Source of the DNA: Kineococcus rhizosphaerae | GTDB taxonomy: Bacteria > Actinomycetota > Actinomycetes > Actinomycetales > Kineococcaceae | DNA length: 64,000 nt | Direction of reading: 5' to 3' | Assembly (NCBI RefSeq): GCF_003002055.1 | Contig: NZ_PVZF01000001.1 | Span: forward strand, 744,001-808,000 | Shown: in pieces, positions 1 through 64,000 of the stretch | How the letters are laid out: each line of letters opens with the position of its first letter | How positions within the stretch are numbered: the stretch's first letter is position 1 | Notes under the pieces: generated by a model | Databases searched by the model: none | What the model was told of the DNA's origin: nothing | What the model saw: only the letters and a program-made list of their open reading frames with translations | Made by a program: the position numbers and the translations under genes

Positions 1-471
1 GGAGGCGGTATCCCCGTCTACTGGTGCGTGGTCCTGGGTCTGACGATCTACAACGGCGCGTTCATCGCCGAGATCCTCCGGGCCGGCGTCGAGGCGCTGC
101 CCAAGGGCCAGAAGGAGGCCGGGCTGGCGATCGGCCTGACCGAGAGCCAGGTGCTGTGGACCATCCAGCTACCGCAGGCGGTCCGCTCGATGCTGCCCTC
201 ACTCGTCTCGCAGATCGTCGTGATCCTCAAGGACACCGCACTGGCGTACATCATCGGCTACTCCGAGCTGCTGCGCTGGGGCCAGCAGCTCGGGTCGCAG
301 TACTTCAACCTGATCCCGGCGATGATCGTGATCGCCGTCGTCTACGTCGGGACGAACATGGTCATCGCCGGGATCGCGAAGGTCGTCGAGCGCCGGATGC
401 GCGGCAGGACGTCGGGCAAGGTCACGATCGCCACCAACACCGCCCAGGTGGGCGCTGCCGGCGCCGTCTGA
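1..471 (+). CDS. Amino-acid (glutamate-type) ABC transporter permease, 5'-truncated by the window
   Basis: The reading frame is open from base 1, so the N-terminus lies outside the window; 156 C-terminal residues are visible. They carry the permease coupling helix with the EAA-type pattern (EAGLAIGLTESQVLWTIQLP), which contacts the ATPase subunit, and further hydrophobic segments such as LIPAMIVIAVVYVGTNMVIA. This fits the HisM/GlnP family of inner-membrane permeases for polar amino acids. In corynebacteria a gluABCD glutamate uptake operon lies beside recX, so this could be gluD, but the substrate is inferred from that context only. The C-terminus is a short basic, Ala/Thr-rich tail. The next gene is convergent, 12 bases away. 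Confidence 0.85.
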   Translation, partial: GGGIPVYWCVVLGLTIYNGAFIAEILRAGVEALPKGQKEAGLAIGLTESQVLWTIQLPQAVRSMLPSLVSQIVVILKDTALAYIIGYSELLRWGQQLGSQYFNLIPAMIVIAVVYVGTNMVIAGIAKVVERRMRGRTSGKVTIATNTAQVGAAGAV

Positions 472-483
472 CCCGACGGGCCG

Positions 484-786
484 TCAGAGGTCGTCGTGGA
501 CCGTGTAGCGCGTGAGCTTGCGGTCCGCGGTGATCGACCCGAGACGGTTCGCGCCCTCGGGGGTGGCCCGGAACGCCCGGTAGGCGTCGTCGGCCTCGAG
601 GGACTCCCAGCGCTCGACGATGGCGACGTGGGTCTCGTCGGTGACGTCGAACGTCACCTCGCAGCCCAGGTTGCCCGCGAAGGCGCGGGTGGCCTCGAGG
701 GTCTCGGTGATGATGGCCGGCGCCTGCTCGAGGCTGTCGGTCTTCAGGGTCAGTTCCAGGATCGCGATGACGGTCACCCGCCGCAC
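484..786 (-). CDS. Antibiotic biosynthesis monooxygenase (ABM)-fold small protein
   Basis: A 100-residue protein with the ABM-type ferredoxin-like fold pattern: a first strand VIAILELTLK, a helix, a middle strand with the typical HVAIVERWESLEADDAYRAF segment, and a C-terminal strand. Such proteins are dimeric quinol-type monooxygenases or small unknown enzymes in the cytosol. It starts one base after the recX stop, so it is probably translated from the recA-recX transcript. The start used is GTG at 786; a second in-frame GTG at 777 would give a protein beginning MTVIAIL, which is also plausible because neither has a clear ribosome site. No substrate can be inferred. Confidence 0.7.
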   Translation of the reverse strand: MRRVTVIAILELTLKTDSLEQAPAIITETLEATRAFAGNLGCEVTFDVTDETHVAIVERWESLEADDAYRAFRATPEGANRLGSITADRKLTRYTVHDDL

Positions 787-787
787 G

Positions 788-1285
788 CTAGCCGAGGCCG
801 TCCAGCTCCTCGCGCACGACCCGCAGCACGACGTCGGTGGGGAACCCGCGCCGCGCGAGCATCCCGAACAACCGCCGTTCGCGCACGGCCCGGTCGAGCC
901 CGGCGGTCGAGCGCAGCTTGCGGCGCACGAGGTCGCGCGCCGCGTCGATCTGCGTGTCGTGGTCGACGGCCTCCAGCGCCTGGGCCGCGGTCTCGTCGTC
1001 GACGCCCTTGCGCCGCAGCTCCTGCGCCAGCGCCCGCCGGCCCCGGCCGGTGCTGCGTGAGCGCACCCACCCCTCGGCGAAGGCCTGGTCGTCGACGAGG
1101 CCGACCTCCTCGAACCGGTCGAGGACCTCGACCGCGACGTCGTCGGGGACGTCGCGGTCGGCCATCTTCTCGGCCAGCTGCGCCCGGGTGCGGGGCGCCA
1201 TCGTCAACTGCCGCAACGCGATGGAGCGTGCGACCTCGCGCGGGTCGGCCTCCCGGTCCGGGTTCTCGTCCGGACCGGGAGGCAC
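788..1285 (-). CDS. recX: RecX, regulatory protein of RecA
   Basis: A 165-residue helical protein directly downstream of recA on the same strand, 17 bases from its stop. RecX binds in the RecA filament groove and limits filament extension and recombinase and coprotease activity. The sequence has the repeated three-helix modules of the family: ALRQLTMAPRTRAQLAEKM, then VLDRFEEVGLVDDQAFAEGW followed by the GRRALAQELRRKGVDDE module, and a C-terminal module ending in VVREELDGLG. The start is GTG at 1285. The length is normal for actinobacterial RecX. Position and sequence together make this assignment firm. Confidence 0.93.
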   Translation of the reverse strand: MPPGPDENPDREADPREVARSIALRQLTMAPRTRAQLAEKMADRDVPDDVAVEVLDRFEEVGLVDDQAFAEGWVRSRSTGRGRRALAQELRRKGVDDETAAQALEAVDHDTQIDAARDLVRRKLRSTAGLDRAVRERRLFGMLARRGFPTDVVLRVVREELDGLG

Positions 1286-1302
1286 CTGCCGCTGCGCTCG
1301 AC

Positions 1303-2343
1303 TCAGAACTCGACCTTGGTCTCTTCGTCGGCGGGAGCGTCCAGGCGGGCGCCGATGCCCAGCTTCTCCTTGATGCGCTTCTCGATCTCGTCGCCGAGGT
1401 CGGGGTTGTCGCGCAGGAAGGCGCGGGCGTTCTCCTTGCCCTGGCCGAGCTGGTCGCCCTCGTACGTGTACCAGGCGCCGGACTTGCGCACGAAGCCGTG
1501 CTCGACGCCGAGGTCGATGAGACCACCCTCGCGGGAGATGCCCTGGCCGTAGATGATGTCGAACTCGGCCTGCTTGAACGGCGGGGAGACCTTGTTCTTG
1601 ACGACCTTGACGCGGGTGCGGTTGCCGACGGGGTTCGTCCCGTCCTTCAGCGTCTCGATCCGGCGCACGTCCAGGCGCACCGAGGCGTAGAACTTCAGCG
1701 CCTTGCCGCCCGTCGTCGTCTCGGGCGAACCGAACATGACGCCGATCTTCTCGCGCAGCTGGTTGATGAAGATCGCCGTGGTGCCCGAGTGGTTCAGCGC
1801 ACCGGTGATCTTGCGCAGCGCCTGCGACATGAGGCGGGCCTGCAGGCCGACGTGGCTGTCGCCCATCTCGCCCTCGATCTCGGCCTTGGGCACCAGGGCC
1901 GCGACCGAGTCGATGACGATGATGTCGAGGGCGCCGGAGCGGATCAGCATGTCCGCGATCTCCAGCGCCTGCTCACCGGTGTCCGGCTGGGAGACCAGCA
2001 GGGCGTCGGTGTCGACGCCCAGCTTGGCGGCGTAGTCGGGGTCCAGGGCGTGCTCGGCGTCGATGAAGGCGGCGATGCCGCCCTTCTTCTGCGCGCTGGC
2101 GACGGCGTGCAGGGCGACGGTCGTCTTGCCGGAGGACTCCGGGCCGTAGATCTCCACGACGCGGCCGCGGGGCAGACCCCCGATGCCGAGCGCGACGTCG
2201 AGGGCGATCGCCCCGGTCGGGATGACCTCGATGGGCGGGCGGACGTCGTCGCCCAGCCGCATGACCGAGCCCTTGCCGAAGTTCTTGTCGATCGCGGCGA
2301 GCGCGGCGTCGAGCGCCTTCTCGCGGTCCGCAGGAGCGGGCAT
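1303..2343 (-). CDS. recA: RecA recombinase
   Basis: A 346-residue RecA with no intein. It forms ATP-dependent filaments on single-stranded DNA, catalyses strand exchange and triggers LexA self-cleavage. Visible motifs are the Walker A GPESSGKT (residues 67-74), the Walker B strand [10 protein letters not shown], the DNA-binding loop region with [19 protein letters not shown], the [13 protein letters not shown] segment, and an acidic C-terminus. The ATG at 2343 is preceded by a GAGGTGGAG ribosome site. A LexA-type box lies about 145 bases upstream at 2487-2502, consistent with SOS control. recX follows in the same transcript. Confidence 0.98.
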
Positions 2344-2486
2344 GTCTCCACCTCGTGGTCGTGGTTCCGAGTGACTGTCTGACTGACGACGGGAACGTTA
2401 GAGGGGACCTCCGACACGACCCCCGCGAGCGCCGGCGGCTGTGGACGACACGCCGGAGCCGCCCCCTGTGGACACCGTGATGCTAT

Positions 2487-2502
2487 CCGTACACGTGTTC
2501 GA
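2487..2502 (-). promoter_or_regulatory. LexA (SOS) box upstream of recA
   Basis: The minus strand reads TCGAACACGTGTACGG. The actinobacterial LexA consensus is TCGAAC-N4-GTTCGA: the left half matches perfectly and the right half differs at two bases. It sits in the 200-base space between recA and the divergent lactonase-like gene, about 145 bases before the recA start. The assignment combines the sequence match with the known SOS control of recA in this phylum. Confidence 0.72.
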
Positions 2503-2549
2503 TCGGAAGTCGACCGTGACCGGGCGTGTCGGGTCGGCCGGAGGATCAC

Positions 2550-2555
2550 TAGGGT
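2550..2555 (+). promoter_or_regulatory. -10 box TAGGGT of a likely leaderless transcript
   Basis: TAGGGT is followed by 7 bases and then GTG at 2563. The spacing puts the transcription start at or next to that codon, which is why GTG 2563 is chosen over the GTG at 2557. A GGAGG at 2540-2544 is an alternative ribosome site for the 2557 start. Confidence 0.55.
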
Positions 2556-2562
2556 CGTGCCC

Positions 2563-3534
2563 GTGACGCAGACCCCTCAGGTCCTCGACCCGCGCGGCGC
2601 CGCGCTCGTCCCCGACGGCGCCGTCCTCGAACGCCTCGGCACCGGCAGCACGTGGGCCGAGGGCCCGGTCTGGCTGCCGCAGGAGCAGGCGCTGGTCTTC
2701 AGCGACATCCCCGGCGACCGGATCCTGCGCTGGGACGCCGCCTCGGGGGTGGACGGCGGGCTGAGCGTCCACCGCGACGGCGTCGAGTTCACCAACGGCC
2801 GCACCCTGGACCGCGAGGGCCGGGTGGTCGCGTGCTCGCACGGCCGGCGCGCGATCGAGCGCACCGAGGCCGACGGGACGACCCACGTGCTCGTGGACCG
2901 CTTCGCCGGGAAGCGGTTCAACTCCCCCAACGACGTCGTCGTCGCCCGCGACGGGGCGATCTGGTTCACCGACCCGCCCTACGGCATCACGGTCGCCGTC
3001 GAGGGCCACGAGGGCTTCCGCGAGTACGGCGACAACTTCGTCTTCCGCTACGACCCGGACACCGAGGAGCTGCGCGTCGTCGTCACCGACGTCGAGGAGC
3101 CCAACGGCCTGGCCTTCTCCCCCGACGAGTCGCTGCTCTACGTGGCCGACACCTCGGCGGCCGGCACCCCCGGCAACGGCAGCCACCGCCTCATCCGCGT
3201 CTACGACGTCCTGACGGGGATCAAGGGCGGCCGCGGTCCCGAGGCCGTGCCGTCCGGGCCCGTCGTGAAGAACGGGCGGGTCTTCGTCGAGGTCGACCGG
3301 GGCCTGGCGGACGGCTTCCGCGTCGACACCGACGGCAACGTGTGGACCTCGAACGGGGACGCCGTGACGGTCTTCGCCCCCGACGGCGCCCGGTTGCTCG
3401 AGGTCGTCGTGGGCGAGGTCGTCGCGAACGTCTGCTTCGGCGGCACCGACGGCACCGACCTGTTCGTCGCCGGCTCCACGAGCCTGTACCGGCTGCGGAC
3501 CACGGCCGTCGGCGCGGACCTGAAGTGGCGGTGA
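2563..3534 (+). CDS. SMP-30/gluconolactonase family protein
   Basis: A 323-residue six-bladed beta-propeller of the SMP-30/LRE-like family, which hydrolyses sugar lactones (such as gluconolactone) or related esters with a divalent metal. Family hallmarks are seen: the N-terminal metal-ligand region GSTWAEGPVW, the FNSPNDVVVARDGAIWFTDPPYG segment with the conserved Asn, and the later PNGLAFSPDESLLYVADT segment with the conserved Asn/Asp. No signal peptide is evident, so it is probably cytosolic. The DinB-fold gene overlaps its stop by four bases (GTGA), suggesting co-translation. The true substrate is unknown. Confidence 0.85.
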   Translation: MTQTPQVLDPRGAALVPDGAVLERLGTGSTWAEGPVWLPQEQALVFSDIPGDRILRWDAASGVDGGLSVHRDGVEFTNGRTLDREGRVVACSHGRRAIERTEADGTTHVLVDRFAGKRFNSPNDVVVARDGAIWFTDPPYGITVAVEGHEGFREYGDNFVFRYDPDTEELRVVVTDVEEPNGLAFSPDESLLYVADTSAAGTPGNGSHRLIRVYDVLTGIKGGRGPEAVPSGPVVKNGRVFVEVDRGLADGFRVDTDGNVWTSNGDAVTVFAPDGARLLEVVVGEVVANVCFGGTDGTDLFVAGSTSLYRLRTTAVGADLKWR

Positions 3535-4052
3535 GCTTCACCGTCCCGCCCGCACCGCCGCGGGCGGAGGCGCCGTACGTGGCCGACGAGCGCGCGACGC
3601 TGGCGGGGTTCCTCGACTACCACCGCACGACGTTCGCGCAGAAGGTCGCCGGGCTGAGCACCGAGCAGCTGCGGCGGCGCTCGGTCGAGCCGTCCTCGAT
3701 GTCGCTGCTGGGGATGGTGCGCCACCTGGCCGACGTCGAGCGCGGCTGGTGGCAGGCCGGAGTGGCCGGCGAGGACGTCGCCCCGCGCTACTACGACGAC
3801 ACCAACCCCGACGGGGACTTCGACGACGTCGACGACGCCGACCCGGCGGTGGACCTGGCCGAGCTGGCCACCCAGCAGGACCTCGCCCGCGCGGTGCTGG
3901 CCGCGCACTCCCTCGACGACACGTTCGAGCACCGCCGGCAGGGCACGACGAGCGTGCGCTGGGTGCTGGTGCACCTCGTCGAGGAGTACGCCCGCCACAA
4001 CGGGCACGCCGACCTGCTGCGCGAGCGGATCGACGGCGCGACGGGCGAGTAG
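3531..4052 (+). CDS. DinB-fold protein (DUF664 type)
   Basis: A 173-residue protein starting at the GTG that overlaps the stop of the lactonase-like gene. It shows the DinB/YfiT four-helix pattern: LAGFLDYHRTTFAQKVAGLS, then SLLGMVRHLADVERGWW with a conserved His, and the C-terminal WVLVHLVEEYARHNGHADLLRE segment with two further His residues. Three such His residues bind a metal in this superfamily, which in actinobacteria includes mycothiol-dependent transferases and isomerases. A thiol-dependent role is therefore possible but not shown. The Asp-rich stretch around residues 85-105 is an insertion-like loop. Confidence 0.8.
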   Translation: MSFTVPPAPPRAEAPYVADERATLAGFLDYHRTTFAQKVAGLSTEQLRRRSVEPSSMSLLGMVRHLADVERGWWQAGVAGEDVAPRYYDDTNPDGDFDDVDDADPAVDLAELATQQDLARAVLAAHSLDDTFEHRRQGTTSVRWVLVHLVEEYARHNGHADLLRERIDGATGE

Positions 4053-4117
4053 CGCGAACGGGTGGTCCCCGCGGCGGCACGCCGTCCGGGCTCCGACGGC
4101 GCACCTAGCGTGGGCGG

Positions 4118-4489
4118 GTGCGCGCCCAGGTCCTCGCCCGACGGTGCCCCGCGCAGGAGCGGGGGACGAAGACGGCGGTGGGCTGTCGCCCCGACGGCGC
4201 GTCGGTCGGCGGGTGGGTCCTCGCGATCGCCGGTGCGCTGCTCTGGTACGGCGTCGGCGCCGGGGTCGGAGTGCTCGTCCCGCACCGCGTCGTGGCCGCG
4301 GCCGCCCTCGGCCTGACCGGTCTGTCGGGCGCGGTGGGTGCGGTCCACGCCGCGGCGCGGTGGCGGCGCCGGGGGCAGCACACCCTGCGCTGCACGGTCC
4401 ACGCGGTGCCCGTCGGCTTCCTGCTGCCCCTGCAGGCCGTGCCCGCGCTCGGGCAGATCGCCCTGGAGATCGGGGCGGTCTTCACCTGA
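4118..4489 (+). CDS. Small membrane protein of unknown function
   Basis: A 123-residue protein not recognised as any named family. Two or three hydrophobic stretches are seen: SVGGWVLAIAGALLWYGVGAGVG, HRVVAAAALGLTGLSGAVGAV and a less hydrophobic C-terminal one (VHAVPVGFLLPLQAVPALG), separated by a basic loop RWRRRGQ. A TAGCGT box at 4106-4111 lies 6 bases before the GTG start, matching the leaderless promoters of this window, which supports expression. It is convergent with the DUF3046 gene. Confidence 0.55.
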   Translation: MRAQVLARRCPAQERGTKTAVGCRPDGASVGGWVLAIAGALLWYGVGAGVGVLVPHRVVAAAALGLTGLSGAVGAVHAAARWRRRGQHTLRCTVHAVPVGFLLPLQAVPALGQIALEIGAVFT

Positions 4490-4498
4490 GGCCCGGCG

Positions 4499-4726
4499 TC
4501 AGCGTCGCTTCGGCGGCCGCGGGTCCTTGCCCAGCCGGCGCTCCTCCGGCACGTCCATGGCGTCGCACAGGGCCCGCCAGACCGCCTTGGGGTCGACCCC
4601 GGCGTCGAGGGCCTCGCGCCCGGTCCGGTCCTCCAGGGCCAGCAGGTGCTGGTCGGCGACGAGGGAGCGGCCGTAGGCGTCCCCGAACTCGTCGGTGACC
4701 AGGGTCCAGAACTCGCTGACTCGCAC
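4499..4726 (-). CDS. DUF3046 protein
   Basis: A 75-residue protein beginning VRVSEFWTLVTDEFGDAYGR, the typical start of the DUF3046 family, which in actinobacteria usually lies close to recA. It ends in a basic tail (KDPRPPKRR). The function is unknown. The start is GTG at 4726, preceded after 6 bases by CACCCT at 4733-4738, a weaker form of the leaderless -10 box. It is divergent from lhr. Here it is separated from recA by four genes. Confidence 0.82.
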   Translation of the reverse strand: MRVSEFWTLVTDEFGDAYGRSLVADQHLLALEDRTGREALDAGVDPKAVWRALCDAMDVPEERRLGKDPRPPKRR

Positions 4727-4780
4727 CGGGACAGGGTGCCACGGGCGGCGTGTGTCGGAGGTCGGTGGTGTCATGACCCG

Positions 4781-7700
4781 ATGAGCCCGACGCGACCCGG
4801 CAGCCCCGGCGAGGTCCCCTCCCCCCTGGACGCGCACGAGGTGCTGGGCCGGTTCTCCGAGGCCACCCGCGCGTGGTTCACGGGCGCCTTCGACGCCCCC
4901 ACCCCCGCCCAGCTCGGCGCGTGGGACGCCGTCAGCCGCGGGCAGCACGCCCTCGTCGTGGCCCCCACGGGGTCGGGCAAGACGCTGTCGGCGTTCCTGT
5001 GGGCCCTGGACGGGCTGGCCGGCGAACCGGTCCCCGAGGACAAGGACCACCGCTGCCGGGTGCTGTACGTCTCGCCCCTGAAGGCCCTGGCCGTCGACGT
5101 CGAGCGGAACCTGCGCTCCCCGCTGACCGGCATCCGGCAGGCCGCGCAACGGCTCGGGCTGCCGGTGCCCGACGTGCGCGTCGGGGTCCGCTCGGGCGAC
5201 ACGTCGACGGAGGAGCGCCGGGGTTTCACCCGCACCCCGCCGGACGTCCTCATCACCACGCCGGAGTCGCTGTTCCTGCTGCTGACCTCCAAGGCCCGCG
5301 AGCAGCTGCGCGGCGTCCGCACGGTCGTGCTCGACGAGGTGCACGCCATGGCGGGGTCCAAGCGCGGGGCGCACCTGGCGGTGTCGCTGGAACGGCTCGA
5401 CGCCCTCGTCACCGCCGCGGGCGGGGAACCGGCGCAGCGGGTCGGGCTGTCGGCGACGGTCCGGCCCGTGCAGACCGTCGCCGAGTGGGTCTCGGGCGGC
5501 CGGCCCGTCGAGGTGGTCCAGCCGCCGTCGACGAAGGAGTTCGACCTCAAGGTCGTCGTGCCCGTGGAGGACATGAGCGAGCTGGACAACTCCGGCCGCG
5601 GCGCCGAGGACCCCGAGGACCTGTCCGGGCAGGCGGCGGGTAACCCGCGCCGGGCGAGCATCTGGCCGCACGTCGAGGAACGCATCGTCGACCTCGTCGC
5701 CGACCACCGCTCCACCCTGGTGTTCTCGAACTCGCGCCGGCTGTCGGAGCGGCTGACGGCCCGGCTCAACGAGATCTGGGACGAGCGGCTCAACCCCGAC
5801 ACCGAGGACGCGGCACCGGCGCGGACGCCGGCCGAGGTGATGGCCCAGGCGGGCACGGCCGGGGGCAAGCCCCCGCTGCTGGCCCGCGCCCACCACGGGT
5901 CGGTGTCGAAGGAGCAGCGCTCGCTCATCGAGGAGGACCTCAAGGCCGGCCGGCTGCCTGCGGTCGTGGCGACGTCGAGCCTGGAGCTGGGCATCGACAT
6001 GGGCGCGGTCGACCTCGTCGTGCAGGTCGAGTCCCCGCCCAGCGTGGCCAGCGGGCTGCAGCGCGTGGGCCGCGCCGGCCACCAGGTCGGGGCGGTCTCG
6101 CGCGGGGTGCTGTTCCCGAAGTTCCGCGGCGACCTCCTGCAGACCGCGGTGGTCGTCGAGCGCATGCGCGACGGGCGCATCGAGGAACTGCACGTGCCGG
6201 CCAACCCGCTGGACGTGCTGGCCCAGCAGATCGTCGCGATGGTGGCGATGGACGAGTGGACGGTGCCGGACCTGCTGGTCCTGGCGCAGCGGGCCGCGCC
6301 GTTCGCCACGCTGTCGCGCCCGATCCTCGAGGCGGTCCTCGACATGCTCTCGGGCCGCTACCCCAGCGACGAGTTCGCCGAGCTGCGCCCCCGCCTGGTG
6401 TGGGACCGCGTGACCGACACCCTCACCGGACGCCCCGGGGCGCAACGGCTCGCGGTCACCAGCGGCGGCACGATCCCCGACCGCGGCCTGTTCGGCGTGT
6501 TCCTGGCCTCGGGCGAGGGACCGGGCCGGCGGGTCGGGGAACTGGACGAGGAGATGGTCTACGAGTCCCGCGTCGGCGACGTCATCACCCTGGGCTCCTC
6601 GGCCTGGCGCGTGGAGGACATCACCCACGACCGCGTCCTGGTCACTCCCGCACCGGGCCAGCCCGGCAAGCTGCCGTTCTGGCACGGCGAGGCCCTGGGC
6701 CGCCCGGCCGAGCTCGGCCGGGCCCTGGGCGAGTTCGTCCGCGAGCTCGGGTCCCTCGACGGGGGTTTCTCGGGCACCGCCGCGCGCGAGCGGGTCCTGA
6801 CCGCCGGGCTGGACGACTGGGCGACGGGCAACCTGCTGACGTACCTTTCCGAGCAGCAGGAGGCGACCCGGCACGTCCCGGACGACCGCACCATCGTCGT
6901 CGAACGGTTCCGCGACGAGCTGGGCGACTGGCGGGTCTGCATCCACTCCCCCTTCGGCGGGCAGGTGCACTCCCCGTGGGCCCTGGCCCTGGGGGCCCGG
7001 ATGCGCGAACGGTTCGGCGTCGACGTGCAGGCCATGCCCGCCGACGACGGGATCGTGCTGCGGCTGCCCGACCTGGACCTGCCCGAGGGGCAGGGCCCGG
7101 ACGTGGCCGACCTCGTGGCGCTGGAGGCGGACGAGGTGGCCGAGCTGGTGACGGCCGAGATCGGCGGGTCGGCGCTGTTCGCCTCCCGGTTCCGCGAGTG
7201 CGCCGCCCGAGCCCTGCTGCTGCCCCGCCGCCAGCCCGGGCGCCGTCAGCCCCTGTGGCAGCAGCGCCAGCGCGCCGCGTCGCTGCTGCAGGTCGCCAGC
7301 CGCTTCGCCAGCTTCCCCATCGTGCTGGAGACCGTGCGCGAGTGCCTGTCCGACGTGTTCGACGTGACCGGGCTGGAACAGCTCATGAAGGACCTGGCCT
7401 CGCGGACGGTCCGCGTCGTCGAGGTCGAGTCGGCGCAGCCGTCCCCGTTCGCCCGGGGCCTGATGTTCGGCTACGTCGCGCAGTTCCTCTACGAGGGCGA
7501 CTCCCCCCTGGCCGAGCGCCGGGCCGCGGCCCTCGCCCTGGACCCGAGCCTGCTGGCCGAGCTGCTGGGCCGCGGCGAGGGGGCCGCGCTGCGGGACCTG
7601 CTGGACCCCGAGGCCGTGCAGCGCACCGAGGACGAGCTGCAGCGCCTCGTGGCCGAGCGGAAGTCGACCGACGCCGAGGACGTCGCGGACCTGCTGCGCG

Positions 7701-9499
7701 TCCTGGGCCCGCTGACGACGGCGGAGGTCGCCGCGCGCAGCGCGGACGACCCCTCGCGGTGGCTGGTGGACCTGGAGGAGGCCCGCCGGCTCATCCGCGT
7801 GCGGATCGCCGGGCAGGAGCACTGGGCCGTCATCGAGGACGCGGGCCGGTTGCGCGACGGGCTGGGGACCCCGCTGCCCGTGGGCATCCCGGAGGCGTTC
7901 ACCGAACCCGTGGCCGACCCCCTGGCGGAACTGTTCGGCCGCTACGCCCGCACCCGCGGGCCGTTCACGGTCCCCGACGCCGCGGCCCGGTTCGGCGTGG
8001 GCCGCGCCGTCGCGCACGACGCGCTGCGCCGTCTGCAGGCCAAGGGCCGTCTCGTCGAGGGCGAGCTGCGCCCGGGCGGCACGGGCCTGGAGTTCTGCGA
8101 CGCCGACGTGCTGCGCGTCCTGCGCCGCCGGTCGCTGGCCACGCTGCGCGCCGACGTCGAACCCGTCCCGCCCCGCGACCTGGCCCGGTTCCTGCCCGCC
8201 TGGCAGGGCGTCAGCACCGGCCTGCGGCAGCGGGTGCGCGGGGTCGACGGGGTCCTGCGGGCCGTCGAGCAGCTCGCCGGGGCGGTCGTGCCCGCGAGCG
8301 CCCTGGAACCGCTGGTCCTGGCCTCGCGCGTCGAGGGGTACGCGCCGTCGATGCTCGACGAGCTGACCGCGGCCGGGGAGGTCGTGTGGTCCGGGCACGG
8401 CAGCCTGCCCGGCGACGACGGCTGGGTCTCGCTGCACCCGGCCGACCTGGCGCCGCTGACGCTGCCCGGCCCCGGCGAGTCCGAGGTGGAGGTCGACACC
8501 GAGCTGCACCGGGCGGTGCTCGACGCGCTGGCCGGTGGGGGCGCCTACTTCTTCCGCGCCCTGTCGGACGCGGTCGGCTCGAGCGACGACACGGGTCTGA
8601 CGAGCGTCCTGTGGGACCTCGTGTGGGCCGGGCGCCTGACGAACGACACCCTGACGCCGCTGCGCAACCGCATCGGGGGTCGTGGGGCCCACAAGCCCCG
8701 GGCCGCGGCGCCGCGCTCGCGGTACGCGCGGCCCTCCCGCGGCCTCCGGCGCGTCGAGCTGCCCTCGCGCTCGGGCCCGCCGTCGGCCGCGGGGCGGTGG
8801 TCGCTGCTGCCGCCGGTGGAGACGGACGCGACGGTGCGCGCGCACGCCAGCGCCGAGGTGCTGCTGGACCGGCACGGGGTCCTGACCCGCGGGGCGGTGG
8901 GCAGCGAACGGGTCCCCGGGGGGTTCGCGGCGGTCTACAAGGTGCTGTCGGCGTTCGAGGAGGCGGGCCGGGCCCGGCGGGGGTACTTCGTCGAGGGGCT
9001 GGGGGCCTCGCAGTTCGCCACGGCCGGTGCCGTGGACCGGCTGCGGGACACCGCCCGGCCCGTCGGCGGGGCGAGCCCGTCGCAGCAGCGGGGCAAGGAC
9101 CGCGACACCGGGCCGGGGGCGCTGGTGCTGGCGGCGACGGACCCGGCGAACCCGTACGGCGCGGCGCTGCCGTGGCCCGAGCGCCCGGAGGCGACGGCCG
9201 GGGCCAGCGGGCACCGGCCGGGCCGCAAGGCCGGGGCGCTCGTGGTGCTCGTCGACGGCGACCTCGTGCTCTACGTCGAGCGCGGCGGGCGCTCGGTGCT
9301 GTCCTGGACGCAGGAGGAGGACCTGCTGCAACCGGCGGCGGACGTGCTGGCGCTCGCGGTCCGCGAGGGGGTCCTGGGCAAGCTGACGGTCGAGAAGGCC
9401 GACGGCAGCGGGGTCCTGGCCGCGGACTCCCCGCTGGGCACGGCGCTGGAGGCCGCCGGGTTCCACGCGACCCCGCGGGGTCTGCGGATCCGGAGCTGA
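4781..9499 (+). CDS. lhr: Lhr, large ATP-dependent DNA helicase
   Basis: A 1572-residue superfamily 2 helicase. Lhr is a 3'-to-5' translocase that unwinds DNA and RNA-DNA duplexes and takes part in DNA repair. Seen are the Walker A motif APTGSGKT (61-68), motif Ia YVSPLKAL, the DEVH box (185-188) followed by the Lhr signature MAGSKRGAHLAVSLERL, motif III GLSATVRP, motif V SSLELGIDMGAVDLVVQV and motif VI QRVGRAGH. The long C-terminal half is the Lhr-specific winged-helix and beta-barrel region. The ATG at 4781 follows a GGAGG. The Nei-type glycosylase starts three bases after its stop, the same pairing seen in mycobacteria. Confidence 0.95.
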   Translation: MSPTRPGSPGEVPSPLDAHEVLGRFSEATRAWFTGAFDAPTPAQLGAWDAVSRGQHALVVAPTGSGKTLSAFLWALDGLAGEPVPEDKDHRCRVLYVSPLKALAVDVERNLRSPLTGIRQAAQRLGLPVPDVRVGVRSGDTSTEERRGFTRTPPDVLITTPESLFLLLTSKAREQLRGVRTVVLDEVHAMAGSKRGAHLAVSLERLDALVTAAGGEPAQRVGLSATVRPVQTVAEWVSGGRPVEVVQPPSTKEFDLKVVVPVEDMSELDNSGRGAEDPEDLSGQAAGNPRRASIWPHVEERIVDLVADHRSTLVFSNSRRLSERLTARLNEIWDERLNPDTEDAAPARTPAEVMAQAGTAGGKPPLLARAHHGSVSKEQRSLIEEDLKAGRLPAVVATSSLELGIDMGAVDLVVQVESPPSVASGLQRVGRAGHQVGAVSRGVLFPKFRGDLLQTAVVVERMRDGRIEELHVPANPLDVLAQQIVAMVAMDEWTVPDLLVLAQRAAPFATLSRPILEAVLDMLSGRYPSDEFAELRPRLVWDRVTDTLTGRPGAQRLAVTSGGTIPDRGLFGVFLASGEGPGRRVGELDEEMVYESRVGDVITLGSSAWRVEDITHDRVLVTPAPGQPGKLPFWHGEALGRPAELGRALGEFVRELGSLDGGFSGTAARERVLTAGLDDWATGNLLTYLSEQQEATRHVPDDRTIVVERFRDELGDWRVCIHSPFGGQVHSPWALALGARMRERFGVDVQAMPADDGIVLRLPDLDLPEGQGPDVADLVALEADEVAELVTAEIGGSALFASRFRECAARALLLPRRQPGRRQPLWQQRQRAASLLQVASRFASFPIVLETVRECLSDVFDVTGLEQLMKDLASRTVRVVEVESAQPSPFARGLMFGYVAQFLYEGDSPLAERRAAALALDPSLLAELLGRGEGAALRDLLDPEAVQRTEDELQRLVAERKSTDAEDVADLLRVLGPLTTAEVAARSADDPSRWLVDLEEARRLIRVRIAGQEHWAVIEDAGRLRDGLGTPLPVGIPEAFTEPVADPLAELFGRYARTRGPFTVPDAAARFGVGRAVAHDALRRLQAKGRLVEGELRPGGTGLEFCDADVLRVLRRRSLATLRADVEPVPPRDLARFLPAWQGVSTGLRQRVRGVDGVLRAVEQLAGAVVPASALEPLVLASRVEGYAPSMLDELTAAGEVVWSGHGSLPGDDGWVSLHPADLAPLTLPGPGESEVEVDTELHRAVLDALAGGGAYFFRALSDAVGSSDDTGLTSVLWDLVWAGRLTNDTLTPLRNRIGGRGAHKPRAAAPRSRYARPSRGLRRVELPSRSGPPSAAGRWSLLPPVETDATVRAHASAEVLLDRHGVLTRGAVGSERVPGGFAAVYKVLSAFEEAGRARRGYFVEGLGASQFATAGAVDRLRDTARPVGGASPSQQRGKDRDTGPGALVLAATDPANPYGAALPWPERPEATAGASGHRPGRKAGALVVLVDGDLVLYVERGGRSVLSWTQEEDLLQPAADVLALAVREGVLGKLTVEKADGSGVLAADSPLGTALEAAGFHATPRGLRIRS

Positions 9500-9502
9500 G
9501 CG

Positions 9503-10390
9503 GTGCCCGAGGGTGACGTGGTGTGGCGCACGGCGCGACGCCTGGACAAGGCGCTGTCGGGGCGCGAGCTGACCGGCAGCGACCTGCGGTGGCCGAGCCT
9601 GGCGACCGTGGACCTGTCCGGACGCGCCGTCCTGGAGACGGTCAGCGCGGGCAAGCACCTGCTGACGCGGGTCGCGGCCGGTGGGGACGACCCACCGGTC
9701 ACGCTGCACAGCCACCTGCGGATGGAGGGGTCCTGGTTCGTCGAGCGCACGGGCGAGCCGGGGCAGCGCCGGTCGGCGTCGGGGATCCGCGCGGTGCTGA
9801 CCACGCGGGACTGGACGGCGGTCGGCCACAAGCTCGGCATGCTCGACCTCGTGCCCACCGACCGCGAGGACGAGCTCGTCGGCCACCTCGGCCCGGACCT
9901 GCTGGGCCCGGGCTGGGACCCGGCCGAGGCCGAGCGGCGCCTGCTGGAACGGCCGGAGCGGGAACTGGGGGCGGCGCTGCTGGACCAGCGGGTGCTGGCG
10001 GGGGTGGGGACGTTCTACCTGGCCGAGGCGTGCTTCCTCGCGCGCCTGACACCGTGGTCGCCGGTCGCGGACCTGGACGACCCGGCGGCGTTCATCGCGC
10101 TCGTGCACCGGTTGCTGGACGCGAACAAGTCGCGGGCGGACCAGGTGACGACCGGTGACCTGCGCCGGGGCCGGCAGAACTTCGCGCACGCCCGCTCGGG
10201 GCTGCCGTGCCTGCGGTGCGGGGCGACGGTGCGCGTGGCGATGATCGGGACACCCCCGCAGGACCGGACGGCGTTCTACTGCCCCGGCTGCCAGCGGGGG
10301 CCGGCCCCGACGGACGACGGCCGCCCGCAGCGCCCGCTGGGCAGCTCCGGACGGCCGTCGGGCCGGGCGACGTACCGCACGCGGCGGTAG
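9503..10390 (+). CDS. nei2: Nei-type DNA glycosylase (endonuclease VIII-like)
   Basis: A 295-residue Fpg/Nei-family base-excision enzyme. The mature N-terminus is Pro-Glu-Gly-Asp, with Pro the Schiff-base nucleophile and Glu the general acid. A helix-two-turn-helix region (residues about 150-210) is followed by a C-terminal zinc finger with Cys236, Cys239, Cys260 and Cys263. Such enzymes remove oxidised pyrimidines and cut at abasic sites. GTG at 9503 is fixed by the need for Pro at position 2. It forms an operon with lhr (gap of three bases). The last 25 residues are a basic extension beyond the finger. Confidence 0.93.
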   Translation: MPEGDVVWRTARRLDKALSGRELTGSDLRWPSLATVDLSGRAVLETVSAGKHLLTRVAAGGDDPPVTLHSHLRMEGSWFVERTGEPGQRRSASGIRAVLTTRDWTAVGHKLGMLDLVPTDREDELVGHLGPDLLGPGWDPAEAERRLLERPERELGAALLDQRVLAGVGTFYLAEACFLARLTPWSPVADLDDPAAFIALVHRLLDANKSRADQVTTGDLRRGRQNFAHARSGLPCLRCGATVRVAMIGTPPQDRTAFYCPGCQRGPAPTDDGRPQRPLGSSGRPSGRATYRTRR

Positions 10391-10402
10391 GTCGGGCAGG
10401 GA

Positions 10403-10927
10403 TCAGGCGGCGGAGACCAGCCGTCGCCGCAGGATGAGCTCGAGCTCGTCGGGCAGGCCCTCGAGCTCGACGGAGAATTCGCGGCTGTCGGTGGCCACAC
10501 CGCTCAGGGCCGAGTCGATGACGTGGTCCACGACCGAGTCGACGGCCTGCTCGACGAGGGTGTCGAGGTCGTCGGAAGCGGGGGCCGGTTCATCGGCGGG
10601 TTCCACGACGGTCTCCGCGACGGGCTTGACGGCGGGGGCGACGGCCTTGGTCGGCACGATGCCCTCGGCCGCGTAGCGGCGACGGCCCAGCCCCTCCTCG
10701 TCGGCGATGCGGCGCGTCACCTCACCGAGGACCTGGGAAAGGGGGACGTCCAGGGCGGTGCAGATGGAGGCCAGGAGTTCGCTGGAGGCTTCCTTCTGGC
10801 CGCGTTCGACTTCGCTGAGGTAACCGAGCGAGACCCGGGCGGTGGAGGACACCTCCCGCAGGGTCCGCTGCTGCCCGCGACGTTCGTCGCGCAGCACGTC
10901 ACCGATCGTCCGTCGGAGCACGACCAT
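10403..10927 (-). CDS. clgR: ClgR-like XRE-family transcriptional regulator
   Basis: A 174-residue protein with an N-terminal helix-turn-helix of the Cro/CI type (about residues 8-62; [27 protein letters not shown]). This is the characteristic ClgR sequence, the activator of clp protease and stress genes in actinobacteria. The C-terminal part is acidic and Ala/Val-rich. The order cinA-clgR and pgsA-cinA matches the clgR locus of mycobacteria and corynebacteria. ClgR levels are usually controlled by Clp proteolysis at the C-terminus; the final residues here are LVSAA, resembling the Ala-Ala ends recognised by Clp. The ATG at 10927 has a strong GAGGGAGG ribosome site. Confidence 0.85.
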
Positions 10928-10971
10928 GCGGCGGCCTCCCTCAGGGAGTCGAGGTGGCAGACCGCGCAGAG

Positions 10972-10987
10972 CCGGACGTCCGTCCGG
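10972..10987. promoter_or_regulatory. Palindrome in the clgR upstream region
   Basis: CCGGACG-TC-CGTCCGG is a perfect 7-bp inverted repeat with a 2-base centre, 45 bases upstream of the clgR start in the 151-base gap after cinA. It could be an operator or a small hairpin in the leader. Whether ClgR itself binds here cannot be told. Confidence 0.3.
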
Positions 10988-11078
10988 AGCCGTTCGGTGG
11001 CTGCCAGTAGTGGAACCACCACCGTACCCCGGCCGGGGCACGGAGGGGGTGGTGGGAGCAGGGTTGCGCACGTCTGGC

Positions 11079-11597
11079 TCAACTCCTGGCGCGGTCATCC
11101 TGTTCCGCGGGCTCGTCCCGCCGATCGCGCACGAGGTGCCCCAGTTCGGCCAGGGCCCGCTCGACGCTGCCGCGCCGGACCTGCGCCCGCTCGCCGGCGA
11201 GGGCGAGCCGCACGTGCCGGGCCCCGCCCGGCAGCCAGTCGGCGGCCAGGCCCAGGAACACCGTGCCGGGCGCGAACCCGTCGGCCGGACCGGGACCGGC
11301 GACCCCCGTCGTGGCGACGCCGACGTCGGCCCCCAGCACCGACCGGGCCCCGCGGGCCATCTGCTCGGCGACGAACCCGTCCACCGGCCCGGTCCGGGCC
11401 AGCGCGTCGGCCGGGACCCCCAGCACGGACGCCTTGAGCTCGGTGGCGTAGGCGACGACGGCGCCGCGCACCACCACCGAGGCCCCGGGCACGTCGACGA
11501 GCGTCGCGCACAGCAGCCCACCGGTGAGGGACTCGGCCGTCGCGACCGTCAGGCCGGCGGCGGCGAAGGCCGCCACGACCTCCTCCGCGGTGCTCAC
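11079..11597 (-). CDS. cinA: CinA-family nicotinamide-nucleotide amidase (C-terminal domain form)
   Basis: A 172-residue stand-alone CinA C-terminal (PncC) domain, without the N-terminal molybdopterin-binding-like domain of long CinA. PncC hydrolyses nicotinamide mononucleotide to nicotinate mononucleotide and ammonia in the pyridine nucleotide cycle. Seen are the family start [14 protein letters not shown] with the nucleophilic Ser and Thr, the [21 protein letters not shown] segment and [13 protein letters not shown]. The GTG start overlaps the pgsA stop by four bases (GTGA), so it is translationally coupled to it. The C-terminal 15 residues are acidic and basic and not part of the domain. 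Confidence 0.9.
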
Positions 11598-12169
11598 GGC
11601 CGCAGGAGCCTGGCCCCGGCGACGAAGTACGCCCACGCGCTCCAGATCGTCAGCACGACGGCGACCGCCATGACGGCCAGGCACAGCGGGTCCAGCGCCG
11701 CGGGCAGCGGCAGCACGAACAGGCCGACGGCGACGGTCTGCACGACCGTCTTGATCTTGCCGCCCTTGGCGGCCGGGATGACCCCGCGGCGGATGACGAT
11801 GAACCGCAGCAGCGTCACGAGCAGCTCGCGGGCGAGGATGACGGCGGTCATCCACCACCACAGCCGCCCCTGCAGGGACAGCACCACGAGCCCGGCGCCG
11901 ATGAGGGCCTTGTCGGCGATCGGGTCGGCGATCTTGCCGAAGTCGCTGACCACCTCCCACCGGCGGGCCAGGTGCCCGTCGTAGCGGTCGGTGATGCTGG
12001 CGGCGATGAACACGGCCGCTGCGGCCGTGCGCCAGCGCCAGTCCTGCCCGCCGTCCGTCCAGAGGAACCAGACGAAGACCGGGACGAACACCAGGCGCAG
12101 GACCGTCAGCGCGTTCGGCACGTGCCCGCGGTGCACGCCCAGCCGTTCCGGTCCCGTCCTGGTGCTCAT
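11594..12169 (-). CDS. pgsA: CDP-diacylglycerol-glycerol-3-phosphate 3-phosphatidyltransferase
   Basis: A 191-residue membrane protein of the CDP-alcohol phosphatidyltransferase family, which makes phosphatidylglycerophosphate for phosphatidylglycerol and cardiolipin. The family motif D-x2-D-G-x2-A-R-x8-G-x3-D-x3-D is complete in TDRYDGHLARRWEVVSDFGK followed by IADPIAD. About five or six membrane segments are visible, starting with ALTVLRLVFVPVFVWFLW. The ATG at 12169 lies two bases after the rimO stop and the stop overlaps cinA. Its exact product (PgsA versus another CDP-alcohol enzyme) is inferred from this locus, where pgsA is standard. Confidence 0.9.
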   Translation of the reverse strand: MSTRTGPERLGVHRGHVPNALTVLRLVFVPVFVWFLWTDGGQDWRWRTAAAAVFIAASITDRYDGHLARRWEVVSDFGKIADPIADKALIGAGLVVLSLQGRLWWWMTAVILARELLVTLLRFIVIRRGVIPAAKGGKIKTVVQTVAVGLFVLPLPAALDPLCLAVMAVAVVLTIWSAWAYFVAGARLLRP

Positions 12170-12171
12170 CC

Positions 12172-13635
12172 TCAGACCGTAGTCCCGAGCGGTTCGGCGA
12201 GCAGGTCCGCACCGGCGACGCCCGTCACGCGGGCCCGCACGAGGTCGCCGACCGCCACGACGAAGCCGGCCGGCACGTCGAGCTCGGTCTCCCCGTCGAC
12301 GTCGGGTCCCTGGTGCGCGGCGCGGCCGACGACGTGCGGGTCGCCGTCCTCGTCGACGACCGACTCCACGAGGACCTCCACGACCTCGCCGAGGCGCTCC
12401 TCGGCGCGCTGGGCGACGAGTTCCTCCACGAGCCGGCTGACCCGGTCCAGGCGGGCGGCGACGACCTCGGCGGGCAGCTTGCCGTCGAGCGTCTCGGCCT
12501 CGGTGCCGTCCTCGTCGGAGTAGCCGAAGACCCCGACGACGTCGAGGCGGGCCTGCTCCAGGAACGAGCACAGCTCCTCGAGGTCGGCCTCGGTCTCGCC
12601 GGGGAAGCCGACGATGACGTTGGAGCGGATGCCCGCGGTGGGGAAGCGGTCGCGGACCTGCTGCAGCAGCGCGAGGAAGGACTCGGTGCTGCCGAAGCGG
12701 CGCATGCGGCGCAGCACGTTCGGCGCGGAGTGCTGGAAGGACAGGTCGAAGTACGGGACGACGCCCGGGGTGCTCGTCAGCGCGTCGAGCAGGCCGGGAC
12801 GCACCTCGGCGGGCTGCAGGTAGGACACGCGGACCCGTTCGACGCCCTCGACGGCCGCCACGCGCGGCAGCAGGGCCTCCAGGGCGCGCAGGTCGCCGAG
12901 GTCCTTGCCGTAGGAGGTGGTGTTCTCGGAGACGAGGAACACCTCCTTGACGCCCTGCTCGGCGAGCCACTGCGTCTCGGCGACGACCTCGTCGCCGGGA
13001 CGGGAGACGAAGGACCCGCGGAAGGCGGGGATGGCGCAGAACGTGCAGCGGCGGTCGCAGCCGGCGGCGATCTTCACCGGCGCCCACGGGCCGGAGCCGA
13101 GCCGGCGGCGCACGACGCGCGGACCGCTGGCGGGGGCCAGGCCCTCGGGCAGGTCGGGTTCGGCGGCGAGCGCGGCGGCGCGGGCGGCCTGCCGGTCCAC
13201 CGGCGCCAGCGGCAGCAGCGAGCGACGGTCGCGGGGCACGTGGGACTGCGGCTTCTCGCCGTGCAGGATCGCCTCGAGGTGGGCGGACAGGTCGCCGTAG
13301 GAGTCGAAGCCCAGGACCGCGTCGGCCTCGGGCAGCGACTCGGCCAGGTCCTTGCCGTAGCGCTCGGCCATGCACCCCACGGCGACGACCGCCTTGGTCC
13401 GCCCGGCCTCCTTGAGGTCGGCGGCGGCCAGGACGGTGTCGATGGAGTCCTTCTTGGCCTGCTCGACGAACCCGCAGGTGTTCACGACGGCCACGTCGGC
13501 CCCGTCCGCGTCGTCGACGAGGGTCCAGCCGGCGTCGGCCAGCCGACCGGCGAGTTCTTCGGAGTCGACGTCGTTGCGGGCGCAGCCCAGCGTCACGAGC
13601 GCGACGGAACGCTGGGATCCGGAGAGGGGGGGCAC
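12172..13635 (-). CDS. rimO: RimO, ribosomal protein S12 methylthiotransferase
   Basis: A 487-residue radical-SAM enzyme that adds a methylthio group to the conserved aspartate of ribosomal protein S12. The N-terminal UPF0004 domain begins [20 protein letters not shown], which is the RimO rather than the MiaB form, with further Cys residues in VVNTCGF and [10 protein letters not shown]. The radical-SAM cluster motif is CDRRCTFC, followed by [15 protein letters not shown]-terminal TRAM domain ends the protein. The GTG at 13635 is set by the TACCCT box 6 bases upstream. An in-frame extension further upstream exists but would include no conserved sequence. Confidence 0.93.
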
Positions 13636-13641
13636 GGGTCC

Positions 13642-13647
13642 AGGGTA
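13642..13647 (-). promoter_or_regulatory. -10 box TACCCT of rimO (leaderless)
   Basis: On the minus strand TACCCT is followed by GGACCC and then the GTG start of rimO. This 6-base spacing predicts a transcript beginning at the start codon and fixes the translation start. Confidence 0.6.
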
Positions 13648-13682
13648 CGTGCCCGTGAGGACACCCCGTGCGCCCGAAGGGC

Positions 13683-14537
13683 TCAGGCGCTGCGCACGCG
13701 CGGGGCGCCCGGGGGGTGGACGCGCCCGACATCGCCGACCTCGGGCGCCCCGGCACCGGGGGTCTCGGGGACGGGCGCGGCCTCGGCCGGGACGGCGGGG
13801 GCCTCGGGAACGGGCACGGGGTCGGCCGCGGCGTGGTGGTCCAGCGCCGCCGCGTCCTCGAGCAGGGCGCGCATGGGACGGGTCGGGCGGAACCAGCCGC
13901 CGCCGGGCGGCAGCGCCGTCAGCCGGGTGCGGCCGAGGGAGACCTGGAAGGCCCCGGGGACGTCCTCGAGGTCGACGAACTCGATGAGCGGGGACTCCTG
14001 GGCGTAGCCGGCGACCTCGGCGAAGGACAGCACGACGACCCGGACCCCGGCGCGGTGCAGCTCCTCCAGCGGCCCGAGGAAGTTGCGCCCGTCGCCGCTG
14101 GCCACGACGACCCGGCGCAGCCGGTGCGAGCTCTGCCGCGCGGCGATGTGCTGCAGCATGGCGTCGTCGACGTCGTCCTCGGGGTGGACCTTGGGGCGGG
14201 CGAAGACGGCGTAGCCGAAGCTGCGCAGGGCCTCGATCCACCCGCGCAGGGACACGGCGCTCGTGGGGTGGACGTTGGTGAACACGCAGCCCTCGACCTC
14301 GTGGTCGGCCGCCTCGGACAGGAACCAGCGGGCGATGGCGTCGAACCGCGGGCGGTCCGAGGACGCCGGCCGGGAGCCCAGGATCGACGACAGCGTCATG
14401 TCGATGTTGGGCGCGTCCCAGACCAGGAGGTCGAGGTCCTTGCGCTCCGCCGGGCGCTCCGCGGGGCGTTCCGGTGCGCGTTCGGCCGGGCGCTCGAGAG
14501 GGCGAACCGGCTCGTGCGGTCGGGGCGGCGCGTCCAT
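13683..14537 (-). CDS. NYN-domain (LabA/DUF88-type) putative nuclease
   Basis: A 284-residue protein. Residues 1-35 are a low-complexity Pro/Glu/Arg segment with repeats of the type ERPAERP. Residues about 36-200 form an NYN (PIN-like) domain: [15 protein letters not shown] with the first catalytic Asp, then [10 protein letters not shown] and [11 protein letters not shown] with further Asp residues, and [21 protein letters not shown]. Such domains cut RNA using a metal. The C-terminal 60 residues are Ala/Pro-rich and probably unstructured. TAACTT at 14545-14550 sits 7 bases before the ATG, so the transcript may be leaderless, though GAGGA in that spacer could also serve as a ribosome site. 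Its RNA target is unknown. Confidence 0.82.
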
Positions 14538-14567
14538 GTCCTCAAAGTTACACGGAGAGTCACCACA

Positions 14568-14604
14568 GCGCGACACTCTGCTCGCTCTGCGTGACGTGTC
14601 GCGC
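14568..14604 (-). terminator. Hairpin after ftsK
   Basis: GCGCGACAC at 14568-14576 pairs perfectly with GTGTCGCGC at 14596-14604 across a 19-base loop, starting ten bases after the ftsK stop. There is no T-run. It could end the ftsK transcript before the NYN gene promoter. Confidence 0.4.
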
Positions 14605-14613
14605 GACCCCGCG

Positions 14614-17388
14614 TCAGCGCCGGTCCAGCAGCTCCCAGGCGTCCTCGCCCCCGTCGAGCTCGACGACCTCGGGCTCCCCCGTGGGCTCCACCGCCGTGGG
14701 CGGTTCCTCGCCCCGCATGAGCGCCAGCGTCGCCGGCAGGTCGTCGGGACGGACCAGCACGTCACGGGCCTTGGACCCCTCGCTCGGGCCCACCACCCCG
14801 CGCGACTCCAGCAGGTCCATGAGCCGGCCCGCCTTGGCGAAACCGACCCGCAGCTTGCGCTGGAGCATCGACGTGGACCCGAACTGGGTCGTCACGACCA
14901 GCTCGGTGGCCTGCAGCAGGACGTCGAGGTCGTCGCCGATCTCCTCGTCGACCTGCTTCTTCTGCGCCGCGACCACGACGTCGTCGCGGTAGACCGGCTG
15001 CAGCTGCGACTTCACGTGCGAGACGACGGCTTCGATCTCGCTCTCGGTGACCCAGGCCCCCTGCACGCGCATCGGCTTGGACGCGCCCATCGGCAGGAAC
15101 AGCGCGTCGCCCTGCCCGACGAGCTTCTCCGCCCCGGGCTGGTCCAGGACGACGCGGGAGTCGGCCAGCGAGCTCGTCGCGAACGCCAGCCGCGATGGGA
15201 CGTTCGCCTTGATCAGACCCGTGACGACGTCGACCGACGGGCGCTGCGTGGCCAGGACCAGGTGGATGCCCGCGGCGCGGGCCAGCTGCGTGATGCGCTG
15301 GATCGAGGCCTCGACGTCGCGCGGGGCGACCATCATGAGGTCGGCGAGCTCGTCGACGATCACCAGCAGGTACGGGTAGGGCTGCAGCACGCGCTGCGAG
15401 CCCTCCGGCGGCGTGACCTTGCCCGCCCTGACGGCCTTGTTGAAGTCGTCGACGTGCTTGAACCCGAAGTTGGCGAGGTCGTCGTAGCGGATGTCCATCT
15501 CCCGCACGACCCACTCCAGGGCCTCGGCGGCCTTCTTCGGGTTCGTGATGATCGGCGTGATGAGGTGCGGGATGCCCTCGTAGATCGTCAGCTCGACGCG
15601 CTTGGGGTCGACCAGCACCATGCGCACCTCGTCGGGCGTGGCCCGCATGAGGATCGAGGTGATCATCGAGTTCACGAAGCTCGACTTGCCGGCGCCGGTG
15701 GCCCCGGCCACCAGCAGGTGCGGCATCTTCGCGAGGTTGGCGATGACGAACCCGCCCTCGACGTCCTTGCCGACGCCCATGACCATCGGGTGCTCGCTCG
15801 ACGTCGCCACGTGCGAGCGCAGCACGTCGCCCAGGGACACGGTCTCGCGGTCGGAGTTCGGGATCTCGATGCCGATGGCGGACTTGCCGGGGATCGGCGA
15901 CAGGATCCGGACGTCGGCGCTGGCCACCGCGTAGGCGATGTTCTTGGACAGCTGCGTGACGCGCTCGACCTTCGTGCCGGAACCGAGCTCCACCTCGTAG
16001 CGCGTGACCGTCGGGCCGCGGGAGAACCCCGTCACCCGGGCGTCGATGTCGAACTGGTCCAGCACGCCCGACAGCGCCTCGACGACGCGGTCGTTGGCGG
16101 CGCTGCGCTCCTTGGGCGCCGTGCCGGGCGCCAGGGCCATCGGCTCGGGCAGGGTGTAGGTGACGTCGGGGGCCAGCACCAGCTGCTCGATGCGCGGGGG
16201 CATCGGCGTCGACGGCGGCGCGACCAGGTCCTTGGGCTTGCTCGCCGGGACCGAGGACCCGTCGACGCGGGGGCGGTCCTCGAGCTGCTCGCGCACCGAG
16301 GGCACGTCGGAGGGGACGACCCGGCGCTCCCCCGGCCGCGGCCGGGCGGCGGCGTCCGCCCCGGGCTCGGAGCCGGCGTCGACGACGGCCGCCTGCTCGA
16401 ACGCCTCGTCCCCGACCCGGGGGTCGAGGGGGACGTCGTCCTTCTTGCGACGCCGCTTCGGCTTCTCCTCGAGCTCGGCGTCCGGAGCCGCCTCGATCGC
16501 CCGGGCCGCCCGCTGGCGGGCCAGGGCCCGGGCCGGCAGGTCACCGCGCTCCTGCGGTTCGGGCCGGTGCGGGTGGTGGGTGAGGCGCTCGTAGGCCTCG
16601 TGCAGCCGCGCCGGGATCGCGTGCACCGGGGTCGCGGTCAGCACCAGGACCCCGAAGAACCCCAGCAGCACCAGGATCGGGACCATCACCCACGGCGTCA
16701 GGGCCGTCGTCAGCGGACCGGCGACGAGGAACCCGAGCATCCCCCCGGCGTCGGTCACGGCCCCCGCGCCCTCGGGGCCGGTCGGCGAGGGGGCACCGGT
16801 GGCCAGGTGCACCAGGCCCGCCGCCGACAGGGTCAGGGCGATGGAGCCGACGACCGCCCGGGTCGTGGTCTGCGTGTGGTCGGGGTGGCGCAGCAGGTGC
16901 ACCGCCAACCCGACGAGGACGACGGGCAGCGCGAGCGCGACCTCGCCGAACGTGCCCGCGGCCACGGCGTGGACGACCGCGCCGGCCCGGCCGGGCAGGC
17001 CCCACCACTCGCGGGCGGCGACGACGATCGCGAGGGCCAGCAGGGCGAACCCGGCGCCGTCGCGGCGCAGCTCCGGGTCCAGGTCCCGGGCGCCGGAGCC
17101 GATGCGGCGGGCCGTGCCGCCGACCAGGTGCGCGCACCCCATCCAGATCGCCGAGACCGCCCGCACCGGCCACGAGGGTCCGCTGGGGACCGGGCGGGCG
17201 GGGGCGCGACGAGCGGGCGCGGCCTTGGCGGGGGCGCGGTTGGCCGCCGGACGGGACCCGCCCCGCGCCGCCGTCGACCGCGCCGGGGTCTTGCCCCCGG
17301 AGGACTTCGTGCCACTGCGCGAACCGGTCGCCACCTTGGAGGCCCCTCCCCTACCGCTGGTCGTGCGCGCGTTCGTCCGGGAGGCCAT
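14614..17388 (-). CDS. ftsK: FtsK/SpoIIIE DNA translocase
   Basis: A 924-residue septal DNA pump that moves chromosome ends out of the closing division septum. Residues 1-60 are a basic Arg/Ala/Ser-rich tail, followed by about four membrane segments (for example GAGFALLALAIVVAAREWW and MVPILVLLGFFGVLVLTA). A charged linker leads to the alpha-beta motor with Walker A AGATGAGKSS (Lys568) and Walker B LLVIVDELADLMM, then the ITQLARAAGIHLVLATQRP segment. The C-terminal gamma winged-helix (LLQATELVVTTQFGSTSMLQR) reads KOPS-like sites. The ATG at 17388 is chosen because TACGGT stands 7 bases upstream; this is also where the basic tail starts. Confidence 0.95.
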   Translation of the reverse strand: MASRTNARTTSGRGGASKVATGSRSGTKSSGGKTPARSTAARGGSRPAANRAPAKAAPARRAPARPVPSGPSWPVRAVSAIWMGCAHLVGGTARRIGSGARDLDPELRRDGAGFALLALAIVVAAREWWGLPGRAGAVVHAVAAGTFGEVALALPVVLVGLAVHLLRHPDHTQTTTRAVVGSIALTLSAAGLVHLATGAPSPTGPEGAGAVTDAGGMLGFLVAGPLTTALTPWVMVPILVLLGFFGVLVLTATPVHAIPARLHEAYERLTHHPHRPEPQERGDLPARALARQRAARAIEAAPDAELEEKPKRRRKKDDVPLDPRVGDEAFEQAAVVDAGSEPGADAAARPRPGERRVVPSDVPSVREQLEDRPRVDGSSVPASKPKDLVAPPSTPMPPRIEQLVLAPDVTYTLPEPMALAPGTAPKERSAANDRVVEALSGVLDQFDIDARVTGFSRGPTVTRYEVELGSGTKVERVTQLSKNIAYAVASADVRILSPIPGKSAIGIEIPNSDRETVSLGDVLRSHVATSSEHPMVMGVGKDVEGGFVIANLAKMPHLLVAGATGAGKSSFVNSMITSILMRATPDEVRMVLVDPKRVELTIYEGIPHLITPIITNPKKAAEALEWVVREMDIRYDDLANFGFKHVDDFNKAVRAGKVTPPEGSQRVLQPYPYLLVIVDELADLMMVAPRDVEASIQRITQLARAAGIHLVLATQRPSVDVVTGLIKANVPSRLAFATSSLADSRVVLDQPGAEKLVGQGDALFLPMGASKPMRVQGAWVTESEIEAVVSHVKSQLQPVYRDDVVVAAQKKQVDEEIGDDLDVLLQATELVVTTQFGSTSMLQRKLRVGFAKAGRLMDLLESRGVVGPSEGSKARDVLVRPDDLPATLALMRGEEPPTAVEPTGEPEVVELDGGEDAWELLDRR

Positions 17389-17395
17389 GCGGATC

Positions 17396-17401
17396 ACCGT
17401 A
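17396..17401 (-). promoter_or_regulatory. -10 box TACGGT of ftsK (leaderless)
   Basis: The minus strand reads TACGGT, seven bases, then the ATG of ftsK at 17388. It is the same arrangement as at rimO and dapA and shortens the longest possible frame by 130 residues. Confidence 0.58.
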
Positions 17402-17524
17402 CCCGGGCGCGAGTGCCCCGACCGGGCGAGCACCCAGCCGGACCTCAGCGTCTCCCGGGCGCCCGCGGGACCGTCGCCGACACGCCGGGTCCTGCGCGTC
17501 GGACCGGCACGACAGACTGGCCCG

Positions 17525-18643
17525 ATGCTCCGAGGACCGGACCCGCAGCGCCTCGTCGGCATCGACCTCGCCCGCGCCGTCGCGGTCGTCGGCATGATGG
17601 CGGTCCACGTCCTGCCCGGACCGGACGGTCCCGGCGGCACGCTCCACGCCCTCGCCCACGGCCGGGCCTCGGGCCTGTTCGCGGTGCTGGCCGGCCTGTC
17701 CCTGGGGCTGGCCACGCGGCGCTCGGCCGACCGGCGGGCCGCGGCCCGCACGAGCGTCGCCGTGCGCGGGCTGCTCATCGCCCTCCTCGGGCTGCTGCTC
17801 GTCGAGTCCGGGAGTCGGGTCGCGGTGATCCTGCCGTACTACGGGGTCGCCTTCGTCGTCGTGCTGCCGTTCCTGTGGTGGCCGGCCCGGCGGCTCGCGG
17901 TCCTGGCCGGCTGCTGGCTGGCCCTGGCCCCGCTGGTGTCCTTCGCCGTGCGCGACGCCCTGGGGCTCGAGGCGCAGTACGACCAGCCCACGCTGCCGTG
18001 GCTGGCCCGCCCCGGCGACCTGCTCGAGGCCCTGGCGCTGACGGGCTACTACCCCGTCGTCGGGTGGGCGGGGTACCTGCTGCTCGGGCTGGCCGTCGCC
18101 AAGCTCGACCTGACCGGGACGGCCGCGTGCGTGCGGGTGCTGGGCGCGGGCCTGCTGCTGGCGGCGGGCGCCTGGGCCGCCAGCGCGCTGCTGCTGGGCC
18201 CCGCCGGTGGCCGCGCCGCGCTGGAACGGCTCCACGGCCCCCTGGACGGTCTGGACCTCTACGGCAGCGTCCCCACCGACAGCCGGTGGTGGCTCACGGT
18301 GCTCGTCCCGCACTCGGGCACCCCGTTCGACCTGCTGCACACCGCGGGGACCGCGCTGGTGGTCCTCGGCGCGGCGTGCCTGCTGCCGGGGACGGTGACG
18401 CGGTTCCTGTACCCCGTCGCCGCGCTCGGCGGCATGCCCCTGACGATCTACACCGCGCACGTCCTGGCGCTGGCGGGCACCGACGACACCTCCCTGACGC
18501 TGCTCGCGTTCCACGTCCTGCTCGGTGCGGCGTTCGCGACGCTGTGGCGGCTCACGCTCGGGCGCGGGCCGCTGGAGCTCCTCGTCGGCCGGGTGGCCGA
18601 CGGCGCCGGTCGTCTCCTCACGCGCCCTACGCTGACGTCGTGA
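17525..18643 (+). CDS. Heparan-alpha-glucosaminide acetyltransferase-like membrane protein (DUF1624/DUF418 type)
   Basis: A 372-residue integral membrane protein with about nine or ten hydrophobic helices. The start RLVGIDLARAVAVVGMMAVHVL has the conserved Asp-x-Ala-Arg and the His at the end of helix 1 seen in the acyltransferase-like DUF1624 and DUF418 families, which move acyl groups across or at the membrane. It ends with PLTIYTAHVLAL containing a second conserved His. The ATG at 17525 lies 6 bases after CAGACT (17513-17518). The stop overlaps the AAA+ gene start. The acceptor molecule is unknown. Confidence 0.72.
   Translation: MLRGPDPQRLVGIDLARAVAVVGMMAVHVLPGPDGPGGTLHALAHGRASGLFAVLAGLSLGLATRRSADRRAAARTSVAVRGLLIALLGLLLVESGSRVAVILPYYGVAFVVVLPFLWWPARRLAVLAGCWLALAPLVSFAVRDALGLEAQYDQPTLPWLARPGDLLEALALTGYYPVVGWAGYLLLGLAVAKLDLTGTAACVRVLGAGLLLAAGAWAASALLLGPAGGRAALERLHGPLDGLDLYGSVPTDSRWWLTVLVPHSGTPFDLLHTAGTALVVLGAACLLPGTVTRFLYPVAALGGMPLTIYTAHVLALAGTDDTSLTLLAFHVLLGAAFATLWRLTLGRGPLELLVGRVADGAGRLLTRPTLTS
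18628..18633 (+). promoter_or_regulatory. -10 box TACGCT of the AAA+ gene
   Basis: TACGCT is followed by GACGTC and the GTG at 18640. It lies inside the last codons of the upstream gene, so the AAA+ ATPase may have its own leaderless transcript in addition to read-through. Confidence 0.5.
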
Positions 18644-19845
18644 GCGCTTCCGAGGACCCGCTGCTGCGCAGTCTGCTCGCCGCCGTCGAGGCCTCCCCCG
18701 ACGACGCCCCCCTGCGCCTGCACGTGGCCCAGCTGCTGCTGGCCGCCGGGGACCACGACGGCGCCCTGGCCCACGCCTCGCGCGTCCTGGCCCTCGACCC
18801 GACCTCGACGGCGGCCCGCGAGCTCGTCCAGCAGGCGCTGGCCCGGCCGCCGGCCGCCCCCCCGAGCGCACCGGCACCCGCGTTCGACTGGGCCAGCGCC
18901 GAGGCCGACCTCGGCCCGCTCGACACCACGGGCCTGGCCGCCCACGACGACGAACCCGACCCCGGCACCACCGCCGAGGTCCAGCGCCCGCGGGTCACCC
19001 TCTCCGACGTCGCCGGTATGGCGGAGGTCAAGGAGCGCCTCGAACTGGCCTTCCTCGGACCGCTGCGCAACCCCGAGCTGCGCAGGCTCTACGGCAAGAG
19101 CCTGCGCGGAGGCCTGCTGCTGTACGGGCCGCCCGGCTGCGGCAAGACGTTCATCGCCCGGGCCGTGGCCGGTGAGATGGGGGCGCAGTTCCTGTCCGTC
19201 GGGTTGTCCGACGTCCTCGACATGTGGATCGGGAACTCGGAGAAGAACCTGCACGCCCTCTTCGAGCAGGCGCGGCGGAACGCGCCCTGCGTGCTGTTCT
19301 TCGACGAGGTCGACGGTCTGGGCATGTCCCGCAGCGGCAACCGGTCCTCGGGGATGCGCACGACGGTGCAGCAGTTCCTCGCCGAGCTCGACGGGGTCGA
19401 CGGCGACAACGAGGGCGTCTTCGTCCTGGCCGCGACCAACGCGCCGTGGGACGTCGACCCGGCGCTGCGCCGCCCCGGCCGCCTCGACCGGATGCTGCTG
19501 GTCCTGCCCCCGGACGAACGCGCGCGCCTGGCCGTCCTGGAGCACCACCTGCGCGAGCGCCCCACCGACTCCCTCGACCTCGCCCCGCTGGCCGCGCACA
19601 CCGAGGGTTTCTCCGGTGCCGACCTCGCCCACGTCGTCGAGACCGCCGCGGAGCTCGCGCTGCGGGACTCGCTGCGCTCCGGGCGGGTGCGGCCCATCAC
19701 CGGTCAGGACCTGCACACCGCCTGGCGGCAGGTGCGGCCCTCGACGGGTCCCTGGTTCGAGGCGGCGCGCAACGTCGCGACGTACGCGAACACCGACGGG
19801 TCGTGGGACGACCTCGTCGCCCACCTGCGCACCCGCCGGCGCTAG
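18640..19845 (+). CDS. TPR-AAA+ ATPase
   Basis: A 401-residue protein. Residues 1-65 form a TPR-like helical hairpin pair (APLRLHVAQLLLAAGDHDGALAHASRVLALDP), then a Pro/Ala and acidic linker to about 115, then one AAA+ module. This has Walker A GPPGCGKT (163-170), a pore-loop-like MWIGNS (195-200), Walker B FFDEVD (220-225), sensor 1 ATN (265-267) and arginine fingers in RRPGRLDR. It resembles the classic FtsH/p97-type AAA domain without a protease. The partner substrate is unknown; a TPR membrane protein lies 1.8 kb downstream on the same strand. Its stop codon overlaps that of the convergent patatin-like gene. Confidence 0.82.
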   Translation: MSASEDPLLRSLLAAVEASPDDAPLRLHVAQLLLAAGDHDGALAHASRVLALDPTSTAARELVQQALARPPAAPPSAPAPAFDWASAEADLGPLDTTGLAAHDDEPDPGTTAEVQRPRVTLSDVAGMAEVKERLELAFLGPLRNPELRRLYGKSLRGGLLLYGPPGCGKTFIARAVAGEMGAQFLSVGLSDVLDMWIGNSEKNLHALFEQARRNAPCVLFFDEVDGLGMSRSGNRSSGMRTTVQQFLAELDGVDGDNEGVFVLAATNAPWDVDPALRRPGRLDRMLLVLPPDERARLAVLEHHLRERPTDSLDLAPLAAHTEGFSGADLAHVVETAAELALRDSLRSGRVRPITGQDLHTAWRQVRPSTGPWFEAARNVATYANTDGSWDDLVAHLRTRRR

Positions 19846-20714
19846 GACCAGAACCCGTCCAGCGACCGCGCGAGGTGCCGCCCCAGGGCGAACCCCGCCC
19901 GGGCCGCGGGCGGGCGCGCCGCCGGGTCCATGAGGTCCGTCCCGAAGGCGTGGGCGCCCCCGTCCGGGAACACGGTCTCGACCCGGGACCCCGCGGCGCG
20001 CAACGCCTCGACCTGCGGGGCGAGGTGCATGCCCCACGAGAGGGGCATCCGCGTCCGGCCGCCCAGCGGCGCGAGCACCAGGACGCGGGCGAACCCCTGC
20101 GCGAGGTCGGCGTTCTCCCCAGCCCGGTAGCCCCCGTCGAGGAAGCGCCGCCCCCCGGCGGCGTGCGGGGCGCCGCCGGGGCCCGAGGTGCTGGCGCAGA
20201 CGGCGTCGACGAGGTCGAGGCCGCTGCCGGAGTCCAGCACGACCGGTTCGCCCGTGGTCGCGTCGACGGCGGTGATCAGCAGGCGTCGGGCGGGCCACTC
20301 GGCGCTGGGGAGGCGGGACGCCACGAGCGCGCGGCGGCGCGCGACCACCTCGGCGATCGACCCGGGCTCCTCGCCGGCGAGCATCGAGGCCCCCAACCGG
20401 CGGCGCACGTCCTCCGGTCCGGTGGAGGCGGCGATGACGGCGTTCGACGCGGCGAGCACGTCGTGCCCGGCGGACCGGGCGGGACGTCCGCGCGGGCGCG
20501 CCGTGGCGAGCACGTCGGCGAGCAGGTCCGCGGCGGGCCGGGCCAGGAGCTGCGCGGCCGCGGTGGCGCCCGCCGAGGTGCCGACGACGAGGTCCGCGGC
20601 ACGATCGCCGCCGAGGACGTCGAGGCCGGCGTCGGCCAGGCCCGCGACGGCCCCGATCGACCAGGCGTTGCCGGCCGATCCCCCGCCCCCGAGGACCAGC
20701 GCCCGTCCGTTCAC
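19842..20714 (-). CDS. Patatin-like phospholipase
   Basis: A 290-residue patatin-type serine hydrolase with the catalytic dyad. The oxyanion motif GGGGSAG follows the first strand (ALVLGGGGSAGNAWSIGAVAGL), the nucleophile elbow is GTSAG (Ser about residue 68), and the catalytic Asp is in FLDGGYR. These enzymes release fatty acids from lipids. No signal peptide is seen, so it probably acts on the inner membrane face. GTG 20714 is preceded after seven bases by TAGCGT (20722-20727), a leaderless-type -10 box. Confidence 0.88.
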   Translation of the reverse strand: MNGRALVLGGGGSAGNAWSIGAVAGLADAGLDVLGGDRAADLVVGTSAGATAAAQLLARPAADLLADVLATARPRGRPARSAGHDVLAASNAVIAASTGPEDVRRRLGASMLAGEEPGSIAEVVARRRALVASRLPSAEWPARRLLITAVDATTGEPVVLDSGSGLDLVDAVCASTSGPGGAPHAAGGRRFLDGGYRAGENADLAQGFARVLVLAPLGGRTRMPLSWGMHLAPQVEALRAAGSRVETVFPDGGAHAFGTDLMDPAARPPAARAGFALGRHLARSLDGFWS

Positions 20715-20738
20715 GCCCGGAACGCTACGCGGCGCGCC

Positions 20739-21575
20739 TCAGGGCGCGACAGGGGTTTGCCCGGCCGGCGCCGCGGCGTGCCGTGCCACCCGCTGCAGCG
20801 CGGCGGCGAGGACCCCGGCCGTCTCCGGGGCGGGGTCCTCGACGACGTGCCGGGGCCCCGGGTCGACCGTGACGCCGACGTCGACGCGGCCGGGCTCGGG
20901 GCTCGTGACCGACCCCGTCACCTCGACCGGGTCGGGGCCGGGGAGGTGGATCTGCAGCGACTGCGGCGGGACCTGGACGCGTCCGGGGACGCCCACGGAC
21001 ACCGTGAGCACCAACCGCTCGGCCGGTGCGACGACGGGGGGTACCTCGGGGGCGGGCGGGGCGGCGGGGGCCAGTGGGGCCGGGGTGACGGGCCGGGCGG
21101 GTTCGGGCACGGCGCGGCCCGCGGACTGGCGGGAGTCCCCGGGGTTCCCGGAGTTGCCGGAGTTGCCGGAGTCCGTGGAGTTCCGGGAGCTCTGCGCGGT
21201 GCCGGTGTCGTCCGCCCGTGCCCGCCCGACGACGGCGGTCCCGGCGGGCGCGGGGGCCTGGTCCACGACGCGCGGGGTCGGCGGCGCGGCGGACGCGGTC
21301 GCTCCGGCCGCAGCGGGCGCCGGCAGGGATGGGGACGGCGCGGAAGACGGTCCGGAGGACGGCGAGGAGGACTGCGCGGTGGGCAGGCCGGGGGCGGCCT
21401 GCACCGCGGGCGCCCGCTCGTCGTCGTGCCCGGTGATCACGACCGCGCCGACGACCCCGAGGGAGACGGTCAACCCCGCGGCGACGAGGCGCGCGGGGCG
21501 GCTGCCGAGGAGACCGCCGGTGGAGTGCCGCGGGGAGTAGGGACCCTCGGACCTGGGGCGCCGGGGATCTTCCAC
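20739..21575 (-). CDS. Membrane-anchored Pro/Ala/Ser-rich hypothetical protein
   Basis: A 278-residue protein of no recognised family. A basic N-terminus is followed by one membrane segment at about residues 30-50 (LVAAGLTVSLGVVGAVVITG), placing the rest outside the cell. Residues 55-185 are low-complexity Pro, Ala and Ser with a short repeat NSGNSGNPGDS. The C-terminal 90 residues (LVLTVSVGVPGRVQVPPQSLQIHLPG onward) look like a folded beta domain. GTG 21575 stands 7 bases after TAGGTT. It is divergent from the TPR membrane gene, and their -10 boxes overlap. Confidence 0.6.
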   Translation of the reverse strand: MEDPRRPRSEGPYSPRHSTGGLLGSRPARLVAAGLTVSLGVVGAVVITGHDDERAPAVQAAPGLPTAQSSSPSSGPSSAPSPSLPAPAAAGATASAAPPTPRVVDQAPAPAGTAVVGRARADDTGTAQSSRNSTDSGNSGNSGNPGDSRQSAGRAVPEPARPVTPAPLAPAAPPAPEVPPVVAPAERLVLTVSVGVPGRVQVPPQSLQIHLPGPDPVEVTGSVTSPEPGRVDVGVTVDPGPRHVVEDPAPETAGVLAAALQRVARHAAAPAGQTPVAP

Positions 21576-21582
21576 GGCGCAG

Positions 21583-21592
21583 AACCTAGCAT
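21583..21592. promoter_or_regulatory. Overlapping divergent -10 boxes
   Basis: The minus strand carries TAGGTT (21583-21588) for the Pro-rich gene, and the plus strand carries TAGCAT (21587-21592) about 45 bases before the TPR membrane gene. They share two bases, so the two promoters should compete for polymerase. Confidence 0.45.
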
Positions 21593-21638
21593 CCTGGCAG
21601 GGCGGCAGGACCCGCTCTGCGACAACGGAGGAGGCCTC

Positions 21639-22730
21639 GTGACGCCCTGGCCGGACGACCCGTCACCCTCGCCACCGGCGCCGTCACCGACCGAGGTCGC
21701 GTTGCGCCGCGCCGGTGCGCTGGTCGACGCCGGGCGCTGGGAACAGGCCCTGCGCACCGTCCACGAGGTGCTCGCGAGCGATCCGGGCAACCCCGTGGCC
21801 CTGCGCCTGGCGGCCGTCGCCGAACTGCGCCTGGGCCGGTACGCGGCGGCGCTGGGCGCCGCGAACGCCGCCGTCGGCGCGGACCCGGGTGAGGAGCACG
21901 GGCACCGCCTGGCCAGCCTCGCGCTGGAGGCCCTCGGGCAGCACGAGCAGGCCGTCGCCGCCGCCCGCGAGGCGGTCCGGCTCGAACCGCGCGAACCGTA
22001 CGCGCTGAGCCAGCTCGCCACCGTCCTGTCCGCGCGCCGCGCGACCCGCGCCGAGGCGGTCACCGTCGCCGAACGCGCCGTCGCGACCGGGCCGGGCCTG
22101 ACCCAGCCCCTGTTCGTCCTCGGGCTGGTCCACCACCGACGCGGCCGTCACGGCCGGGCCCGGCACGCCTACGAGGCCGTGCTGGCGATCGACCCGCAGC
22201 ACGCCGACGCGCTGAACAACCTCGGGGCCATGGCCCTGAACCGCAACCGGCTGGGCCGGGGGGCCGAGCTGCTGGGCGGTTCGCTGGCGCTGGACCCGCA
22301 CAGCGCCGTCGCCCGGCACAACGTCGACGTCCTGGCGGTCGGTCTGGCCCGGCGGGTGTGGGCCGGTGCCCTGCTCGCGGTGCTGGCCGTCACGCTCGCC
22401 GGGGCCGCCGCTCACGCGCGCGGCAGCGGCGCACCGTGGCGGTGGGGGGTCCTCGTGGTGGCGTGGGGGGCGCTGGCGGCGTGGGTGGTGCCGACGTGGC
22501 GGCGGACGCCGCCGGCCCTGCGGCACGCGGTGCGCGAGCGGGTGCGGGCCCGTCCGGCGCTCGTCGTCGCGTGGGTCGTGGCCGCGCTGCTGCTGCTGGC
22601 CTCGCTGACCGTGGCGCTGCTGCCGGCCTCGACGGTGACGTTCGGCGTGGCGGCCGGCGTCGTCCGGGTCGCCGTCGTGGTCAACCTGGTCGTGTGGGTC
22701 GCGTTGCGCCGCAGCCGCCCCCGGGAGTGA
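21639..22730 (+). CDS. TPR-repeat membrane protein
   Basis: A 363-residue protein with a Pro-rich N-terminus (PDDPSPSPPAPSPTE) and then about six TPR units over residues 20-225, for example ALRTVHEVLASDPGNPVALRLAAVAELRLGR and AYEAVLAIDPQHADALNNLG. The C-terminal 130 residues hold four hydrophobic helices (ALLAVLAVTLAGAAAHA, WGVLVVAWGALAAWVVPTW, LVVAWVVAALLLLASLTVALL, VVRVAVVVNLVVWVAL). The TPR part is therefore likely cytosolic and membrane-tethered. The GTG at 21639 has a GGAGGAGG ribosome site. It may dock the TPR-AAA+ ATPase nearby; that is inference from context. Confidence 0.75.
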   Translation: MTPWPDDPSPSPPAPSPTEVALRRAGALVDAGRWEQALRTVHEVLASDPGNPVALRLAAVAELRLGRYAAALGAANAAVGADPGEEHGHRLASLALEALGQHEQAVAAAREAVRLEPREPYALSQLATVLSARRATRAEAVTVAERAVATGPGLTQPLFVLGLVHHRRGRHGRARHAYEAVLAIDPQHADALNNLGAMALNRNRLGRGAELLGGSLALDPHSAVARHNVDVLAVGLARRVWAGALLAVLAVTLAGAAAHARGSGAPWRWGVLVVAWGALAAWVVPTWRRTPPALRHAVRERVRARPALVVAWVVAALLLLASLTVALLPASTVTFGVAAGVVRVAVVVNLVVWVALRRSRPRE

Positions 22731-22754
22731 AGGCGGCCGCGGCGCGGTGCGCGC

Positions 22755-24440
22755 TCAGGCGGTGACGACGACCGGCACGATCATCGGCCGGCGGCGGTGG
22801 GCCTGGGACACCCAGGTCCCCACCGTGCGGCGCACGATCTGCTGCAGCTGGTACGTGTCGACCGGCCCGGTCGAGGCCTCGTTGAGGGCGTTCTCGACGC
22901 GCTTGCGCACGGCGTCGAACCGGTCCTCGTTCTCGCCCATGAACCCGCGGGCGTTGAACTCCGGCCCGGACACGACCTTGCCGGTGACGGAGTCGACGGC
23001 GACGAAGATGGAGATGAACCCCTCCTCGCCGAGGATCCGCCGGTCCTTCAGGTCGGCCTCGGTGATCTCCCCGACGCTGGAGCCGTCGACGTAGACGTAC
23101 CCCACGGGCACGGACCCGACGATGCTCGCCTTGCCGTCGACGAGGTCGACGACCACCCCGTCCTCGGCGATGACGACGCGTTCGCGCGGCACGCCCGTCT
23201 TCACCGCGAGGTCCCCGTTGGCCAGCAGGTGCCGGATCTCCCCGTGCACGGGCATGACGTTGCGCGGTTTGAGGATGTTGTAGCAGTAGAGCAGTTCCCC
23301 GGCGCTGGCGTGACCGGAGACGTGGATCTTGGCGCTCTGCTGGTGCACGACGGTCGCGCCGAGGCGGGCCAGGCCGTTGACGACGCGGAACACCGCGTTC
23401 TCGTTCCCCGGGATGAGGGAGCTGGCCAGGATCACGGTGTCGCCGCGGTCGACGGAGATGCGGTGGTCGCGGTTGGCCATGCGCGACAGGGCCGCCATCG
23501 GCTCGCCCTGCGACCCCGTGCACATGAGCACGACGCGGTCGTCGGGCAGGTCGTCGACCTGCTTGAGGTCGATGAGGATGTTCTTGGGGACCTGCAGGTA
23601 CCCCAGGTCCGCGGCGATGCCCATGTTGCGGACCATCGAGCGGCCGACGAGGGCGACCTTGCGCCCGTGCGCGTCGGCGGCGTTGAGGACCTGCTGGACG
23701 CGGTGCACGTGGGAGGCGAACGAGGCCACGATGATGCGGTGCTCGGCGCGGCCGAACAGCTGCTCCAGCACGGGGCCGATGTCGCGCTCGGGGGCGGTGA
23801 AGCCCGGGACCTCGGCGTTCGTGGAGTCGACGCAGAACAGGTCCACGCCCTCGTCGCCCAGGCGTGCGAACGCGTTGAGGTCGGTGATCCGGTTGTCCAG
23901 CGGCAGCTGGTCCATCTTGAAGTCGCCGGTGTGCAGGACCAGGCCCGCGCCCGTGCGGATGGCGACGGCGAGGGCGTCGGGGATGGAGTGGTTGACGGCG
24001 ATGAACTCGCAGTCGAAGGGCCCCAGCTGCTCCTTCTGGCCCTCGCGCACCGCGTGGGTGTACGGCTTGATGCGGTGTTCCTTGAGCTTGGCCTCGATGA
24101 GGGCCAGCGTCAGCTGCGACCCGAGGATCGGGATGTCCGGACGCAACCGCAGCAGGTACGGGACGGCACCGATGTGGTCCTCGTGCCCGTGGGTCAGGAC
24201 GAGGGCGACGATGTCGCCGAGCCGGTCGGCGATGGGGCCGAAGTCCGGCAGGATCAGGTCGACGCCGGGCTGGTGGTCCTCGGGGAACAGGACACCGCAG
24301 TCGACGACGAGCAGCTTGCCGTCGTACTCGAAGACGGTCATGTTGCGCCCGACCTCGCCCAGACCACCGAGGCCGAAGACGCGCAGGGCGCCCTTCGCCA
24401 GCTTCGGGGGCGTGCTCAGTTCGGGGTGGGGGTGGCTCAT
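22755..24440 (-). CDS. rnj: Ribonuclease J
   Basis: A 561-residue metallo-beta-lactamase/beta-CASP ribonuclease with endonuclease and 5'-to-3' exonuclease activity, used in rRNA and mRNA processing. Zinc ligands are seen in LTHGHEDHIGAVPYLL, then NHSIPDA and HTGDFKMD. The beta-CASP part has FASHVHRVQQVLNAA and SQGEP, and the last His motif is IHVSGHAS. The C-terminal oligomerisation domain closes the protein. The ATG at 24440 follows CAGGAGGAG. It is downstream of dapA, the usual actinobacterial order, with a 52-base gap. Confidence 0.95.
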   Translation of the reverse strand: MSHPHPELSTPPKLAKGALRVFGLGGLGEVGRNMTVFEYDGKLLVVDCGVLFPEDHQPGVDLILPDFGPIADRLGDIVALVLTHGHEDHIGAVPYLLRLRPDIPILGSQLTLALIEAKLKEHRIKPYTHAVREGQKEQLGPFDCEFIAVNHSIPDALAVAIRTGAGLVLHTGDFKMDQLPLDNRITDLNAFARLGDEGVDLFCVDSTNAEVPGFTAPERDIGPVLEQLFGRAEHRIIVASFASHVHRVQQVLNAADAHGRKVALVGRSMVRNMGIAADLGYLQVPKNILIDLKQVDDLPDDRVVLMCTGSQGEPMAALSRMANRDHRISVDRGDTVILASSLIPGNENAVFRVVNGLARLGATVVHQQSAKIHVSGHASAGELLYCYNILKPRNVMPVHGEIRHLLANGDLAVKTGVPRERVVIAEDGVVVDLVDGKASIVGSVPVGYVYVDGSSVGEITEADLKDRRILGEEGFISIFVAVDSVTGKVVSGPEFNARGFMGENEDRFDAVRKRVENALNEASTGPVDTYQLQQIVRRTVGTWVSQAHRRRPMIVPVVVTA

Positions 24441-24492
24441 GCGGCTCCTCCTGCGGCCTGGTGGCGGCCGCGACCGTGGGAAGGGTGGGTGG

Positions 24493-25431
24493 TCAGGCGT
24501 TCTGCGGGGTCTGGGACCGGGAGGTGTCCAGGCCGGCCAGGGCGAGGTCGGCGGCGATGGCACCGACCTCCTCGCCGCTCGCCGGCAGCAGGGGCTGGCG
24601 GACGGTGCGGTTGGCCAGGACGCCGGTGAGCTCGAGGGCGGCCTTGACGGCCACGGCACCCTGGGTGCGCGTCATGATCCCCCGCACGGCGGGCAGCAGC
24701 CGGGCGTTGAGCGCGCGGGCGGCCGGCAGGTCGCCGGCGTCGAGCGCGGCGATCATCCGGGCGTACTCCCGGCCGGCGACGTGGCTGACGACCGAGACGA
24801 TGCCGGACCCGCCGAGCGCCAGCAGCGGCAGGTTGAGGGCGTCCTCGCCGGAGTAGTAGGCCAGGTCGGTGCGGGCCAGGACCTGCGCGGAGGCGAACAG
24901 GTCGCCCTTGGCGTCCTTCACGGCCACGACGCGCTCGTGCTCGCCGGCGCGCACGAGCGTCTCGGTCTCGATCGGCACCCCCGCGCGGCCGGGGATGTCG
25001 TAGAGCATCACGGGCAGGCCGGTCGCGTCGGCCACGGTCGTGAAGTGGGCCAGGAGCGCGGCCTGCGGGGGCTTGTTGTAGTAGGGCGTGACGACCAGCA
25101 GCCCGCGGGCGCCGGCCTTCTCGGCGGCGCGGGCCAGCTCGACGGTGTGCCGGGTGTCGTTGGTGCCCACGCCGGCCACGACCACGGCCCGGTCCCCGAC
25201 CGCGTCGAGGACGGCGCGCAGCAGCGCGTCCTTCTCCTCGTCCGAGGTGGTGGGCGACTCGCCCGTGGTGCCGCTGACCACGAGGCCGTCGTGCCCGGTG
25301 GCCACGAGGTGCTCGGCCAGGGCGGCGGCCGCGGCCAGGTCCAGGGAGCCGTCGGGCGTGAAGGGGGTCACCATCGCGCTCAGCACCGTCCCGAACGGAC
25401 GCGGGGGCACTGCGGCGGTGACGGTCGGCAT
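24493..25431 (-). CDS. dapA: 4-hydroxy-tetrahydrodipicolinate synthase
   Basis: A 312-residue class I aldolase-fold enzyme that condenses pyruvate with aspartate semialdehyde in lysine and diaminopimelate synthesis. The active-site parts are present: VSGTTGESPT (Thr pair), TPYYNKPPQ (Tyr), YDIPGRAGV and the Schiff-base Lys in VVAVKDAKGD. TAACCT at 25438-25443, 6 bases before the ATG, gives a leaderless-type promoter. RNase J follows in the same direction. A second diaminopimelate gene, dapB, lies 11 kb away. Confidence 0.95.
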   Translation of the reverse strand: MPTVTAAVPPRPFGTVLSAMVTPFTPDGSLDLAAAAALAEHLVATGHDGLVVSGTTGESPTTSDEEKDALLRAVLDAVGDRAVVVAGVGTNDTRHTVELARAAEKAGARGLLVVTPYYNKPPQAALLAHFTTVADATGLPVMLYDIPGRAGVPIETETLVRAGEHERVVAVKDAKGDLFASAQVLARTDLAYYSGEDALNLPLLALGGSGIVSVVSHVAGREYARMIAALDAGDLPAARALNARLLPAVRGIMTRTQGAVAVKAALELTGVLANRTVRQPLLPASGEEVGAIAADLALAGLDTSRSQTPQNA

Positions 25432-25437
25432 GGTGGG

Positions 25438-25443
25438 AGGTTA
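25438..25443 (-). promoter_or_regulatory. -10 box TAACCT of dapA (leaderless)
   Basis: The minus strand reads TAACCT-CCCACC-ATG. The six-base spacer holds no ribosome site, so a leaderless start is likely for the dapA-rnj transcript. Confidence 0.6.
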
Positions 25444-25536
25444 CCGCGAGGGGGCGACTCGACGGCTCACCAGACCCGCGCCGGGCGCGGGCGCCGGGCC
25501 CGGACCCGGCCCGGACGTGACCCGGACGTGGAGGAG

Positions 25537-25576
25537 CCCGGTCGCTGCCCGCTCGGGGGTCCGGGCAGCGACCGGG
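25537..25576 (-). terminator. Hairpin between the HAD gene and dapA
   Basis: CCCGGTCGCTGCCCG at 25537-25551 pairs perfectly over 15 bases with 25562-25576 across a 10-base loop. It lies 35 bases past the HAD gene stop and upstream of the dapA promoter. No T-run follows, as is common in very GC-rich actinobacteria. Confidence 0.65.
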
Positions 25577-25610
25577 TCCCGCGGGCACATCGGCGCCGGG
25601 GGCCGGGGCG

Positions 25611-26297
25611 TTACAGGTCCGTGGCCGGCCCCGGCTCCCCGGCCCGGCGCACCCGCAGACCGTCCGGCCCGGCGGTGATGCGGACGGCGGACAGCAGGGG
25701 CACGACGAGGTCGGCGTCCAGGGGGCCGGTGGGGTGGGTCGTGCGCACGGCCAGGGTGGCGCAGCCGGCGGCCCGGGCGGCGCTGAGCCCGGCGGGGGCG
25801 TCCTCCACGACGAGGCAGTCGGCCGGGTCCAGGCCCATCCGGGCGGCGCCGAGCAGGAAGCAGTCGGGTGCGGGTTTGCCGTTCTCGACGTCGTCGAAGG
25901 TGACCAGGACCTCCGGGTCGGGCAGTCCGGCGGCGTGCCGTCGGGCGTCGGCCAGCGGCGCCGAGCAGGACGTCACGATGGCCCAGGACCCGGCGGGCAG
26001 CCCCGCGAGCAGGTCGGCGACGCCCGGCAGCTGCACGACGTCGTCGACGTCGGCGATCTCCAGCTCGGTGATGCGCGCCGCCGCGGCGGCCAGGCCCTCG
26101 CCGCCCACCAGGTCGGCGACGATCTCGGGGGCGGGCCGGCCGTGCCCGGCGGCGCCGGCGAGCTGCTCGGCGGTGACGTCGTGCTCGAGCGCCCACGTCG
26201 TCCAGCTGCGGGCGATGGCCGCGGTGGAGTCGACGAGGGTGCCGTCCATGTCGAACAGGACTGCGGCGAACGGGCGGTCCAGGACGGGGTGGCTCAC
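25611..26297 (-). CDS. HAD-superfamily phosphatase, beta-phosphoglucomutase-like
   Basis: A 228-residue HAD hydrolase of subfamily IA. The nucleophile motif is DMDGTLVDST (Asp18 and Asp20), motif II is in WAIVTSCSAPL, and motifs III and IV are in NGKPAPDCFLLGAARMGLDPADCLVVEDAPAG. The helical cap lies between residues 25 and 90. It probably removes phosphate from a small sugar phosphate. GTG 26297 lies 6 bases after TAGGGT (26304-26309). It is divergent from the dehydroshikimate dehydratase gene; a link to it is not evident. Confidence 0.87.
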   Translation of the reverse strand: MSHPVLDRPFAAVLFDMDGTLVDSTAAIARSWTTWALEHDVTAEQLAGAAGHGRPAPEIVADLVGGEGLAAAAARITELEIADVDDVVQLPGVADLLAGLPAGSWAIVTSCSAPLADARRHAAGLPDPEVLVTFDDVENGKPAPDCFLLGAARMGLDPADCLVVEDAPAGLSAARAAGCATLAVRTTHPTGPLDADLVVPLLSAVRITAGPDGLRVRRAGEPGPATDL

Positions 26298-26361
26298 CCG
26301 CGCACCCTACGTGGCCCCCGCACCGGCCCTGCGCCGCGACCGGTCGTGGCAGGGTGGGTGC

Positions 26362-28194
26362 GTGCGGACCTCGATCGCCACGGTGAGCCTGGCCGGGAGC
26401 CTGTCGGAGAAGCTGCGCGCCGCGGCCGCGGCCGGCTTCGACGCCGTCGAGGTGTTCGAACCGGACCTGCTGGCCTCGCCGCTGCGCCCGGCCGAGGTCC
26501 GGGCCCTGGCCGGCGACCTGGGCCTGGCCGTCGCCCTGTTCCAGCCCTTCCGCGACCCCGACGACGTCGACCCCGCGGCCGCGGCCCGGAGCCGGGAACG
26601 GTTGCGGCACAAGGCCGCACTGACCCGCGAGCTGGGCTGCGACCTCATCCTCGTCTGCTCCTCGGTGCACGCCGGCGCCGTGCACGACGACGACGAGCTC
26701 GCCGCCCAGCTCACCGCGCTGGCCGACGTGGCCGCCGGCGAGGGCGTCCGGCTCGCCTACGAGGCGCTGGCGTGGGGGGCGCACGTGGCCGACTACCGCC
26801 ACGGCGCCCGGGTGGTGGCCCTGGCCGGCCACCCGGCGCTGGGCACGTGCGTCGACTCCTTCCACGTCCTGTCCCGCGGGGATGACCCCGACGACATCGC
26901 CGGCCTCGACAAGCTCTTCTTCTGCCAGGTGGCCGACGCCCCGCTGCTGGGGATGGACGTCCTGCCGTGGTCGCGCCACCACCGGCTCTTCCCGGGTCAG
27001 GGCGGTTTCGACCTGGCCCGGTTCCAGCGCGCCGTCACGGCCTCCGGCTACGGCGGGCCCGTCTCGCTGGAGGTCTTCAACGACCTCTACCGCCAGTCCG
27101 ACCCCGGCCGCGCCGCCGTGGACGCCGCCCGGTCGCTGCGCCACCTCGCCGACCTGACCGCACCCGGCACCCTGCCCGCCGCCCCCTCGCCGTCGGGGTG
27201 GGCGTTCGTCGAGGTCGCCGCCTCCGCCGAGGGGGCGCCGGCGGTCGCGGCGCTGCTGGGCTCCCTCGGCCTGGCCCGAACGGGGGCGCACCGCCGCGGC
27301 GACGTCGACCTGTGGACCGGGGGCGACGTCCGCGTCGTCGTCAACCACCGGGCGAGCGCCGAGCGGGCCCGGCTGTCCTCCCTCGGTCTGCGCTCCGACG
27401 CCCCGCAGGTCCTGGCCGCCCGGGCCCGCGAGCTGCTGGCCCCCCTCGTGCACCGCCCGGTGGGGCCCGGTGAGGCCGAGATCCCCTCGCTCGTGGCGCC
27501 GGACGGGACGTGGGTGCAGTTCTGCGGGGACGACCCCGACTGGCGCGGCGACTTCCTGCCCACCGGTGAGGCCGCCACGGCACGGTCCTTCACGGGGATC
27601 GACCACGTCGCCCTGCCGCAGCCCTTCGCGGGGTTCGACTCCGCGGGGCTGTTCCTGACCACCGTCCTGGGGATGAGCCCGGGCGAGCTCGCCGAGGTCG
27701 CCGCCCCCGACGGCCTGGTGCGCTCGCGGGCGTACACGTCCACGGCGGGCATCCGGATCGCGCTCAACGTGGGCCCGACCTCGGCGACGCTGCGCGGTCG
27801 CCCGCTGGCCTCGGGGCACGTGGCGCTGGCCACCACCGACGTGCTGGCCGTGGTCGCCGCGTTCGTCGCCGCCGGCGGCGAACCGCTGCCCGTGCCGGTG
27901 AACTACCACGACGACCTGCAGGCCCGGTTCGGCCTGGACAAGCGGTTCCTGGACGCCCTGCGCCGCCACCACGTCCTCTACGACCGGGACCCCGACGGCG
28001 GGGAGTTCCTGCACTTCTTCACCCGCGCGGTGAGCCGGGAGTTCTTCGTCGAGGTCGTCGAACGGCGCGGCGGGTACCGGGGGTACGGCGCCGCGAACAC
28101 CCCCGTGCGCCTGGCGGCGCAGCGCGAGCACCCCGCCCCCGGGGACGGCTCCGGGGGCGGGAGCGCTCAGGGCAGCAGGACGATCCGCCCCTGA
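26362..28194 (+). CDS. qsuB: 3-dehydroshikimate dehydratase, two-domain QuiC/QsuB type
   Basis: A 610-residue fusion. Residues 1-285 are a TIM-barrel sugar-phosphate isomerase-like domain that converts 3-dehydroshikimate to protocatechuate; the four metal ligands of the family are in place as Glu134, Asp165, Gln189 and Glu237. Residues about 295-600 form a vicinal-oxygen-chelate domain related to hydroxyphenylpyruvate dioxygenase (TGIDHVALPQPFAGFDSAGLFLTTVLGM, then VNYHDDLQARFGLD and GEFLHFFTR). GTG 26362 follows CAGGGT by 6 bases. No quinate or shikimate dehydrogenase gene is nearby, so protocatechuate use must be encoded elsewhere. Its 3' end overlaps the convergent oxidoreductase by 28 bases. 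Confidence 0.88.
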   Translation: MRTSIATVSLAGSLSEKLRAAAAAGFDAVEVFEPDLLASPLRPAEVRALAGDLGLAVALFQPFRDPDDVDPAAAARSRERLRHKAALTRELGCDLILVCSSVHAGAVHDDDELAAQLTALADVAAGEGVRLAYEALAWGAHVADYRHGARVVALAGHPALGTCVDSFHVLSRGDDPDDIAGLDKLFFCQVADAPLLGMDVLPWSRHHRLFPGQGGFDLARFQRAVTASGYGGPVSLEVFNDLYRQSDPGRAAVDAARSLRHLADLTAPGTLPAAPSPSGWAFVEVAASAEGAPAVAALLGSLGLARTGAHRRGDVDLWTGGDVRVVVNHRASAERARLSSLGLRSDAPQVLAARARELLAPLVHRPVGPGEAEIPSLVAPDGTWVQFCGDDPDWRGDFLPTGEAATARSFTGIDHVALPQPFAGFDSAGLFLTTVLGMSPGELAEVAAPDGLVRSRAYTSTAGIRIALNVGPTSATLRGRPLASGHVALATTDVLAVVAAFVAAGGEPLPVPVNYHDDLQARFGLDKRFLDALRRHHVLYDRDPDGGEFLHFFTRAVSREFFVEVVERRGGYRGYGAANTPVRLAAQREHPAPGDGSGGGSAQGSRTIRP

Positions 28195-29072
28195 CGGTGC
28201 GGGCGCTCGGCCGTCGCGAACGCCTCCACGACGTCGGCGAGGGGGAAGACCCCCGCGATCGGCACGTGCAGCCGGTCGCCGGCCACGAGGTCGACGAGCT
28301 CGGCCAGCACGTCGGCGCGCTGCGGTCCGCCGCCGCCGAACTCCAGGTCGGCCTCCAGCGGCAGGGTGGCCACGCACCGCTGCGCCGGGACCCCCAGCGC
28401 CTCGGCGAGGTGCTCGACGTCGGCTCCGGTGGTGTCGAGGATGACGTCGACCCGGCCGGCGCGTTCGTGCACGACGCGCGCGAGCGCGCCCGCGTCGGCG
28501 GGGGCGACCGCGTCGGCTCCGTGCGCGTGCAGCCAGTCGTGGTGCACGGGGTCGGCGACGCCCACGACGGCCGCCCCGCACAGGCGGGCGAGCTGGACGG
28601 CGAGGGTGCCGACGTCCGAGGCCGCCCCGACGACGAGGACGACGTCCCCGTCGCGGACCTTCGTGCTCTCCACGCACGTCCAGGCGGTCACGCCGGCGAC
28701 GTACAGGGCCCCGGCGACCTCCCAGGAGACCGCCTCGGGCTTGACCACGAGCGCGGTCTCGGGCACGACGACGGTCTCGGCGTGGCCGGCGTGCTCGGGG
28801 CTCCAGCCGAGGACCTCGTCGCCGACGCCGAACCGGGCACCGGGCCCGGTCGCGGTGACGACGCCGGCGAACTCCGACCCGGTCGCGGTGGGGAAGGCCA
28901 TGGGGTAGAGCTGCGCGAGCGCGCCCTCGCGGGCCGCGGACTCCCCCGCCGTGATGCCGGCGGCGCGCACGGTGACGCTGACCTCGCCGCGTCCCGGCTC
29001 ACGGGCGGGGACGTCGACGACCTCCAGGACGTCGGGCCCACCCCAGCGTTCGAAGCGCACGACTCTGTTCAC
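28167..29072 (-). CDS. Zinc-independent NADPH:quinone oxidoreductase-like MDR protein
   Basis: A 301-residue medium-chain dehydrogenase/reductase of the quinone-oxidoreductase branch. It begins with the GroES-like domain (RFERWGGPDVLEVVDVPAREPGRGEV) and has TATGSEFAGVVTATGPG in place of the zinc-binding Cys region, so the structural and catalytic zinc ligands are absent. The Rossmann part has the nucleotide motif VVGAASDVGTLAVQLARL. It probably reduces quinones or enals with NADPH. GTG 29072 lies 6 bases after CAGGCT. Its end overlaps qsuB. Confidence 0.85.
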   Translation of the reverse strand: MNRVVRFERWGGPDVLEVVDVPAREPGRGEVSVTVRAAGITAGESAAREGALAQLYPMAFPTATGSEFAGVVTATGPGARFGVGDEVLGWSPEHAGHAETVVVPETALVVKPEAVSWEVAGALYVAGVTAWTCVESTKVRDGDVVLVVGAASDVGTLAVQLARLCGAAVVGVADPVHHDWLHAHGADAVAPADAGALARVVHERAGRVDVILDTTGADVEHLAEALGVPAQRCVATLPLEADLEFGGGGPQRADVLAELVDLVAGDRLHVPIAGVFPLADVVEAFATAERPHRQGRIVLLP

Positions 29073-29159
29073 GGGCGCAGCCTGTCTCGAACGTGAGGGC
29101 GGGGCAAGCCTGCGCCGTGCCGCGTTGTGCTGGCCGGGTGACCCGGCCCGTGCCCCCTC

Positions 29160-29195
29160 GGTGGTCCCGCCGGTGGTCCCGCCGGTGGTCCCCGG
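29160..29195. repeat. Three 12-bp tandem repeats
   Basis: GGTGGTCCCGCC occurs twice and a third copy is GGTGGTCCCCGG, in the 265-base gap upstream of the GGDEF-EAL gene. I see no other gene or clear promoter in this gap. Confidence 0.7.
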
Positions 29196-29337
29196 GCCGC
29201 GGCCCGGGGCCGCGACGTTGCTCCGGTCGGGTCGTCGGTCCGCGCGCGGGTCCAGCCGGCGCTCCCGGGCGCCGATGGGACCTCGTTGCCTGCAGCCACC
29301 GGGTGATCGTCCTCGACCTCCACGGAAGCGGTGCGTC

Positions 29338-31623
29338 ATGTCCTCCCGGGTCTCCTGGGCCATCGCCCTCGGCCGCCGCCGCGCCACGGGCGTCGCCGCC
29401 GTCCTGCTGGTCTGCGCCGGCGTGCTCGTGTGCGCCCTCCCGCTCCTCGACCCCGGCTCCGGGCACCGGGTCGGCGCCGCGCTGCGGGCCGCGTCGTGCG
29501 CCGCGGCCGTCGTGCTGCTGCACGAGCGGGTGCGCCGCGTGGACGACGAGCGCGACGTGTGGCGCTGGTTCCGGCACGCCGCCGCGGTCGCGGTCCTCGG
29601 GGCGCTCCTCGACGTCGTGCCGGGCCCGGGCGCGAGCGGGGTCGCGCCGTCGACGGTGACCTCGCTGGTCAGCTGCGCTCTGCTGTACCGCGGCCTCATC
29701 GTCTGGAACCGGATCAGCACCCGCACCACCGACCCGAGCGACTGGCTGAACGGCCTGAGCGCCATCCTGGCCGTGGCCGCCGTCGGCGACCTGGTCCTGG
29801 CCCGGACCGGCTGGGACGCGGGCGGCACGGTGGCGGTCCAGCTGCTGCTGGTCGGCGTCGGGTCCCTGTTCGTGGTGCTCGGGACCACGCTGACCGTGGC
29901 CAGCATGGGTGCGCTGCTGCGCGACCCCCGGCCCTGGCTGCTGGCCGCGGGTGCGGGCGCCGCCCTGACCGGGCTGGTCCTGGACGCCACCACGCGCAGC
30001 ACCTGCTGGGCCGCCCCGGGGACCACGGTCCTGCTGCTGGCCACCGCCGGCGCGAGCCGGCTGCCCGTGCGCCCCAGCCGGCCGCAGCCGGCCACGACCC
30101 AGTCGCTGACGATCGGCGCCTTCGTGGTGCTCCTGGCCGCCGTGACCGTCCTGGTCCTGGACACCCGGCTCGCCCCCGCCCTCACGACGTGGTCGGTGGT
30201 GTGCGCCTCCGTCGCGGTCGTGGGCGTCAGCTTCCGGGTGGTCCACCTGATCGGCGACCTCGCCTCCCTCGCCGTGCGCCGGCAGGAGGCGCTCACCGAC
30301 GAGCTCACCGGTCTGGCGAACCGGCGGGCCTTCGCCCGTGCGCTCGCGGACCGCGACACCGGCCCCCTGACGCTGCTGGTCCTCGACCTCGACCGGTTCA
30401 AGGAGGTCAACGACCGCTACGGGCACCTCGCCGGCGACCGGCTGCTCACCGACCTGGCGGGGCGGCTGGCCGCGGCCGTGCCGGAGGGGACGCTGCTGTG
30501 CCGCCTCGGCGGGGACGAGTTCGCCGTCCTGCACCCGGCCGAGGACGACGCGGCCGCGCTCGGCCTCGCGTGGGCGCTGTTCGCCGCGGCGGGCTCGGAC
30601 GACCAGCACCGCGTCCGCGTGAGCATCGGGGTCGCCCGTGCCGGCGACGGCGGGGACGGCGGAGGCGTGGCCGGTGCGGCCGGTGGGGACGACGCGGCCC
30701 AGGAGCTGTTCCGCCGGGCCGACACCGCGATGTACCAGGCGAAGTCCACCGGCTCGGGTGTGCGCCTGTACGACCAGGGCCTCGACGTGAGTGCGCGCGA
30801 ACGCGCCCGGGTCGCCGACGAGCTGCACCGGGTGTGGGACTCGGGCGACCCGTCCGGGTTCGAGGTCTTCTACCAGCCGCAGGTGAGCCTGGCCGACGGC
30901 ACCGCGAGCGGCGTCGAGGCCCTCGTCCGGTGGCGGCACCCCGAGCGCGGCCTGCTCGGTCCCGGCGCCTTCCTCGACGTGCTCGAGGAGGAGGGCCTCA
31001 TGGGCCACCTGACGACCCACGTGCTGGCGCGCGCGACCGCCGACCTCCAGCGGTGGCACGCCGCGGGGCACGAAGAGCTGTCGGTCTCGGTGAACCTGTC
31101 GACGAGCTGCCTGCTGAACCCCGACCTGCTGCCCCACCTGCAGGGGCTGGCGCGCAGCGGGTTCCCCGTCGGGCACCTCGTCCTGGAGGTCACCGAGACG
31201 GCCCTCATGCAGGACGGGGAGGCCAGCCTGGCGCTGTGCCACGCCCTGCGCCGGGAGGGGTTCGGGCTGAGCATCGACGACTACGGCACGGGGTACTCCT
31301 CCCTGGCCTACCTGTCGGACCTGCCCGCCACCGAGCTGAAGGTCGACCGCAGCTTCACCAGCCGGCTGCTGTCCGACGCGGGCGTGCGGGCCATCGTGGC
31401 GGCCACCGTCGACCTCGGGCACCGGCTCGGGCTGCGGGTGGTGGCCGAGGGCGCGGAGGACGAGGCCACGCTGGACGTCCTGGCCGGGTTCGGCTGCGAC
31501 GAGGTGCAGGGTTTCGTGCACGCACGGCCGATGCCGGCCGACGACCTGTTCGGCTGGCTCGAGGCCGCGCGCGGGCGTTCCACCGGGCAGCCGCCGCGGG
31601 CCGGGCTGAGGGTGGAGGCATGA
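29338..31623 (+). CDS. Membrane GGDEF-EAL protein (cyclic di-GMP turnover)
   Basis: A 761-residue protein. Residues about 10-310 hold eight or nine membrane helices, a likely sensor. A GGDEF domain follows, starting DELTGLANRRAF, with an intact GGDEF motif (391-395) after RLGG, suggesting it can make cyclic di-GMP. A Gly/Ala/Asp-rich loop GDGGDGGGVAGAAGGDD is inserted between its last strands. The EAL domain has EAL (527-529), the DDYGTGYSSL motif, and the Lys in ELKVDRSF, so phosphodiesterase activity is also possible. The ATG at 29338 is upstream of the first helix. A tiny repeat protein overlaps its stop (ATGA). Confidence 0.9.
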   Translation: MSSRVSWAIALGRRRATGVAAVLLVCAGVLVCALPLLDPGSGHRVGAALRAASCAAAVVLLHERVRRVDDERDVWRWFRHAAAVAVLGALLDVVPGPGASGVAPSTVTSLVSCALLYRGLIVWNRISTRTTDPSDWLNGLSAILAVAAVGDLVLARTGWDAGGTVAVQLLLVGVGSLFVVLGTTLTVASMGALLRDPRPWLLAAGAGAALTGLVLDATTRSTCWAAPGTTVLLLATAGASRLPVRPSRPQPATTQSLTIGAFVVLLAAVTVLVLDTRLAPALTTWSVVCASVAVVGVSFRVVHLIGDLASLAVRRQEALTDELTGLANRRAFARALADRDTGPLTLLVLDLDRFKEVNDRYGHLAGDRLLTDLAGRLAAAVPEGTLLCRLGGDEFAVLHPAEDDAAALGLAWALFAAAGSDDQHRVRVSIGVARAGDGGDGGGVAGAAGGDDAAQELFRRADTAMYQAKSTGSGVRLYDQGLDVSARERARVADELHRVWDSGDPSGFEVFYQPQVSLADGTASGVEALVRWRHPERGLLGPGAFLDVLEEEGLMGHLTTHVLARATADLQRWHAAGHEELSVSVNLSTSCLLNPDLLPHLQGLARSGFPVGHLVLEVTETALMQDGEASLALCHALRREGFGLSIDDYGTGYSSLAYLSDLPATELKVDRSFTSRLLSDAGVRAIVAATVDLGHRLGLRVVAEGAEDEATLDVLAGFGCDEVQGFVHARPMPADDLFGWLEAARGRSTGQPPRAGLRVEA

Positions 31624-31871
31624 GCGAACACCAGTCCCCCGACCCCACCCCCGACTCCTCGACCGACTCCACGACCGAGCCGACGACCGAGCCGACGACC
31701 GAGCCGACGACCGAGCCGACGACCGAGCCGACGACATCGGACCCGGACGCCGACCCCGGTCAGCTCAACCCGCGCGACCTGCGCGACACCCCCTCCGGGG
31801 ACGGCGCAGCGCAGACCGACCCCGAGACCGACCCCGATGCCGACCCGGAGGCCCTGAACCCCCGCGACTGA
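31620..31871 (+). CDS. Small acidic repeat protein coupled to the GGDEF-EAL gene
   Basis: An 83-residue, probably unstructured protein whose ATG overlaps the stop of the cyclic di-GMP gene, so translation is likely coupled. It consists of an STD-rich start, five exact TTEP repeats (residues 18-37), and then two copies of a motif: QLNPRDLRD near residue 50 and ALNPRD at the very C-terminus. It is strongly acidic. I recognise no family. Codon position and the overlap argue that it is real, but the repeated DNA could also inflate a shorter frame. Confidence 0.5.
   Translation: MSEHQSPDPTPDSSTDSTTEPTTEPTTEPTTEPTTEPTTSDPDADPGQLNPRDLRDTPSGDGAAQTDPETDPDADPEALNPRD
31671..31730 (+). repeat. Five exact 12-bp tandem repeats coding TTEP
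   Basis: The unit ACGACCGAGCCG occurs five times in a row without change. Exact copies suggest recent slippage; being a multiple of three, copy-number change keeps the frame. Confidence 0.9.
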
Positions 31872-31875
31872 GCGA

Positions 31876-31894
31876 CCTCGCCCGGAGCGCGAGG
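31876..31894 (+). terminator. Small hairpin after the repeat protein
   Basis: CCTCGC pairs with GCGAGG across 7 bases, four bases past the stop at 31871. The stem is short, so the call is weak. The rest of the 289-base gap to 32160 holds only GC-rich sequence and one further 7-bp hairpin around a GCCCGGG pair; I see no gene. Confidence 0.3.
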
Positions 31895-32147
31895 CCACGC
31901 CGTGACGTCGAGCAGCACCGCCCGGCGTCGACGACACCAGTGCTGCCGGCGGTCACCGCGACCAGGACGACCGGCAGGACCACCTCCTGCGGCGCGACGT
32001 GCGGGGTGGGGCGGCACCGGCCCCGGCAGCAGCCCCTGGCCCGTCGGGGCGACGGCACCGGGGCGCCCGGGTTCTCGAGGCCCGGGCGAGGAGGACGCCC
32101 CACCCGGGCCGGGGTGTGCCCGACCTGCACCCCGGGCGCCGGTCTCC

Positions 32148-32153
32148 TAGGGT
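32148..32153 (+). promoter_or_regulatory. -10 box TAGGGT of the HAD-GH65 operon
   Basis: TAGGGT is followed by CGGCACC and the GTG start at 32161. It repeats the box and spacing seen at the lactonase-like gene and predicts a leaderless two-gene transcript. Confidence 0.6.
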
Positions 32154-32160
32154 CGGCACC

Positions 32161-32925
32161 GTGCTGGGACTGCCCGACCACGTGACCGCTCTGCTCTTCG
32201 ACCTCGATGGCGTCCTGACGAACACGGCCGCCGTCCACGACGCGGCGTGGAAGGCGACCTTCGACGTGTTCCTGCGGGCCCGCGCCGAGCGCACGGGTGA
32301 GGCCTTCCGGCCCTTCGACGCCGACGCCGACTACGCCACGTTCGTCGACGGCAAACCCCGCGAGGACGGGGTCCGCGACTTCCTGGCCTCCCGCGAGATC
32401 CACCTGCCCGACGGCTCGCCCGACGACCCGGCGGACCAGCCGTACGAGGAGACGACCGTCGCAGGGCTCGGCAACCGCAAGAACGCGGACCTGCTGCGGC
32501 GCATCGCCTCCGACGGCGTCGAGGTCTACGAGGGCTCGCGCCGCTACCTGCGGGCCGCGCGCGAGGCGGGCCTGCGGCGGGCCGTGGTGTCCTCCAGCGC
32601 GAACACCCGGCAGGTCCTGGAGGTGACTCACCTGGCCGACCTCGTCGAGGAACGGGTGGACGGGGTGACGTTGCGCGAGAAGGGCATCGAGGGCAAACCG
32701 GCACCTGACAGCTTCCTGGAGGGCGCCCGGGTCCTGGGGGTCGACCCCGCTCGCGCCGTCGTCTTCGAGGACGCGCTGTCCGGGGTCGCGGCCGGGCGCG
32801 CGGGGGGTTTCGGGGCGGTCGTGGGCGTCGACCGCCTCGGCCACGGGCACGGCGACGCGCTGCGCGAGCACGGCGCCACCGTCGTCGTCACCGACCTCGC
32901 CGACCTGCTGGAGCAGGGGCGGTGA
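32161..32925 (+). CDS. Beta-phosphoglucomutase-like HAD protein
   Basis: A 254-residue HAD protein with [19 protein letters not shown], where Asp14 is the nucleophile and Asp16 the acid/base. The Leu-Thr-Asn after the motif and the Lys/Arg-rich cap core ([15 protein letters not shown]) are typical of beta-phosphoglucomutases, which interconvert beta-glucose 1-phosphate and glucose 6-phosphate. Later motifs are [12 protein letters not shown] and [18 protein letters not shown] followed by [12 protein letters not shown]. It overlaps the GH65 gene by four bases, and the phosphorylase would supply its beta-glucose 1-phosphate. Confidence 0.88.
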
Positions 32926-35282
32926 TCGCCCAGGACGCGTTCCCCGTCGACCCCTGGCAGGTCCGCGAGACCCGCCTGGACCTGGACCTCCTGGGGTCGG
33001 CCGAGTCCGTCTTCGCCCTGTCCAACGGGCACATCGGGTTCCGCGGGAACCTCGACGAGGGCGAACCCCACGGCCTGCCCGGCACCTACCTGAACTCCTT
33101 CTACGAGGAACGTCCCCTGCCCTACGCCGAGGCCGGGTACGGCTACCCCGAGGTCGGGCAGACCGTCGTCAACGTCACCGACGGCAAGATCGTGCGGCTG
33201 TTCGTCGACGACGAGCCGTTCGACGTCCGCTACGGGACCCTCCTGGCCCACGAGCGCGTCCTGGACCTGAGGGCGGGGACCCTGACCCGCACCGCCGAGT
33301 GGGTCTCCCCGGCGGGCAAGCGGATCCGCGTGCGCTCCACCCGGCTGGTCTCCTTCGTGCAGCGGGCGGTCGCGGCGGTGGAGTACGTCGTCGAGGCCGT
33401 CGACGCCGGGGTCCGCCTCACCCTGCAGTCCGAGCTGGTCGCCAACCAGGCGATGCCCCGGACGGCGGACGACCCGCGCGTGGCGGCCGTGCTGGAGTCC
33501 CCGCTGGTCTGCGTCGAGCACGACACGACCCGCCTGGAGGGCAGCAGCGGCGCGACGCTGGTGCACCGCACCCGGGTCAGCGGCCTGCAGATGGCCGCCG
33601 GGATGGAGAACCACGTCCACGCCCCGGGCCGGGTCGACGTCGAGACGCAGGACGCCGAGGACTGGGCGCGCACCACCGTCGTGTGCGCCCTGGAGGCCGG
33701 TCAGGAACTGCGGCTGACGAAGTACCTGGCCTACGGCTGGTCGGCGCTGCGATCCCGCCCGGCGCTGCGCGACCAGGTCGCCGGGGCGCTCGCGGGCGCC
33801 CGGTTCACGGGCTTCGAGGGGTTGCTGCGCGAGCAGCGGGAGTACCTGGCGGAGTTCTGGGACGCCGCCGACGTGCACGTCGAGGGCGACGCGGAGGTGC
33901 AGCAGGCGGTCCGGTTCGCGTTGTTCCACGTCCTGCAGGCCGGGGCCCGGGCCGAGCAGCGCGGGATCCCCGCGAAGGGTCTGACGGGCCCGGGCTACGA
34001 CGGGCACATCTTCTGGGACACCGAGGCGTACGTGCTGCCGGTCCTGACGTACACCGCGCCGCGGGCCGCGGCGGACGCCCTGCGCTGGCGCGCGCGCACG
34101 GTGGACGACGCCCGGCAGCGGGCCCGCGAGCTCGGGCTGTCCGGTGCCGCGTTCCCGTGGCGGACGATCCGCGGGCAGGAGTCCAGCGGGTACTGGCCGG
34201 CGGGCACCGCGGCGTTCCACGTGAACGCCGACATCGCCGCGGCGGTCGAGCGGTACCGGGTCGCCACGGGCAGCCTGGAGCTGGAGACCGACGGCGGGCT
34301 GGTCGTCCTCGTGGAGACCGCGCGGTTGTGGATGTCGCTGGGCCACCACGACGCGCAGGGCCGCTGGCACGTGGCCGGGGTGACCGGGCCGGACGAGTAC
34401 ACCGCCGTCGTCGTCGACAACGTCTTCACCAACCTGGGGGCGGCGCAGAACCTGCTGGCCGCGGCGCGGGCCTGCGTCCGCCAGCCCGACCTGGCGCGGT
34501 CCCTGGGGGTCACGCTGGAGGAGCAGGCCACCTGGCGGGACGCCGGCGGCGCCGTCGCGGTCCCCTACGACGAGGACCTGCGCGTGCACCAGCAGTGCGA
34601 GGGGTTCACCCGGCGCCCGGAGTGGGACTTCGCGGCGAACCCGCACTACCCGCTGCTGCTGCACTCGCCCTACTTCGACCTGTACCGCAAGCAGGTCGTC
34701 AAGCAGGCCGACCTGCAGATGGCCCTGTTCTGGTTCCCCGACGCGTTCAGCGCGCAGGACAAGGCCCGCGTCGTGGACTACTACGAACCCCGGACCGTGC
34801 GGGACTCGTCGTTGTCCGCTGCGGTGCAGGCGATCACGGCCGCCGAGGTGGGCCACCTGGAGCTGGCCCACGACTACCTCTACGAGGCGGCGACGGTCGA
34901 TCTGCGGGACCTGCACCACAACACCGGCGACGGGTTGCACATGGCGTCGCTGGCCGGGACGTGGCTGGCCCTCGTCCACGGCCTCGGCGGCATGCGCGAC
35001 AACGGCGGCACGCTGCGCTTCGACCCGCACCTGCCCGAGGGGCTGACCCGGCTGCGGTTCACGATCCGCTGGCACGAGGTGAAGCTGAGCGTGGACATCA
35101 CCCCCGAGGAGGTGACGTACGCGGCGCGCGACCACGGCTCGAGCCTGACCCTGCTGCACGCCGGGCAGGAGGTCACGGTCCGCTCGGGTGAGCCGGTCAC
35201 GCTCCCGGTGGCCCCGGTGCACCCGCTGCTGCCCCGCCCGGCGCAACCGCCCGGCCGGGCCCCGGTGCACCGCGACCACTGA
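32922..35282 (+). CDS. Glycoside hydrolase family 65 phosphorylase (maltose/trehalose/kojibiose type)
   Basis: A 786-residue GH65 enzyme that cleaves an alpha-glucosidic disaccharide with phosphate to glucose plus beta-glucose 1-phosphate. The N-terminal beta-sandwich starts with [20 protein letters not shown]. In the (alpha/alpha)6 barrel are the substrate loop [18 protein letters not shown], the catalytic acid Glu492 in [13 protein letters not shown], the [12 protein letters not shown] segment, and [16 protein letters not shown] near the phosphate site. The preceding mutase gene completes the route to glucose 6-phosphate. Which disaccharide is used cannot be read from the sequence. It ends in a short Pro-rich tail before a very long hairpin. 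Confidence 0.9.
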
Positions 35283-35287
35283 TCCCG

Positions 35288-35365
35288 CCCTTCCCGCGCG
35301 ACGCACACGTCGGACCCCCGCGAGCACCTCTCCCGGGGTCCGACGTGTGCGTCGCGCGGGAAGGG
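35288..35365. terminator. 31-bp perfect inverted repeat, bidirectional terminator
   Basis: The arm 35288-35318 is exactly complementary to 35335-35365, with a 16-base loop. It fills nearly all of the 90-base gap between the convergent GH65 and FABP-like genes, starting five bases after one stop and ending seven bases before the other. The position suggests a shared terminator, but a perfect 31-bp stem is longer than is usual for one. Confidence 0.7.
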
Positions 35366-35372
35366 TCAGAGG

Positions 35373-35813
35373 TCAGGTGCGGTGGAGGCGGGCCGCCATC
35401 GCGGCGTAGCGCTCCTCGTCGCCTTCGAGCGGGACGTTGTCCATCCGCAGCTCCAGGCCGTCGTCGGTGGCGGTGAGGGTGATCTCCCACCGCCACTGAC
35501 CGGGGGCGTAGTCGTACCCGACCGTGACGGACGCGCCGTCGCGGTGGCCGGTGAGCACCTTGGCCTCGGGGGCCTGGTGCCAGCTGTCACCCCACAGGGC
35601 CACGGCCGAGCCGTCGTCGGGGCCCGGGCCGACGGTCAGCGACCCCGCCTGGTCGCCGTCGGTGGGGTGCTCCCACGCGTACGCGAGGGTGGTGAGCGGA
35701 CCCTGCACGCCGAGCACGGCCGAGGCCGGGGCGGGGCGGGGCTCGTCGGTCGCCAGCAGGCGGAAGGAGTTCTGCCCGGCCCAGGTGCCGGCGCGGTCCG
35801 CGAAGGACGTCAT
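35373..35813 (-). CDS. FABP-like/DUF1579 beta-barrel protein
   Basis: A 146-residue protein with a series of short strands (AVLGVQGPLTTLAYAWEH, GSLTVGPG, VALWGDSWHQAPEAKVLTGHR, VTVGYDYAPGQWRWEITLTA), like the DUF1579 and fatty-acid-binding-like barrels. The ligand and role are unknown. TAGCCT at 35821-35826 stands 7 bases before the ATG, giving it its own leaderless-type promoter inside the end of the preceding gene. Confidence 0.7.
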   Translation of the reverse strand: MTSFADRAGTWAGQNSFRLLATDEPRPAPASAVLGVQGPLTTLAYAWEHPTDGDQAGSLTVGPGPDDGSAVALWGDSWHQAPEAKVLTGHRDGASVTVGYDYAPGQWRWEITLTATDDGLELRMDNVPLEGDEERYAAMAARLHRT

Positions 35814-35823
35814 GCCGGGCAGG

Positions 35824-36261
35824 CTAGCGGCGGTGGAGCCTGACGGCGTGGCGCGCGGCGGCGCGGCCGCGCCGGCGGTCCCCGGCCGCGTCGTACGCCA
35901 TGGCCAGGCGGTACCACGCCCCGGCGTCGTCCGGGGCGTCCTCGACCTCGGCCCGGGCCCGTTCCCAGGCCGCGGCGCCGGCGGCCCGGTCGATGCGCCC
36001 GGCCGCCGTGCGGTCCAGGTCGTCGACGGGCAGCTCGCCGCGGGCGGCGAGCTCGCGGCCGAGCCTCTCGGTCGCCACGCCGAACATCAGTTCCCGCGCG
36101 ACGGCCCACAGGCCGACGAGCGGCAGCAGGAACAGGGCGATCCCCAGCGCGATCCCGGCCCAGTTCCCCGTGCCGATCAGCGCCGCGCCGAGCCGGCCGA
36201 GGAACACGAAGTAGAACAGCAGCGCCGCGACGCTGACGGCGACGACGACCTTGGTGCGCAC
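35824..36261 (-). CDS. Small membrane protein with a TPR-like tail
   Basis: A 145-residue protein of no named family. Two N-terminal membrane helices are clear (VVVAVSVAALLFYFVFLG and WAGIALGIALFLLPLVGLWAV), followed by a soluble part whose last 40 residues look like one TPR unit (WERARAEVEDAPDDAGAWYRLAMAYDAAGDRRRGRAAARHAVRL). The GTG at 36261 is 13 bases after the dapB stop, so it probably belongs to the pnp-M16-dapB transcript. Confidence 0.68.
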   Translation of the reverse strand: MRTKVVVAVSVAALLFYFVFLGRLGAALIGTGNWAGIALGIALFLLPLVGLWAVARELMFGVATERLGRELAARGELPVDDLDRTAAGRIDRAAGAAAWERARAEVEDAPDDAGAWYRLAMAYDAAGDRRRGRAAARHAVRLHRR

Positions 36262-36274
36262 CGGTGGGGTCCCG

Positions 36275-37024
36275 TCAGTCCAGGTCGAGGTAGTGCTCGA
36301 GGCCGACGGTGACCCCGGGCCGGGAGGCGACCTGGCGGACGCCGACGAGCAGGCCGGGCATGTAGGCGGCGCGGTCGTAGGTGTCGTCGCGCAGGGTCAG
36401 GGTCTCCCCCGGCCCGCCCAGGATGACCTCCTGGTGCGCGGTCATCCCACGCATGCGGACGGCGTGGACGTGGATCCCGTCGACGACGGCCCCGCGGGCT
36501 CCCTCCAGCGCGGTCTCGGTCGCGTCCGGGGACGGGCCGAGGCCGGCCTCGGCCCGGGCCTGCGCGATGAGCCTGGCCGTGCGGATGGCCGAGCCGCTGG
36601 GGGCGTCGACCTTGGCGGGGTGGTGCAGCTCGACGACCTCGACGGACTCGAAGAACCGCGCGGCCTTGGCGGCGAGCTGCATGACCAGCACGGCCCCGAT
36701 CCCGAAGTTCGTCGCGACGAGCACGTTGCGCCCGGCCGCGTCGGCCCACCGGCGCACCTGCTCGACGCGCTCGGGGGTGAACCCGGTGGTGCCGGTGACG
36801 ACGTGCATGCCCTGCGCCAGGGCGTGCTCGACGTTGGCCATCACCTGATCGGGCACGGTGAGGTCGACGAACACGTCCGAACCCGCCGCGGCGGCGAGGT
36901 CGTCGCCGCGCCCGAGCGCGGCGACGAGCTCGAGGTCGTCGGCGGCCTCGACCGCGGCGACGGCCTGCGAGCCCATGCGGCCCCGCGCCCCCGCGACCGA
37001 GACCCTGATCGGCGCGGTCGTCAC
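36275..37024 (-). CDS. dapB: 4-hydroxy-tetrahydrodipicolinate reductase
   Basis: A 249-residue enzyme that reduces the dapA product with NAD(P)H in lysine and diaminopimelate synthesis. The nucleotide motif is VAGARGRMGSQA (residues 11-22), TGTTGF follows in the first domain, NFGIGAVLVMQLA marks the active-site region, and the substrate motif is ELHHPAKVDAPSGSA with the His pair and Lys. GTG 37024 overlaps the stop of the M16 peptidase by four bases, so the two are co-translated. Confidence 0.95.
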   Translation of the reverse strand: MTTAPIRVSVAGARGRMGSQAVAAVEAADDLELVAALGRGDDLAAAAGSDVFVDLTVPDQVMANVEHALAQGMHVVTGTTGFTPERVEQVRRWADAAGRNVLVATNFGIGAVLVMQLAAKAARFFESVEVVELHHPAKVDAPSGSAIRTARLIAQARAEAGLGPSPDATETALEGARGAVVDGIHVHAVRMRGMTAHQEVILGGPGETLTLRDDTYDRAAYMPGLLVGVRQVASRPGVTVGLEHYLDLD

Positions 37025-38394
37025 CGCACGACGCCGGTGAAGGCGCTGTCGTCGTCGAACGGGCCGACGACGGTGACCGAGCGCGGGCGGGCCAGCAGGT
37101 CGACGGCCATGGCCTGCACCTGCTCGGCCGTCACGGCGCGGATGCGGGCCAGGACGGTGTCGACGTCGAGGAACTGCCCGTGGGTCAGCTCGGCCTTGCC
37201 GAGGCGGTTCATGCGGGACCCGGAGTCCTCCAGGCCCAGCACCAGACCACCGGTGAGCTGGCCGATGCCGCGGCCCAGCTCCTCGGCCTCCAGCGGGGTC
37301 TCGCCCAGCTTCACCAGTTCGGCGAGCATGAGCTCGGCGACCTGCGGCGCCTTGGCCGGTGAGCAGCCCGCGTACAGGCCCACGTAGCCGGAGTCGGCGT
37401 AGTTGGCGTTGAACGAGTACACCGAGTACGCCAGGCCGCGCTTCTCGCGCACCTCCTGGAACAGCCGGGAACTCATCCCCCCGCCGAGGACCGCGTTGAG
37501 CACCGACAGCGTGAACCGGCGCTCGTCGGTGGCGGTGATGCCCGTCGTGCCGAGCAGGACGTGGGCCTGCTCGGTCTGGCGGTCCACCACGAGCGCCTGG
37601 CCGCGTTCCAGACCCCCCTCGACCTGCCCGGAGACGCGGCGCGGGCGCGGTGCGGCCTCGCCCAGGTCCCCGGCGGCGCGGTCGAGCTCGCGCTGGACCG
37701 TGGTCACGACCTCGTCGTGGTCGAGCCCGCCGGCCGCGGTGAACACCAGCGTGGAGGGCTGGTAGTGCTCGCGGTAGTGGGCCCAGACGTCGTCGCGGCC
37801 GACGGCGCGGATGGTCTCCGGCGTGCCGCCGATGGGCCGGGCCAGCGGGTGCTGCCCCAGGACGAGCTCGGCGAACTTCTCGTGCGCGACGTCGCCGGGG
37901 TCGTCGTCGTTCATCGCGAGCTCCTCGAGGATGACCTCGCGCTCGCTGGTGAAGTCGTCGTCGTCCAGCACGGCCGAGGTGACCATGTCCGTGACGACGT
38001 CGATGGCCATCGGCAGGTCGGAGTCGAGCACCCGCGCGTAGTAGGTCGTGTGCTCCTTGCCGGTGGCGGCGTTGGCCTCACCGCCGACGGCGTCGAACGC
38101 CGAGGCGATGTCCATCGCGTCGCGGCGTTCGGTGCCCTTGAACAGCAGGTGCTCGAGGAAGTGCGTCGAGCCGAAGTGGCCCCTGGTCTCGTCGCGCGAG
38201 CCGACGCCGACCCAGCAGCCGATGCTGGCCGAACGCTGCCCGGGCATGGCCTCGGTGAGCACGCGCGCCCCGCACGGCAGGACCGTGCGCTTGACGACGG
38301 CCCCGTCGGCGGTGGACAGGACGGTGGTAGCGGGAACCCCGCCGGCCGCCACGGTGGGCAGCTCGACGGGGTTCCCGGGAACGTGGGTCGTCAC
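37021..38394 (-). CDS. M16-family zinc metallopeptidase
   Basis: A 457-residue pitrilysin-type peptidase similar to mitochondrial processing peptidase beta. The inverted zinc motif is HFLEH (His78, Glu81, His82), and the distal ligand Glu is in SEREVILEELAMNDDDP. The second half is the inactive repeat, with the RRFTLSVLNAVLGGGMSSRLFQEVREKRGLAYSV segment. No signal peptide is visible. It starts (GTG) one base after the pnp stop, the usual actinobacterial order. The target peptides are unknown. Confidence 0.92.
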   Translation of the reverse strand: MTTHVPGNPVELPTVAAGGVPATTVLSTADGAVVKRTVLPCGARVLTEAMPGQRSASIGCWVGVGSRDETRGHFGSTHFLEHLLFKGTERRDAMDIASAFDAVGGEANAATGKEHTTYYARVLDSDLPMAIDVVTDMVTSAVLDDDDFTSEREVILEELAMNDDDPGDVAHEKFAELVLGQHPLARPIGGTPETIRAVGRDDVWAHYREHYQPSTLVFTAAGGLDHDEVVTTVQRELDRAAGDLGEAAPRPRRVSGQVEGGLERGQALVVDRQTEQAHVLLGTTGITATDERRFTLSVLNAVLGGGMSSRLFQEVREKRGLAYSVYSFNANYADSGYVGLYAGCSPAKAPQVAELMLAELVKLGETPLEAEELGRGIGQLTGGLVLGLEDSGSRMNRLGKAELTHGQFLDVDTVLARIRAVTAEQVQAMAVDLLARPRSVTVVGPFDDDSAFTGVVR

Positions 38395-38395
38395 G

Positions 38396-40639
<2,244 letters not shown>

Positions 40640-40822
40640 GGGGTTCCTCCTCAGGGTTGTGTGCGGTGTGCGACACCCGCGCGCCCCCGGCCTTCGATCG
40701 AGACCCACGGACCGGGGATCTCTCCCGGGGTTCCGGAGGCCACTACCGAGGACCGGCGCGACGCTGCGCGATGTCGCGACTCGTCAGGGTGAGTCTGCCG
40801 CGAGTGCGGCGGGAATGCGCAA

Positions 40823-40855
40823 CAGGGGTGGTCCCGTGTGTCGGGACCACCCCTG
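40823..40855 (-). terminator. Hairpin between rpsO and pnp
   Basis: CAGGGGTGGTCCCG pairs perfectly over 14 bases with 40842-40855 across the loop TGTGT. It starts 34 bases after the rpsO stop. It may stop or slow transcription from the rpsO promoter before pnp, as in the known rpsO-pnp arrangement of other bacteria. I see no certain pnp promoter in the remaining 180 bases. Confidence 0.78.
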
Positions 40856-40889
40856 CCGCGTCAGGCCCCTGACTCCGTCGGCGACGGGG

Positions 40890-41159
40890 TCAGCGGCGGA
40901 TGCCGAGACGCTCGATGATCGAGCGGTAGCGGTTGATGTCCTTCTTGGCCATGTACTTCAGCAGGTTGCGGCGCTGACCGACCAGCAGGAGCAGACCACG
41001 ACGGCTGTGGTGGTCGTGCTGGTGCTGCTTCAGGTGCTCCGTCAGGTCGCGGATGCGCTGGGTCAGCATCGCGACCTGGACCTCGGGCGAGCCGGTGTCA
41101 CCTTCGGAGGTGCCGTACTCAGCGATGATCTTGCTCTTGACGTCGTTGGTGAGGGGCAC
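40890..41159 (-). CDS. rpsO: 30S ribosomal protein S15
   Basis: An 89-residue S15, which binds 16S rRNA early in small-subunit assembly. The sequence is standard: [54 protein letters not shown] and the end [15 protein letters not shown] 41159 has a CAGGAGAG ribosome site four bases upstream. A -10 box TAGTCT lies at 41248-41253, about 90 bases before the start. Confidence 0.98.
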
Positions 41160-41247
41160 TCGACTCTCCTGATCACTCGTTGCGCGGTGCCTCGGGGCTG
41201 GTTCACCCGGGCGCTCTGGGTCCGCGGCCGATCGAACGGCAGCGACC

Positions 41248-41253
41248 AGACTA
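41248..41253 (-). promoter_or_regulatory. -10 box TAGTCT of rpsO
   Basis: TAGTCT on the minus strand lies just after ribF, giving an rpsO leader of roughly 85 bases. That leaves room for the S15 autoregulatory fold known in other bacteria, though I cannot see a specific structure. Confidence 0.45.
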
Positions 41254-41275
41254 CCCCACGTCCGGCAGGGGTCGG

Positions 41276-42241
41276 TCAGGCGGGGCTGCGGCCCAGCAGG
41301 ATCCGCCGGCAGGTGGCGACGTCGCGCTCCATCTGCTGCACGAGGGCCTCCACGCCGTCGAAGCGCTGCGTGGAGCGCAGGTGGGCGACGAAGTCGAGGT
41401 CGACCCGCTCGCCGTACAGGTCCAGGCCGCCCTCGCGCCCCTCCTGGTCCAGGCAGAACGCCTCGAGCTGGCGGCGCACCCCGTCGAAGGTGGGGTTGGT
41501 GCCGATGGACACGGCGGCGGGCAGCCGCTCCCCCGAGGCGCGGGTGAGCCAGCCGGCGTACACCCCGTCGGCGGGCACGAGCCCCTCGGCGTGCTCGGTG
41601 TCCAGGTTGGCCGTGGGGTAGCCGAGCTCGCGGCCGCGGTGGTCGCCGTGCACGACGGTGGAGGTGACGCGGTGGGGGTGCCCGAGCACCTCGGCCGCCC
41701 GGCCCACCTCCCCGGCGGCCAGCGCCTCGCGCACGGCGGTGGAGCTCCAGCGCTGCGCCCGTCCGGAGTCGCCCAGGTCGTCGAGCACCTCGACCTCGAA
41801 CCCCGAGCGGGCGCCGAGCTCCTGCATGGTCGCCAGGTCCCCGGAGTTGGCGCGACCGAAGCGCACGTCGTGCCCGACGACCACCACGCGGGCCCGCAGC
41901 GCGCGCACGAACACGTCCTCGACGAACCGCTGCGGGCTCCAGCCCGCGAGCTCGGGCGTGAAGGGCATGACGAGCACGGCGTCCAGCCCCGTGGCCGCCA
42001 GCAGGTCGAGGCGGTGCTCCAGGCCCGTCAGCAGGCCGGGCGCGCGCTCGGGGTGCAGGACCTGCAGCGGGTGCGGGTCGAAGGTCACCGCGACGCTGGC
42101 CAGCCCCCGGGAGCGGGCCAGGCCCACGACCTGGGCGAGCACGGCCGCGTGACCGCGGTGGACCCCGTCGAAGTTGCCGATGGTGACGACCGAGGGGCCG
42201 AACCCGGGTCCGACGTCTGACAGGTCTTCCCACCGCTGCAC
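41276..42241 (-). CDS. ribF: Bifunctional riboflavin kinase/FAD synthetase
   Basis: A 321-residue enzyme that makes FMN and then FAD. The N-terminal nucleotidyltransferase domain has [18 protein letters not shown] (the GxFDGxHxGH motif), [11 protein letters not shown] and the late [14 protein letters not shown]. The C-terminal kinase domain has [16 protein letters not shown] and the conserved GTNPTFDG, ending with an alpha-helix. GTG 42241 lies 6 bases after CACAGT, a weak leaderless-type box, and gives the conserved N-terminus. It is divergent from pgi. The usual partner truB is not here. Confidence 0.94.
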
Positions 42242-42289
42242 GCAGACACTGTGCCAGCAGCCGGTGAGGCGTCCCGAACGCGGGCTGGC

Positions 42290-42295
42290 TAGCGT
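42290..42295 (+). promoter_or_regulatory. -10 box TAGCGT of pgi (leaderless)
   Basis: TAGCGT is followed by CACCCCC and the ATG of pgi at 42303. The spacer has no ribosome site. Confidence 0.6.
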
Positions 42296-42302
42296 CACCC
42301 CC

Positions 42303-43988
42303 ATGAGCACCGGACCCGTCGATCCCACCACCACCCCCGCGTGGGCGCAGCTGGGCGCGCACCAGGCCGCGACCACGCCCGACCTGGCCGGCTGGTTCGC
42401 CGCCGACCCGCAGCGCGCGGAGCAGCTGAGCTTCACCGCGGCCGACCTGTTCGTCGACCTGTCGAAGAACCTCGTGACCCCCGAGACCGTCTCGCTGCTG
42501 CTGGAGCTGGCCGAGCAGACCGGGGTCCTGGCCCGGCGCGACGCCATGTTCGCCGGTGAGCACATCAACGTCACCGAGGACCGCGCCGTCCTGCACACCG
42601 CGCTGCGCCGCCCCGCGGGGGCCTCCCCCGCCCTGGTGGTCGACGGCCAGGACGTCGACGCCGACGTGCAGGCCGAGCTGGGCAAGGTCTTCGCCTTCGC
42701 CGACGCCGTGCGCAGCGGCGAGTGGGAGGGCGTGACGGGCAAGCGCATCACGCACGTCGTGAACATCGGCATCGGCGGCTCCGACCTCGGGCCGGTCATG
42801 GCCTACGAGGCGCTCAAGCCGTACGCGCAGGCCGGCCTGGAGTGCCGGTTCGTCTCCAACATCGACCCGACCGACGTCGCCGAGACGACGAAGGACCTCG
42901 ACCCCGAGACGACGCTGTTCATCGTCGCCTCCAAGACGTTCGGGACCCTGGAGACCCTGACCAACGCGCGGCTGTCCCGCGCGTGGCTGTGGGCGGGGCT
43001 GTCCGCGGCGGGCGTGCTGGCCGACGACGACGCGGCCCGCAAGGACGCCGTCGCCAAGCACTTCGTCGCGGTGTCCACGGCGCTGGACAAGGTCGCCGCG
43101 TTCGGCATCGACCCGGCCAACGCCTTCGGGTTCTGGGACTGGGTGGGCGGGCGGTACTCGGTCGACTCCGCGATCGGCACCTCGCTGGCCGTCGCGATCG
43201 GCCCGGAGCACTTCCGCGCGTTCCTCGCCGGGTTCCACGCCGTCGACGAGCACTTCCGCACCACGGCACCCGAGCAGAACGTCCCGCTGCTCATGGGGCT
43301 GCTCAACGTGTGGAACGTGAACTTCCTCGGCGCCCACACCCACGCGGTGCTGCCCTACTCGCAGTACCTGCACCGGTTCGCCGCCTACCTGCAGCAGCTG
43401 ACCATGGAGTCCAACGGCAAGTCGGTGCGCTACGACGGCGAGCCGGTCACGACCGACACGGGCGAGGTGTTCTGGGGCGAGCCCGGGACCAACGGCCAGC
43501 ACGCCTTCTACCAGCTGATCCACCAGGGCACCCGGGTCATCCCGGCCGACTTCATCGCCTTCGCCACCCCGACGCACGCGCTGGTCGACGGCGACGCGGA
43601 CGTGCACGCCCTGTTCATGGCGAACTTCTTCGCCCAGACCAAGGCGCTGGCGTTCGGCAAGTCCGCCCAGGAGGTGCGCGCCGAGGGCACGGCCGAGGAC
43701 GTCGTGCCCGCCCGCGTGTTCTCCGGCAACCGGCCGACGACGTCGATCCTCGCGCCGTCGCTGACGCCGTCGGTCCTCGGTCAGCTCATCGCGCTGTACG
43801 AGCACACCACGTTCGTCGAGGGCGCGGTCTGGGGCATCGACAGCTTCGACCAGTGGGGCGTGGAACTGGGCAAGAAGCTGGCGCTGGAGATCGCGCCGGC
43901 CCTGACCGGTGACACCGCCGCCCTCGAGGCGCAGGACCCCTCGACCGGTGCGCTGATCCGCTACTACCTGGCGAACCGCGCGAACTGA
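42303..43988 (+). CDS. pgi: Glucose-6-phosphate isomerase
   Basis: A 561-residue enzyme interconverting glucose 6-phosphate and fructose 6-phosphate. Clear motifs are [18 protein letters not shown] (phosphate site), [15 protein letters not shown], the PGI signature in [16 protein letters not shown], the catalytic Glu in [26 protein letters not shown] with the catalytic His, and the final Lys in [10 protein letters not shown]. It is the long form typical of bacteria. It is monocistronic, with a terminator-like hairpin behind it. Confidence 0.97.
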
Positions 43989-43995
43989 ACCGCTC

Positions 43996-44028
43996 CCGGG
44001 CCGGGGACCTGCGCGGTCCTCGGCCCGG
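43996..44028. terminator. Hairpin between pgi and the fusion gene
   Basis: CCGGGCCGGGGACC pairs with GGTCCTCGGCCCGG (one G-T pair in 14) across the loop TGCGC, filling the 45-base gap between convergent genes. It can serve both strands. Confidence 0.72.
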
Positions 44029-44033
44029 TGCGT

Positions 44034-46961
44034 TCACCAGCCCTCGACGAGGACCCGGTCGAGAGCGTCGACGAAGAAGTCGACCGACTCCCGGGCGATG
44101 CACAGCGGGGGTTTGACCTTCAGCACGTTCTGGTGGTCGCCCGTCGGCTGCACCACGACCCCCAGCTCCAGCAGCCGGTCGCAGATCGCGGCGGTCTCGG
44201 CGGTGGCCGGTTCCAGCGTTCCCCGGTCCCGGACGAACTCCACCCCCAGGTACAGCCCGTCGCCGTGCACGGCGCCGATCAGCTCGTGCTTCCCGGCGAG
44301 CCCGGTCAGTCGCTGCTCCAGGTGCCCCCCGACGACGGCGGCGTTCTCCTGCAGGCGTTCGTCGGCGATGACGTCCAGGACGGTCGAGCCGACCACGCTG
44401 GACAGCGGGCTGCCGCCGGTGGAGGAGAAGAAGTACCCCTGGGTGCGGTACCGGTCGGCGACCTCGCGGCGGGTCACGACGGCGCCGAGGGGGAACCCGT
44501 TGCCCACCGACTTGGCCACGGCCACGACGTCGGGCACGACGCCCTGCTGCTGGAAACCCCAGAACCAGTGCCCGAGCCGGCCGTAGCCGACCTGCACCTC
44601 GTCGGCGACGGCCAGGCCCCCGGCCTCGCGGACCGCGGCGTAGACCTCCCGCAGGTACCCCGGCGGCAGCGCGACCCCCCCGGCGTTGCCGAAGTACGTC
44701 TCGGCGACGAAACCGGCCAGGTCGACGCGGGAGGCGAGGTCGCGGATCGTCGCGACGGCCTCGGGGGCGTACCGGTGGGCGTCCTCGCCGCGGTGCCGGC
44801 CCCGGTAGGAGTTCGCCGCGTCGACCGTGTGGACCCAGTCGGGCCGGGTGGCGAGCGCGTTCGGGTTGTCCGCGATCGACGTGGAGACGGCGTCGCTGGC
44901 GAACGTCCAGCCGTGGTACGCCTCGCGCATCGCCACGACGTGCCGGCGGCCGGTGGCCGCCATCGCGATGCGCAGCGCGAGGTCGACGGCCTCGGACCCG
45001 GAGTTCACGAGGAACACGGTGTCGAGCTCGTCGGGCAGGGTCGCGGCGATCTTCTCGGCGAACTCGGCGACGGCCGCGTAGTGGAACCGGGAGTTCGTGT
45101 TGAGCAGCCGCAGCTGCCGGTGGGCGGCCTGCTCGATCCGCGGGTGCGCGTGCCCGACCGAGGTGACGTTGTTGACCACGTCCAGGTACACCCGGCCGTC
45201 GACGTCGGCGAGGTGCTCGCGCCAGCCGCGCTCGACCTGCGGGGGCTCGGCGTAGTAGTGCTCCTGCACCTCGGCCAGGACCCGCCCGCGCCGGGCCAGC
45301 ACCTCGGCCGCGGACGTGGGCGGCGCCGCCGGGACCAGCCCGAGCAGCGGCGCGGGGTCGTGGACCTGCGCGAGCCAGCCGGGGGCGTGCCCGGCCCGCA
45401 CGCGGGCGGGGACGACCAGGGCGGGGTCACGCACGACCTGGACGTGGACGGCCCGGCCGGCGGGGACGGTGGCGAAGGGCCGGCCGGGCTCGGCGCGGGC
45501 CGCCCCCTCGACGGCACCGAGCCCGGGCGCGGACAGGCGCAGGACCCCCTCGGCGCCGGTGAGCTCCACGCCGCCGTCGACGGGGCGGACCCCGCCCGCG
45601 AACGGGGCGGGGGCCGTGAACGGCTCCCCGGCCCAGAGCGTGACCCCGGTGGGGACCGTGGCGGGTTCCTCGGTGCTCAGGGTGGGCGAGCCGGTGAGGA
45701 CGGGCACCGCGTGCGGCAGGACGACGACGTCGGCGGTCCCCGCCCGCAGCCGGCGCCGGGCCTCGCGCTCCAGCGTGCCGGGGTCGGTCCAGGCGCCGAG
45801 GTCGTTCAGCGGTGAGCGGGTCCCGGCGTCCAGCACGTCGACCCTGGTGCCGGCCGGCAGCAGCGTGCCGGTGAGCGGGGCGGGGGCGGGGCGGGAGCGG
45901 CCCAGCGCGTTCCGGACCAGCGCGGTGACCACCGGCAGCGGCAGCTCCACGGCCTGCTCCAGGATGCGCCACTCCCGGTCCAGGCCGTCCTGGGCGTAGG
46001 CGTTGGTGGGGTCCAGGACGGCCTGGTCGCGCCCGGACAGGACGAGGACCGCCCCGCGCAGGACCACCAGCGGCCACAGCGCCTCGACCTCCTCCTCGGT
46101 CAGCGACCGCACGGCGTCGAAGGCGCGCACCGCGGGCAGGGTGGTGCGCGCGTCGGCTCCGGCATGGTGCAGGACGGAGGAGATCGTCACGGCCAGCTCC
46201 CCCACCCGCCAGGAGCGCAGGACGTCGCCGAAGTCGACGATCCCGTCGGGCAGGCGGCCGCCGGGCGCGACGACGACGTTGTCGTCGGTGAGGTCGAAGT
46301 GCCCCAGCTGCGCGGGCAGCCGCTCGGCGAGGGGTTCCAGGACCGCGAGCGCCGACGCCGTGGCGGTCAGGACGCGCTCGCGGACGGCGGGGTCGGGTTC
46401 GCGGGGGGCCAGCAGTTCGACGACGCGGCGGGCGTGCTGCAGGTCCCACTGCAGGACCCGTTCCCCCGCGGGGTCCTCGACGTGCTCCAGGGCCCCGCTG
46501 ACCGCCGCGGCCAGCGACCCCAGGCGTTCCACGACGGCCGGCGCCAGGTACCCCGAACCGTGGAGGGTCCGGCCGTGGACGACGGTGAGCAGACGCAGGT
46601 GCAGGCGGCCGCGGGAGGTGTCGAACCAGCCGGCCAGGTCGCGGCCGTCGCGGCGCAGGACGTGCCCGACGCGCAGGTCGGGCAGCTCCCGGGCCAGGAG
46701 CGCGGCCACCCGGTCCTGCAGGTCGATCTCGGCGGCGCTGAAGGCCGGGTTGCTGATCTTGAGCACGGCCACGGGTTCGTCGTCGTCGAGGTCGTGGGCC
46801 GTGAAGTTCTGGTCCTGCTGGCTACCCAGGGACCGCAGCCGCACCCGCAGCCCGAACTCGCGGGCGACGAGGCCGGTGAGCTCGTCGGCGGGCACGTCGG
46901 GGGCGGGCAGGGCGGGGGCGGTGAAGAAGTCGAACAGGGCGCCGTCGGCGGTGTCCGGCAC
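44034..46961 (-). CDS. Fusion of an APH-fold kinase and a class III aminotransferase-fold phospho-lyase
   Basis: A 975-residue protein. Residues about 28-330 are an aminoglycoside-phosphotransferase-fold kinase with HFDLTDDN (Asp223) and the metal Asp243 in VDFGD. Residues about 355-545 resemble a degenerate M23 (LytM-like) module, GVTLWAGEPFTAPAPFAGGV, without its zinc ligands. Residues 565-970 are a PLP class III aminotransferase fold with VNSGSEAVDLALR, DEVQVGYGRLG and the PLP Lys817 in VAVAKSVGNGFPLGAV. The closest families in animals are ethanolamine-phosphate and phosphohydroxylysine phospho-lyases, whose substrates come from APH-fold kinases. A kinase-then-lyase use of an amino alcohol is therefore likely, but the substrate is unknown. 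A TetR gene and operator lie just upstream. Confidence 0.85.
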   Translation of the reverse strand: MPDTADGALFDFFTAPALPAPDVPADELTGLVAREFGLRVRLRSLGSQQDQNFTAHDLDDDEPVAVLKISNPAFSAAEIDLQDRVAALLARELPDLRVGHVLRRDGRDLAGWFDTSRGRLHLRLLTVVHGRTLHGSGYLAPAVVERLGSLAAAVSGALEHVEDPAGERVLQWDLQHARRVVELLAPREPDPAVRERVLTATASALAVLEPLAERLPAQLGHFDLTDDNVVVAPGGRLPDGIVDFGDVLRSWRVGELAVTISSVLHHAGADARTTLPAVRAFDAVRSLTEEEVEALWPLVVLRGAVLVLSGRDQAVLDPTNAYAQDGLDREWRILEQAVELPLPVVTALVRNALGRSRPAPAPLTGTLLPAGTRVDVLDAGTRSPLNDLGAWTDPGTLEREARRRLRAGTADVVVLPHAVPVLTGSPTLSTEEPATVPTGVTLWAGEPFTAPAPFAGGVRPVDGGVELTGAEGVLRLSAPGLGAVEGAARAEPGRPFATVPAGRAVHVQVVRDPALVVPARVRAGHAPGWLAQVHDPAPLLGLVPAAPPTSAAEVLARRGRVLAEVQEHYYAEPPQVERGWREHLADVDGRVYLDVVNNVTSVGHAHPRIEQAAHRQLRLLNTNSRFHYAAVAEFAEKIAATLPDELDTVFLVNSGSEAVDLALRIAMAATGRRHVVAMREAYHGWTFASDAVSTSIADNPNALATRPDWVHTVDAANSYRGRHRGEDAHRYAPEAVATIRDLASRVDLAGFVAETYFGNAGGVALPPGYLREVYAAVREAGGLAVADEVQVGYGRLGHWFWGFQQQGVVPDVVAVAKSVGNGFPLGAVVTRREVADRYRTQGYFFSSTGGSPLSSVVGSTVLDVIADERLQENAAVVGGHLEQRLTGLAGKHELIGAVHGDGLYLGVEFVRDRGTLEPATAETAAICDRLLELGVVVQPTGDHQNVLKVKPPLCIARESVDFFVDALDRVLVEGW

Positions 46962-46990
46962 GTCAGCTCCGATCGTCGGGGGTGCCGCGG

Positions 46991-47012
46991 AGTCTAGACT
47001 GAAAAATCAGTC
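46991..47012 (-). promoter_or_regulatory. TetR-type operator abutting a -10 box
   Basis: GACTGA-AAAA-TCAGTC (46997-47012) is a perfect 6-bp inverted repeat in an A/T-rich patch that stands out in this GC-rich DNA. On the minus strand it is followed directly by TAGACT (46991-46996), a -10 box 29 bases before the fusion gene start. The site overlaps the tetR stop codon. A bound repressor would cover the promoter. Confidence 0.68.
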
Positions 47013-47588
47013 AGGATCCACGGGTCGCAGCAACCGCACCGCGAGGTCCGTCAGCAGGCGCACCACCTCCGGCGTCGTGAGCTCGCCGGTCAGCCAGCGG
47101 CTGTCCAGGCCCTCCATGAACACCGCGATCTGCACGGCCGCGTCCCAGGGGTCGACGTCGGCGGCCACGTTGCCCGCCGCGTGCGCGTCGCGCACCCCGT
47201 CGGCGATGTCCTGCGTCCACGCCAGCGAGGCCGCCGTCATCGCCGCGCGCAGACCCGGTTCGTGGACGGCGCTGGCCCGCAGCTCGTTCCAGGCCCGCGC
47301 GTTGTCGACGACGTCGGGCTCGTCGACGAACTCGGCCGCGAACTGCTCCACGAGGCGGTCCAGCGTCCGGGCCGGCTGGGCCCCCGGCCGGCGCCGGAAC
47401 TCCAGCGCCCGCTGCGTCACGTGGTCCAGGGCCGCCGCGACGAGGGCGTCGCGGTCCTTGAAGTGGTAGTAGATGAGGCTCGTCGCCACCCCGACGCGGG
47501 CCGCGACGTCGCTGACCCGCAGCCCGCGGACGCCGTGGTCCGCGATCGCCTGGGCGCTGGCCCGCACGATGTCCTCACGCCTCGACAC
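47007..47588 (-). CDS. TetR-family transcriptional regulator
   Basis: A 193-residue repressor. The N-terminal DNA-binding domain has REDIVRASAQAIADHGVRGLRVSDVAARVGVATSLIYYHFKDRDALVAAAL, with the helix-turn-helix at residues about 25-45. The C-terminal ligand domain resembles the BetI/AcrR-type C-terminal family (RAWNELRASAVHEPGLRAAM and IFAVFMEGLDSRW-like end). It is 45 bases upstream of the fusion gene and on the same strand. The operator at its 3' end suggests it controls that gene; the ligand is probably the amine substrate or product. GTG 47588 has a GGGAGGT ribosome site. Confidence 0.88.
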   Translation of the reverse strand: MSRREDIVRASAQAIADHGVRGLRVSDVAARVGVATSLIYYHFKDRDALVAAALDHVTQRALEFRRRPGAQPARTLDRLVEQFAAEFVDEPDVVDNARAWNELRASAVHEPGLRAAMTAASLAWTQDIADGVRDAHAAGNVAADVDPWDAAVQIAVFMEGLDSRWLTGELTTPEVVRLLTDLAVRLLRPVDPD

Positions 47589-47614
47589 GTCGTCGACCTC
47601 CCGCTGGGCTCACC

Positions 47615-47629
47615 GCGCCATGATGGCGC
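47615..47629. promoter_or_regulatory. Palindrome upstream of tetR
   Basis: GCGCCAT-G-ATGGCGC is a perfect 7-bp inverted repeat with one central base, 27 bases before the tetR start. Its centre contains CATCAT on the minus strand, which could be a -10 box. It differs from the downstream operator, so it may bind another protein. Confidence 0.35.
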
Positions 47630-47647
47630 AGGCCCCGCGGCCGACCG

Positions 47648-47692
47648 CCGGACCGCCCCCGCCGGGCGACCGGGCCGCCCCCGGGGGTCCGG
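47648..47692 (-). terminator. Weak hairpin after the thioredoxin-NHL gene
   Basis: CCGGACC (47648-47654) pairs with GGTCCGG (47686-47692) around a long, itself GC-rich loop, 17 bases past the stop of the thioredoxin-NHL gene. The long loop makes the call weak. Confidence 0.3.
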
Positions 47693-47708
47693 ACCGTCGA
47701 CGCGACCC

Positions 47709-49601
47709 TCAGACCCCGCGCAGGTCCAGCGGCAGCTCGGCGGGGGCACCCTCCACCAGCCGCACGGGGATGCCCCAGTCCTGCTGGTAGAGGTGGCAGG
47801 CGGCGAACTCGGGGACCTCGCCGGTCACCGGGTCGCCGTCGCACGCCGCGGCCTGGACGCTGACGTGCAGCACCCCGCCGTCGAAACCCGCGGCGAACCG
47901 CAGGGTGCGCGTCAGGCCCTCGGCCGAGCCCGAACCCTCCGCGAGGAGTTCCGGCGGCGTGGCGGCCACGACGAGCCGCGTCGGGTCCCCCCAGCGGTCG
48001 TCGAGCTTCTGCCCCGTCGGCGGGGTGAACCCCACGGCGAGCTCCACGGTCCCGGGGGCCAGGTCCGTCGGCGGCCGCTGCACCCGGTGCGCACCGGCGT
48101 CCACGCGCAGGGCGGCGGGGACGAGTTCGCGGGTGAGCCGGTGGGCCGCGCTCTCCACGACGACGAGGGTGTCCCCGTCGAGGAGGACGTCGGAGGGTTC
48201 GGCGAGGTCGCGCAGCACCGTGGACACCTCACCCGTGGCGGGGTCGAAGCGCCGCACGGCGCCGTTGTACGTGTCGGCCACCAGGACCGATCCGTCGGGT
48301 GCGACGGCCAGGCCCAGCGGGTGCTGCAGCAGCGCCCGGTCCGCCGGGCCGTCGCGGAACCCGAAGTCGAACAGCCCCTGCCCGACGTGAGTGCGCACCT
48401 CGTACCCGCCCCCCGCGACGGGTTCGACGTTGGCCAGCCGCTCGTCGTGCACCTCGGGCACGGAGCGGTCGGGGGTTCCCGTGCGGCGCAACGACCGCAG
48501 CGCCGAGGTCTCGGCGTCGACGAACCAGAGCACCTCGGCCCCGTCGTCCTCGCCGACCGCGAACCCGGACGTCTGCGCGAACCACGCCTGCTCGGCCGCG
48601 CCGTCCTTGATGCCCTCGGCCGTCGTGCCGGCCAGGACCCGCACGACGCCGTCGACGGGGTCGAACGCCCACAGCTGGTGCACGCCCGCCATCGCCACGA
48701 CGACCTGCCCGTCGAACCACGCCACGTCCCACGGCGTCGACAGGTCCTGCTCCAGCGCCGCACCGCCGCCCTCGCGGCGGCGCAGCTGGTTCCCCGTCCC
48801 GGCGACGGTGCGCACGGTGCCGTCGGCGAGGGTGATGCCGCGCAGCGCGTGGTTGACGCTGTCGGCCACGACGACGTCGTACCCGACGCGCGCGGCGACC
48901 TCGGCCGGCAGCAGCGCCAGGCCCTGGGGTTCGGCGAAGGTGACGGGGGTGAGACCCCGCTCACCCGTCCCGAACCGGCGACGTTCGGTCTCCAGGTCCG
49001 GGTCCAGCTCGACGACCTGGTGGTGGGCGGTGTCCGCGACGAGCACCCCGCCGTCGGGCAGGCGGACCGCCCGGGCCGGGAACCGCAGCGCCGAACCGGC
49101 CGCCGGCGCGGGCACGTAGGGGCCGCTGCCGCGGTGCAGCGTGCCCTTCGTATCGTGCTCGGCGACGAGTTCGGACACGAGCACGTCCAGGCCGTGGGCG
49201 TGCCCCTCCCCCGACATGGACGCCACGACGTACCCCTGCGGGTCGATCACGACGAGGGTGGGCCAGGCCCGGGCGGCGTACGCCTGCCACGTCGCGAGCT
49301 CGGGGTCGTCCAGGACGGGGTGGTGCACGCCGTAGCGGTCCACGGCCGCGTCGAGGGTGGCCGGTTCGGCCTCGTGCGCGAACTTCGGCGAGTGCACCCC
49401 GATCGTCACGAGGACGTCGGCGAACTTCTCCTCCAGGGGCCGCAGCTCGTCCAGGACGTGCAGGCAGTTGACGCAGCAGCTCGTCCAGAAGTCGAGCAGG
49501 ACGACCTTGCCGCGCAGGTCGGCCAGGGACACGTCCCCGGCGGTGTTGAGCCAGCGGCGGCCGGTCAGGTGCGGGGCGCGGACGCGGGTACGGGTGCTCA
49601 C
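47709..49601 (-). CDS. Thioredoxin-like/NHL-repeat protein (NHLRC2 type)
   Basis: A 630-residue protein. Residues 20-155 are a thioredoxin-like domain with the redox motif WTSCCVNCLHVLDEL; it has Cys-Cys-x-x-Cys rather than plain Cys-x-x-Cys, and the cis-Pro is in AARAWPTLVVID. Residues 165-500 form an NHL-type beta-propeller (PARAVRLPDGGVLVADTAHHQVVEL, EPQGLALLPAEVAARVGYDVVVADSVNHALR, HPLGLAVAPDGSVLVADTYNGAVRRF). The last 110 residues form a beta-rich domain with two Cys. This is the NHLRC2 architecture found from bacteria to animals, whose biochemical role is not settled. No signal peptide is seen. Confidence 0.88.
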   Translation of the reverse strand: MSTRTRVRAPHLTGRRWLNTAGDVSLADLRGKVVLLDFWTSCCVNCLHVLDELRPLEEKFADVLVTIGVHSPKFAHEAEPATLDAAVDRYGVHHPVLDDPELATWQAYAARAWPTLVVIDPQGYVVASMSGEGHAHGLDVLVSELVAEHDTKGTLHRGSGPYVPAPAAGSALRFPARAVRLPDGGVLVADTAHHQVVELDPDLETERRRFGTGERGLTPVTFAEPQGLALLPAEVAARVGYDVVVADSVNHALRGITLADGTVRTVAGTGNQLRRREGGGAALEQDLSTPWDVAWFDGQVVVAMAGVHQLWAFDPVDGVVRVLAGTTAEGIKDGAAEQAWFAQTSGFAVGEDDGAEVLWFVDAETSALRSLRRTGTPDRSVPEVHDERLANVEPVAGGGYEVRTHVGQGLFDFGFRDGPADRALLQHPLGLAVAPDGSVLVADTYNGAVRRFDPATGEVSTVLRDLAEPSDVLLDGDTLVVVESAAHRLTRELVPAALRVDAGAHRVQRPPTDLAPGTVELAVGFTPPTGQKLDDRWGDPTRLVVAATPPELLAEGSGSAEGLTRTLRFAAGFDGGVLHVSVQAAACDGDPVTGEVPEFAACHLYQQDWGIPVRLVEGAPAELPLDLRGV

Positions 49602-49635
49602 CGCCCCATCCTCCCCGCCCGCCGCGCCCGCCCGC

Positions 49636-49797
49636 TCAGAGCCCCGGGACGAACCGCAGCGCGGCCTGCCGGTTCGGGTCCTGCGCCGGGCCGAACGGTG
49701 GCAAGGGGTCGGGGTCGCGGCTCTCGACGGTGTCCTCCAGCCGCACGGGTTCGGGCAGCTCGCGCCAGCGGGCCCTGGGGTCGGGGCTGTCGGTCAC
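49636..49797 (-). CDS. Small acidic conserved-type protein
   Basis: A 53-residue protein, MTDSPDPRARWRELPEPVRL at the start and ending RQAALRFVPGL. It is rich in Pro, Asp and Arg and probably unstructured. GTG 49797 is preferred because GAGGAG lies 6 bases upstream; a longer frame to 49839 would start inside that site. The pattern PEPVRLEDTVESRDPDP resembles short hypothetical proteins I associate with actinobacteria, but I cannot name a family. Confidence 0.5.
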   Translation of the reverse strand: MTDSPDPRARWRELPEPVRLEDTVESRDPDPLPPFGPAQDPNRQAALRFVPGL

Positions 49798-49876
49798 GGA
49801 CACCTCCTCGTCCTCGGTCCTCGGCGTCGCTGCGCCCACGGTCCCACCCGCCCGTCCTGCGCACCAGCCCCCGCGC

Positions 49877-50497
49877 TCAGCCCCGGACCGGGCACCCCGG
49901 GTGGACGGCCCGCATCTCCGCGGCCAGGTCGGGGTTCACCGGTTCGAGCTCGCGCACGACGTTCGCGACGGTCGTGGCGGGTTTCGTCTGGCTCAGCTTC
50001 CAGCGCGCCTCGAACCGGGTGACGCGCAGCCGCAGACCCCGCGTGCCGCGGGCGGTGCGCCGGGTCCCCTCCTCGTCCTCCAGCAGGGACCGGCCTCCCT
50101 CGCGGCCGCGTTCGAAGTGGTCCGTGAGGTGGCACAGCATCCGGTAGTTCTCCTCCTCGTCCAGGACCTCGGGGGTCCCGTACAGGTGGGCCGTGACGTG
50201 GTTCCAGGTCGGGACGAGTTCCCCGGCCGGGTACCAGCTCGGGGAGACGTAGTCGTGGGCCCCGGCCACGACGACGAGGACCTCGTGCCGCCCGAGCTCG
50301 TGGTACTCGTCGTCGGGCCGCCCGAAGTGGCTGACGAGGGTGAGCCCGTCGGGGTCGGCCGGGTCCAGGACGACGGGGTAGTGCGAGGCCACCAGGCCCT
50401 GCGACGTCGCGGAGACGAACGTCGCCCACGGGTGCCCGGCGACGAGCCGGCGCACCTCGGTCACATCGTCGAGGCGGTAGTGGGGTGAGCGCAGCAT
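49877..50497 (-). CDS. PaiB-like FMN-binding regulator
   Basis: A 206-residue protein of the PaiB family (FMN-binding split-barrel). The pattern is MLRSPHYRLDDVTEVRRLVAGHPWATFVSA, then LVASHYPVVLDP, LTLVSHFGRPDDEYHEL, the signature HDYVSPSWYPAGELVPTWNHVTAHLYG, and the C-terminal FEARWKLSQTKP. In Bacillus PaiB works with PaiA in growth-phase and polyamine responses; the role here is unknown. The ATG overlaps the stop of the EamA transporter (ATGA), so the two are co-translated. Confidence 0.88.
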   Translation of the reverse strand: MLRSPHYRLDDVTEVRRLVAGHPWATFVSATSQGLVASHYPVVLDPADPDGLTLVSHFGRPDDEYHELGRHEVLVVVAGAHDYVSPSWYPAGELVPTWNHVTAHLYGTPEVLDEEENYRMLCHLTDHFERGREGGRSLLEDEEGTRRTARGTRGLRLRVTRFEARWKLSQTKPATTVANVVRELEPVNPDLAAEMRAVHPGCPVRG

Positions 50498-51468
50498 CAG
50501 CGGTTCTCCTCCGGGTTCCGGTTCTGGTTCTGGTTCTGCCCGGAGCGGTTCCGGACGGTGAGGGCGGCGCAGCCGACGACGACGAGGGCGCCGACGACGA
50601 CGGACCACGACAGCGGTTCGCGCAGGAACAGCAGGGCCCAGGCGATCGTCAGGACGGGTTGCACGAGCTGCACCTGGCTGACGCGGGCCATCGGCCCGAT
50701 CGCCAGGCCTCGGTACCAGGCGAAGAACCCCAGGTACATGCTCACGACCGCCAGGTAGCCGAACGCCAGCCACTGCCCGGCGCTGGCGTGCGGGGGTTCG
50801 GCGGCGGCCGAGACGGCGCTCAGCGCGAGCACCACGGGCAGCGCCACCACCAGGGCCCACGAGACCGTCTGCCACGCACCGAGTTCGCGGGCGAGCAGAC
50901 CACCCTCGGCGTACCCGACGGCGGCCGCGACGACGGCGCCGACGAGCAGCAGGTCGCTGCCGCGGACGTCGCCGAACCCCGAGGGCCCGGTGGTGGCGAA
51001 CCCGACGGCGGCGACGGCTCCGGCCGCGGCGAACCCCCAGAACCGCCGGCCGGGGCGTTCCCCCGTGCGCAGGACGGCGGCGAGCGCGGTGGCGGCGGGC
51101 AGGACCGCGATGACGACGGCGCCGTGCGCGGCGGGCACGGTGCGCAGCGCGTACGACGTCAGCAGCGGGAAACCCAGGACGATCCCGGCGGCGACCACGC
51201 CCAGGCGCACGAGCTGGGCCCGGGTCGGCCGGCGCTGGCGGGTCAGGCGCAGGGCGACGGCGGCCAGCAGCGCGGCCACCACGGCCCGGCCCGCCCCGAT
51301 GAACAGCGGGGACAGCCCGACCACGGCCACCCGGGTCAGGACCACGGTGAACGAGAAGGCGAGGACGCCGAGCAGACCCCACCCGAGCCCGGCGCGGCCG
51401 GCCGGTGACACCGGGGCACCCGGTAACACCGGGGCACCCTGGTGAGTAACGCTACTGTTGCTAGCCAT
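50497..51468 (-). CDS. EamA/DMT-family transporter
   Basis: A 323-residue permease with ten hydrophobic helices in two EamA halves: GWGLLGVLAFSFTVVLTRVAVV, LFIGAGRAVVAALLAAVAL and so on in the first half, then SVVVGALVVVGCAALTV at the end. Members export amino acids or other metabolites. The C-terminal tail QNQNQNRNPEENR is polar. The ATG at 51468 overlaps, on the other strand, the ATG of the MocR regulator, so the regulator very likely controls it. Two 18-bp direct repeats fall inside its first codons. Confidence 0.87.
   Translation of the reverse strand: MASNSSVTHQGAPVLPGAPVSPAGRAGLGWGLLGVLAFSFTVVLTRVAVVGLSPLFIGAGRAVVAALLAAVALRLTRQRRPTRAQLVRLGVVAAGIVLGFPLLTSYALRTVPAAHGAVVIAVLPAATALAAVLRTGERPGRRFWGFAAAGAVAAVGFATTGPSGFGDVRGSDLLLVGAVVAAAVGYAEGGLLARELGAWQTVSWALVVALPVVLALSAVSAAAEPPHASAGQWLAFGYLAVVSMYLGFFAWYRGLAIGPMARVSQVQLVQPVLTIAWALLFLREPLSWSVVVGALVVVGCAALTVRNRSGQNQNQNRNPEENR
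51404..51439. repeat. Two 18-bp direct repeats near the transporter/regulator start
   Basis: GGTGACACCGGGGCACCC (51404-51421) is followed directly by GGTAACACCGGGGCACCC (51422-51439), and then by a shorter GGTGAGTAAC. They lie 28-63 bases before the MocR start and within the first codons of the transporter. MocR regulators often bind direct repeats, so these may be their operator; they also encode two repeats of VLPGAP/VSPAGR type residues. Confidence 0.6.
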
Positions 51469-52873
51469 GGACGAGGGTAGCAGCGACCGCATCGTCGCGA
51501 GCCTGCGAGCGTGGATCGCCACCGTGCCCGCCGGCACCCGGGTGCCCTCCAACCGGGCCCTGTGCGCCCGGCACGCCGCCAGCCCGGTGACGGTGCAGAA
51601 GGCGGTACGCACCCTGACGACCCTGGGGCTCGTCGAGAGCCGTCCCGGCGTGGGGACGTTCGTGCGCGCCGAGCGCACCCCCCGCCTCGTCGACCACTCC
51701 TGGCAGAGCGCCACGCTGGGTTCGCGCAGCACCCCGCTGGGCACGGCATCCGCCCAGCGGGCCGTGAACCCCGACGCGGTCGCCCTGCACTCCGGCTACC
51801 CCGCCCCCGAACTGCTGCCCGAACGCCTCGTGCGCGCGGCGCTGGCCCGCGCGACCCGCGGCGCGGCCGCGGTGTCCCGCTCCCCCGCCGGCGGCGAGCC
51901 GGGTCTGCAGGCCTGGTTCGCGGGCGAACTCGCCCGGCACACCCCGCCCGGCGTCCAGCCGCCGGGGGCGCGCGACGTGCTCGTCGTCCCGGGCAGCCAG
52001 AGCGCGCTCAGCTCCGTGTTCCGCGCCGTCGTCGGCCCGGGCCGGCCGCTGCTGGTGGAGTCCCCGACGTACTGGGGGGCGATCCTGGCCGCGGCCCAGG
52101 TGGGGGTGGAACTCGTCCCCGTGCCGGTGGGTGCCGACGGCCCGGACCCCGACGCCCTCGACCAGGCGTTCCGCAGCACCGGGGCCCGCGCGTTCTACGC
52201 CCAGCCGACGTACGCCAACCCCACCGGGACGCAGTGGACGCCCGAGCTGGGGCAGGCCGTCCTCGACGTCGTCCGGCGCCACCAGGCGTTCTGCGTCGAG
52301 GACGACTGGGCGCACGACCTGGCGATCGACACCGACCCGCACCCGCTGGCCGCCCACGACGACGCCGGGCACGTCGTGCACCTGCGGTCCCTGACCAAGA
52401 GCGTGTCGCCGGCCCTGCGGGTCGCGGCGATCGTCGCGCGCGGCCCCGTGCGCGAGCGGATCGGCGCCGACCGGGCCGCGGAGACGATGTACGTCAGCGG
52501 TCTGCTGCAGGCCGCGGCGCTCGACGTCGTGAGCCAGCCCGCCTGGCGGGCGCACCTGCGCCGCACCCGGACCCAGCTGCGGGCCCGGCGCGACCTGCTG
52601 GTGGCCGCCGTGCGCGAGCACCTGCCGGCGGCCGTCCTGGACCGGGTGCCCGCCGGGGGCCTGAACCTGTGGTTGCGCCTGCCCGACGGGACGGACACCG
52701 CGGCGCTGGTGCGCGCCTGCGAGGTGCGCGGCGTCGTCATCGCCGACGGCGCCGAGTGGTTCCCCGCCGAACCGTCCGGGGCGTTCGTCCGGCTGAACTA
52801 CTCCGGGCCCGACCCCGAGCGGTTCCCCGGCGCCGTGCGGGTCGTGGCCGAGGCGCTGACCGCCACCCGGTAG
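51467..52873 (+). CDS. MocR/GntR-type regulator with aminotransferase domain
   Basis: A 468-residue regulator. Residues 5-70 are a GntR winged helix-turn-helix (VPSNRALCARHAASPVTVQKAVRTLTTLGLVESRPGVGTFV). Residues 110-460 are a class I aminotransferase-fold domain with PGSQSALSSVFRAVVGPG, QPTYANPTGTQWTPE, VEDDWAHDL and the PLP Lys in LRSLTKSVSPALR. Such proteins sense amines or PLP and act as repressor or activator. The start is ATG 51467, with TACTGT 8 bases upstream; TTG 51458 in frame is an alternative. The neighbour EamA transporter is divergent with overlapping start codons. Confidence 0.9.
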   Translation: MDEGSSDRIVASLRAWIATVPAGTRVPSNRALCARHAASPVTVQKAVRTLTTLGLVESRPGVGTFVRAERTPRLVDHSWQSATLGSRSTPLGTASAQRAVNPDAVALHSGYPAPELLPERLVRAALARATRGAAAVSRSPAGGEPGLQAWFAGELARHTPPGVQPPGARDVLVVPGSQSALSSVFRAVVGPGRPLLVESPTYWGAILAAAQVGVELVPVPVGADGPDPDALDQAFRSTGARAFYAQPTYANPTGTQWTPELGQAVLDVVRRHQAFCVEDDWAHDLAIDTDPHPLAAHDDAGHVVHLRSLTKSVSPALRVAAIVARGPVRERIGADRAAETMYVSGLLQAAALDVVSQPAWRAHLRRTRTQLRARRDLLVAAVREHLPAAVLDRVPAGGLNLWLRLPDGTDTAALVRACEVRGVVIADGAEWFPAEPSGAFVRLNYSGPDPERFPGAVRVVAEALTATR

Positions 52874-52882
52874 GTCACGGTC

Positions 52883-53806
52883 TCAGGGCGCGCGGCGCAG
52901 CAGCCGCCGGGCCAGGTGCACGTCGGTCACGAGGGAGTTCAGCAGACCCGCCCGCAGCAGCGCGTGCACGGCGGTCGTCTTCCCCCGCCCGCCCCCCACG
53001 CCGATCACGTCGGGCACGGCGCGCAGCTGGGACTCGGTGATCGCCACCCGGCGCGCGTCGAGCCCCAGGATCCGACGGCCCTCGGCGTCCACCAGGAGAG
53101 CGCCGGTCTCGGCCACGACGCCGGTCGCGGCCAGCCGCGCGAACTCCTCCTCGCCGATGAGCGCCGGGATCTGCGAGAGCTCCTGGGACCAGGCGCCGAT
53201 GGCGACGACCGCCTTGGTCACCCGCGCGTAGGCCGCGAAGGTCGGGCGGAAGGCGCGGTGGGTGCGCATGGCCTCGGCGGTGCGCGCGTCGGCGACGACG
53301 ATGGGCGCGAACAGCGAGAAGACCCGCCCGCCGCTGGCCTCGCTCACGACGCGGGTGATGTCGGTGGCGGTGTCGCCCAGCTGCCCGCCCATGCCGGTGA
53401 TCTGCACGACGTCGCAGCCGGCGATGCCGGCCAGGTGCCCGGTCATCTCCCGCAGCGTGCGGCCGCAGTCGATGCCCAGCACGTCGTCGGCGGTCACGAT
53501 CTCGCGCAGCAGGTCACCGGCGACCTGCCCGAGGGGTTCGCGCACCCGCGTCTCGTCGGCGGTCTGGACGGCCAGGGCCCGGCGCAGCCCGTAGCGGGTG
53601 CGCAGCTCCTCGGACAGCTCGAAGTCGATGCCCGCAGGGGCGCGGACCTCGACGCGCACGATGCCCGCCTCGCGCGCGGCCTGCAGGATGCGGCCCACCT
53701 TGAACCGGGACAGCCCGCGCTCGGCGGCGATGTCGATGCGCGAGACGCCGTCGACGTGGTGACGGCGCGCGATGGCCACCAGCTCGGTCAGCTCCTCCGG
53801 GCCCAT
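52883..53806 (-). CDS. SorC/DeoR-family sugar-binding transcriptional regulator
   Basis: A 307-residue regulator. Residues 8-55 hold the helix-turn-helix (VDGVSRIDIAAERGLSRFKVGRILQAAREAGIVRVEV). The rest is the SorC sugar-phosphate-binding domain (DDVLGIDCGRTLREM, GCDVVQITGMGGQL, RVFSLFAPIVVADARTAEAM, GLLNSLVTDVHLARRLL). These are tetramers that respond to a phosphorylated sugar or polyol. It is divergent from the polyol cassette, and perfect and near-perfect palindromes lie in the gap, so it is the likely regulator, including of itself. Confidence 0.92.
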   Translation of the reverse strand: MGPEELTELVAIARRHHVDGVSRIDIAAERGLSRFKVGRILQAAREAGIVRVEVRAPAGIDFELSEELRTRYGLRRALAVQTADETRVREPLGQVAGDLLREIVTADDVLGIDCGRTLREMTGHLAGIAGCDVVQITGMGGQLGDTATDITRVVSEASGGRVFSLFAPIVVADARTAEAMRTHRAFRPTFAAYARVTKAVVAIGAWSQELSQIPALIGEEEFARLAATGVVAETGALLVDAEGRRILGLDARRVAITESQLRAVPDVIGVGGGRGKTTAVHALLRAGLLNSLVTDVHLARRLLRRAP

Positions 53807-53827
53807 CCGGCCATGAAAGCGGACGGC

Positions 53828-53862
53828 GGCTCACGTGCGCACACCCGGTGCTCACGTGAGCA
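53828..53862. promoter_or_regulatory. Tandem operator pair between sorC-type gene and first dehydrogenase
   Basis: A perfect palindrome TGCTCACGTGAGCA (53849-53862) and a 12-of-14 copy GGCTCACGTGCGCA (53828-53841) are centred 21 bp apart, two helical turns, fitting a tetrameric regulator. The second copy is 22 bases from the regulator start, so autoregulation is likely. Confidence 0.72.
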
Positions 53863-53868
53863 GCGCGG

Positions 53869-53897
53869 TTGACCCGGCGCGCGGCGGCGCCGAACAT
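53869..53897 (+). promoter_or_regulatory. Promoter of the first dehydrogenase gene
   Basis: TTGACC (-35) is separated by 17 bases from GAACAT (-10, weak). The operator palindrome ends 6 bases upstream of the -35 element. The leader to GTG 54021 would be about 115 bases; I see no other element in it apart from the AGGAGG ribosome site. Confidence 0.6.
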
Positions 53898-54020
53898 TCC
53901 GCCGGGGTCGCAGCGCCGGGTCCTCGCCGTCGAGACCGGGCGGTGCGCACGGGTTCCAGAGCCGGGACCTGCCCGCGCACGACCGCGCACCCCGACCCGC
54001 ACCCCGACCAGGAGGACGCC

Positions 54021-54809
54021 GTGAGCACCGAGACGAGCACCGAACCCACCGACGAGGCCGTCGACCTGTCCTTCCGCCTCGACGGGCGCACCGCCCTCAT
54101 CACCGGCGGCGCCTCCGGCATCGGCAGCGCCATCGCCGGGGCGTTCGCCGAGGCCGGCGCCCGGGTCGTCGTGGTCGACCTGAACGCCGAGGCCGCCCGG
54201 GCGCGGGCCGAGGCGCTGCCCCGCTCCAGCGCCGGCGAGCACCTGGCCCTGGCCGGGAACGTCGCCGACCCCGCCTCGGTCGCCGAGTTCGCGGCGGCCG
54301 CCGGCTCCGTCGACGTGCTGGTCACCTGCGCCGGCATCGTCGACCTGGCCCCGGCCGAGGAGCTGGACCCCGCGGTGTTCACCCGCACGCTGGCCATCAA
54401 CCTCACCGGCACGTTCCTCACCGCCCAGGCCGTCGGGCGCGGGATGCTCGAGCGCGGCCGCGGGAAGGTCATCACCATGGCCTCCCAGGCCGCCACCGTA
54501 GCCCTCGACGGTCACGCCGCCTACTGCGCCTCCAAGGCCGGGGTCGTCGGCCTCACCAAGGTCCTGGCCTCGGAGTGGGCCGGGCGCGGGGTGACCGCGA
54601 ACTCCATCTCTCCGACCGTCGTCCTGACCGACCTGGGCCGCAAGGCGTGGGAGGGACCCAAGGGCGAGGCCGCCAAGGCGCAGATCCCCACGGGCCGCTT
54701 CGCGCTGCCGCGCGAGATCGCCGGGGCGGCGCTGTTCCTGGCCTCCGGGGCCTCGGACATGGTCAACGGCGCCGACCTCGTCGTCGACGGCGGGTACACG
54801 ATCCGCTGA
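54021..54809 (+). CDS. SDR-family polyol dehydrogenase (D-threitol-dehydrogenase-like)
   Basis: A 262-residue short-chain dehydrogenase. The NAD-binding motif is TGGASGIG (residues 31-38), the catalytic Ser is in TMASQAA, and the Tyr-x-x-x-Lys is AYCASKAG. Sequences such as NSISPTVVLTDLGRKAW and the end [10 protein letters not shown] remind me of D-threitol and similar polyol dehydrogenases, which give a ketose; this is recall, not a search. A 15-residue Thr/Glu-rich extension precedes the fold. GTG 54021 has an AGGAGG ribosome site. It has its own promoter with the shared operator. Confidence 0.82.
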   Translation: MSTETSTEPTDEAVDLSFRLDGRTALITGGASGIGSAIAGAFAEAGARVVVVDLNAEAARARAEALPRSSAGEHLALAGNVADPASVAEFAAAAGSVDVLVTCAGIVDLAPAEELDPAVFTRTLAINLTGTFLTAQAVGRGMLERGRGKVITMASQAATVALDGHAAYCASKAGVVGLTKVLASEWAGRGVTANSISPTVVLTDLGRKAWEGPKGEAAKAQIPTGRFALPREIAGAALFLASGASDMVNGADLVVDGGYTIR

Positions 54810-54822
54810 TCCACCGGCCCGT

Positions 54823-54836
54823 TGCTCACGTGAGCA
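54823..54836. promoter_or_regulatory. Operator palindrome upstream of the transporter operon
   Basis: TGCTCACGTGAGCA, identical over 14 bp to 53849-53862, and followed after 6 bases by a -35 element in the same way. A half-matching copy (TTGACACCTGAGCG, 9 of 14) overlaps that -35 element about 20 bp downstream. Confidence 0.75.
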
Positions 54837-54842
54837 GCCTGA

Positions 54843-54871
54843 TTGACACCTGAGCGCGGTCCCGGAAACCT
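54843..54871 (+). promoter_or_regulatory. Promoter of the ABC transporter operon
   Basis: TTGACA (-35), a 17-base spacer and AAACCT (-10). It should start a leader of about 145 bases before the ATPase gene, containing the short reading frame at 54932. Confidence 0.62.
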
Positions 54872-54931
54872 GGCCACCCGGTGCACGGCAGCACCGCCCC
54901 CCGTTCTCCCGCTCTCGACTGGAGCACCCCC

Positions 54932-55027
54932 ATGACCCGTGCGGTCCGGCGGGTCGCCGCGGACACCCCCGGCGACCCGCGCCCCGAACCCCGCCCCCGC
55001 TGCACCCCGGACGGTGGGGCCGCGTGA
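54932..55027 (+). CDS. Possible 31-codon leader peptide
   Basis: ATG 54932 opens a 31-codon frame (MTRAVRRVAADTPGDPRPEP at the start), Arg/Pro-rich, whose TGA overlaps the GTG start of the ATPase gene (GTGA). GGAG lies 8 bases upstream. It could couple translation of the ATPase to the leader or be a chance frame. No homology is known to me. Confidence 0.35.
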   Translation: MTRAVRRVAADTPGDPRPEPRPRCTPDGGAA

Positions 55028-56568
55028 GCACGCAGACCACCACCGCCGTCCTGGAGTGCCGGGACCTGCGCAAGTCCTTCGGCGGCGTCCCCGTCCTCAA
55101 GGGCGTCTCCCTGCGCCTGGAACTGGGGACCGTCACCGCGCTGGCCGGCGAGAACGGCGCCGGAAAGTCCACCATGATGAAGATCGCCGCCGGTCAGTAC
55201 CGCGCCGACGAGGGGTCGGTGCTGGTCCAGGGCGAGGAACTCGCCGCGGGCAGCATCCGCGACTCCCACCGCCTCGGCGTCGCGATCGTGCCGCAGGAAC
55301 TGGCCTCCATCGCGCACATGACGGTCTACGAGAACCTGTTCGTGGGCCGCGAGCTGAAGACCCGCCTCGGCACGCTGGACCGCCGCCGGATGGCCGCGGA
55401 GGCCGGCCGGATGCTGGAGGTGTTCGGCGTCGCCATCGACCCCGGCGCCCGGATGGGCACCCTGCCCGTGGGGTTGCAGCAGATCGTCGAGATCGTCAAG
55501 AACTCCTCGCGCGGCGCCCAGGTCGTGCTGCTCGACGAACCCTCCTCGGCGATCAGCGAACGCGAGGTCGAGGGCCTGTACCGGGTCGTGCGGCAACTGC
55601 GCGACCAGGGGGTGGCCATCATGTTCACCACCCACAAGATGGCCGAGATCCGCGACCTGGCCGACCGGGTCGTCGTGCTGCGCGACGGTGGCCTCGTCCT
55701 GGACGAGGCCATGACCGACGTGTCCGACGACGACATCGTCACCGCCATGATCGGCCGGGAGCTGGAGGACCTGTTCCCGCCCGTGCGGACCGTGCCCACC
55801 GACGCCGACGTCGTCCTCACTGTGCAGGGCCTCGCCGTCACCGGGCAGCCGGGGACGGTGGACCTGCAGGTGCGGCGAGGGGAGATCCTCGGTCTGGCCG
55901 GGCTCGTCGGAGCCGGGCGCACCGAACTGCTGGAGGGGATCTTCGGGGTCCGGCCCACCACCGCCGGGCGGATCACCGTCGCCGGCCGCGACGTGCGGCG
56001 CAAGAACCCCGCCGCCGCCATCACCGCCGGGATGGCGCTGGTCCCCGAGGACCGCAAGCACGCCGGGGCTGTCATGGGGTTGTCCGTGCTGGACAACGGG
56101 ACCCTGCCGCGGCTGAGGAACTTCTCCGTCGCCGGCTGGCTCAAGGGCGCCTCCCGCACCCGCGCCGTGGGCCAGGCCATGGAGTCGGTCCGGCTGCGCA
56201 GCCGCGGGCTGTCCCAGGACGTCGGCACCCTGTCCGGCGGGAACCAGCAGAAGGTCGTCCTGGCCCGCTGGCTCACCGAGCACGTCGACGTGCTGCTGCT
56301 GGACGAACCCACCCGCGGCGTCGACGTCGGGGCCCGCTCGGAGATCTACCGCATCATCGCCGACCTCGCCTCGGCCGGGATGGCCGTCGTCATGGCCTCC
56401 TCGGACATGACCGAGGTCCTGGGCCTGTCGCACCGGGCCCTGGTCCTGCGCGACGGCGGGGTCGTCGGCGAACTGGACCGCGACGAGCTCGACGACCCCG
56501 GCGTGCAGGAACTCATCTTCCGGCTCAGCTCGGGCCTGTCCCCCCGCACCGACACGAAGGACGCCTGA
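55024..56568 (+). CDS. RbsA-type sugar ABC transporter ATPase
   Basis: A 514-residue tandem ATPase of the ribose/xylose type (CUT2). The first half has Walker A GENGAGKST, a degenerate signature LPVGLQQ and Walker B VVLLDEPSSAI. The second has the usual altered Walker A GLVGAGRTE, signature LSGGNQQK and Walker B VLLLDEPTRGV. It powers uptake of a sugar or sugar alcohol. Its GTG overlaps the short leader frame, and its stop overlaps the permease start by one base (TGATG). Confidence 0.92.
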   Translation: MSTQTTTAVLECRDLRKSFGGVPVLKGVSLRLELGTVTALAGENGAGKSTMMKIAAGQYRADEGSVLVQGEELAAGSIRDSHRLGVAIVPQELASIAHMTVYENLFVGRELKTRLGTLDRRRMAAEAGRMLEVFGVAIDPGARMGTLPVGLQQIVEIVKNSSRGAQVVLLDEPSSAISEREVEGLYRVVRQLRDQGVAIMFTTHKMAEIRDLADRVVVLRDGGLVLDEAMTDVSDDDIVTAMIGRELEDLFPPVRTVPTDADVVLTVQGLAVTGQPGTVDLQVRRGEILGLAGLVGAGRTELLEGIFGVRPTTAGRITVAGRDVRRKNPAAAITAGMALVPEDRKHAGAVMGLSVLDNGTLPRLRNFSVAGWLKGASRTRAVGQAMESVRLRSRGLSQDVGTLSGGNQQKVVLARWLTEHVDVLLLDEPTRGVDVGARSEIYRIIADLASAGMAVVMASSDMTEVLGLSHRALVLRDGGVVGELDRDELDDPGVQELIFRLSSGLSPRTDTKDA

Positions 56569-57566
56569 TGGCCACCACCCAGCTCGACACCACCGCGGTC
56601 CCCGCCCAGCGGCGGCGGTTCTCCCGGGAGTGGATCGTCGCCCAGCTCATCCGCCGCGCGATGCTCATCGTGATGCTGCTGGTCATCGCGTTCTTCTCCT
56701 ACCGCTCCCTGCGGTTCTCCTCCCCCGAGAACCTGCAGAACATCCTCATCGCCGCCGCCCCGTTCGCCCTCATCGCCCTCGGGCAGACGCTGGTCATCCT
56801 CACCGGCGGCATCGACCTGTCCGTCGGCTCGGTCATCGCCGTGGCCGCCATGACGTCGGCCGCGGTGGCCAAGGCGAACCCCGGGCAGGTATGGCTGACC
56901 GTCCTGTCCGCCCTCGTGGTCGGCCTGCTGGCCGGGACCGTCAACGGGATCCTCGTGTCCCGGGTGGACGTCCCGCCGTTCATCGCCACCCTCGGCATGC
57001 TCACCGCGGGCTCGGGGGTCGCCTACGTCATCGGCGGCGGCGCCCCGATCAACGGGCTGCCGGCGGAGTTCGGTTCCATCGCCAACACCAAGGTGCTGGG
57101 CCTGCAGATCCCCGTCATCGTCATGATCGTCGGCATCGTCGCGCTGGGGATCGTCATGCGCCGCACCAGCTACGGCATGCGCGTCTACGCCGTCGGCGGC
57201 AACCGGGTCGCCGCCGAGATCGCCGGCGTCAACGCCCGGCGCACCCTGTTCAGCGTCTACGCCCTGTCGGGGGTGCTGGCCGGGCTGTCGGGCGTCATGC
57301 TCGCCTCCCGCGTCATCTCCGGCCCCCCGAACCTGGGCCAGGGCTACGAACTGGACGCCATCGCCGCCGTCGTCATCGGCGGCGCGTCCCTCATGGGCGG
57401 ACGCGGCACGGTCTGGGGCACCGCCCTGGGCCTGCTGCTCATCCAGACCCTCAACAACGGCCTGGACCTGCTGCTGGTCCCCACCTACTGGCAGGACGTC
57501 ATCAAGGGCGTCCTGATCGTCGCCGCCGTCGCCGTCGACGTGTGGTCCACCAAGCGCCGCGCCTGA
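56568..57566 (+). CDS. RbsC-type sugar ABC transporter permease
   Basis: A 332-residue permease of the BPD_transp_2 family. About ten hydrophobic helices include MLIVMLLVIAFFSY and FALIALGQTLVILTGGIDLSVGS, the family signature. The coupling region GMRVYAVGGNRVAAEIAGVNARRTLFSVYALSG contacts the ATPase, and GRGTVWGTALGLLLIQTLNNGL lies near the end. It works with the ATPase just upstream and the binding protein just downstream. Confidence 0.92.
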   Translation: MATTQLDTTAVPAQRRRFSREWIVAQLIRRAMLIVMLLVIAFFSYRSLRFSSPENLQNILIAAAPFALIALGQTLVILTGGIDLSVGSVIAVAAMTSAAVAKANPGQVWLTVLSALVVGLLAGTVNGILVSRVDVPPFIATLGMLTAGSGVAYVIGGGAPINGLPAEFGSIANTKVLGLQIPVIVMIVGIVALGIVMRRTSYGMRVYAVGGNRVAAEIAGVNARRTLFSVYALSGVLAGLSGVMLASRVISGPPNLGQGYELDAIAAVVIGGASLMGGRGTVWGTALGLLLIQTLNNGLDLLLVPTYWQDVIKGVLIVAAVAVDVWSTKRRA

Positions 57567-57617
57567 CCCGCCGCCCACCCGCACCAGAACGCCACCCGAA
57601 CCCCGAGGAGCTCCACC

Positions 57618-58703
57618 GTGTCCACGAACCCCGCCCTGAACCGCCGCACGCTGCTCAGCGCCTCCTTCGGGATCGGCGCCCTGTCCCTGGCCCTGGCCGC
57701 CTGCGGGGCCGGCGACCCCACCGCGAACAAGGGTTCCGGTGACGACGCCTCCGGCGGCGCGAAGAAGCTGCGCATCGGCGTCAGCGTGTACGACATGAGT
57801 TCGTTCATCACCGCCGGCAAGGAGGGCATGGACGCCTACGCCAAGGCCAAGGGGATCGAACTGCTCTGGAACTCGGCTAGCCTGGACGTCAACACCCAGG
57901 CCTCCCAGGTCGACCAGTACGTCAACGCCGGCGTGGACGCCATCATCGTCGTCCCCGTCCAGGCCGACTCCCTGCAGCCGCAGGTCGCCGCGGCCAAGGC
58001 CGCCGGGATCCCCCTCGTGCCGGTCAACGCCGAACTGAACTCCACCGACATCTCCGGCAACGTCCAGCCCGACGACGTCGCCGCCGGTGCCGCGGAGATG
58101 CAGATGATGGCCGACACCCTCGGCGGCAAGGGCGGCATCGTCGTCCTGCAGGGCCCGCTGGGCCAGTCCGGGGAGCTGAACCGCACCAAGGGCATCAAGC
58201 AGGTCCTGGCGAAGTACCCGGACATCGAGGTGCTCGCCATGGACACCGCGAACTGGAAGCGCGACGAGGCCGTCAACAAGGTCAAGAACTGGATCTCCGC
58301 CTTCGGCGACCGGATCAGTGGTGTGGTCTCGGAGAACGACGACATGGGCCTCGGCGCGCTGCAGGCCCTCAAGGAGGCCGGCAAGACCATCCCGATCGTC
58401 GGCATCGACGGCATCGAGGACGGCCTGAACGCCGTCAAGAGCGGGGAGTTCATCGGGACGATGCTGCAGAACGGCACCGTCGAACTGTCCGCCGGGCTGG
58501 CCGTCGCCGCGGCCATCGCCTCCGGGACCGAGGTGAACACCAAGCCCGTCTACAACATGCCCAAGATCACCAAGGAGAACGTCGACGTCGCCATCCAGCA
58601 CGTCGTCACCGACCGCGCCGCGTTCCTGGCCAAGCTGCCGGACCTTACGGAGAAGAACCTCGCCTCCGGCGACATCGCGAACGAGGGGATCCCGGGGCAG
58701 TGA
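57618..58703 (+). CDS. Sugar-binding lipoprotein of the ABC transporter
   Basis: A 361-residue periplasmic-binding-protein-like (RbsB type) lipoprotein. The signal peptide has a twin-arginine [10 protein letters not shown] and a lipobox ending LALAAC (Cys29), so it may be exported by Tat and lipid-anchored outside. After a Gly/Asp-rich linker come [38 protein letters not shown] and [17 protein letters not shown]. It selects the substrate. The stop overlaps the next dehydrogenase gene by four bases. Confidence 0.9.
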
Positions 58704-59425
58704 CGACCCCGTCCGCCCGCGTCGCCCTCGTCACCGGGGGCGCCGGGGGCATCGGCGCCGCCGTCGTCGCGGCGTTCGAGGCCGAGGGCACCGCCGTCGC
58801 GGTCCTGGACCGCGACGAGCGGGCCCTGGCCGGGGCGGGCGGGCAGTTCCACGTCACGGCCGACGTCACCGACCCCGCGTCGGTGGCCTCGGCCGTGGAC
58901 CGGGTCTTCCAGCGGGCCGGGCGCCTCGACGTCCTCGTCAACTGCGCGGGGATCGCCACCATCGCCCCGGCACTGGACATCGACCTCGCCGGCTGGTCCA
59001 GCACCGTGGCGGTCAACCTCACGGGCAGCTTCGTCGTCGCCCAGGCCGTCGCGCGCCACCTCGCCGCGCACGGCGGGGGCCGCGTCGTGACGATCGCCTC
59101 GCAGGCCGCGATCGTCGGCCTGCCGGGCCACGTCGCCTACGCGGCCTCCAAGGCCGGCCTGCTGGGCATGACCCGGACCCTGGCGCTGGAGTGGGGCCCG
59201 CTGGGCATCACCGTGAACACGGTCTCGCCCACCGTCGTCCTCACCCCCCTGGCCCGGCCCAACTGGGACAACCCCGCCGGGGACGCGCTGCGGGCGCAGA
59301 TCCCCGTCGGGCGCTTCGCCGAACCCGAGGAGGTCGCCGCCGCGGTGCTGTACCTGGCGAGCCCGGCCGCGGCGATGGTCAACGGCCACGACCTCGTCGT
59401 CGACGGCGGGTACACGGTCCGCTGA
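58700..59425 (+). CDS. Second SDR-family polyol dehydrogenase
   Basis: A 241-residue short-chain dehydrogenase similar to the one at 54021: TGGAGGIG (residues 13-20), TIASQAA with the Ser, AYAASKAG with Tyr and Lys, and [18 protein letters not shown], ending [10 protein letters not shown]. The two lie on either side of the transporter genes, suggesting a duplication followed by specialisation, for example on two stereoisomers. It overlaps the binding-protein stop (GTGA), so it is co-translated with the transporter. Confidence 0.85.
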
Positions 59426-59430
59426 ACCAC

Positions 59431-59447
59431 CCCGCCCGCCGGGCGGG
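59431..59447 (+). terminator. Hairpin between the second SDR and the zinc dehydrogenase
   Basis: CCCGCCC pairs with GGGCGGG across GCC, five bases past the SDR stop, followed by CACTCTTGT. It could attenuate the downstream two genes; no separate promoter is evident in the 45 bases that follow. Confidence 0.45.
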
Positions 59448-59493
59448 CACTCTTGTCCCAGCACCAGCCAGAGCGCACCGAGGAGAGTCGCAG

Positions 59494-60534
59494 ATGACCA
59501 CCGGAACGATCCCGACGACCATGCGGGCCAGCGTCCTGCTCAAGCAGGGCGTCATCGAGATGCAGGAACGTCCCGTGCCCACCCCCGGCGACGGCGAGGT
59601 GCTCGTGCGGGTCGCCTCCGTGGGCGTCTGCGGCTCCGACGTCCACTACTACAAGCACGGGCGCATCGGCGACATGGTCGTCACCGCCCCGATCGTCCTG
59701 GGCCACGAGGTCTCCGGCACGGTCGTCGGCGTCGGCCGCGGGGTGAGCGAGGACCGCGTCGGCGACCGCGTCGCCATCGACCCGCAGGTCCCGTGCCGGC
59801 AGTGCCGGCAGTGCAAGACCGGCCGCTCGAACCTGTGCCCGTTCATGGAGTTCTACGCGACCCCGCCCTTCGACGGGACGTTCTGCGACTACGTGACCGC
59901 CCCCGCCGACCAGGCGTACACCGTGCCCGACAGCCTGTCCGACGAGTCCGCCGCGCTGCTCGAACCCCTCTCGGTCGGGCTGTGGGCCGCCCACAAGGCC
60001 GACGTCGGCCCGGGCGACCAGGTGCTCATCGCCGGCGCCGGGCCCATCGGGGCCATGTGCGCGCAGGCCGTGCGCGCCCGCGGCGCGACCGACGTCGTCG
60101 TCACCGACTTCGTCGACTCCCGTCGTGAGCGGATCACCTCCTTCGGGGCCACCCGCGCGCTGCACCCGGTCCAGGACGCGGACGAGATCGCCGCGATCCG
60201 CGCCGACGCGTTCATCGACTGCTCCGGGGCCACGCCCGCCGTGCTGTCGGGCATCGCCTCCACCCGCGGCGGCGGGACCGTCGTCCTCGTCGGCCTGGGC
60301 GCGGAGGAGATGCCGATCCCCGTGCAGCTCATCGCGACCCGCGAGATCAACCTCACCGGGGTGTTCCGCTACATCGACACCTGGCCGCGGGGCATCGCGC
60401 TCACCTCCGCCGGGACGGTCCACCTCGACGACATGGTGACCGCCCGGTACCCGCTCGAGCAGGTCGAGGACGCGCTCAACGCCGACTCCGACCCGTTGAG
60501 CATGAAGGCCGTCGTCGTCGTCAACCCCGCCTGA
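59494..60534 (+). CDS. Zinc-dependent polyol dehydrogenase (sorbitol/xylitol type MDR)
   Basis: A 346-residue medium-chain dehydrogenase. Cys46 in GVCGSDVHYYKHG and the GHE motif form the catalytic zinc site typical of sorbitol and xylitol dehydrogenases. The structural zinc cysteines are Cys101, Cys104, Cys107 and Cys115. Glu in ALLEPLSVGLWA follows, and the nucleotide motif is IAGAGPIGAMCAQAV with VVVTDF behind it, where Asp favours NAD. The ATG at 59494 has GAGGAGAG upstream. It oxidises a polyol to a ketose. Confidence 0.9.
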   Translation: MTTGTIPTTMRASVLLKQGVIEMQERPVPTPGDGEVLVRVASVGVCGSDVHYYKHGRIGDMVVTAPIVLGHEVSGTVVGVGRGVSEDRVGDRVAIDPQVPCRQCRQCKTGRSNLCPFMEFYATPPFDGTFCDYVTAPADQAYTVPDSLSDESAALLEPLSVGLWAAHKADVGPGDQVLIAGAGPIGAMCAQAVRARGATDVVVTDFVDSRRERITSFGATRALHPVQDADEIAAIRADAFIDCSGATPAVLSGIASTRGGGTVVLVGLGAEEMPIPVQLIATREINLTGVFRYIDTWPRGIALTSAGTVHLDDMVTARYPLEQVEDALNADSDPLSMKAVVVVNPA

Positions 60535-60555
60535 AACTCCCCCGGAAGGAAACCA

Positions 60556-61326
60556 GTGACCGTCCTGGACAAGTTCTCCCTCGAGGGCCGCGTCGCCCTC
60601 GTCACCGGCGGCTACAAGGGCCTTGGGCGCGGTTTCGCCCAGGCCCTCGCCGAAGCCGGGGCCGACGTGGCCGTCGCCGCCCGCGACGAGCAGGCCTCGG
60701 TCGCCGCGGCCGCCGAGATCGCGGACTCCACCGGCCGCAGGACCCTGGGCCTGCGGATGGACGTCACCTCCCGCCCCGAGGTGGAGGCCGCGATCGCCCG
60801 CGTCACCGAGACCTTCGGGCGCTTCGACGTCCTCGTGAACAACGCCGGCACGTGCGTGCACCGGCCCGCGCTGGAGGTGACCGACGAGGAGTACGACGAC
60901 GTCATCACCACCAACGTCAAGGGGGTGTGGCTGCCCAGCACCGTGGCGGCGCGGTGGATGGCCGAGCACGGCGGCGGGAACATCGTCAACATCGGCTCCA
61001 TCAGCGCCCAGATCGTCAACCGGCCGCAGCTGCAGCCGGTCTACAACGCCTCCAAGGCGGCCGTGCACCAGCTGACGAAGTCGCTGGCCGCGGAGTGGGC
61101 GCCGTTGGGCATCCGGGTCAACGCCATCGCGCCGGGCTACGTCAAGACGGAGATGGCCCCCGTGGACCGGCCCGAGTTCCGCCGCATGTGGATCGAGGAC
61201 GCCCCCATGCAGCGGTACTCCACGCCCGAGGAGATCGCCGCGACGGTGGTCTACCTCGCCTCGGACGCCTCCAGCTTCTCCACCGGCGCCGTCGTGGTGA
61301 CTGACGGCGGGTACACGCTGTTCTGA
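60556..61326 (+). CDS. Third SDR-family dehydrogenase (sugar alcohol/ketose reductase type)
   Basis: A 256-residue short-chain dehydrogenase: TGGYKGLG (residues 17-24), NNAG, NIGSISAQIVN with the Ser, VYNASKAAV with Tyr and Lys, and VNAIAPGYVKTEM. It ends VVVTDGGYTLF. It is closer to the mannitol and sorbose reductase group than to the two SDRs above. GTG 60556 has GGAAGGA upstream, 21 bases after the zinc dehydrogenase, so the two are co-transcribed. A strong hairpin closes the operon. Confidence 0.85.
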   Translation: MTVLDKFSLEGRVALVTGGYKGLGRGFAQALAEAGADVAVAARDEQASVAAAAEIADSTGRRTLGLRMDVTSRPEVEAAIARVTETFGRFDVLVNNAGTCVHRPALEVTDEEYDDVITTNVKGVWLPSTVAARWMAEHGGGNIVNIGSISAQIVNRPQLQPVYNASKAAVHQLTKSLAAEWAPLGIRVNAIAPGYVKTEMAPVDRPEFRRMWIEDAPMQRYSTPEEIAATVVYLASDASSFSTGAVVVTDGGYTLF

Positions 61327-61360
61327 GCCCCGGCGGCCGGCGGGAGCCCGGTTTCCAGCG

Positions 61361-61411
61361 GGACCGTTGACGCATCGGTACGAACCTTCGGTACCGGTGC
61401 GTCAACGGTCC
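61361..61411 (+). terminator. Terminator of the polyol cassette
   Basis: The arms 61361-61381 and 61391-61411 pair over 21 bases with one T-G pair, around the 9-base loop GAACCTTCG. It is 35 bases past the last dehydrogenase stop and before the promoter of the TPM gene. Confidence 0.78.
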
Positions 61412-61448
61412 GGTCGCCCCGTCGACCCGGTGCGCCAGACTGGGCCCC

Positions 61449-63416
61449 GTGCAGCGACTCGCCCGCCTCCTCCTCGCCGGCGCGCTGGCCACCGGCTCCC
61501 TGCTCACCACCGCCGGCGCGGCGGACGCGGTGGAGCCCTTCCGGCTGGGCGGGCAGGTCACCGACCGGGTCGGCGCCCTCGACGGGCACGAGCAGGAGGT
61601 CACGGCAGCGCTCGACGGGCTGCGGACGGACACCGGCGTCCAGCTGTGGGTCGTCTACGTCGACACCTTCGACGGACAGGACGGCCGGGCGTGGGCCGAC
61701 GCGACGGCGCAGGCGTCCGGGCTGGGCCAGGACGACGTGCTGCTCGCCGTCGCCACGCAGGACCGCGCCTACGGCTACTCCGTCGACGACGGGTTCCGCC
61801 TCGACGCCGGGCAGGTCGACGAGGTCGCGCGCGACACCGAGACCGAACTGGCCTCCGACGACTGGCCGGGGGCCGTGGTCGCGGGGGCGCGCTCGATCGA
61901 GGACGAGCTGACCCCCTCGCACACGATCTGGTGGGTCGTCGGGGCCCTCGCCGTCCTCGGCGGCCTCGTGATCGTCGCGGTGTCCCTCGTCCACCGGCAC
62001 CGCACCCGTCCTGAGGCCGTGGGCCCCACCCCGGAGTTCGCCGGCCGGCCCACCGCGGAGCTGCGCACCCTGGCCGACACCCTGCTCGTCCAGGCCGACG
62101 ACGCCGTCCGCTCCGCGGGCCAGGAGCTCGAGTTCGCCGTCGCCGAGTTCGGCCCGGACCGGACCGGGGGGTTCGCCACCGTCCTGGGCCGCGCCCGCGA
62201 GGCGCTGCAGCAGGCGTTCGCGGCCCGCCAGTCGCTCGACGACGAGGTCCCCGAGACCGAGACCGACCGGCGCCGCGTCCTGGCCGAGGTGATCGAGGCC
62301 TGCCGCACGACCGGCACGACCCTGGACGAGGCCGCGCACGCCGTCGACGAGCTGCGCGACCTCGTCCGGCGCGCCCCCGGCGTCCTCGACGGGATCGAGG
62401 CGCGGCTGCTCGGTCTGCGGGCCGGGGTCGAACCGTCCCGGGCGCTGCTGAGCCGCCTGCGCACCGAGTTCGGCGAGACCGCCGTGGCGTCGGTCGCCGA
62501 CGCCGTCGGGCAGGCCCGCGACCGGATCGGGACCGCCGAGACGTCCTGCGCCGCGGCCCGCTCCGCGCTGGGCGACCCGACGCGCTCGGGCGAGGTGGTC
62601 GACGCCGTCCGCACCGCGGAGGCCGCCGCGGCCCAGGCGGAGCAGCTCCTGGCCGGGGTGTCGCGGACCGAGGCGGACCTGCGGCGGGCCGTGGTGGAGG
62701 TGCCGGTGGCGACCGCCCGCCTGCGGGCCGCCGCGAGCGCCGGGGTCGCCGGTTCCGAGGCCGTGCCCGCGGGCGGGTTCGCCGCCGCGGCCGCCGCCGC
62801 GCAGGCCGTCGCCGACCAGGCCGGGACCACCGCGGGCACCGACCCGCTCGGCACCCTGCACCGCCTCGTGGAGGCCGAACGGGTGCTGGACGCGGCCCGC
62901 GACCGCGCCGAGGAGGCCGTCGAGGCCCGCCGCTCGGCACGGGCCGCGCTGGACCAGGCGCTGGTCGCGGCCCGCGCCGAGGTCGCCGCGGCGGACGACT
63001 TCATCGGCGCGCGCCGCGGAGCGGTCGGGTCCAGCGCCCGGACCCACCTCGGTGAGGCCCGGCGCCACCTGGAGCAGGCCGTGGCGCTGGCGGGGCAGGA
63101 CCCGGCCGCCGCCCTGGAGCACGCCCGGCAGGCCGACGCCCTGGCCGAGCGGGCCTCGGCCTCGGCCCGGGCCGACGTCTCGTCCTGGCAGACGCAGCAG
63201 ACGTCGCGGACGGGGTCCGGCGACGACCTGGGCGCGGTGCTGGGCGGGATCCTGTGGGGCGCGGGGACGTCGTCGTCCCGGCGGCGGTCCGGGTGGAGCG
63301 GCGGTGGGTTCGGCGGTGGGTTCGGCGGGTCCACCCACCGCAGCTCCCCGCGTCCCTCCTCGTCGCGCCGGTCCTCCGGGGGTGGGGGACGGCGCGGTTC
63401 CGGGGGCCGGTTCTGA
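61449..63416 (+). CDS. TPM-domain membrane protein with coiled-coil and Gly/Ser/Arg tail
   Basis: A 655-residue protein. A signal peptide (residues 1-27, ending TAGAADA) leads to an extracytoplasmic TPM domain (about 30-150: VTDRVGALDGHEQEVTAALDGL, VQLWVVYVDTFDG, VLLAVATQDRAYGYSVDDGF). One membrane helix follows (WWVVGALAVLGGLVIVAVSL), then a long Ala/Glu/Arg-rich coiled-coil cytosolic region and a Gly/Ser/Arg-rich tail (GWSGGGFGGGFGGS). TPM proteins are linked to photosystem repair in plants; in actinobacteria they sit beside pspA, as here. CAGACT lies 7 bases before the GTG start. Confidence 0.87.
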   Translation: MQRLARLLLAGALATGSLLTTAGAADAVEPFRLGGQVTDRVGALDGHEQEVTAALDGLRTDTGVQLWVVYVDTFDGQDGRAWADATAQASGLGQDDVLLAVATQDRAYGYSVDDGFRLDAGQVDEVARDTETELASDDWPGAVVAGARSIEDELTPSHTIWWVVGALAVLGGLVIVAVSLVHRHRTRPEAVGPTPEFAGRPTAELRTLADTLLVQADDAVRSAGQELEFAVAEFGPDRTGGFATVLGRAREALQQAFAARQSLDDEVPETETDRRRVLAEVIEACRTTGTTLDEAAHAVDELRDLVRRAPGVLDGIEARLLGLRAGVEPSRALLSRLRTEFGETAVASVADAVGQARDRIGTAETSCAAARSALGDPTRSGEVVDAVRTAEAAAAQAEQLLAGVSRTEADLRRAVVEVPVATARLRAAASAGVAGSEAVPAGGFAAAAAAAQAVADQAGTTAGTDPLGTLHRLVEAERVLDAARDRAEEAVEARRSARAALDQALVAARAEVAAADDFIGARRGAVGSSARTHLGEARRHLEQAVALAGQDPAAALEHARQADALAERASASARADVSSWQTQQTSRTGSGDDLGAVLGGILWGAGTSSSRRRSGWSGGGFGGGFGGSTHRSSPRPSSSRRSSGGGGRRGSGGRF

Positions 63417-63498
63417 GCCTGTCCCGCCACCCTCGACCGGTTCCCGGTGGGTGCGGGAGGATCACGGGGGAAGCACCCGACGAGAGCGGAGGACTCCG

Positions 63499-64000
63499 GT
63501 GGCGGAGAAGCAGACGATCCTGGGCCGCATCGCGCAGCTGGCGCGGGCCAACGTCAACGCCCTGCTCGACGCGGCCGAGGACCCGCGCAAGCTGCTGGAC
63601 CAGATGGTCCGCGACTACTCGAACAACATCGCCGAGGCCGAGGCCGCGATCGCCCAGACCATCGGCAACCTGCGGCTGGCCGAGGCCGACCGCGACGACG
63701 ACGTCGCCGCCGTGCGGGAGTGGGGCGCCAAGGCCGCCGCGGCCTCGGCCAAGGCGGACAGCCTGCGCGCGGCGGGGCAGATCACCGAGGCCGACCGCTT
63801 CGACGAGCTCGCCAAGGTCGCCCTCAAGCGGCAGATCTCCTTCGAGCAGGAGGTCAGCGCGGCCGAACCGCAGATCGCGGCCCAGACCGAGGTCGTCGCC
63901 AAGCTCAAGACGGGGCTGGCCTCGATGAAGGAGAAGCTGAGCGAGCTGCGGACCAAGCGGGACCAGCTCGTCGCCCGGGCCGCGGCGGCGCAGGCGCAGG
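63499..64000 (+). CDS. pspA: PspA/IM30-family protein, 3'-truncated by the window
   Basis: The frame opens at GTG 63499 with a GGAGG site and runs off the end of the window; 167 residues are seen. It begins AEKQTILGRIAQLARANVNA, the amphipathic PspA start, followed by LLDAAEDPRKLLDQMVRDYSNNIAEAE and long Ala/Glu/Lys coiled-coil helices. PspA/IM30 proteins bind stressed membranes as ring- or rod-like polymers. The TPM gene just upstream is the usual actinobacterial partner. The clgR locus of mycobacteria also lies next to a pspA gene, but here the two are 53 kb apart. Confidence 0.93.
   Translation, partial: MAEKQTILGRIAQLARANVNALLDAAEDPRKLLDQMVRDYSNNIAEAEAAIAQTIGNLRLAEADRDDDVAAVREWGAKAAAASAKADSLRAAGQITEADRFDELAKVALKRQISFEQEVSAAEPQIAAQTEVVAKLKTGLASMKEKLSELRTKRDQLVARAAAAQAQ

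Follow-up and report, generated by a model that had tools for sequence, protein, structure and literature searches.

The closest described counterpart of the operator reported here is that of DeoR in Bacillus subtilis, which spans -60 to -21 and reads ATTGAACAAAATTTCAAT-TACCAA-TTTACA-TA-TGTTCAA (PMC11229326). DeoR is a tetrameric repressor that requires the full operator, with both halves, for binding in solution, and its direct repeat is located past the -35 hexamer (PMC11229326). Based on this placement and on its coordinates, we infer that TTTACA is the -35 hexamer itself. CggR of B. subtilis likewise binds two operator halves, as a dimer of dimers (PMC11229326). It differs from the regulator described below in the type of its DNA-binding domain and in having its operator downstream of the transcription start. 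The best solved-structure relative is LsrR of Escherichia coli (E value, 3.6e-23), whose gene is divergent from a ribose-type ABC operon, as at our locus; in the lsrR-lsrA intergenic region, we detected neither a GCTCANNTGAGC core nor a palindrome-N6-(-35)-N2-half-site module. SorC of Klebsiella is reported to activate as well as repress. In the literature that we searched, no actinobacterial SorC operator of polyol genes has been named that carries this motif.

We analyzed a 64,000-nucleotide stretch of Kineococcus rhizosphaerae DNA, referred to as the window. The best explanation of the locus, to which we assign a probability of roughly 0.87, is a local polyol uptake and oxidation regulon that would be controlled by a SorC/DeoR-subfamily repressor through a split operator, together with autorepression. 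The predicted regulon comprises the genes for a ribose-type ABC importer and for polyol dehydrogenases (Table 1). The site has the same order of elements and the same N6 and N2 spacers as the DeoR site of dra-nupC-pdp; in both, the -35 box forms the left portion of the right half-operator, and a direct half-site repeat follows downstream. Both regulators consist of a helix-turn-helix (HTH) and a sugar-binding domain, and in both cases the regulator gene is adjacent. Unlike the DeoR site, the Kineococcus site has TGAGCA rather than TTCAA as its half-site, repeated 20-21 bp apart rather than 22, and its target is a polyol importer/dehydrogenase operon, with extra in-phase copies toward the regulator gene.

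Table 1. Positions of the predicted genes and regulatory elements within the window
Feature	Sequence	Position	Strand	Remarks
SorC/DeoR-subfamily regulator, 307 aa		52883..53806	-	Pfam PF04198, PDB matches, Kineococcus orthologs
Outermost operator copy (-41), decayed		53808..53821		6/12 here; 10-12/12 in three relatives
Inferred -10 of leaderless regulator promoter	TTTCAT	53813..53818	-	6 bp before ATG
12/14 operator copy	GGCTCACGTGCGCA	53828-53841		Starts 21 bp (two helical turns) from operator 1 start
Inferred -35 of regulator promoter	GTGCGC	53837..53842	-	Weak; TTGCAC in two relatives
Operator 1, perfect palindrome	TGCTCACGTGAGCA	53849-53862		6 bp (gcgcgg) before TTGAC
-35 of promoter 1	TTGACC	53869-53874	+	6 bp from operator in 12/13 genus palindromes
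-10-like element of promoter 1	GAACAT	53892-53897	+	17-bp spacer; weak, 3/6 vs TATAAT
SDR1, GolD/DthD-family dehydrogenase		54021..54809	+	NF005309, 327 bits vs cut-off 286
Operator 2, perfect palindrome	TGCTCACGTGAGCA	54823-54836		6 bp (gcctga) before TTGAC
-35 of promoter 2	TTGACA	54843-54848	+	Left arm of the right half-operator
9/14 copy, right half-operator TTGACA-cc-TGAGCG	TTGACACCTGAGCG	54843-54856		Overlaps second -35
Right arm of the right half-operator (half-site TGAGCG)		54851-54856		20 bp from the half-site of operator 2
-10-like element of promoter 2	AAACCT	54866-54871	+	17-bp spacer; weak, 2/6 vs TATAAT
Sugar ABC importer ATPase (RbsA/AraG type)		55024..56568	+	
ABC permease (RbsC type)		56568..57566	+	
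Substrate-binding protein (RbsB type)		57618..58703	+	
SDR2, GolD/DthD-family dehydrogenase		58700..59425	+	NF005309, 305 bits vs cut-off 286
Zinc alcohol/polyol dehydrogenase		59494..60534	+	
SDR3 dehydrogenase		60556..61326	+	

The initial annotation had described the same perfect 14-bp palindrome at two places, each 6 bp before a TTGAC -35 element with a 17-bp spacer to a -10, and a 12-of-14 copy 21 bp from the first; all of these elements were found again where it had placed them. It had also named frequent occurrence away from promoters as grounds for rejection. The 5.61-Mb genome contains only two exact copies, both at this locus, whereas window-trained Markov models (order 0-3), used with reversed-pattern controls, predict 0.01-0.03 copies of the exact 14-mer and 0.06-0.19 copies of the broader pattern TGCTCANNTGAGCA in the whole genome by chance. 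The condition set for rejection therefore does not apply. The probability of TTGAC at a given position by chance is about 3e-4. The weaker copies carry no significance singly, as palindrome matches with two mismatches are at background across the genome (14 versus 15 for the reversed control); their significance is in their placement. A search of the genus for the relaxed core GCNCANNTGNGC-N7-TTGAC returned no sites beyond the known ones.

The palindrome alone, as had been proposed, does not describe the operator, and we amend it to the constant unit of palindrome, N6, -35, N2, and half-site in the aligned sites. These sites read palindrome-N6-TTGACA-N2-TGAGCA, which is why we regard the -35 box as one arm of a second half-operator. 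The half-site, TGAGCR, stands 20-21 bp past the right arm of the palindrome and 2-3 bp after TTGAC(A). In an alignment of 16 promoters, 12 from the genus and four from other families, TGAGCA matches best at an offset of +28/29 past the palindrome, with a mean of 4.6 of 6 matches compared to 2.2 (standard deviation, 0.6) averaged over offsets; 15 of the 16 also have a -10-like xAxxxT at a spacer of 17 or 18. The right arm is perfect in relatives (TTGACANNTGAGCA); of the four promoters from other families, three have it perfect (TTGACAcaTGAGCA, TTGACAtaTGAGCA). The 9-of-14 copy noted earlier as overlapping the second -35 was thus correctly placed but is better described as the conserved right half of the operator unit. 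Site 2 and most relatives have the split operator, i.e., a palindrome before the -35 and a direct half-site after it. Window site 1 has no good right half (TGACCCGGCGCGCG, 6/12), so that a tetramer there would need the upstream copy at -21.

An ortholog of the regulator (at least 74% identity) is present in 7 of 11 Kineococcus genomes, namely, the window genome and six others. All seven contain TGCTCANNTGAGCA, with 13 copies in total, and none of the four genomes lacking the ortholog does; by exact calculation, ignoring relatedness, the probability of this split is about 0.003. N6-TTGAC follows 12 of the 13 copies, the exception being the outer copy at the regulator start of genome G009. The same genome has two sites of identical geometry before genes for a zinc dehydrogenase (ADH) and a substrate-binding protein, which were not among the loci read at the outset and were picked up blind. 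TGCTCANNTGAGCA with N6-TTGAC was absent from 286 further genomes of the order. Beyond the genus, regulator homologs of 57-46% identity in other actinobacterial families have the same module adjoining their genes. When the three-part module was searched in 395 genomes of the class, five genomes matched, once each (reversed control, 0), and these same five carry the closest homologs of the regulator (100, 57, 50, 47, and 46%). Every match adjoins the regulator; in the window, it adjoins the SDR1 gene next to it. The three-part pattern was composed with those loci already in view, and what it adds independently is that nothing else matched; likewise, the patterns were generalized once the first orthologous loci were known, which makes co-occurrence partly a product of construction. 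That bias does not extend to the two blind sites or to the lack of stray copies.

The fold of the regulator is settled by solved full-length relatives. Its C-terminal effector-binding domain (residues 61-304) matches Pfam Sugar-bind PF04198 (E value, 1.7e-43), and the best PDB matches over the full length, N-terminal HTH included, are LsrR, DeoR, and SorC. The HTH is of the short DeoR type (about 60 aa), in contrast to the winged helix of CggR (~100 aa); full-length alignment to LsrR and DeoR includes residues 8-60, whereas only the effector-binding domain aligns to CggR. The regulator scores below the equivalog cut-offs for orthologs of either protein, with 109 bits against 420 for DeoR (NF053881) and 108.5 bits against 486 for LsrR (NF011947). 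A threonine aligns with the lysine of the DeoR VVQLKGG motif, which we take to be the residue that binds deoxyribose-5-phosphate covalently. The effector or its binding mode should therefore differ from that of DeoR; polyol phosphates, which had been suggested as effectors, are a guess.

The operator copies around the regulator start are spaced at -41, -21, 0, and +20/21. In that order, they score 10, 10, 12, and 9 of 12 in genome G001; 10, 8, 12, and 8 in G005; and 12, 5, 12, and 8 in G009, where a score of at least 8 has a probability of 0.0014 per place. In the window, decay has left 6/12 in both the -41 and the +21 copies, whereas the -21 copy retains 10/12. Genomes G003 and G010 lack the outer two units and have a single palindrome directly next to the start codon of the regulator. 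Six of the seven genomes have TxxxAT (or TxxxCT) 6 bp before the start codon, with a TGCRC-like sequence 18 bp further upstream in most. The position of this hexamer suggests a leaderless regulator mRNA from a promoter covered by the outer operators, which overlie the inferred -10 and -35. As the regulator start is at most 45 bp from the array and its promoter probably leaderless, autorepression is likely. The initial annotation had proposed from the constant geometry that one tetrameric regulator acts on both transcription units and on its own gene; the geometry is fixed at the two catabolic promoters, and action on the regulator's own gene is likely, although in a different geometry.

Under the mechanism that we propose, one dimer of a regulator tetramer would bind the palindrome directly before the -35, and the second would bind two helical turns downstream, on the degenerate right half-operator formed by the -35 box arm and the TGAGCR arm. 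The tetramer would then cover the -35 and keep RNA polymerase out, up to the point where it is loosened by a sugar-type effector, which is probably a phosphorylated intermediate of catabolism. The spacing of 20-21 bp between operator copies hints indirectly at binding as a tetramer. The in-phase array would also cover the regulator start, giving autorepression. The initial annotation held that repression and activation could not be told apart, but the direction can be argued from the layout. Because this layout equals that of the DeoR repressor operator, with a right half on the -35 box, repression is much more likely than activation at both catabolic promoters, and by analogy with the tetrameric DeoR, the regulator of Kineococcus is expected to act as a repressor that covers the -35.

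We consider it unlikely that the regulator instead activates both promoters from the palindrome in a class II-like manner, with the downstream half-site playing a minor part. A palindrome that ends 6 bp before the -35 and centers near -48 would suit such a role, and the -10 elements are weak, as in promoters needing help, which counts against repression as the best explanation, as does the dual role reported for SorC of Klebsiella. However, activation does not fit with an in-phase second half-operator on and after the -35 that is kept in other families, since a dimer bound there would exclude polymerase, nor with a layout that is that of the DeoR repressor. Another protein binding the palindrome is less probable still, the obvious candidate being a GntR/MocR-type protein (51458-52873) encoded nearby with a DNA-binding domain of its own. 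Across the genus, it is the SorC ortholog that site presence tracks; distant relatives retain SorC plus the module; among SorC paralogs, related palindromes go with the recognition helix; and a relative of the GntR/MocR-type gene adjoins the regulator in only one of six relatives' loci. A third possibility, that both palindromes arose by chance or from a repeat and have no function, is consistent with the background level of matches with two to three mismatches, but with 0.02 copies expected per genome and a position kept in seven species and in other families, this origin is refuted on sequence evidence.

Returning to the SorC/DeoR-subfamily regulator as the protein that probably acts here, we located the upstream regions of SorC paralogs with tblastn and compared them with recognition helices. 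The helix SRFKV(G/A)R in SorC homologs pairs with GCWCANNTGWGC upstream, including CGCTCANNTGAGCG for the paralogs of 35-40% identity, and SRATVSR pairs with TGCACANNTGTGCT. An exception is a large group of homologs of ~42% identity (Streptomyces-like by guess; SRFKVAR helix), for which a scan of 400 bp upstream revealed no core of this type. The Kineococcus paralogs of 35-40% identity share the core GCTCANNTGAGC, accompanied in most by a partner at a distance of 19 bp, but differ in the outer base, C for T (CGCTCANNTGAGCG), and have no TTGAC at +6. A second SorC paralog (L012-L022, L025), which nearly all genomes of the genus possess, has CGCTCANNTGAGCG about 120-220 bp upstream. In a third SorC group (L024, L026-L028, L030), TGCACANNTGTGCT and, after it, a GGACANNTGTGC-like copy lie about 70-85 bp before the regulator.

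The device itself appears to be of an ordinary, familiar kind, which is well supported, and its operator is unusually clear. A predicted actinobacterial SorC repressor thereby gains a precise, testable operator and regulon, and the asymmetric DeoR operator, described in detail at a single Bacillus promoter, is found with unchanged spacers in a second phylum. We tentatively propose, at somewhat less than even odds, that palindrome-N6-(-35)-N2-half-site is an operator grammar common to SorC/DeoR repressors of Firmicutes and Actinobacteria, with the -35 box as an arm of the second operator, and that the two back-to-back tetramer sites of the divergent region can collapse into one shared site when two units (41 bp) are lost, for which G003 and G010 would be examples. 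Both the idea of the -35 as an operator arm and the relation between recognition helix and half-site are now directly testable.

The G009 locus encodes a xylulokinase-type FGGY kinase (413 bits versus an equivalog cut-off of 380), and such a kinase, a SIS-domain sugar-phosphate protein, and an epimerase-like protein are found in both the G009 and distant-family loci. These genes make a pentitol a reasonable guess as the substrate in those relatives. In G009 (L058), transposase genes at 1981-3495, 3803-5218, and 17063-18016 flank and interrupt the locus, and one transposase pair cuts off a third operator, along with the gene for its substrate-binding protein, from the main operon. The window has a 31-codon open reading frame (MTRAVRRVAADTPGDPRP..., 54932-55027, + strand) that lies after operator 2 and before the ABC ATPase gene. 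Its stop codon and the start of the ATPase gene overlap in the sequence GTGA, and G001 has an equivalent frame with substitutions; translational coupling or a leader peptide is possible. An Rfam search of the two leaders gave no match, and the sole Rfam match in the window is an Actino-pnp RNA element at 40686-40757 on the - strand.
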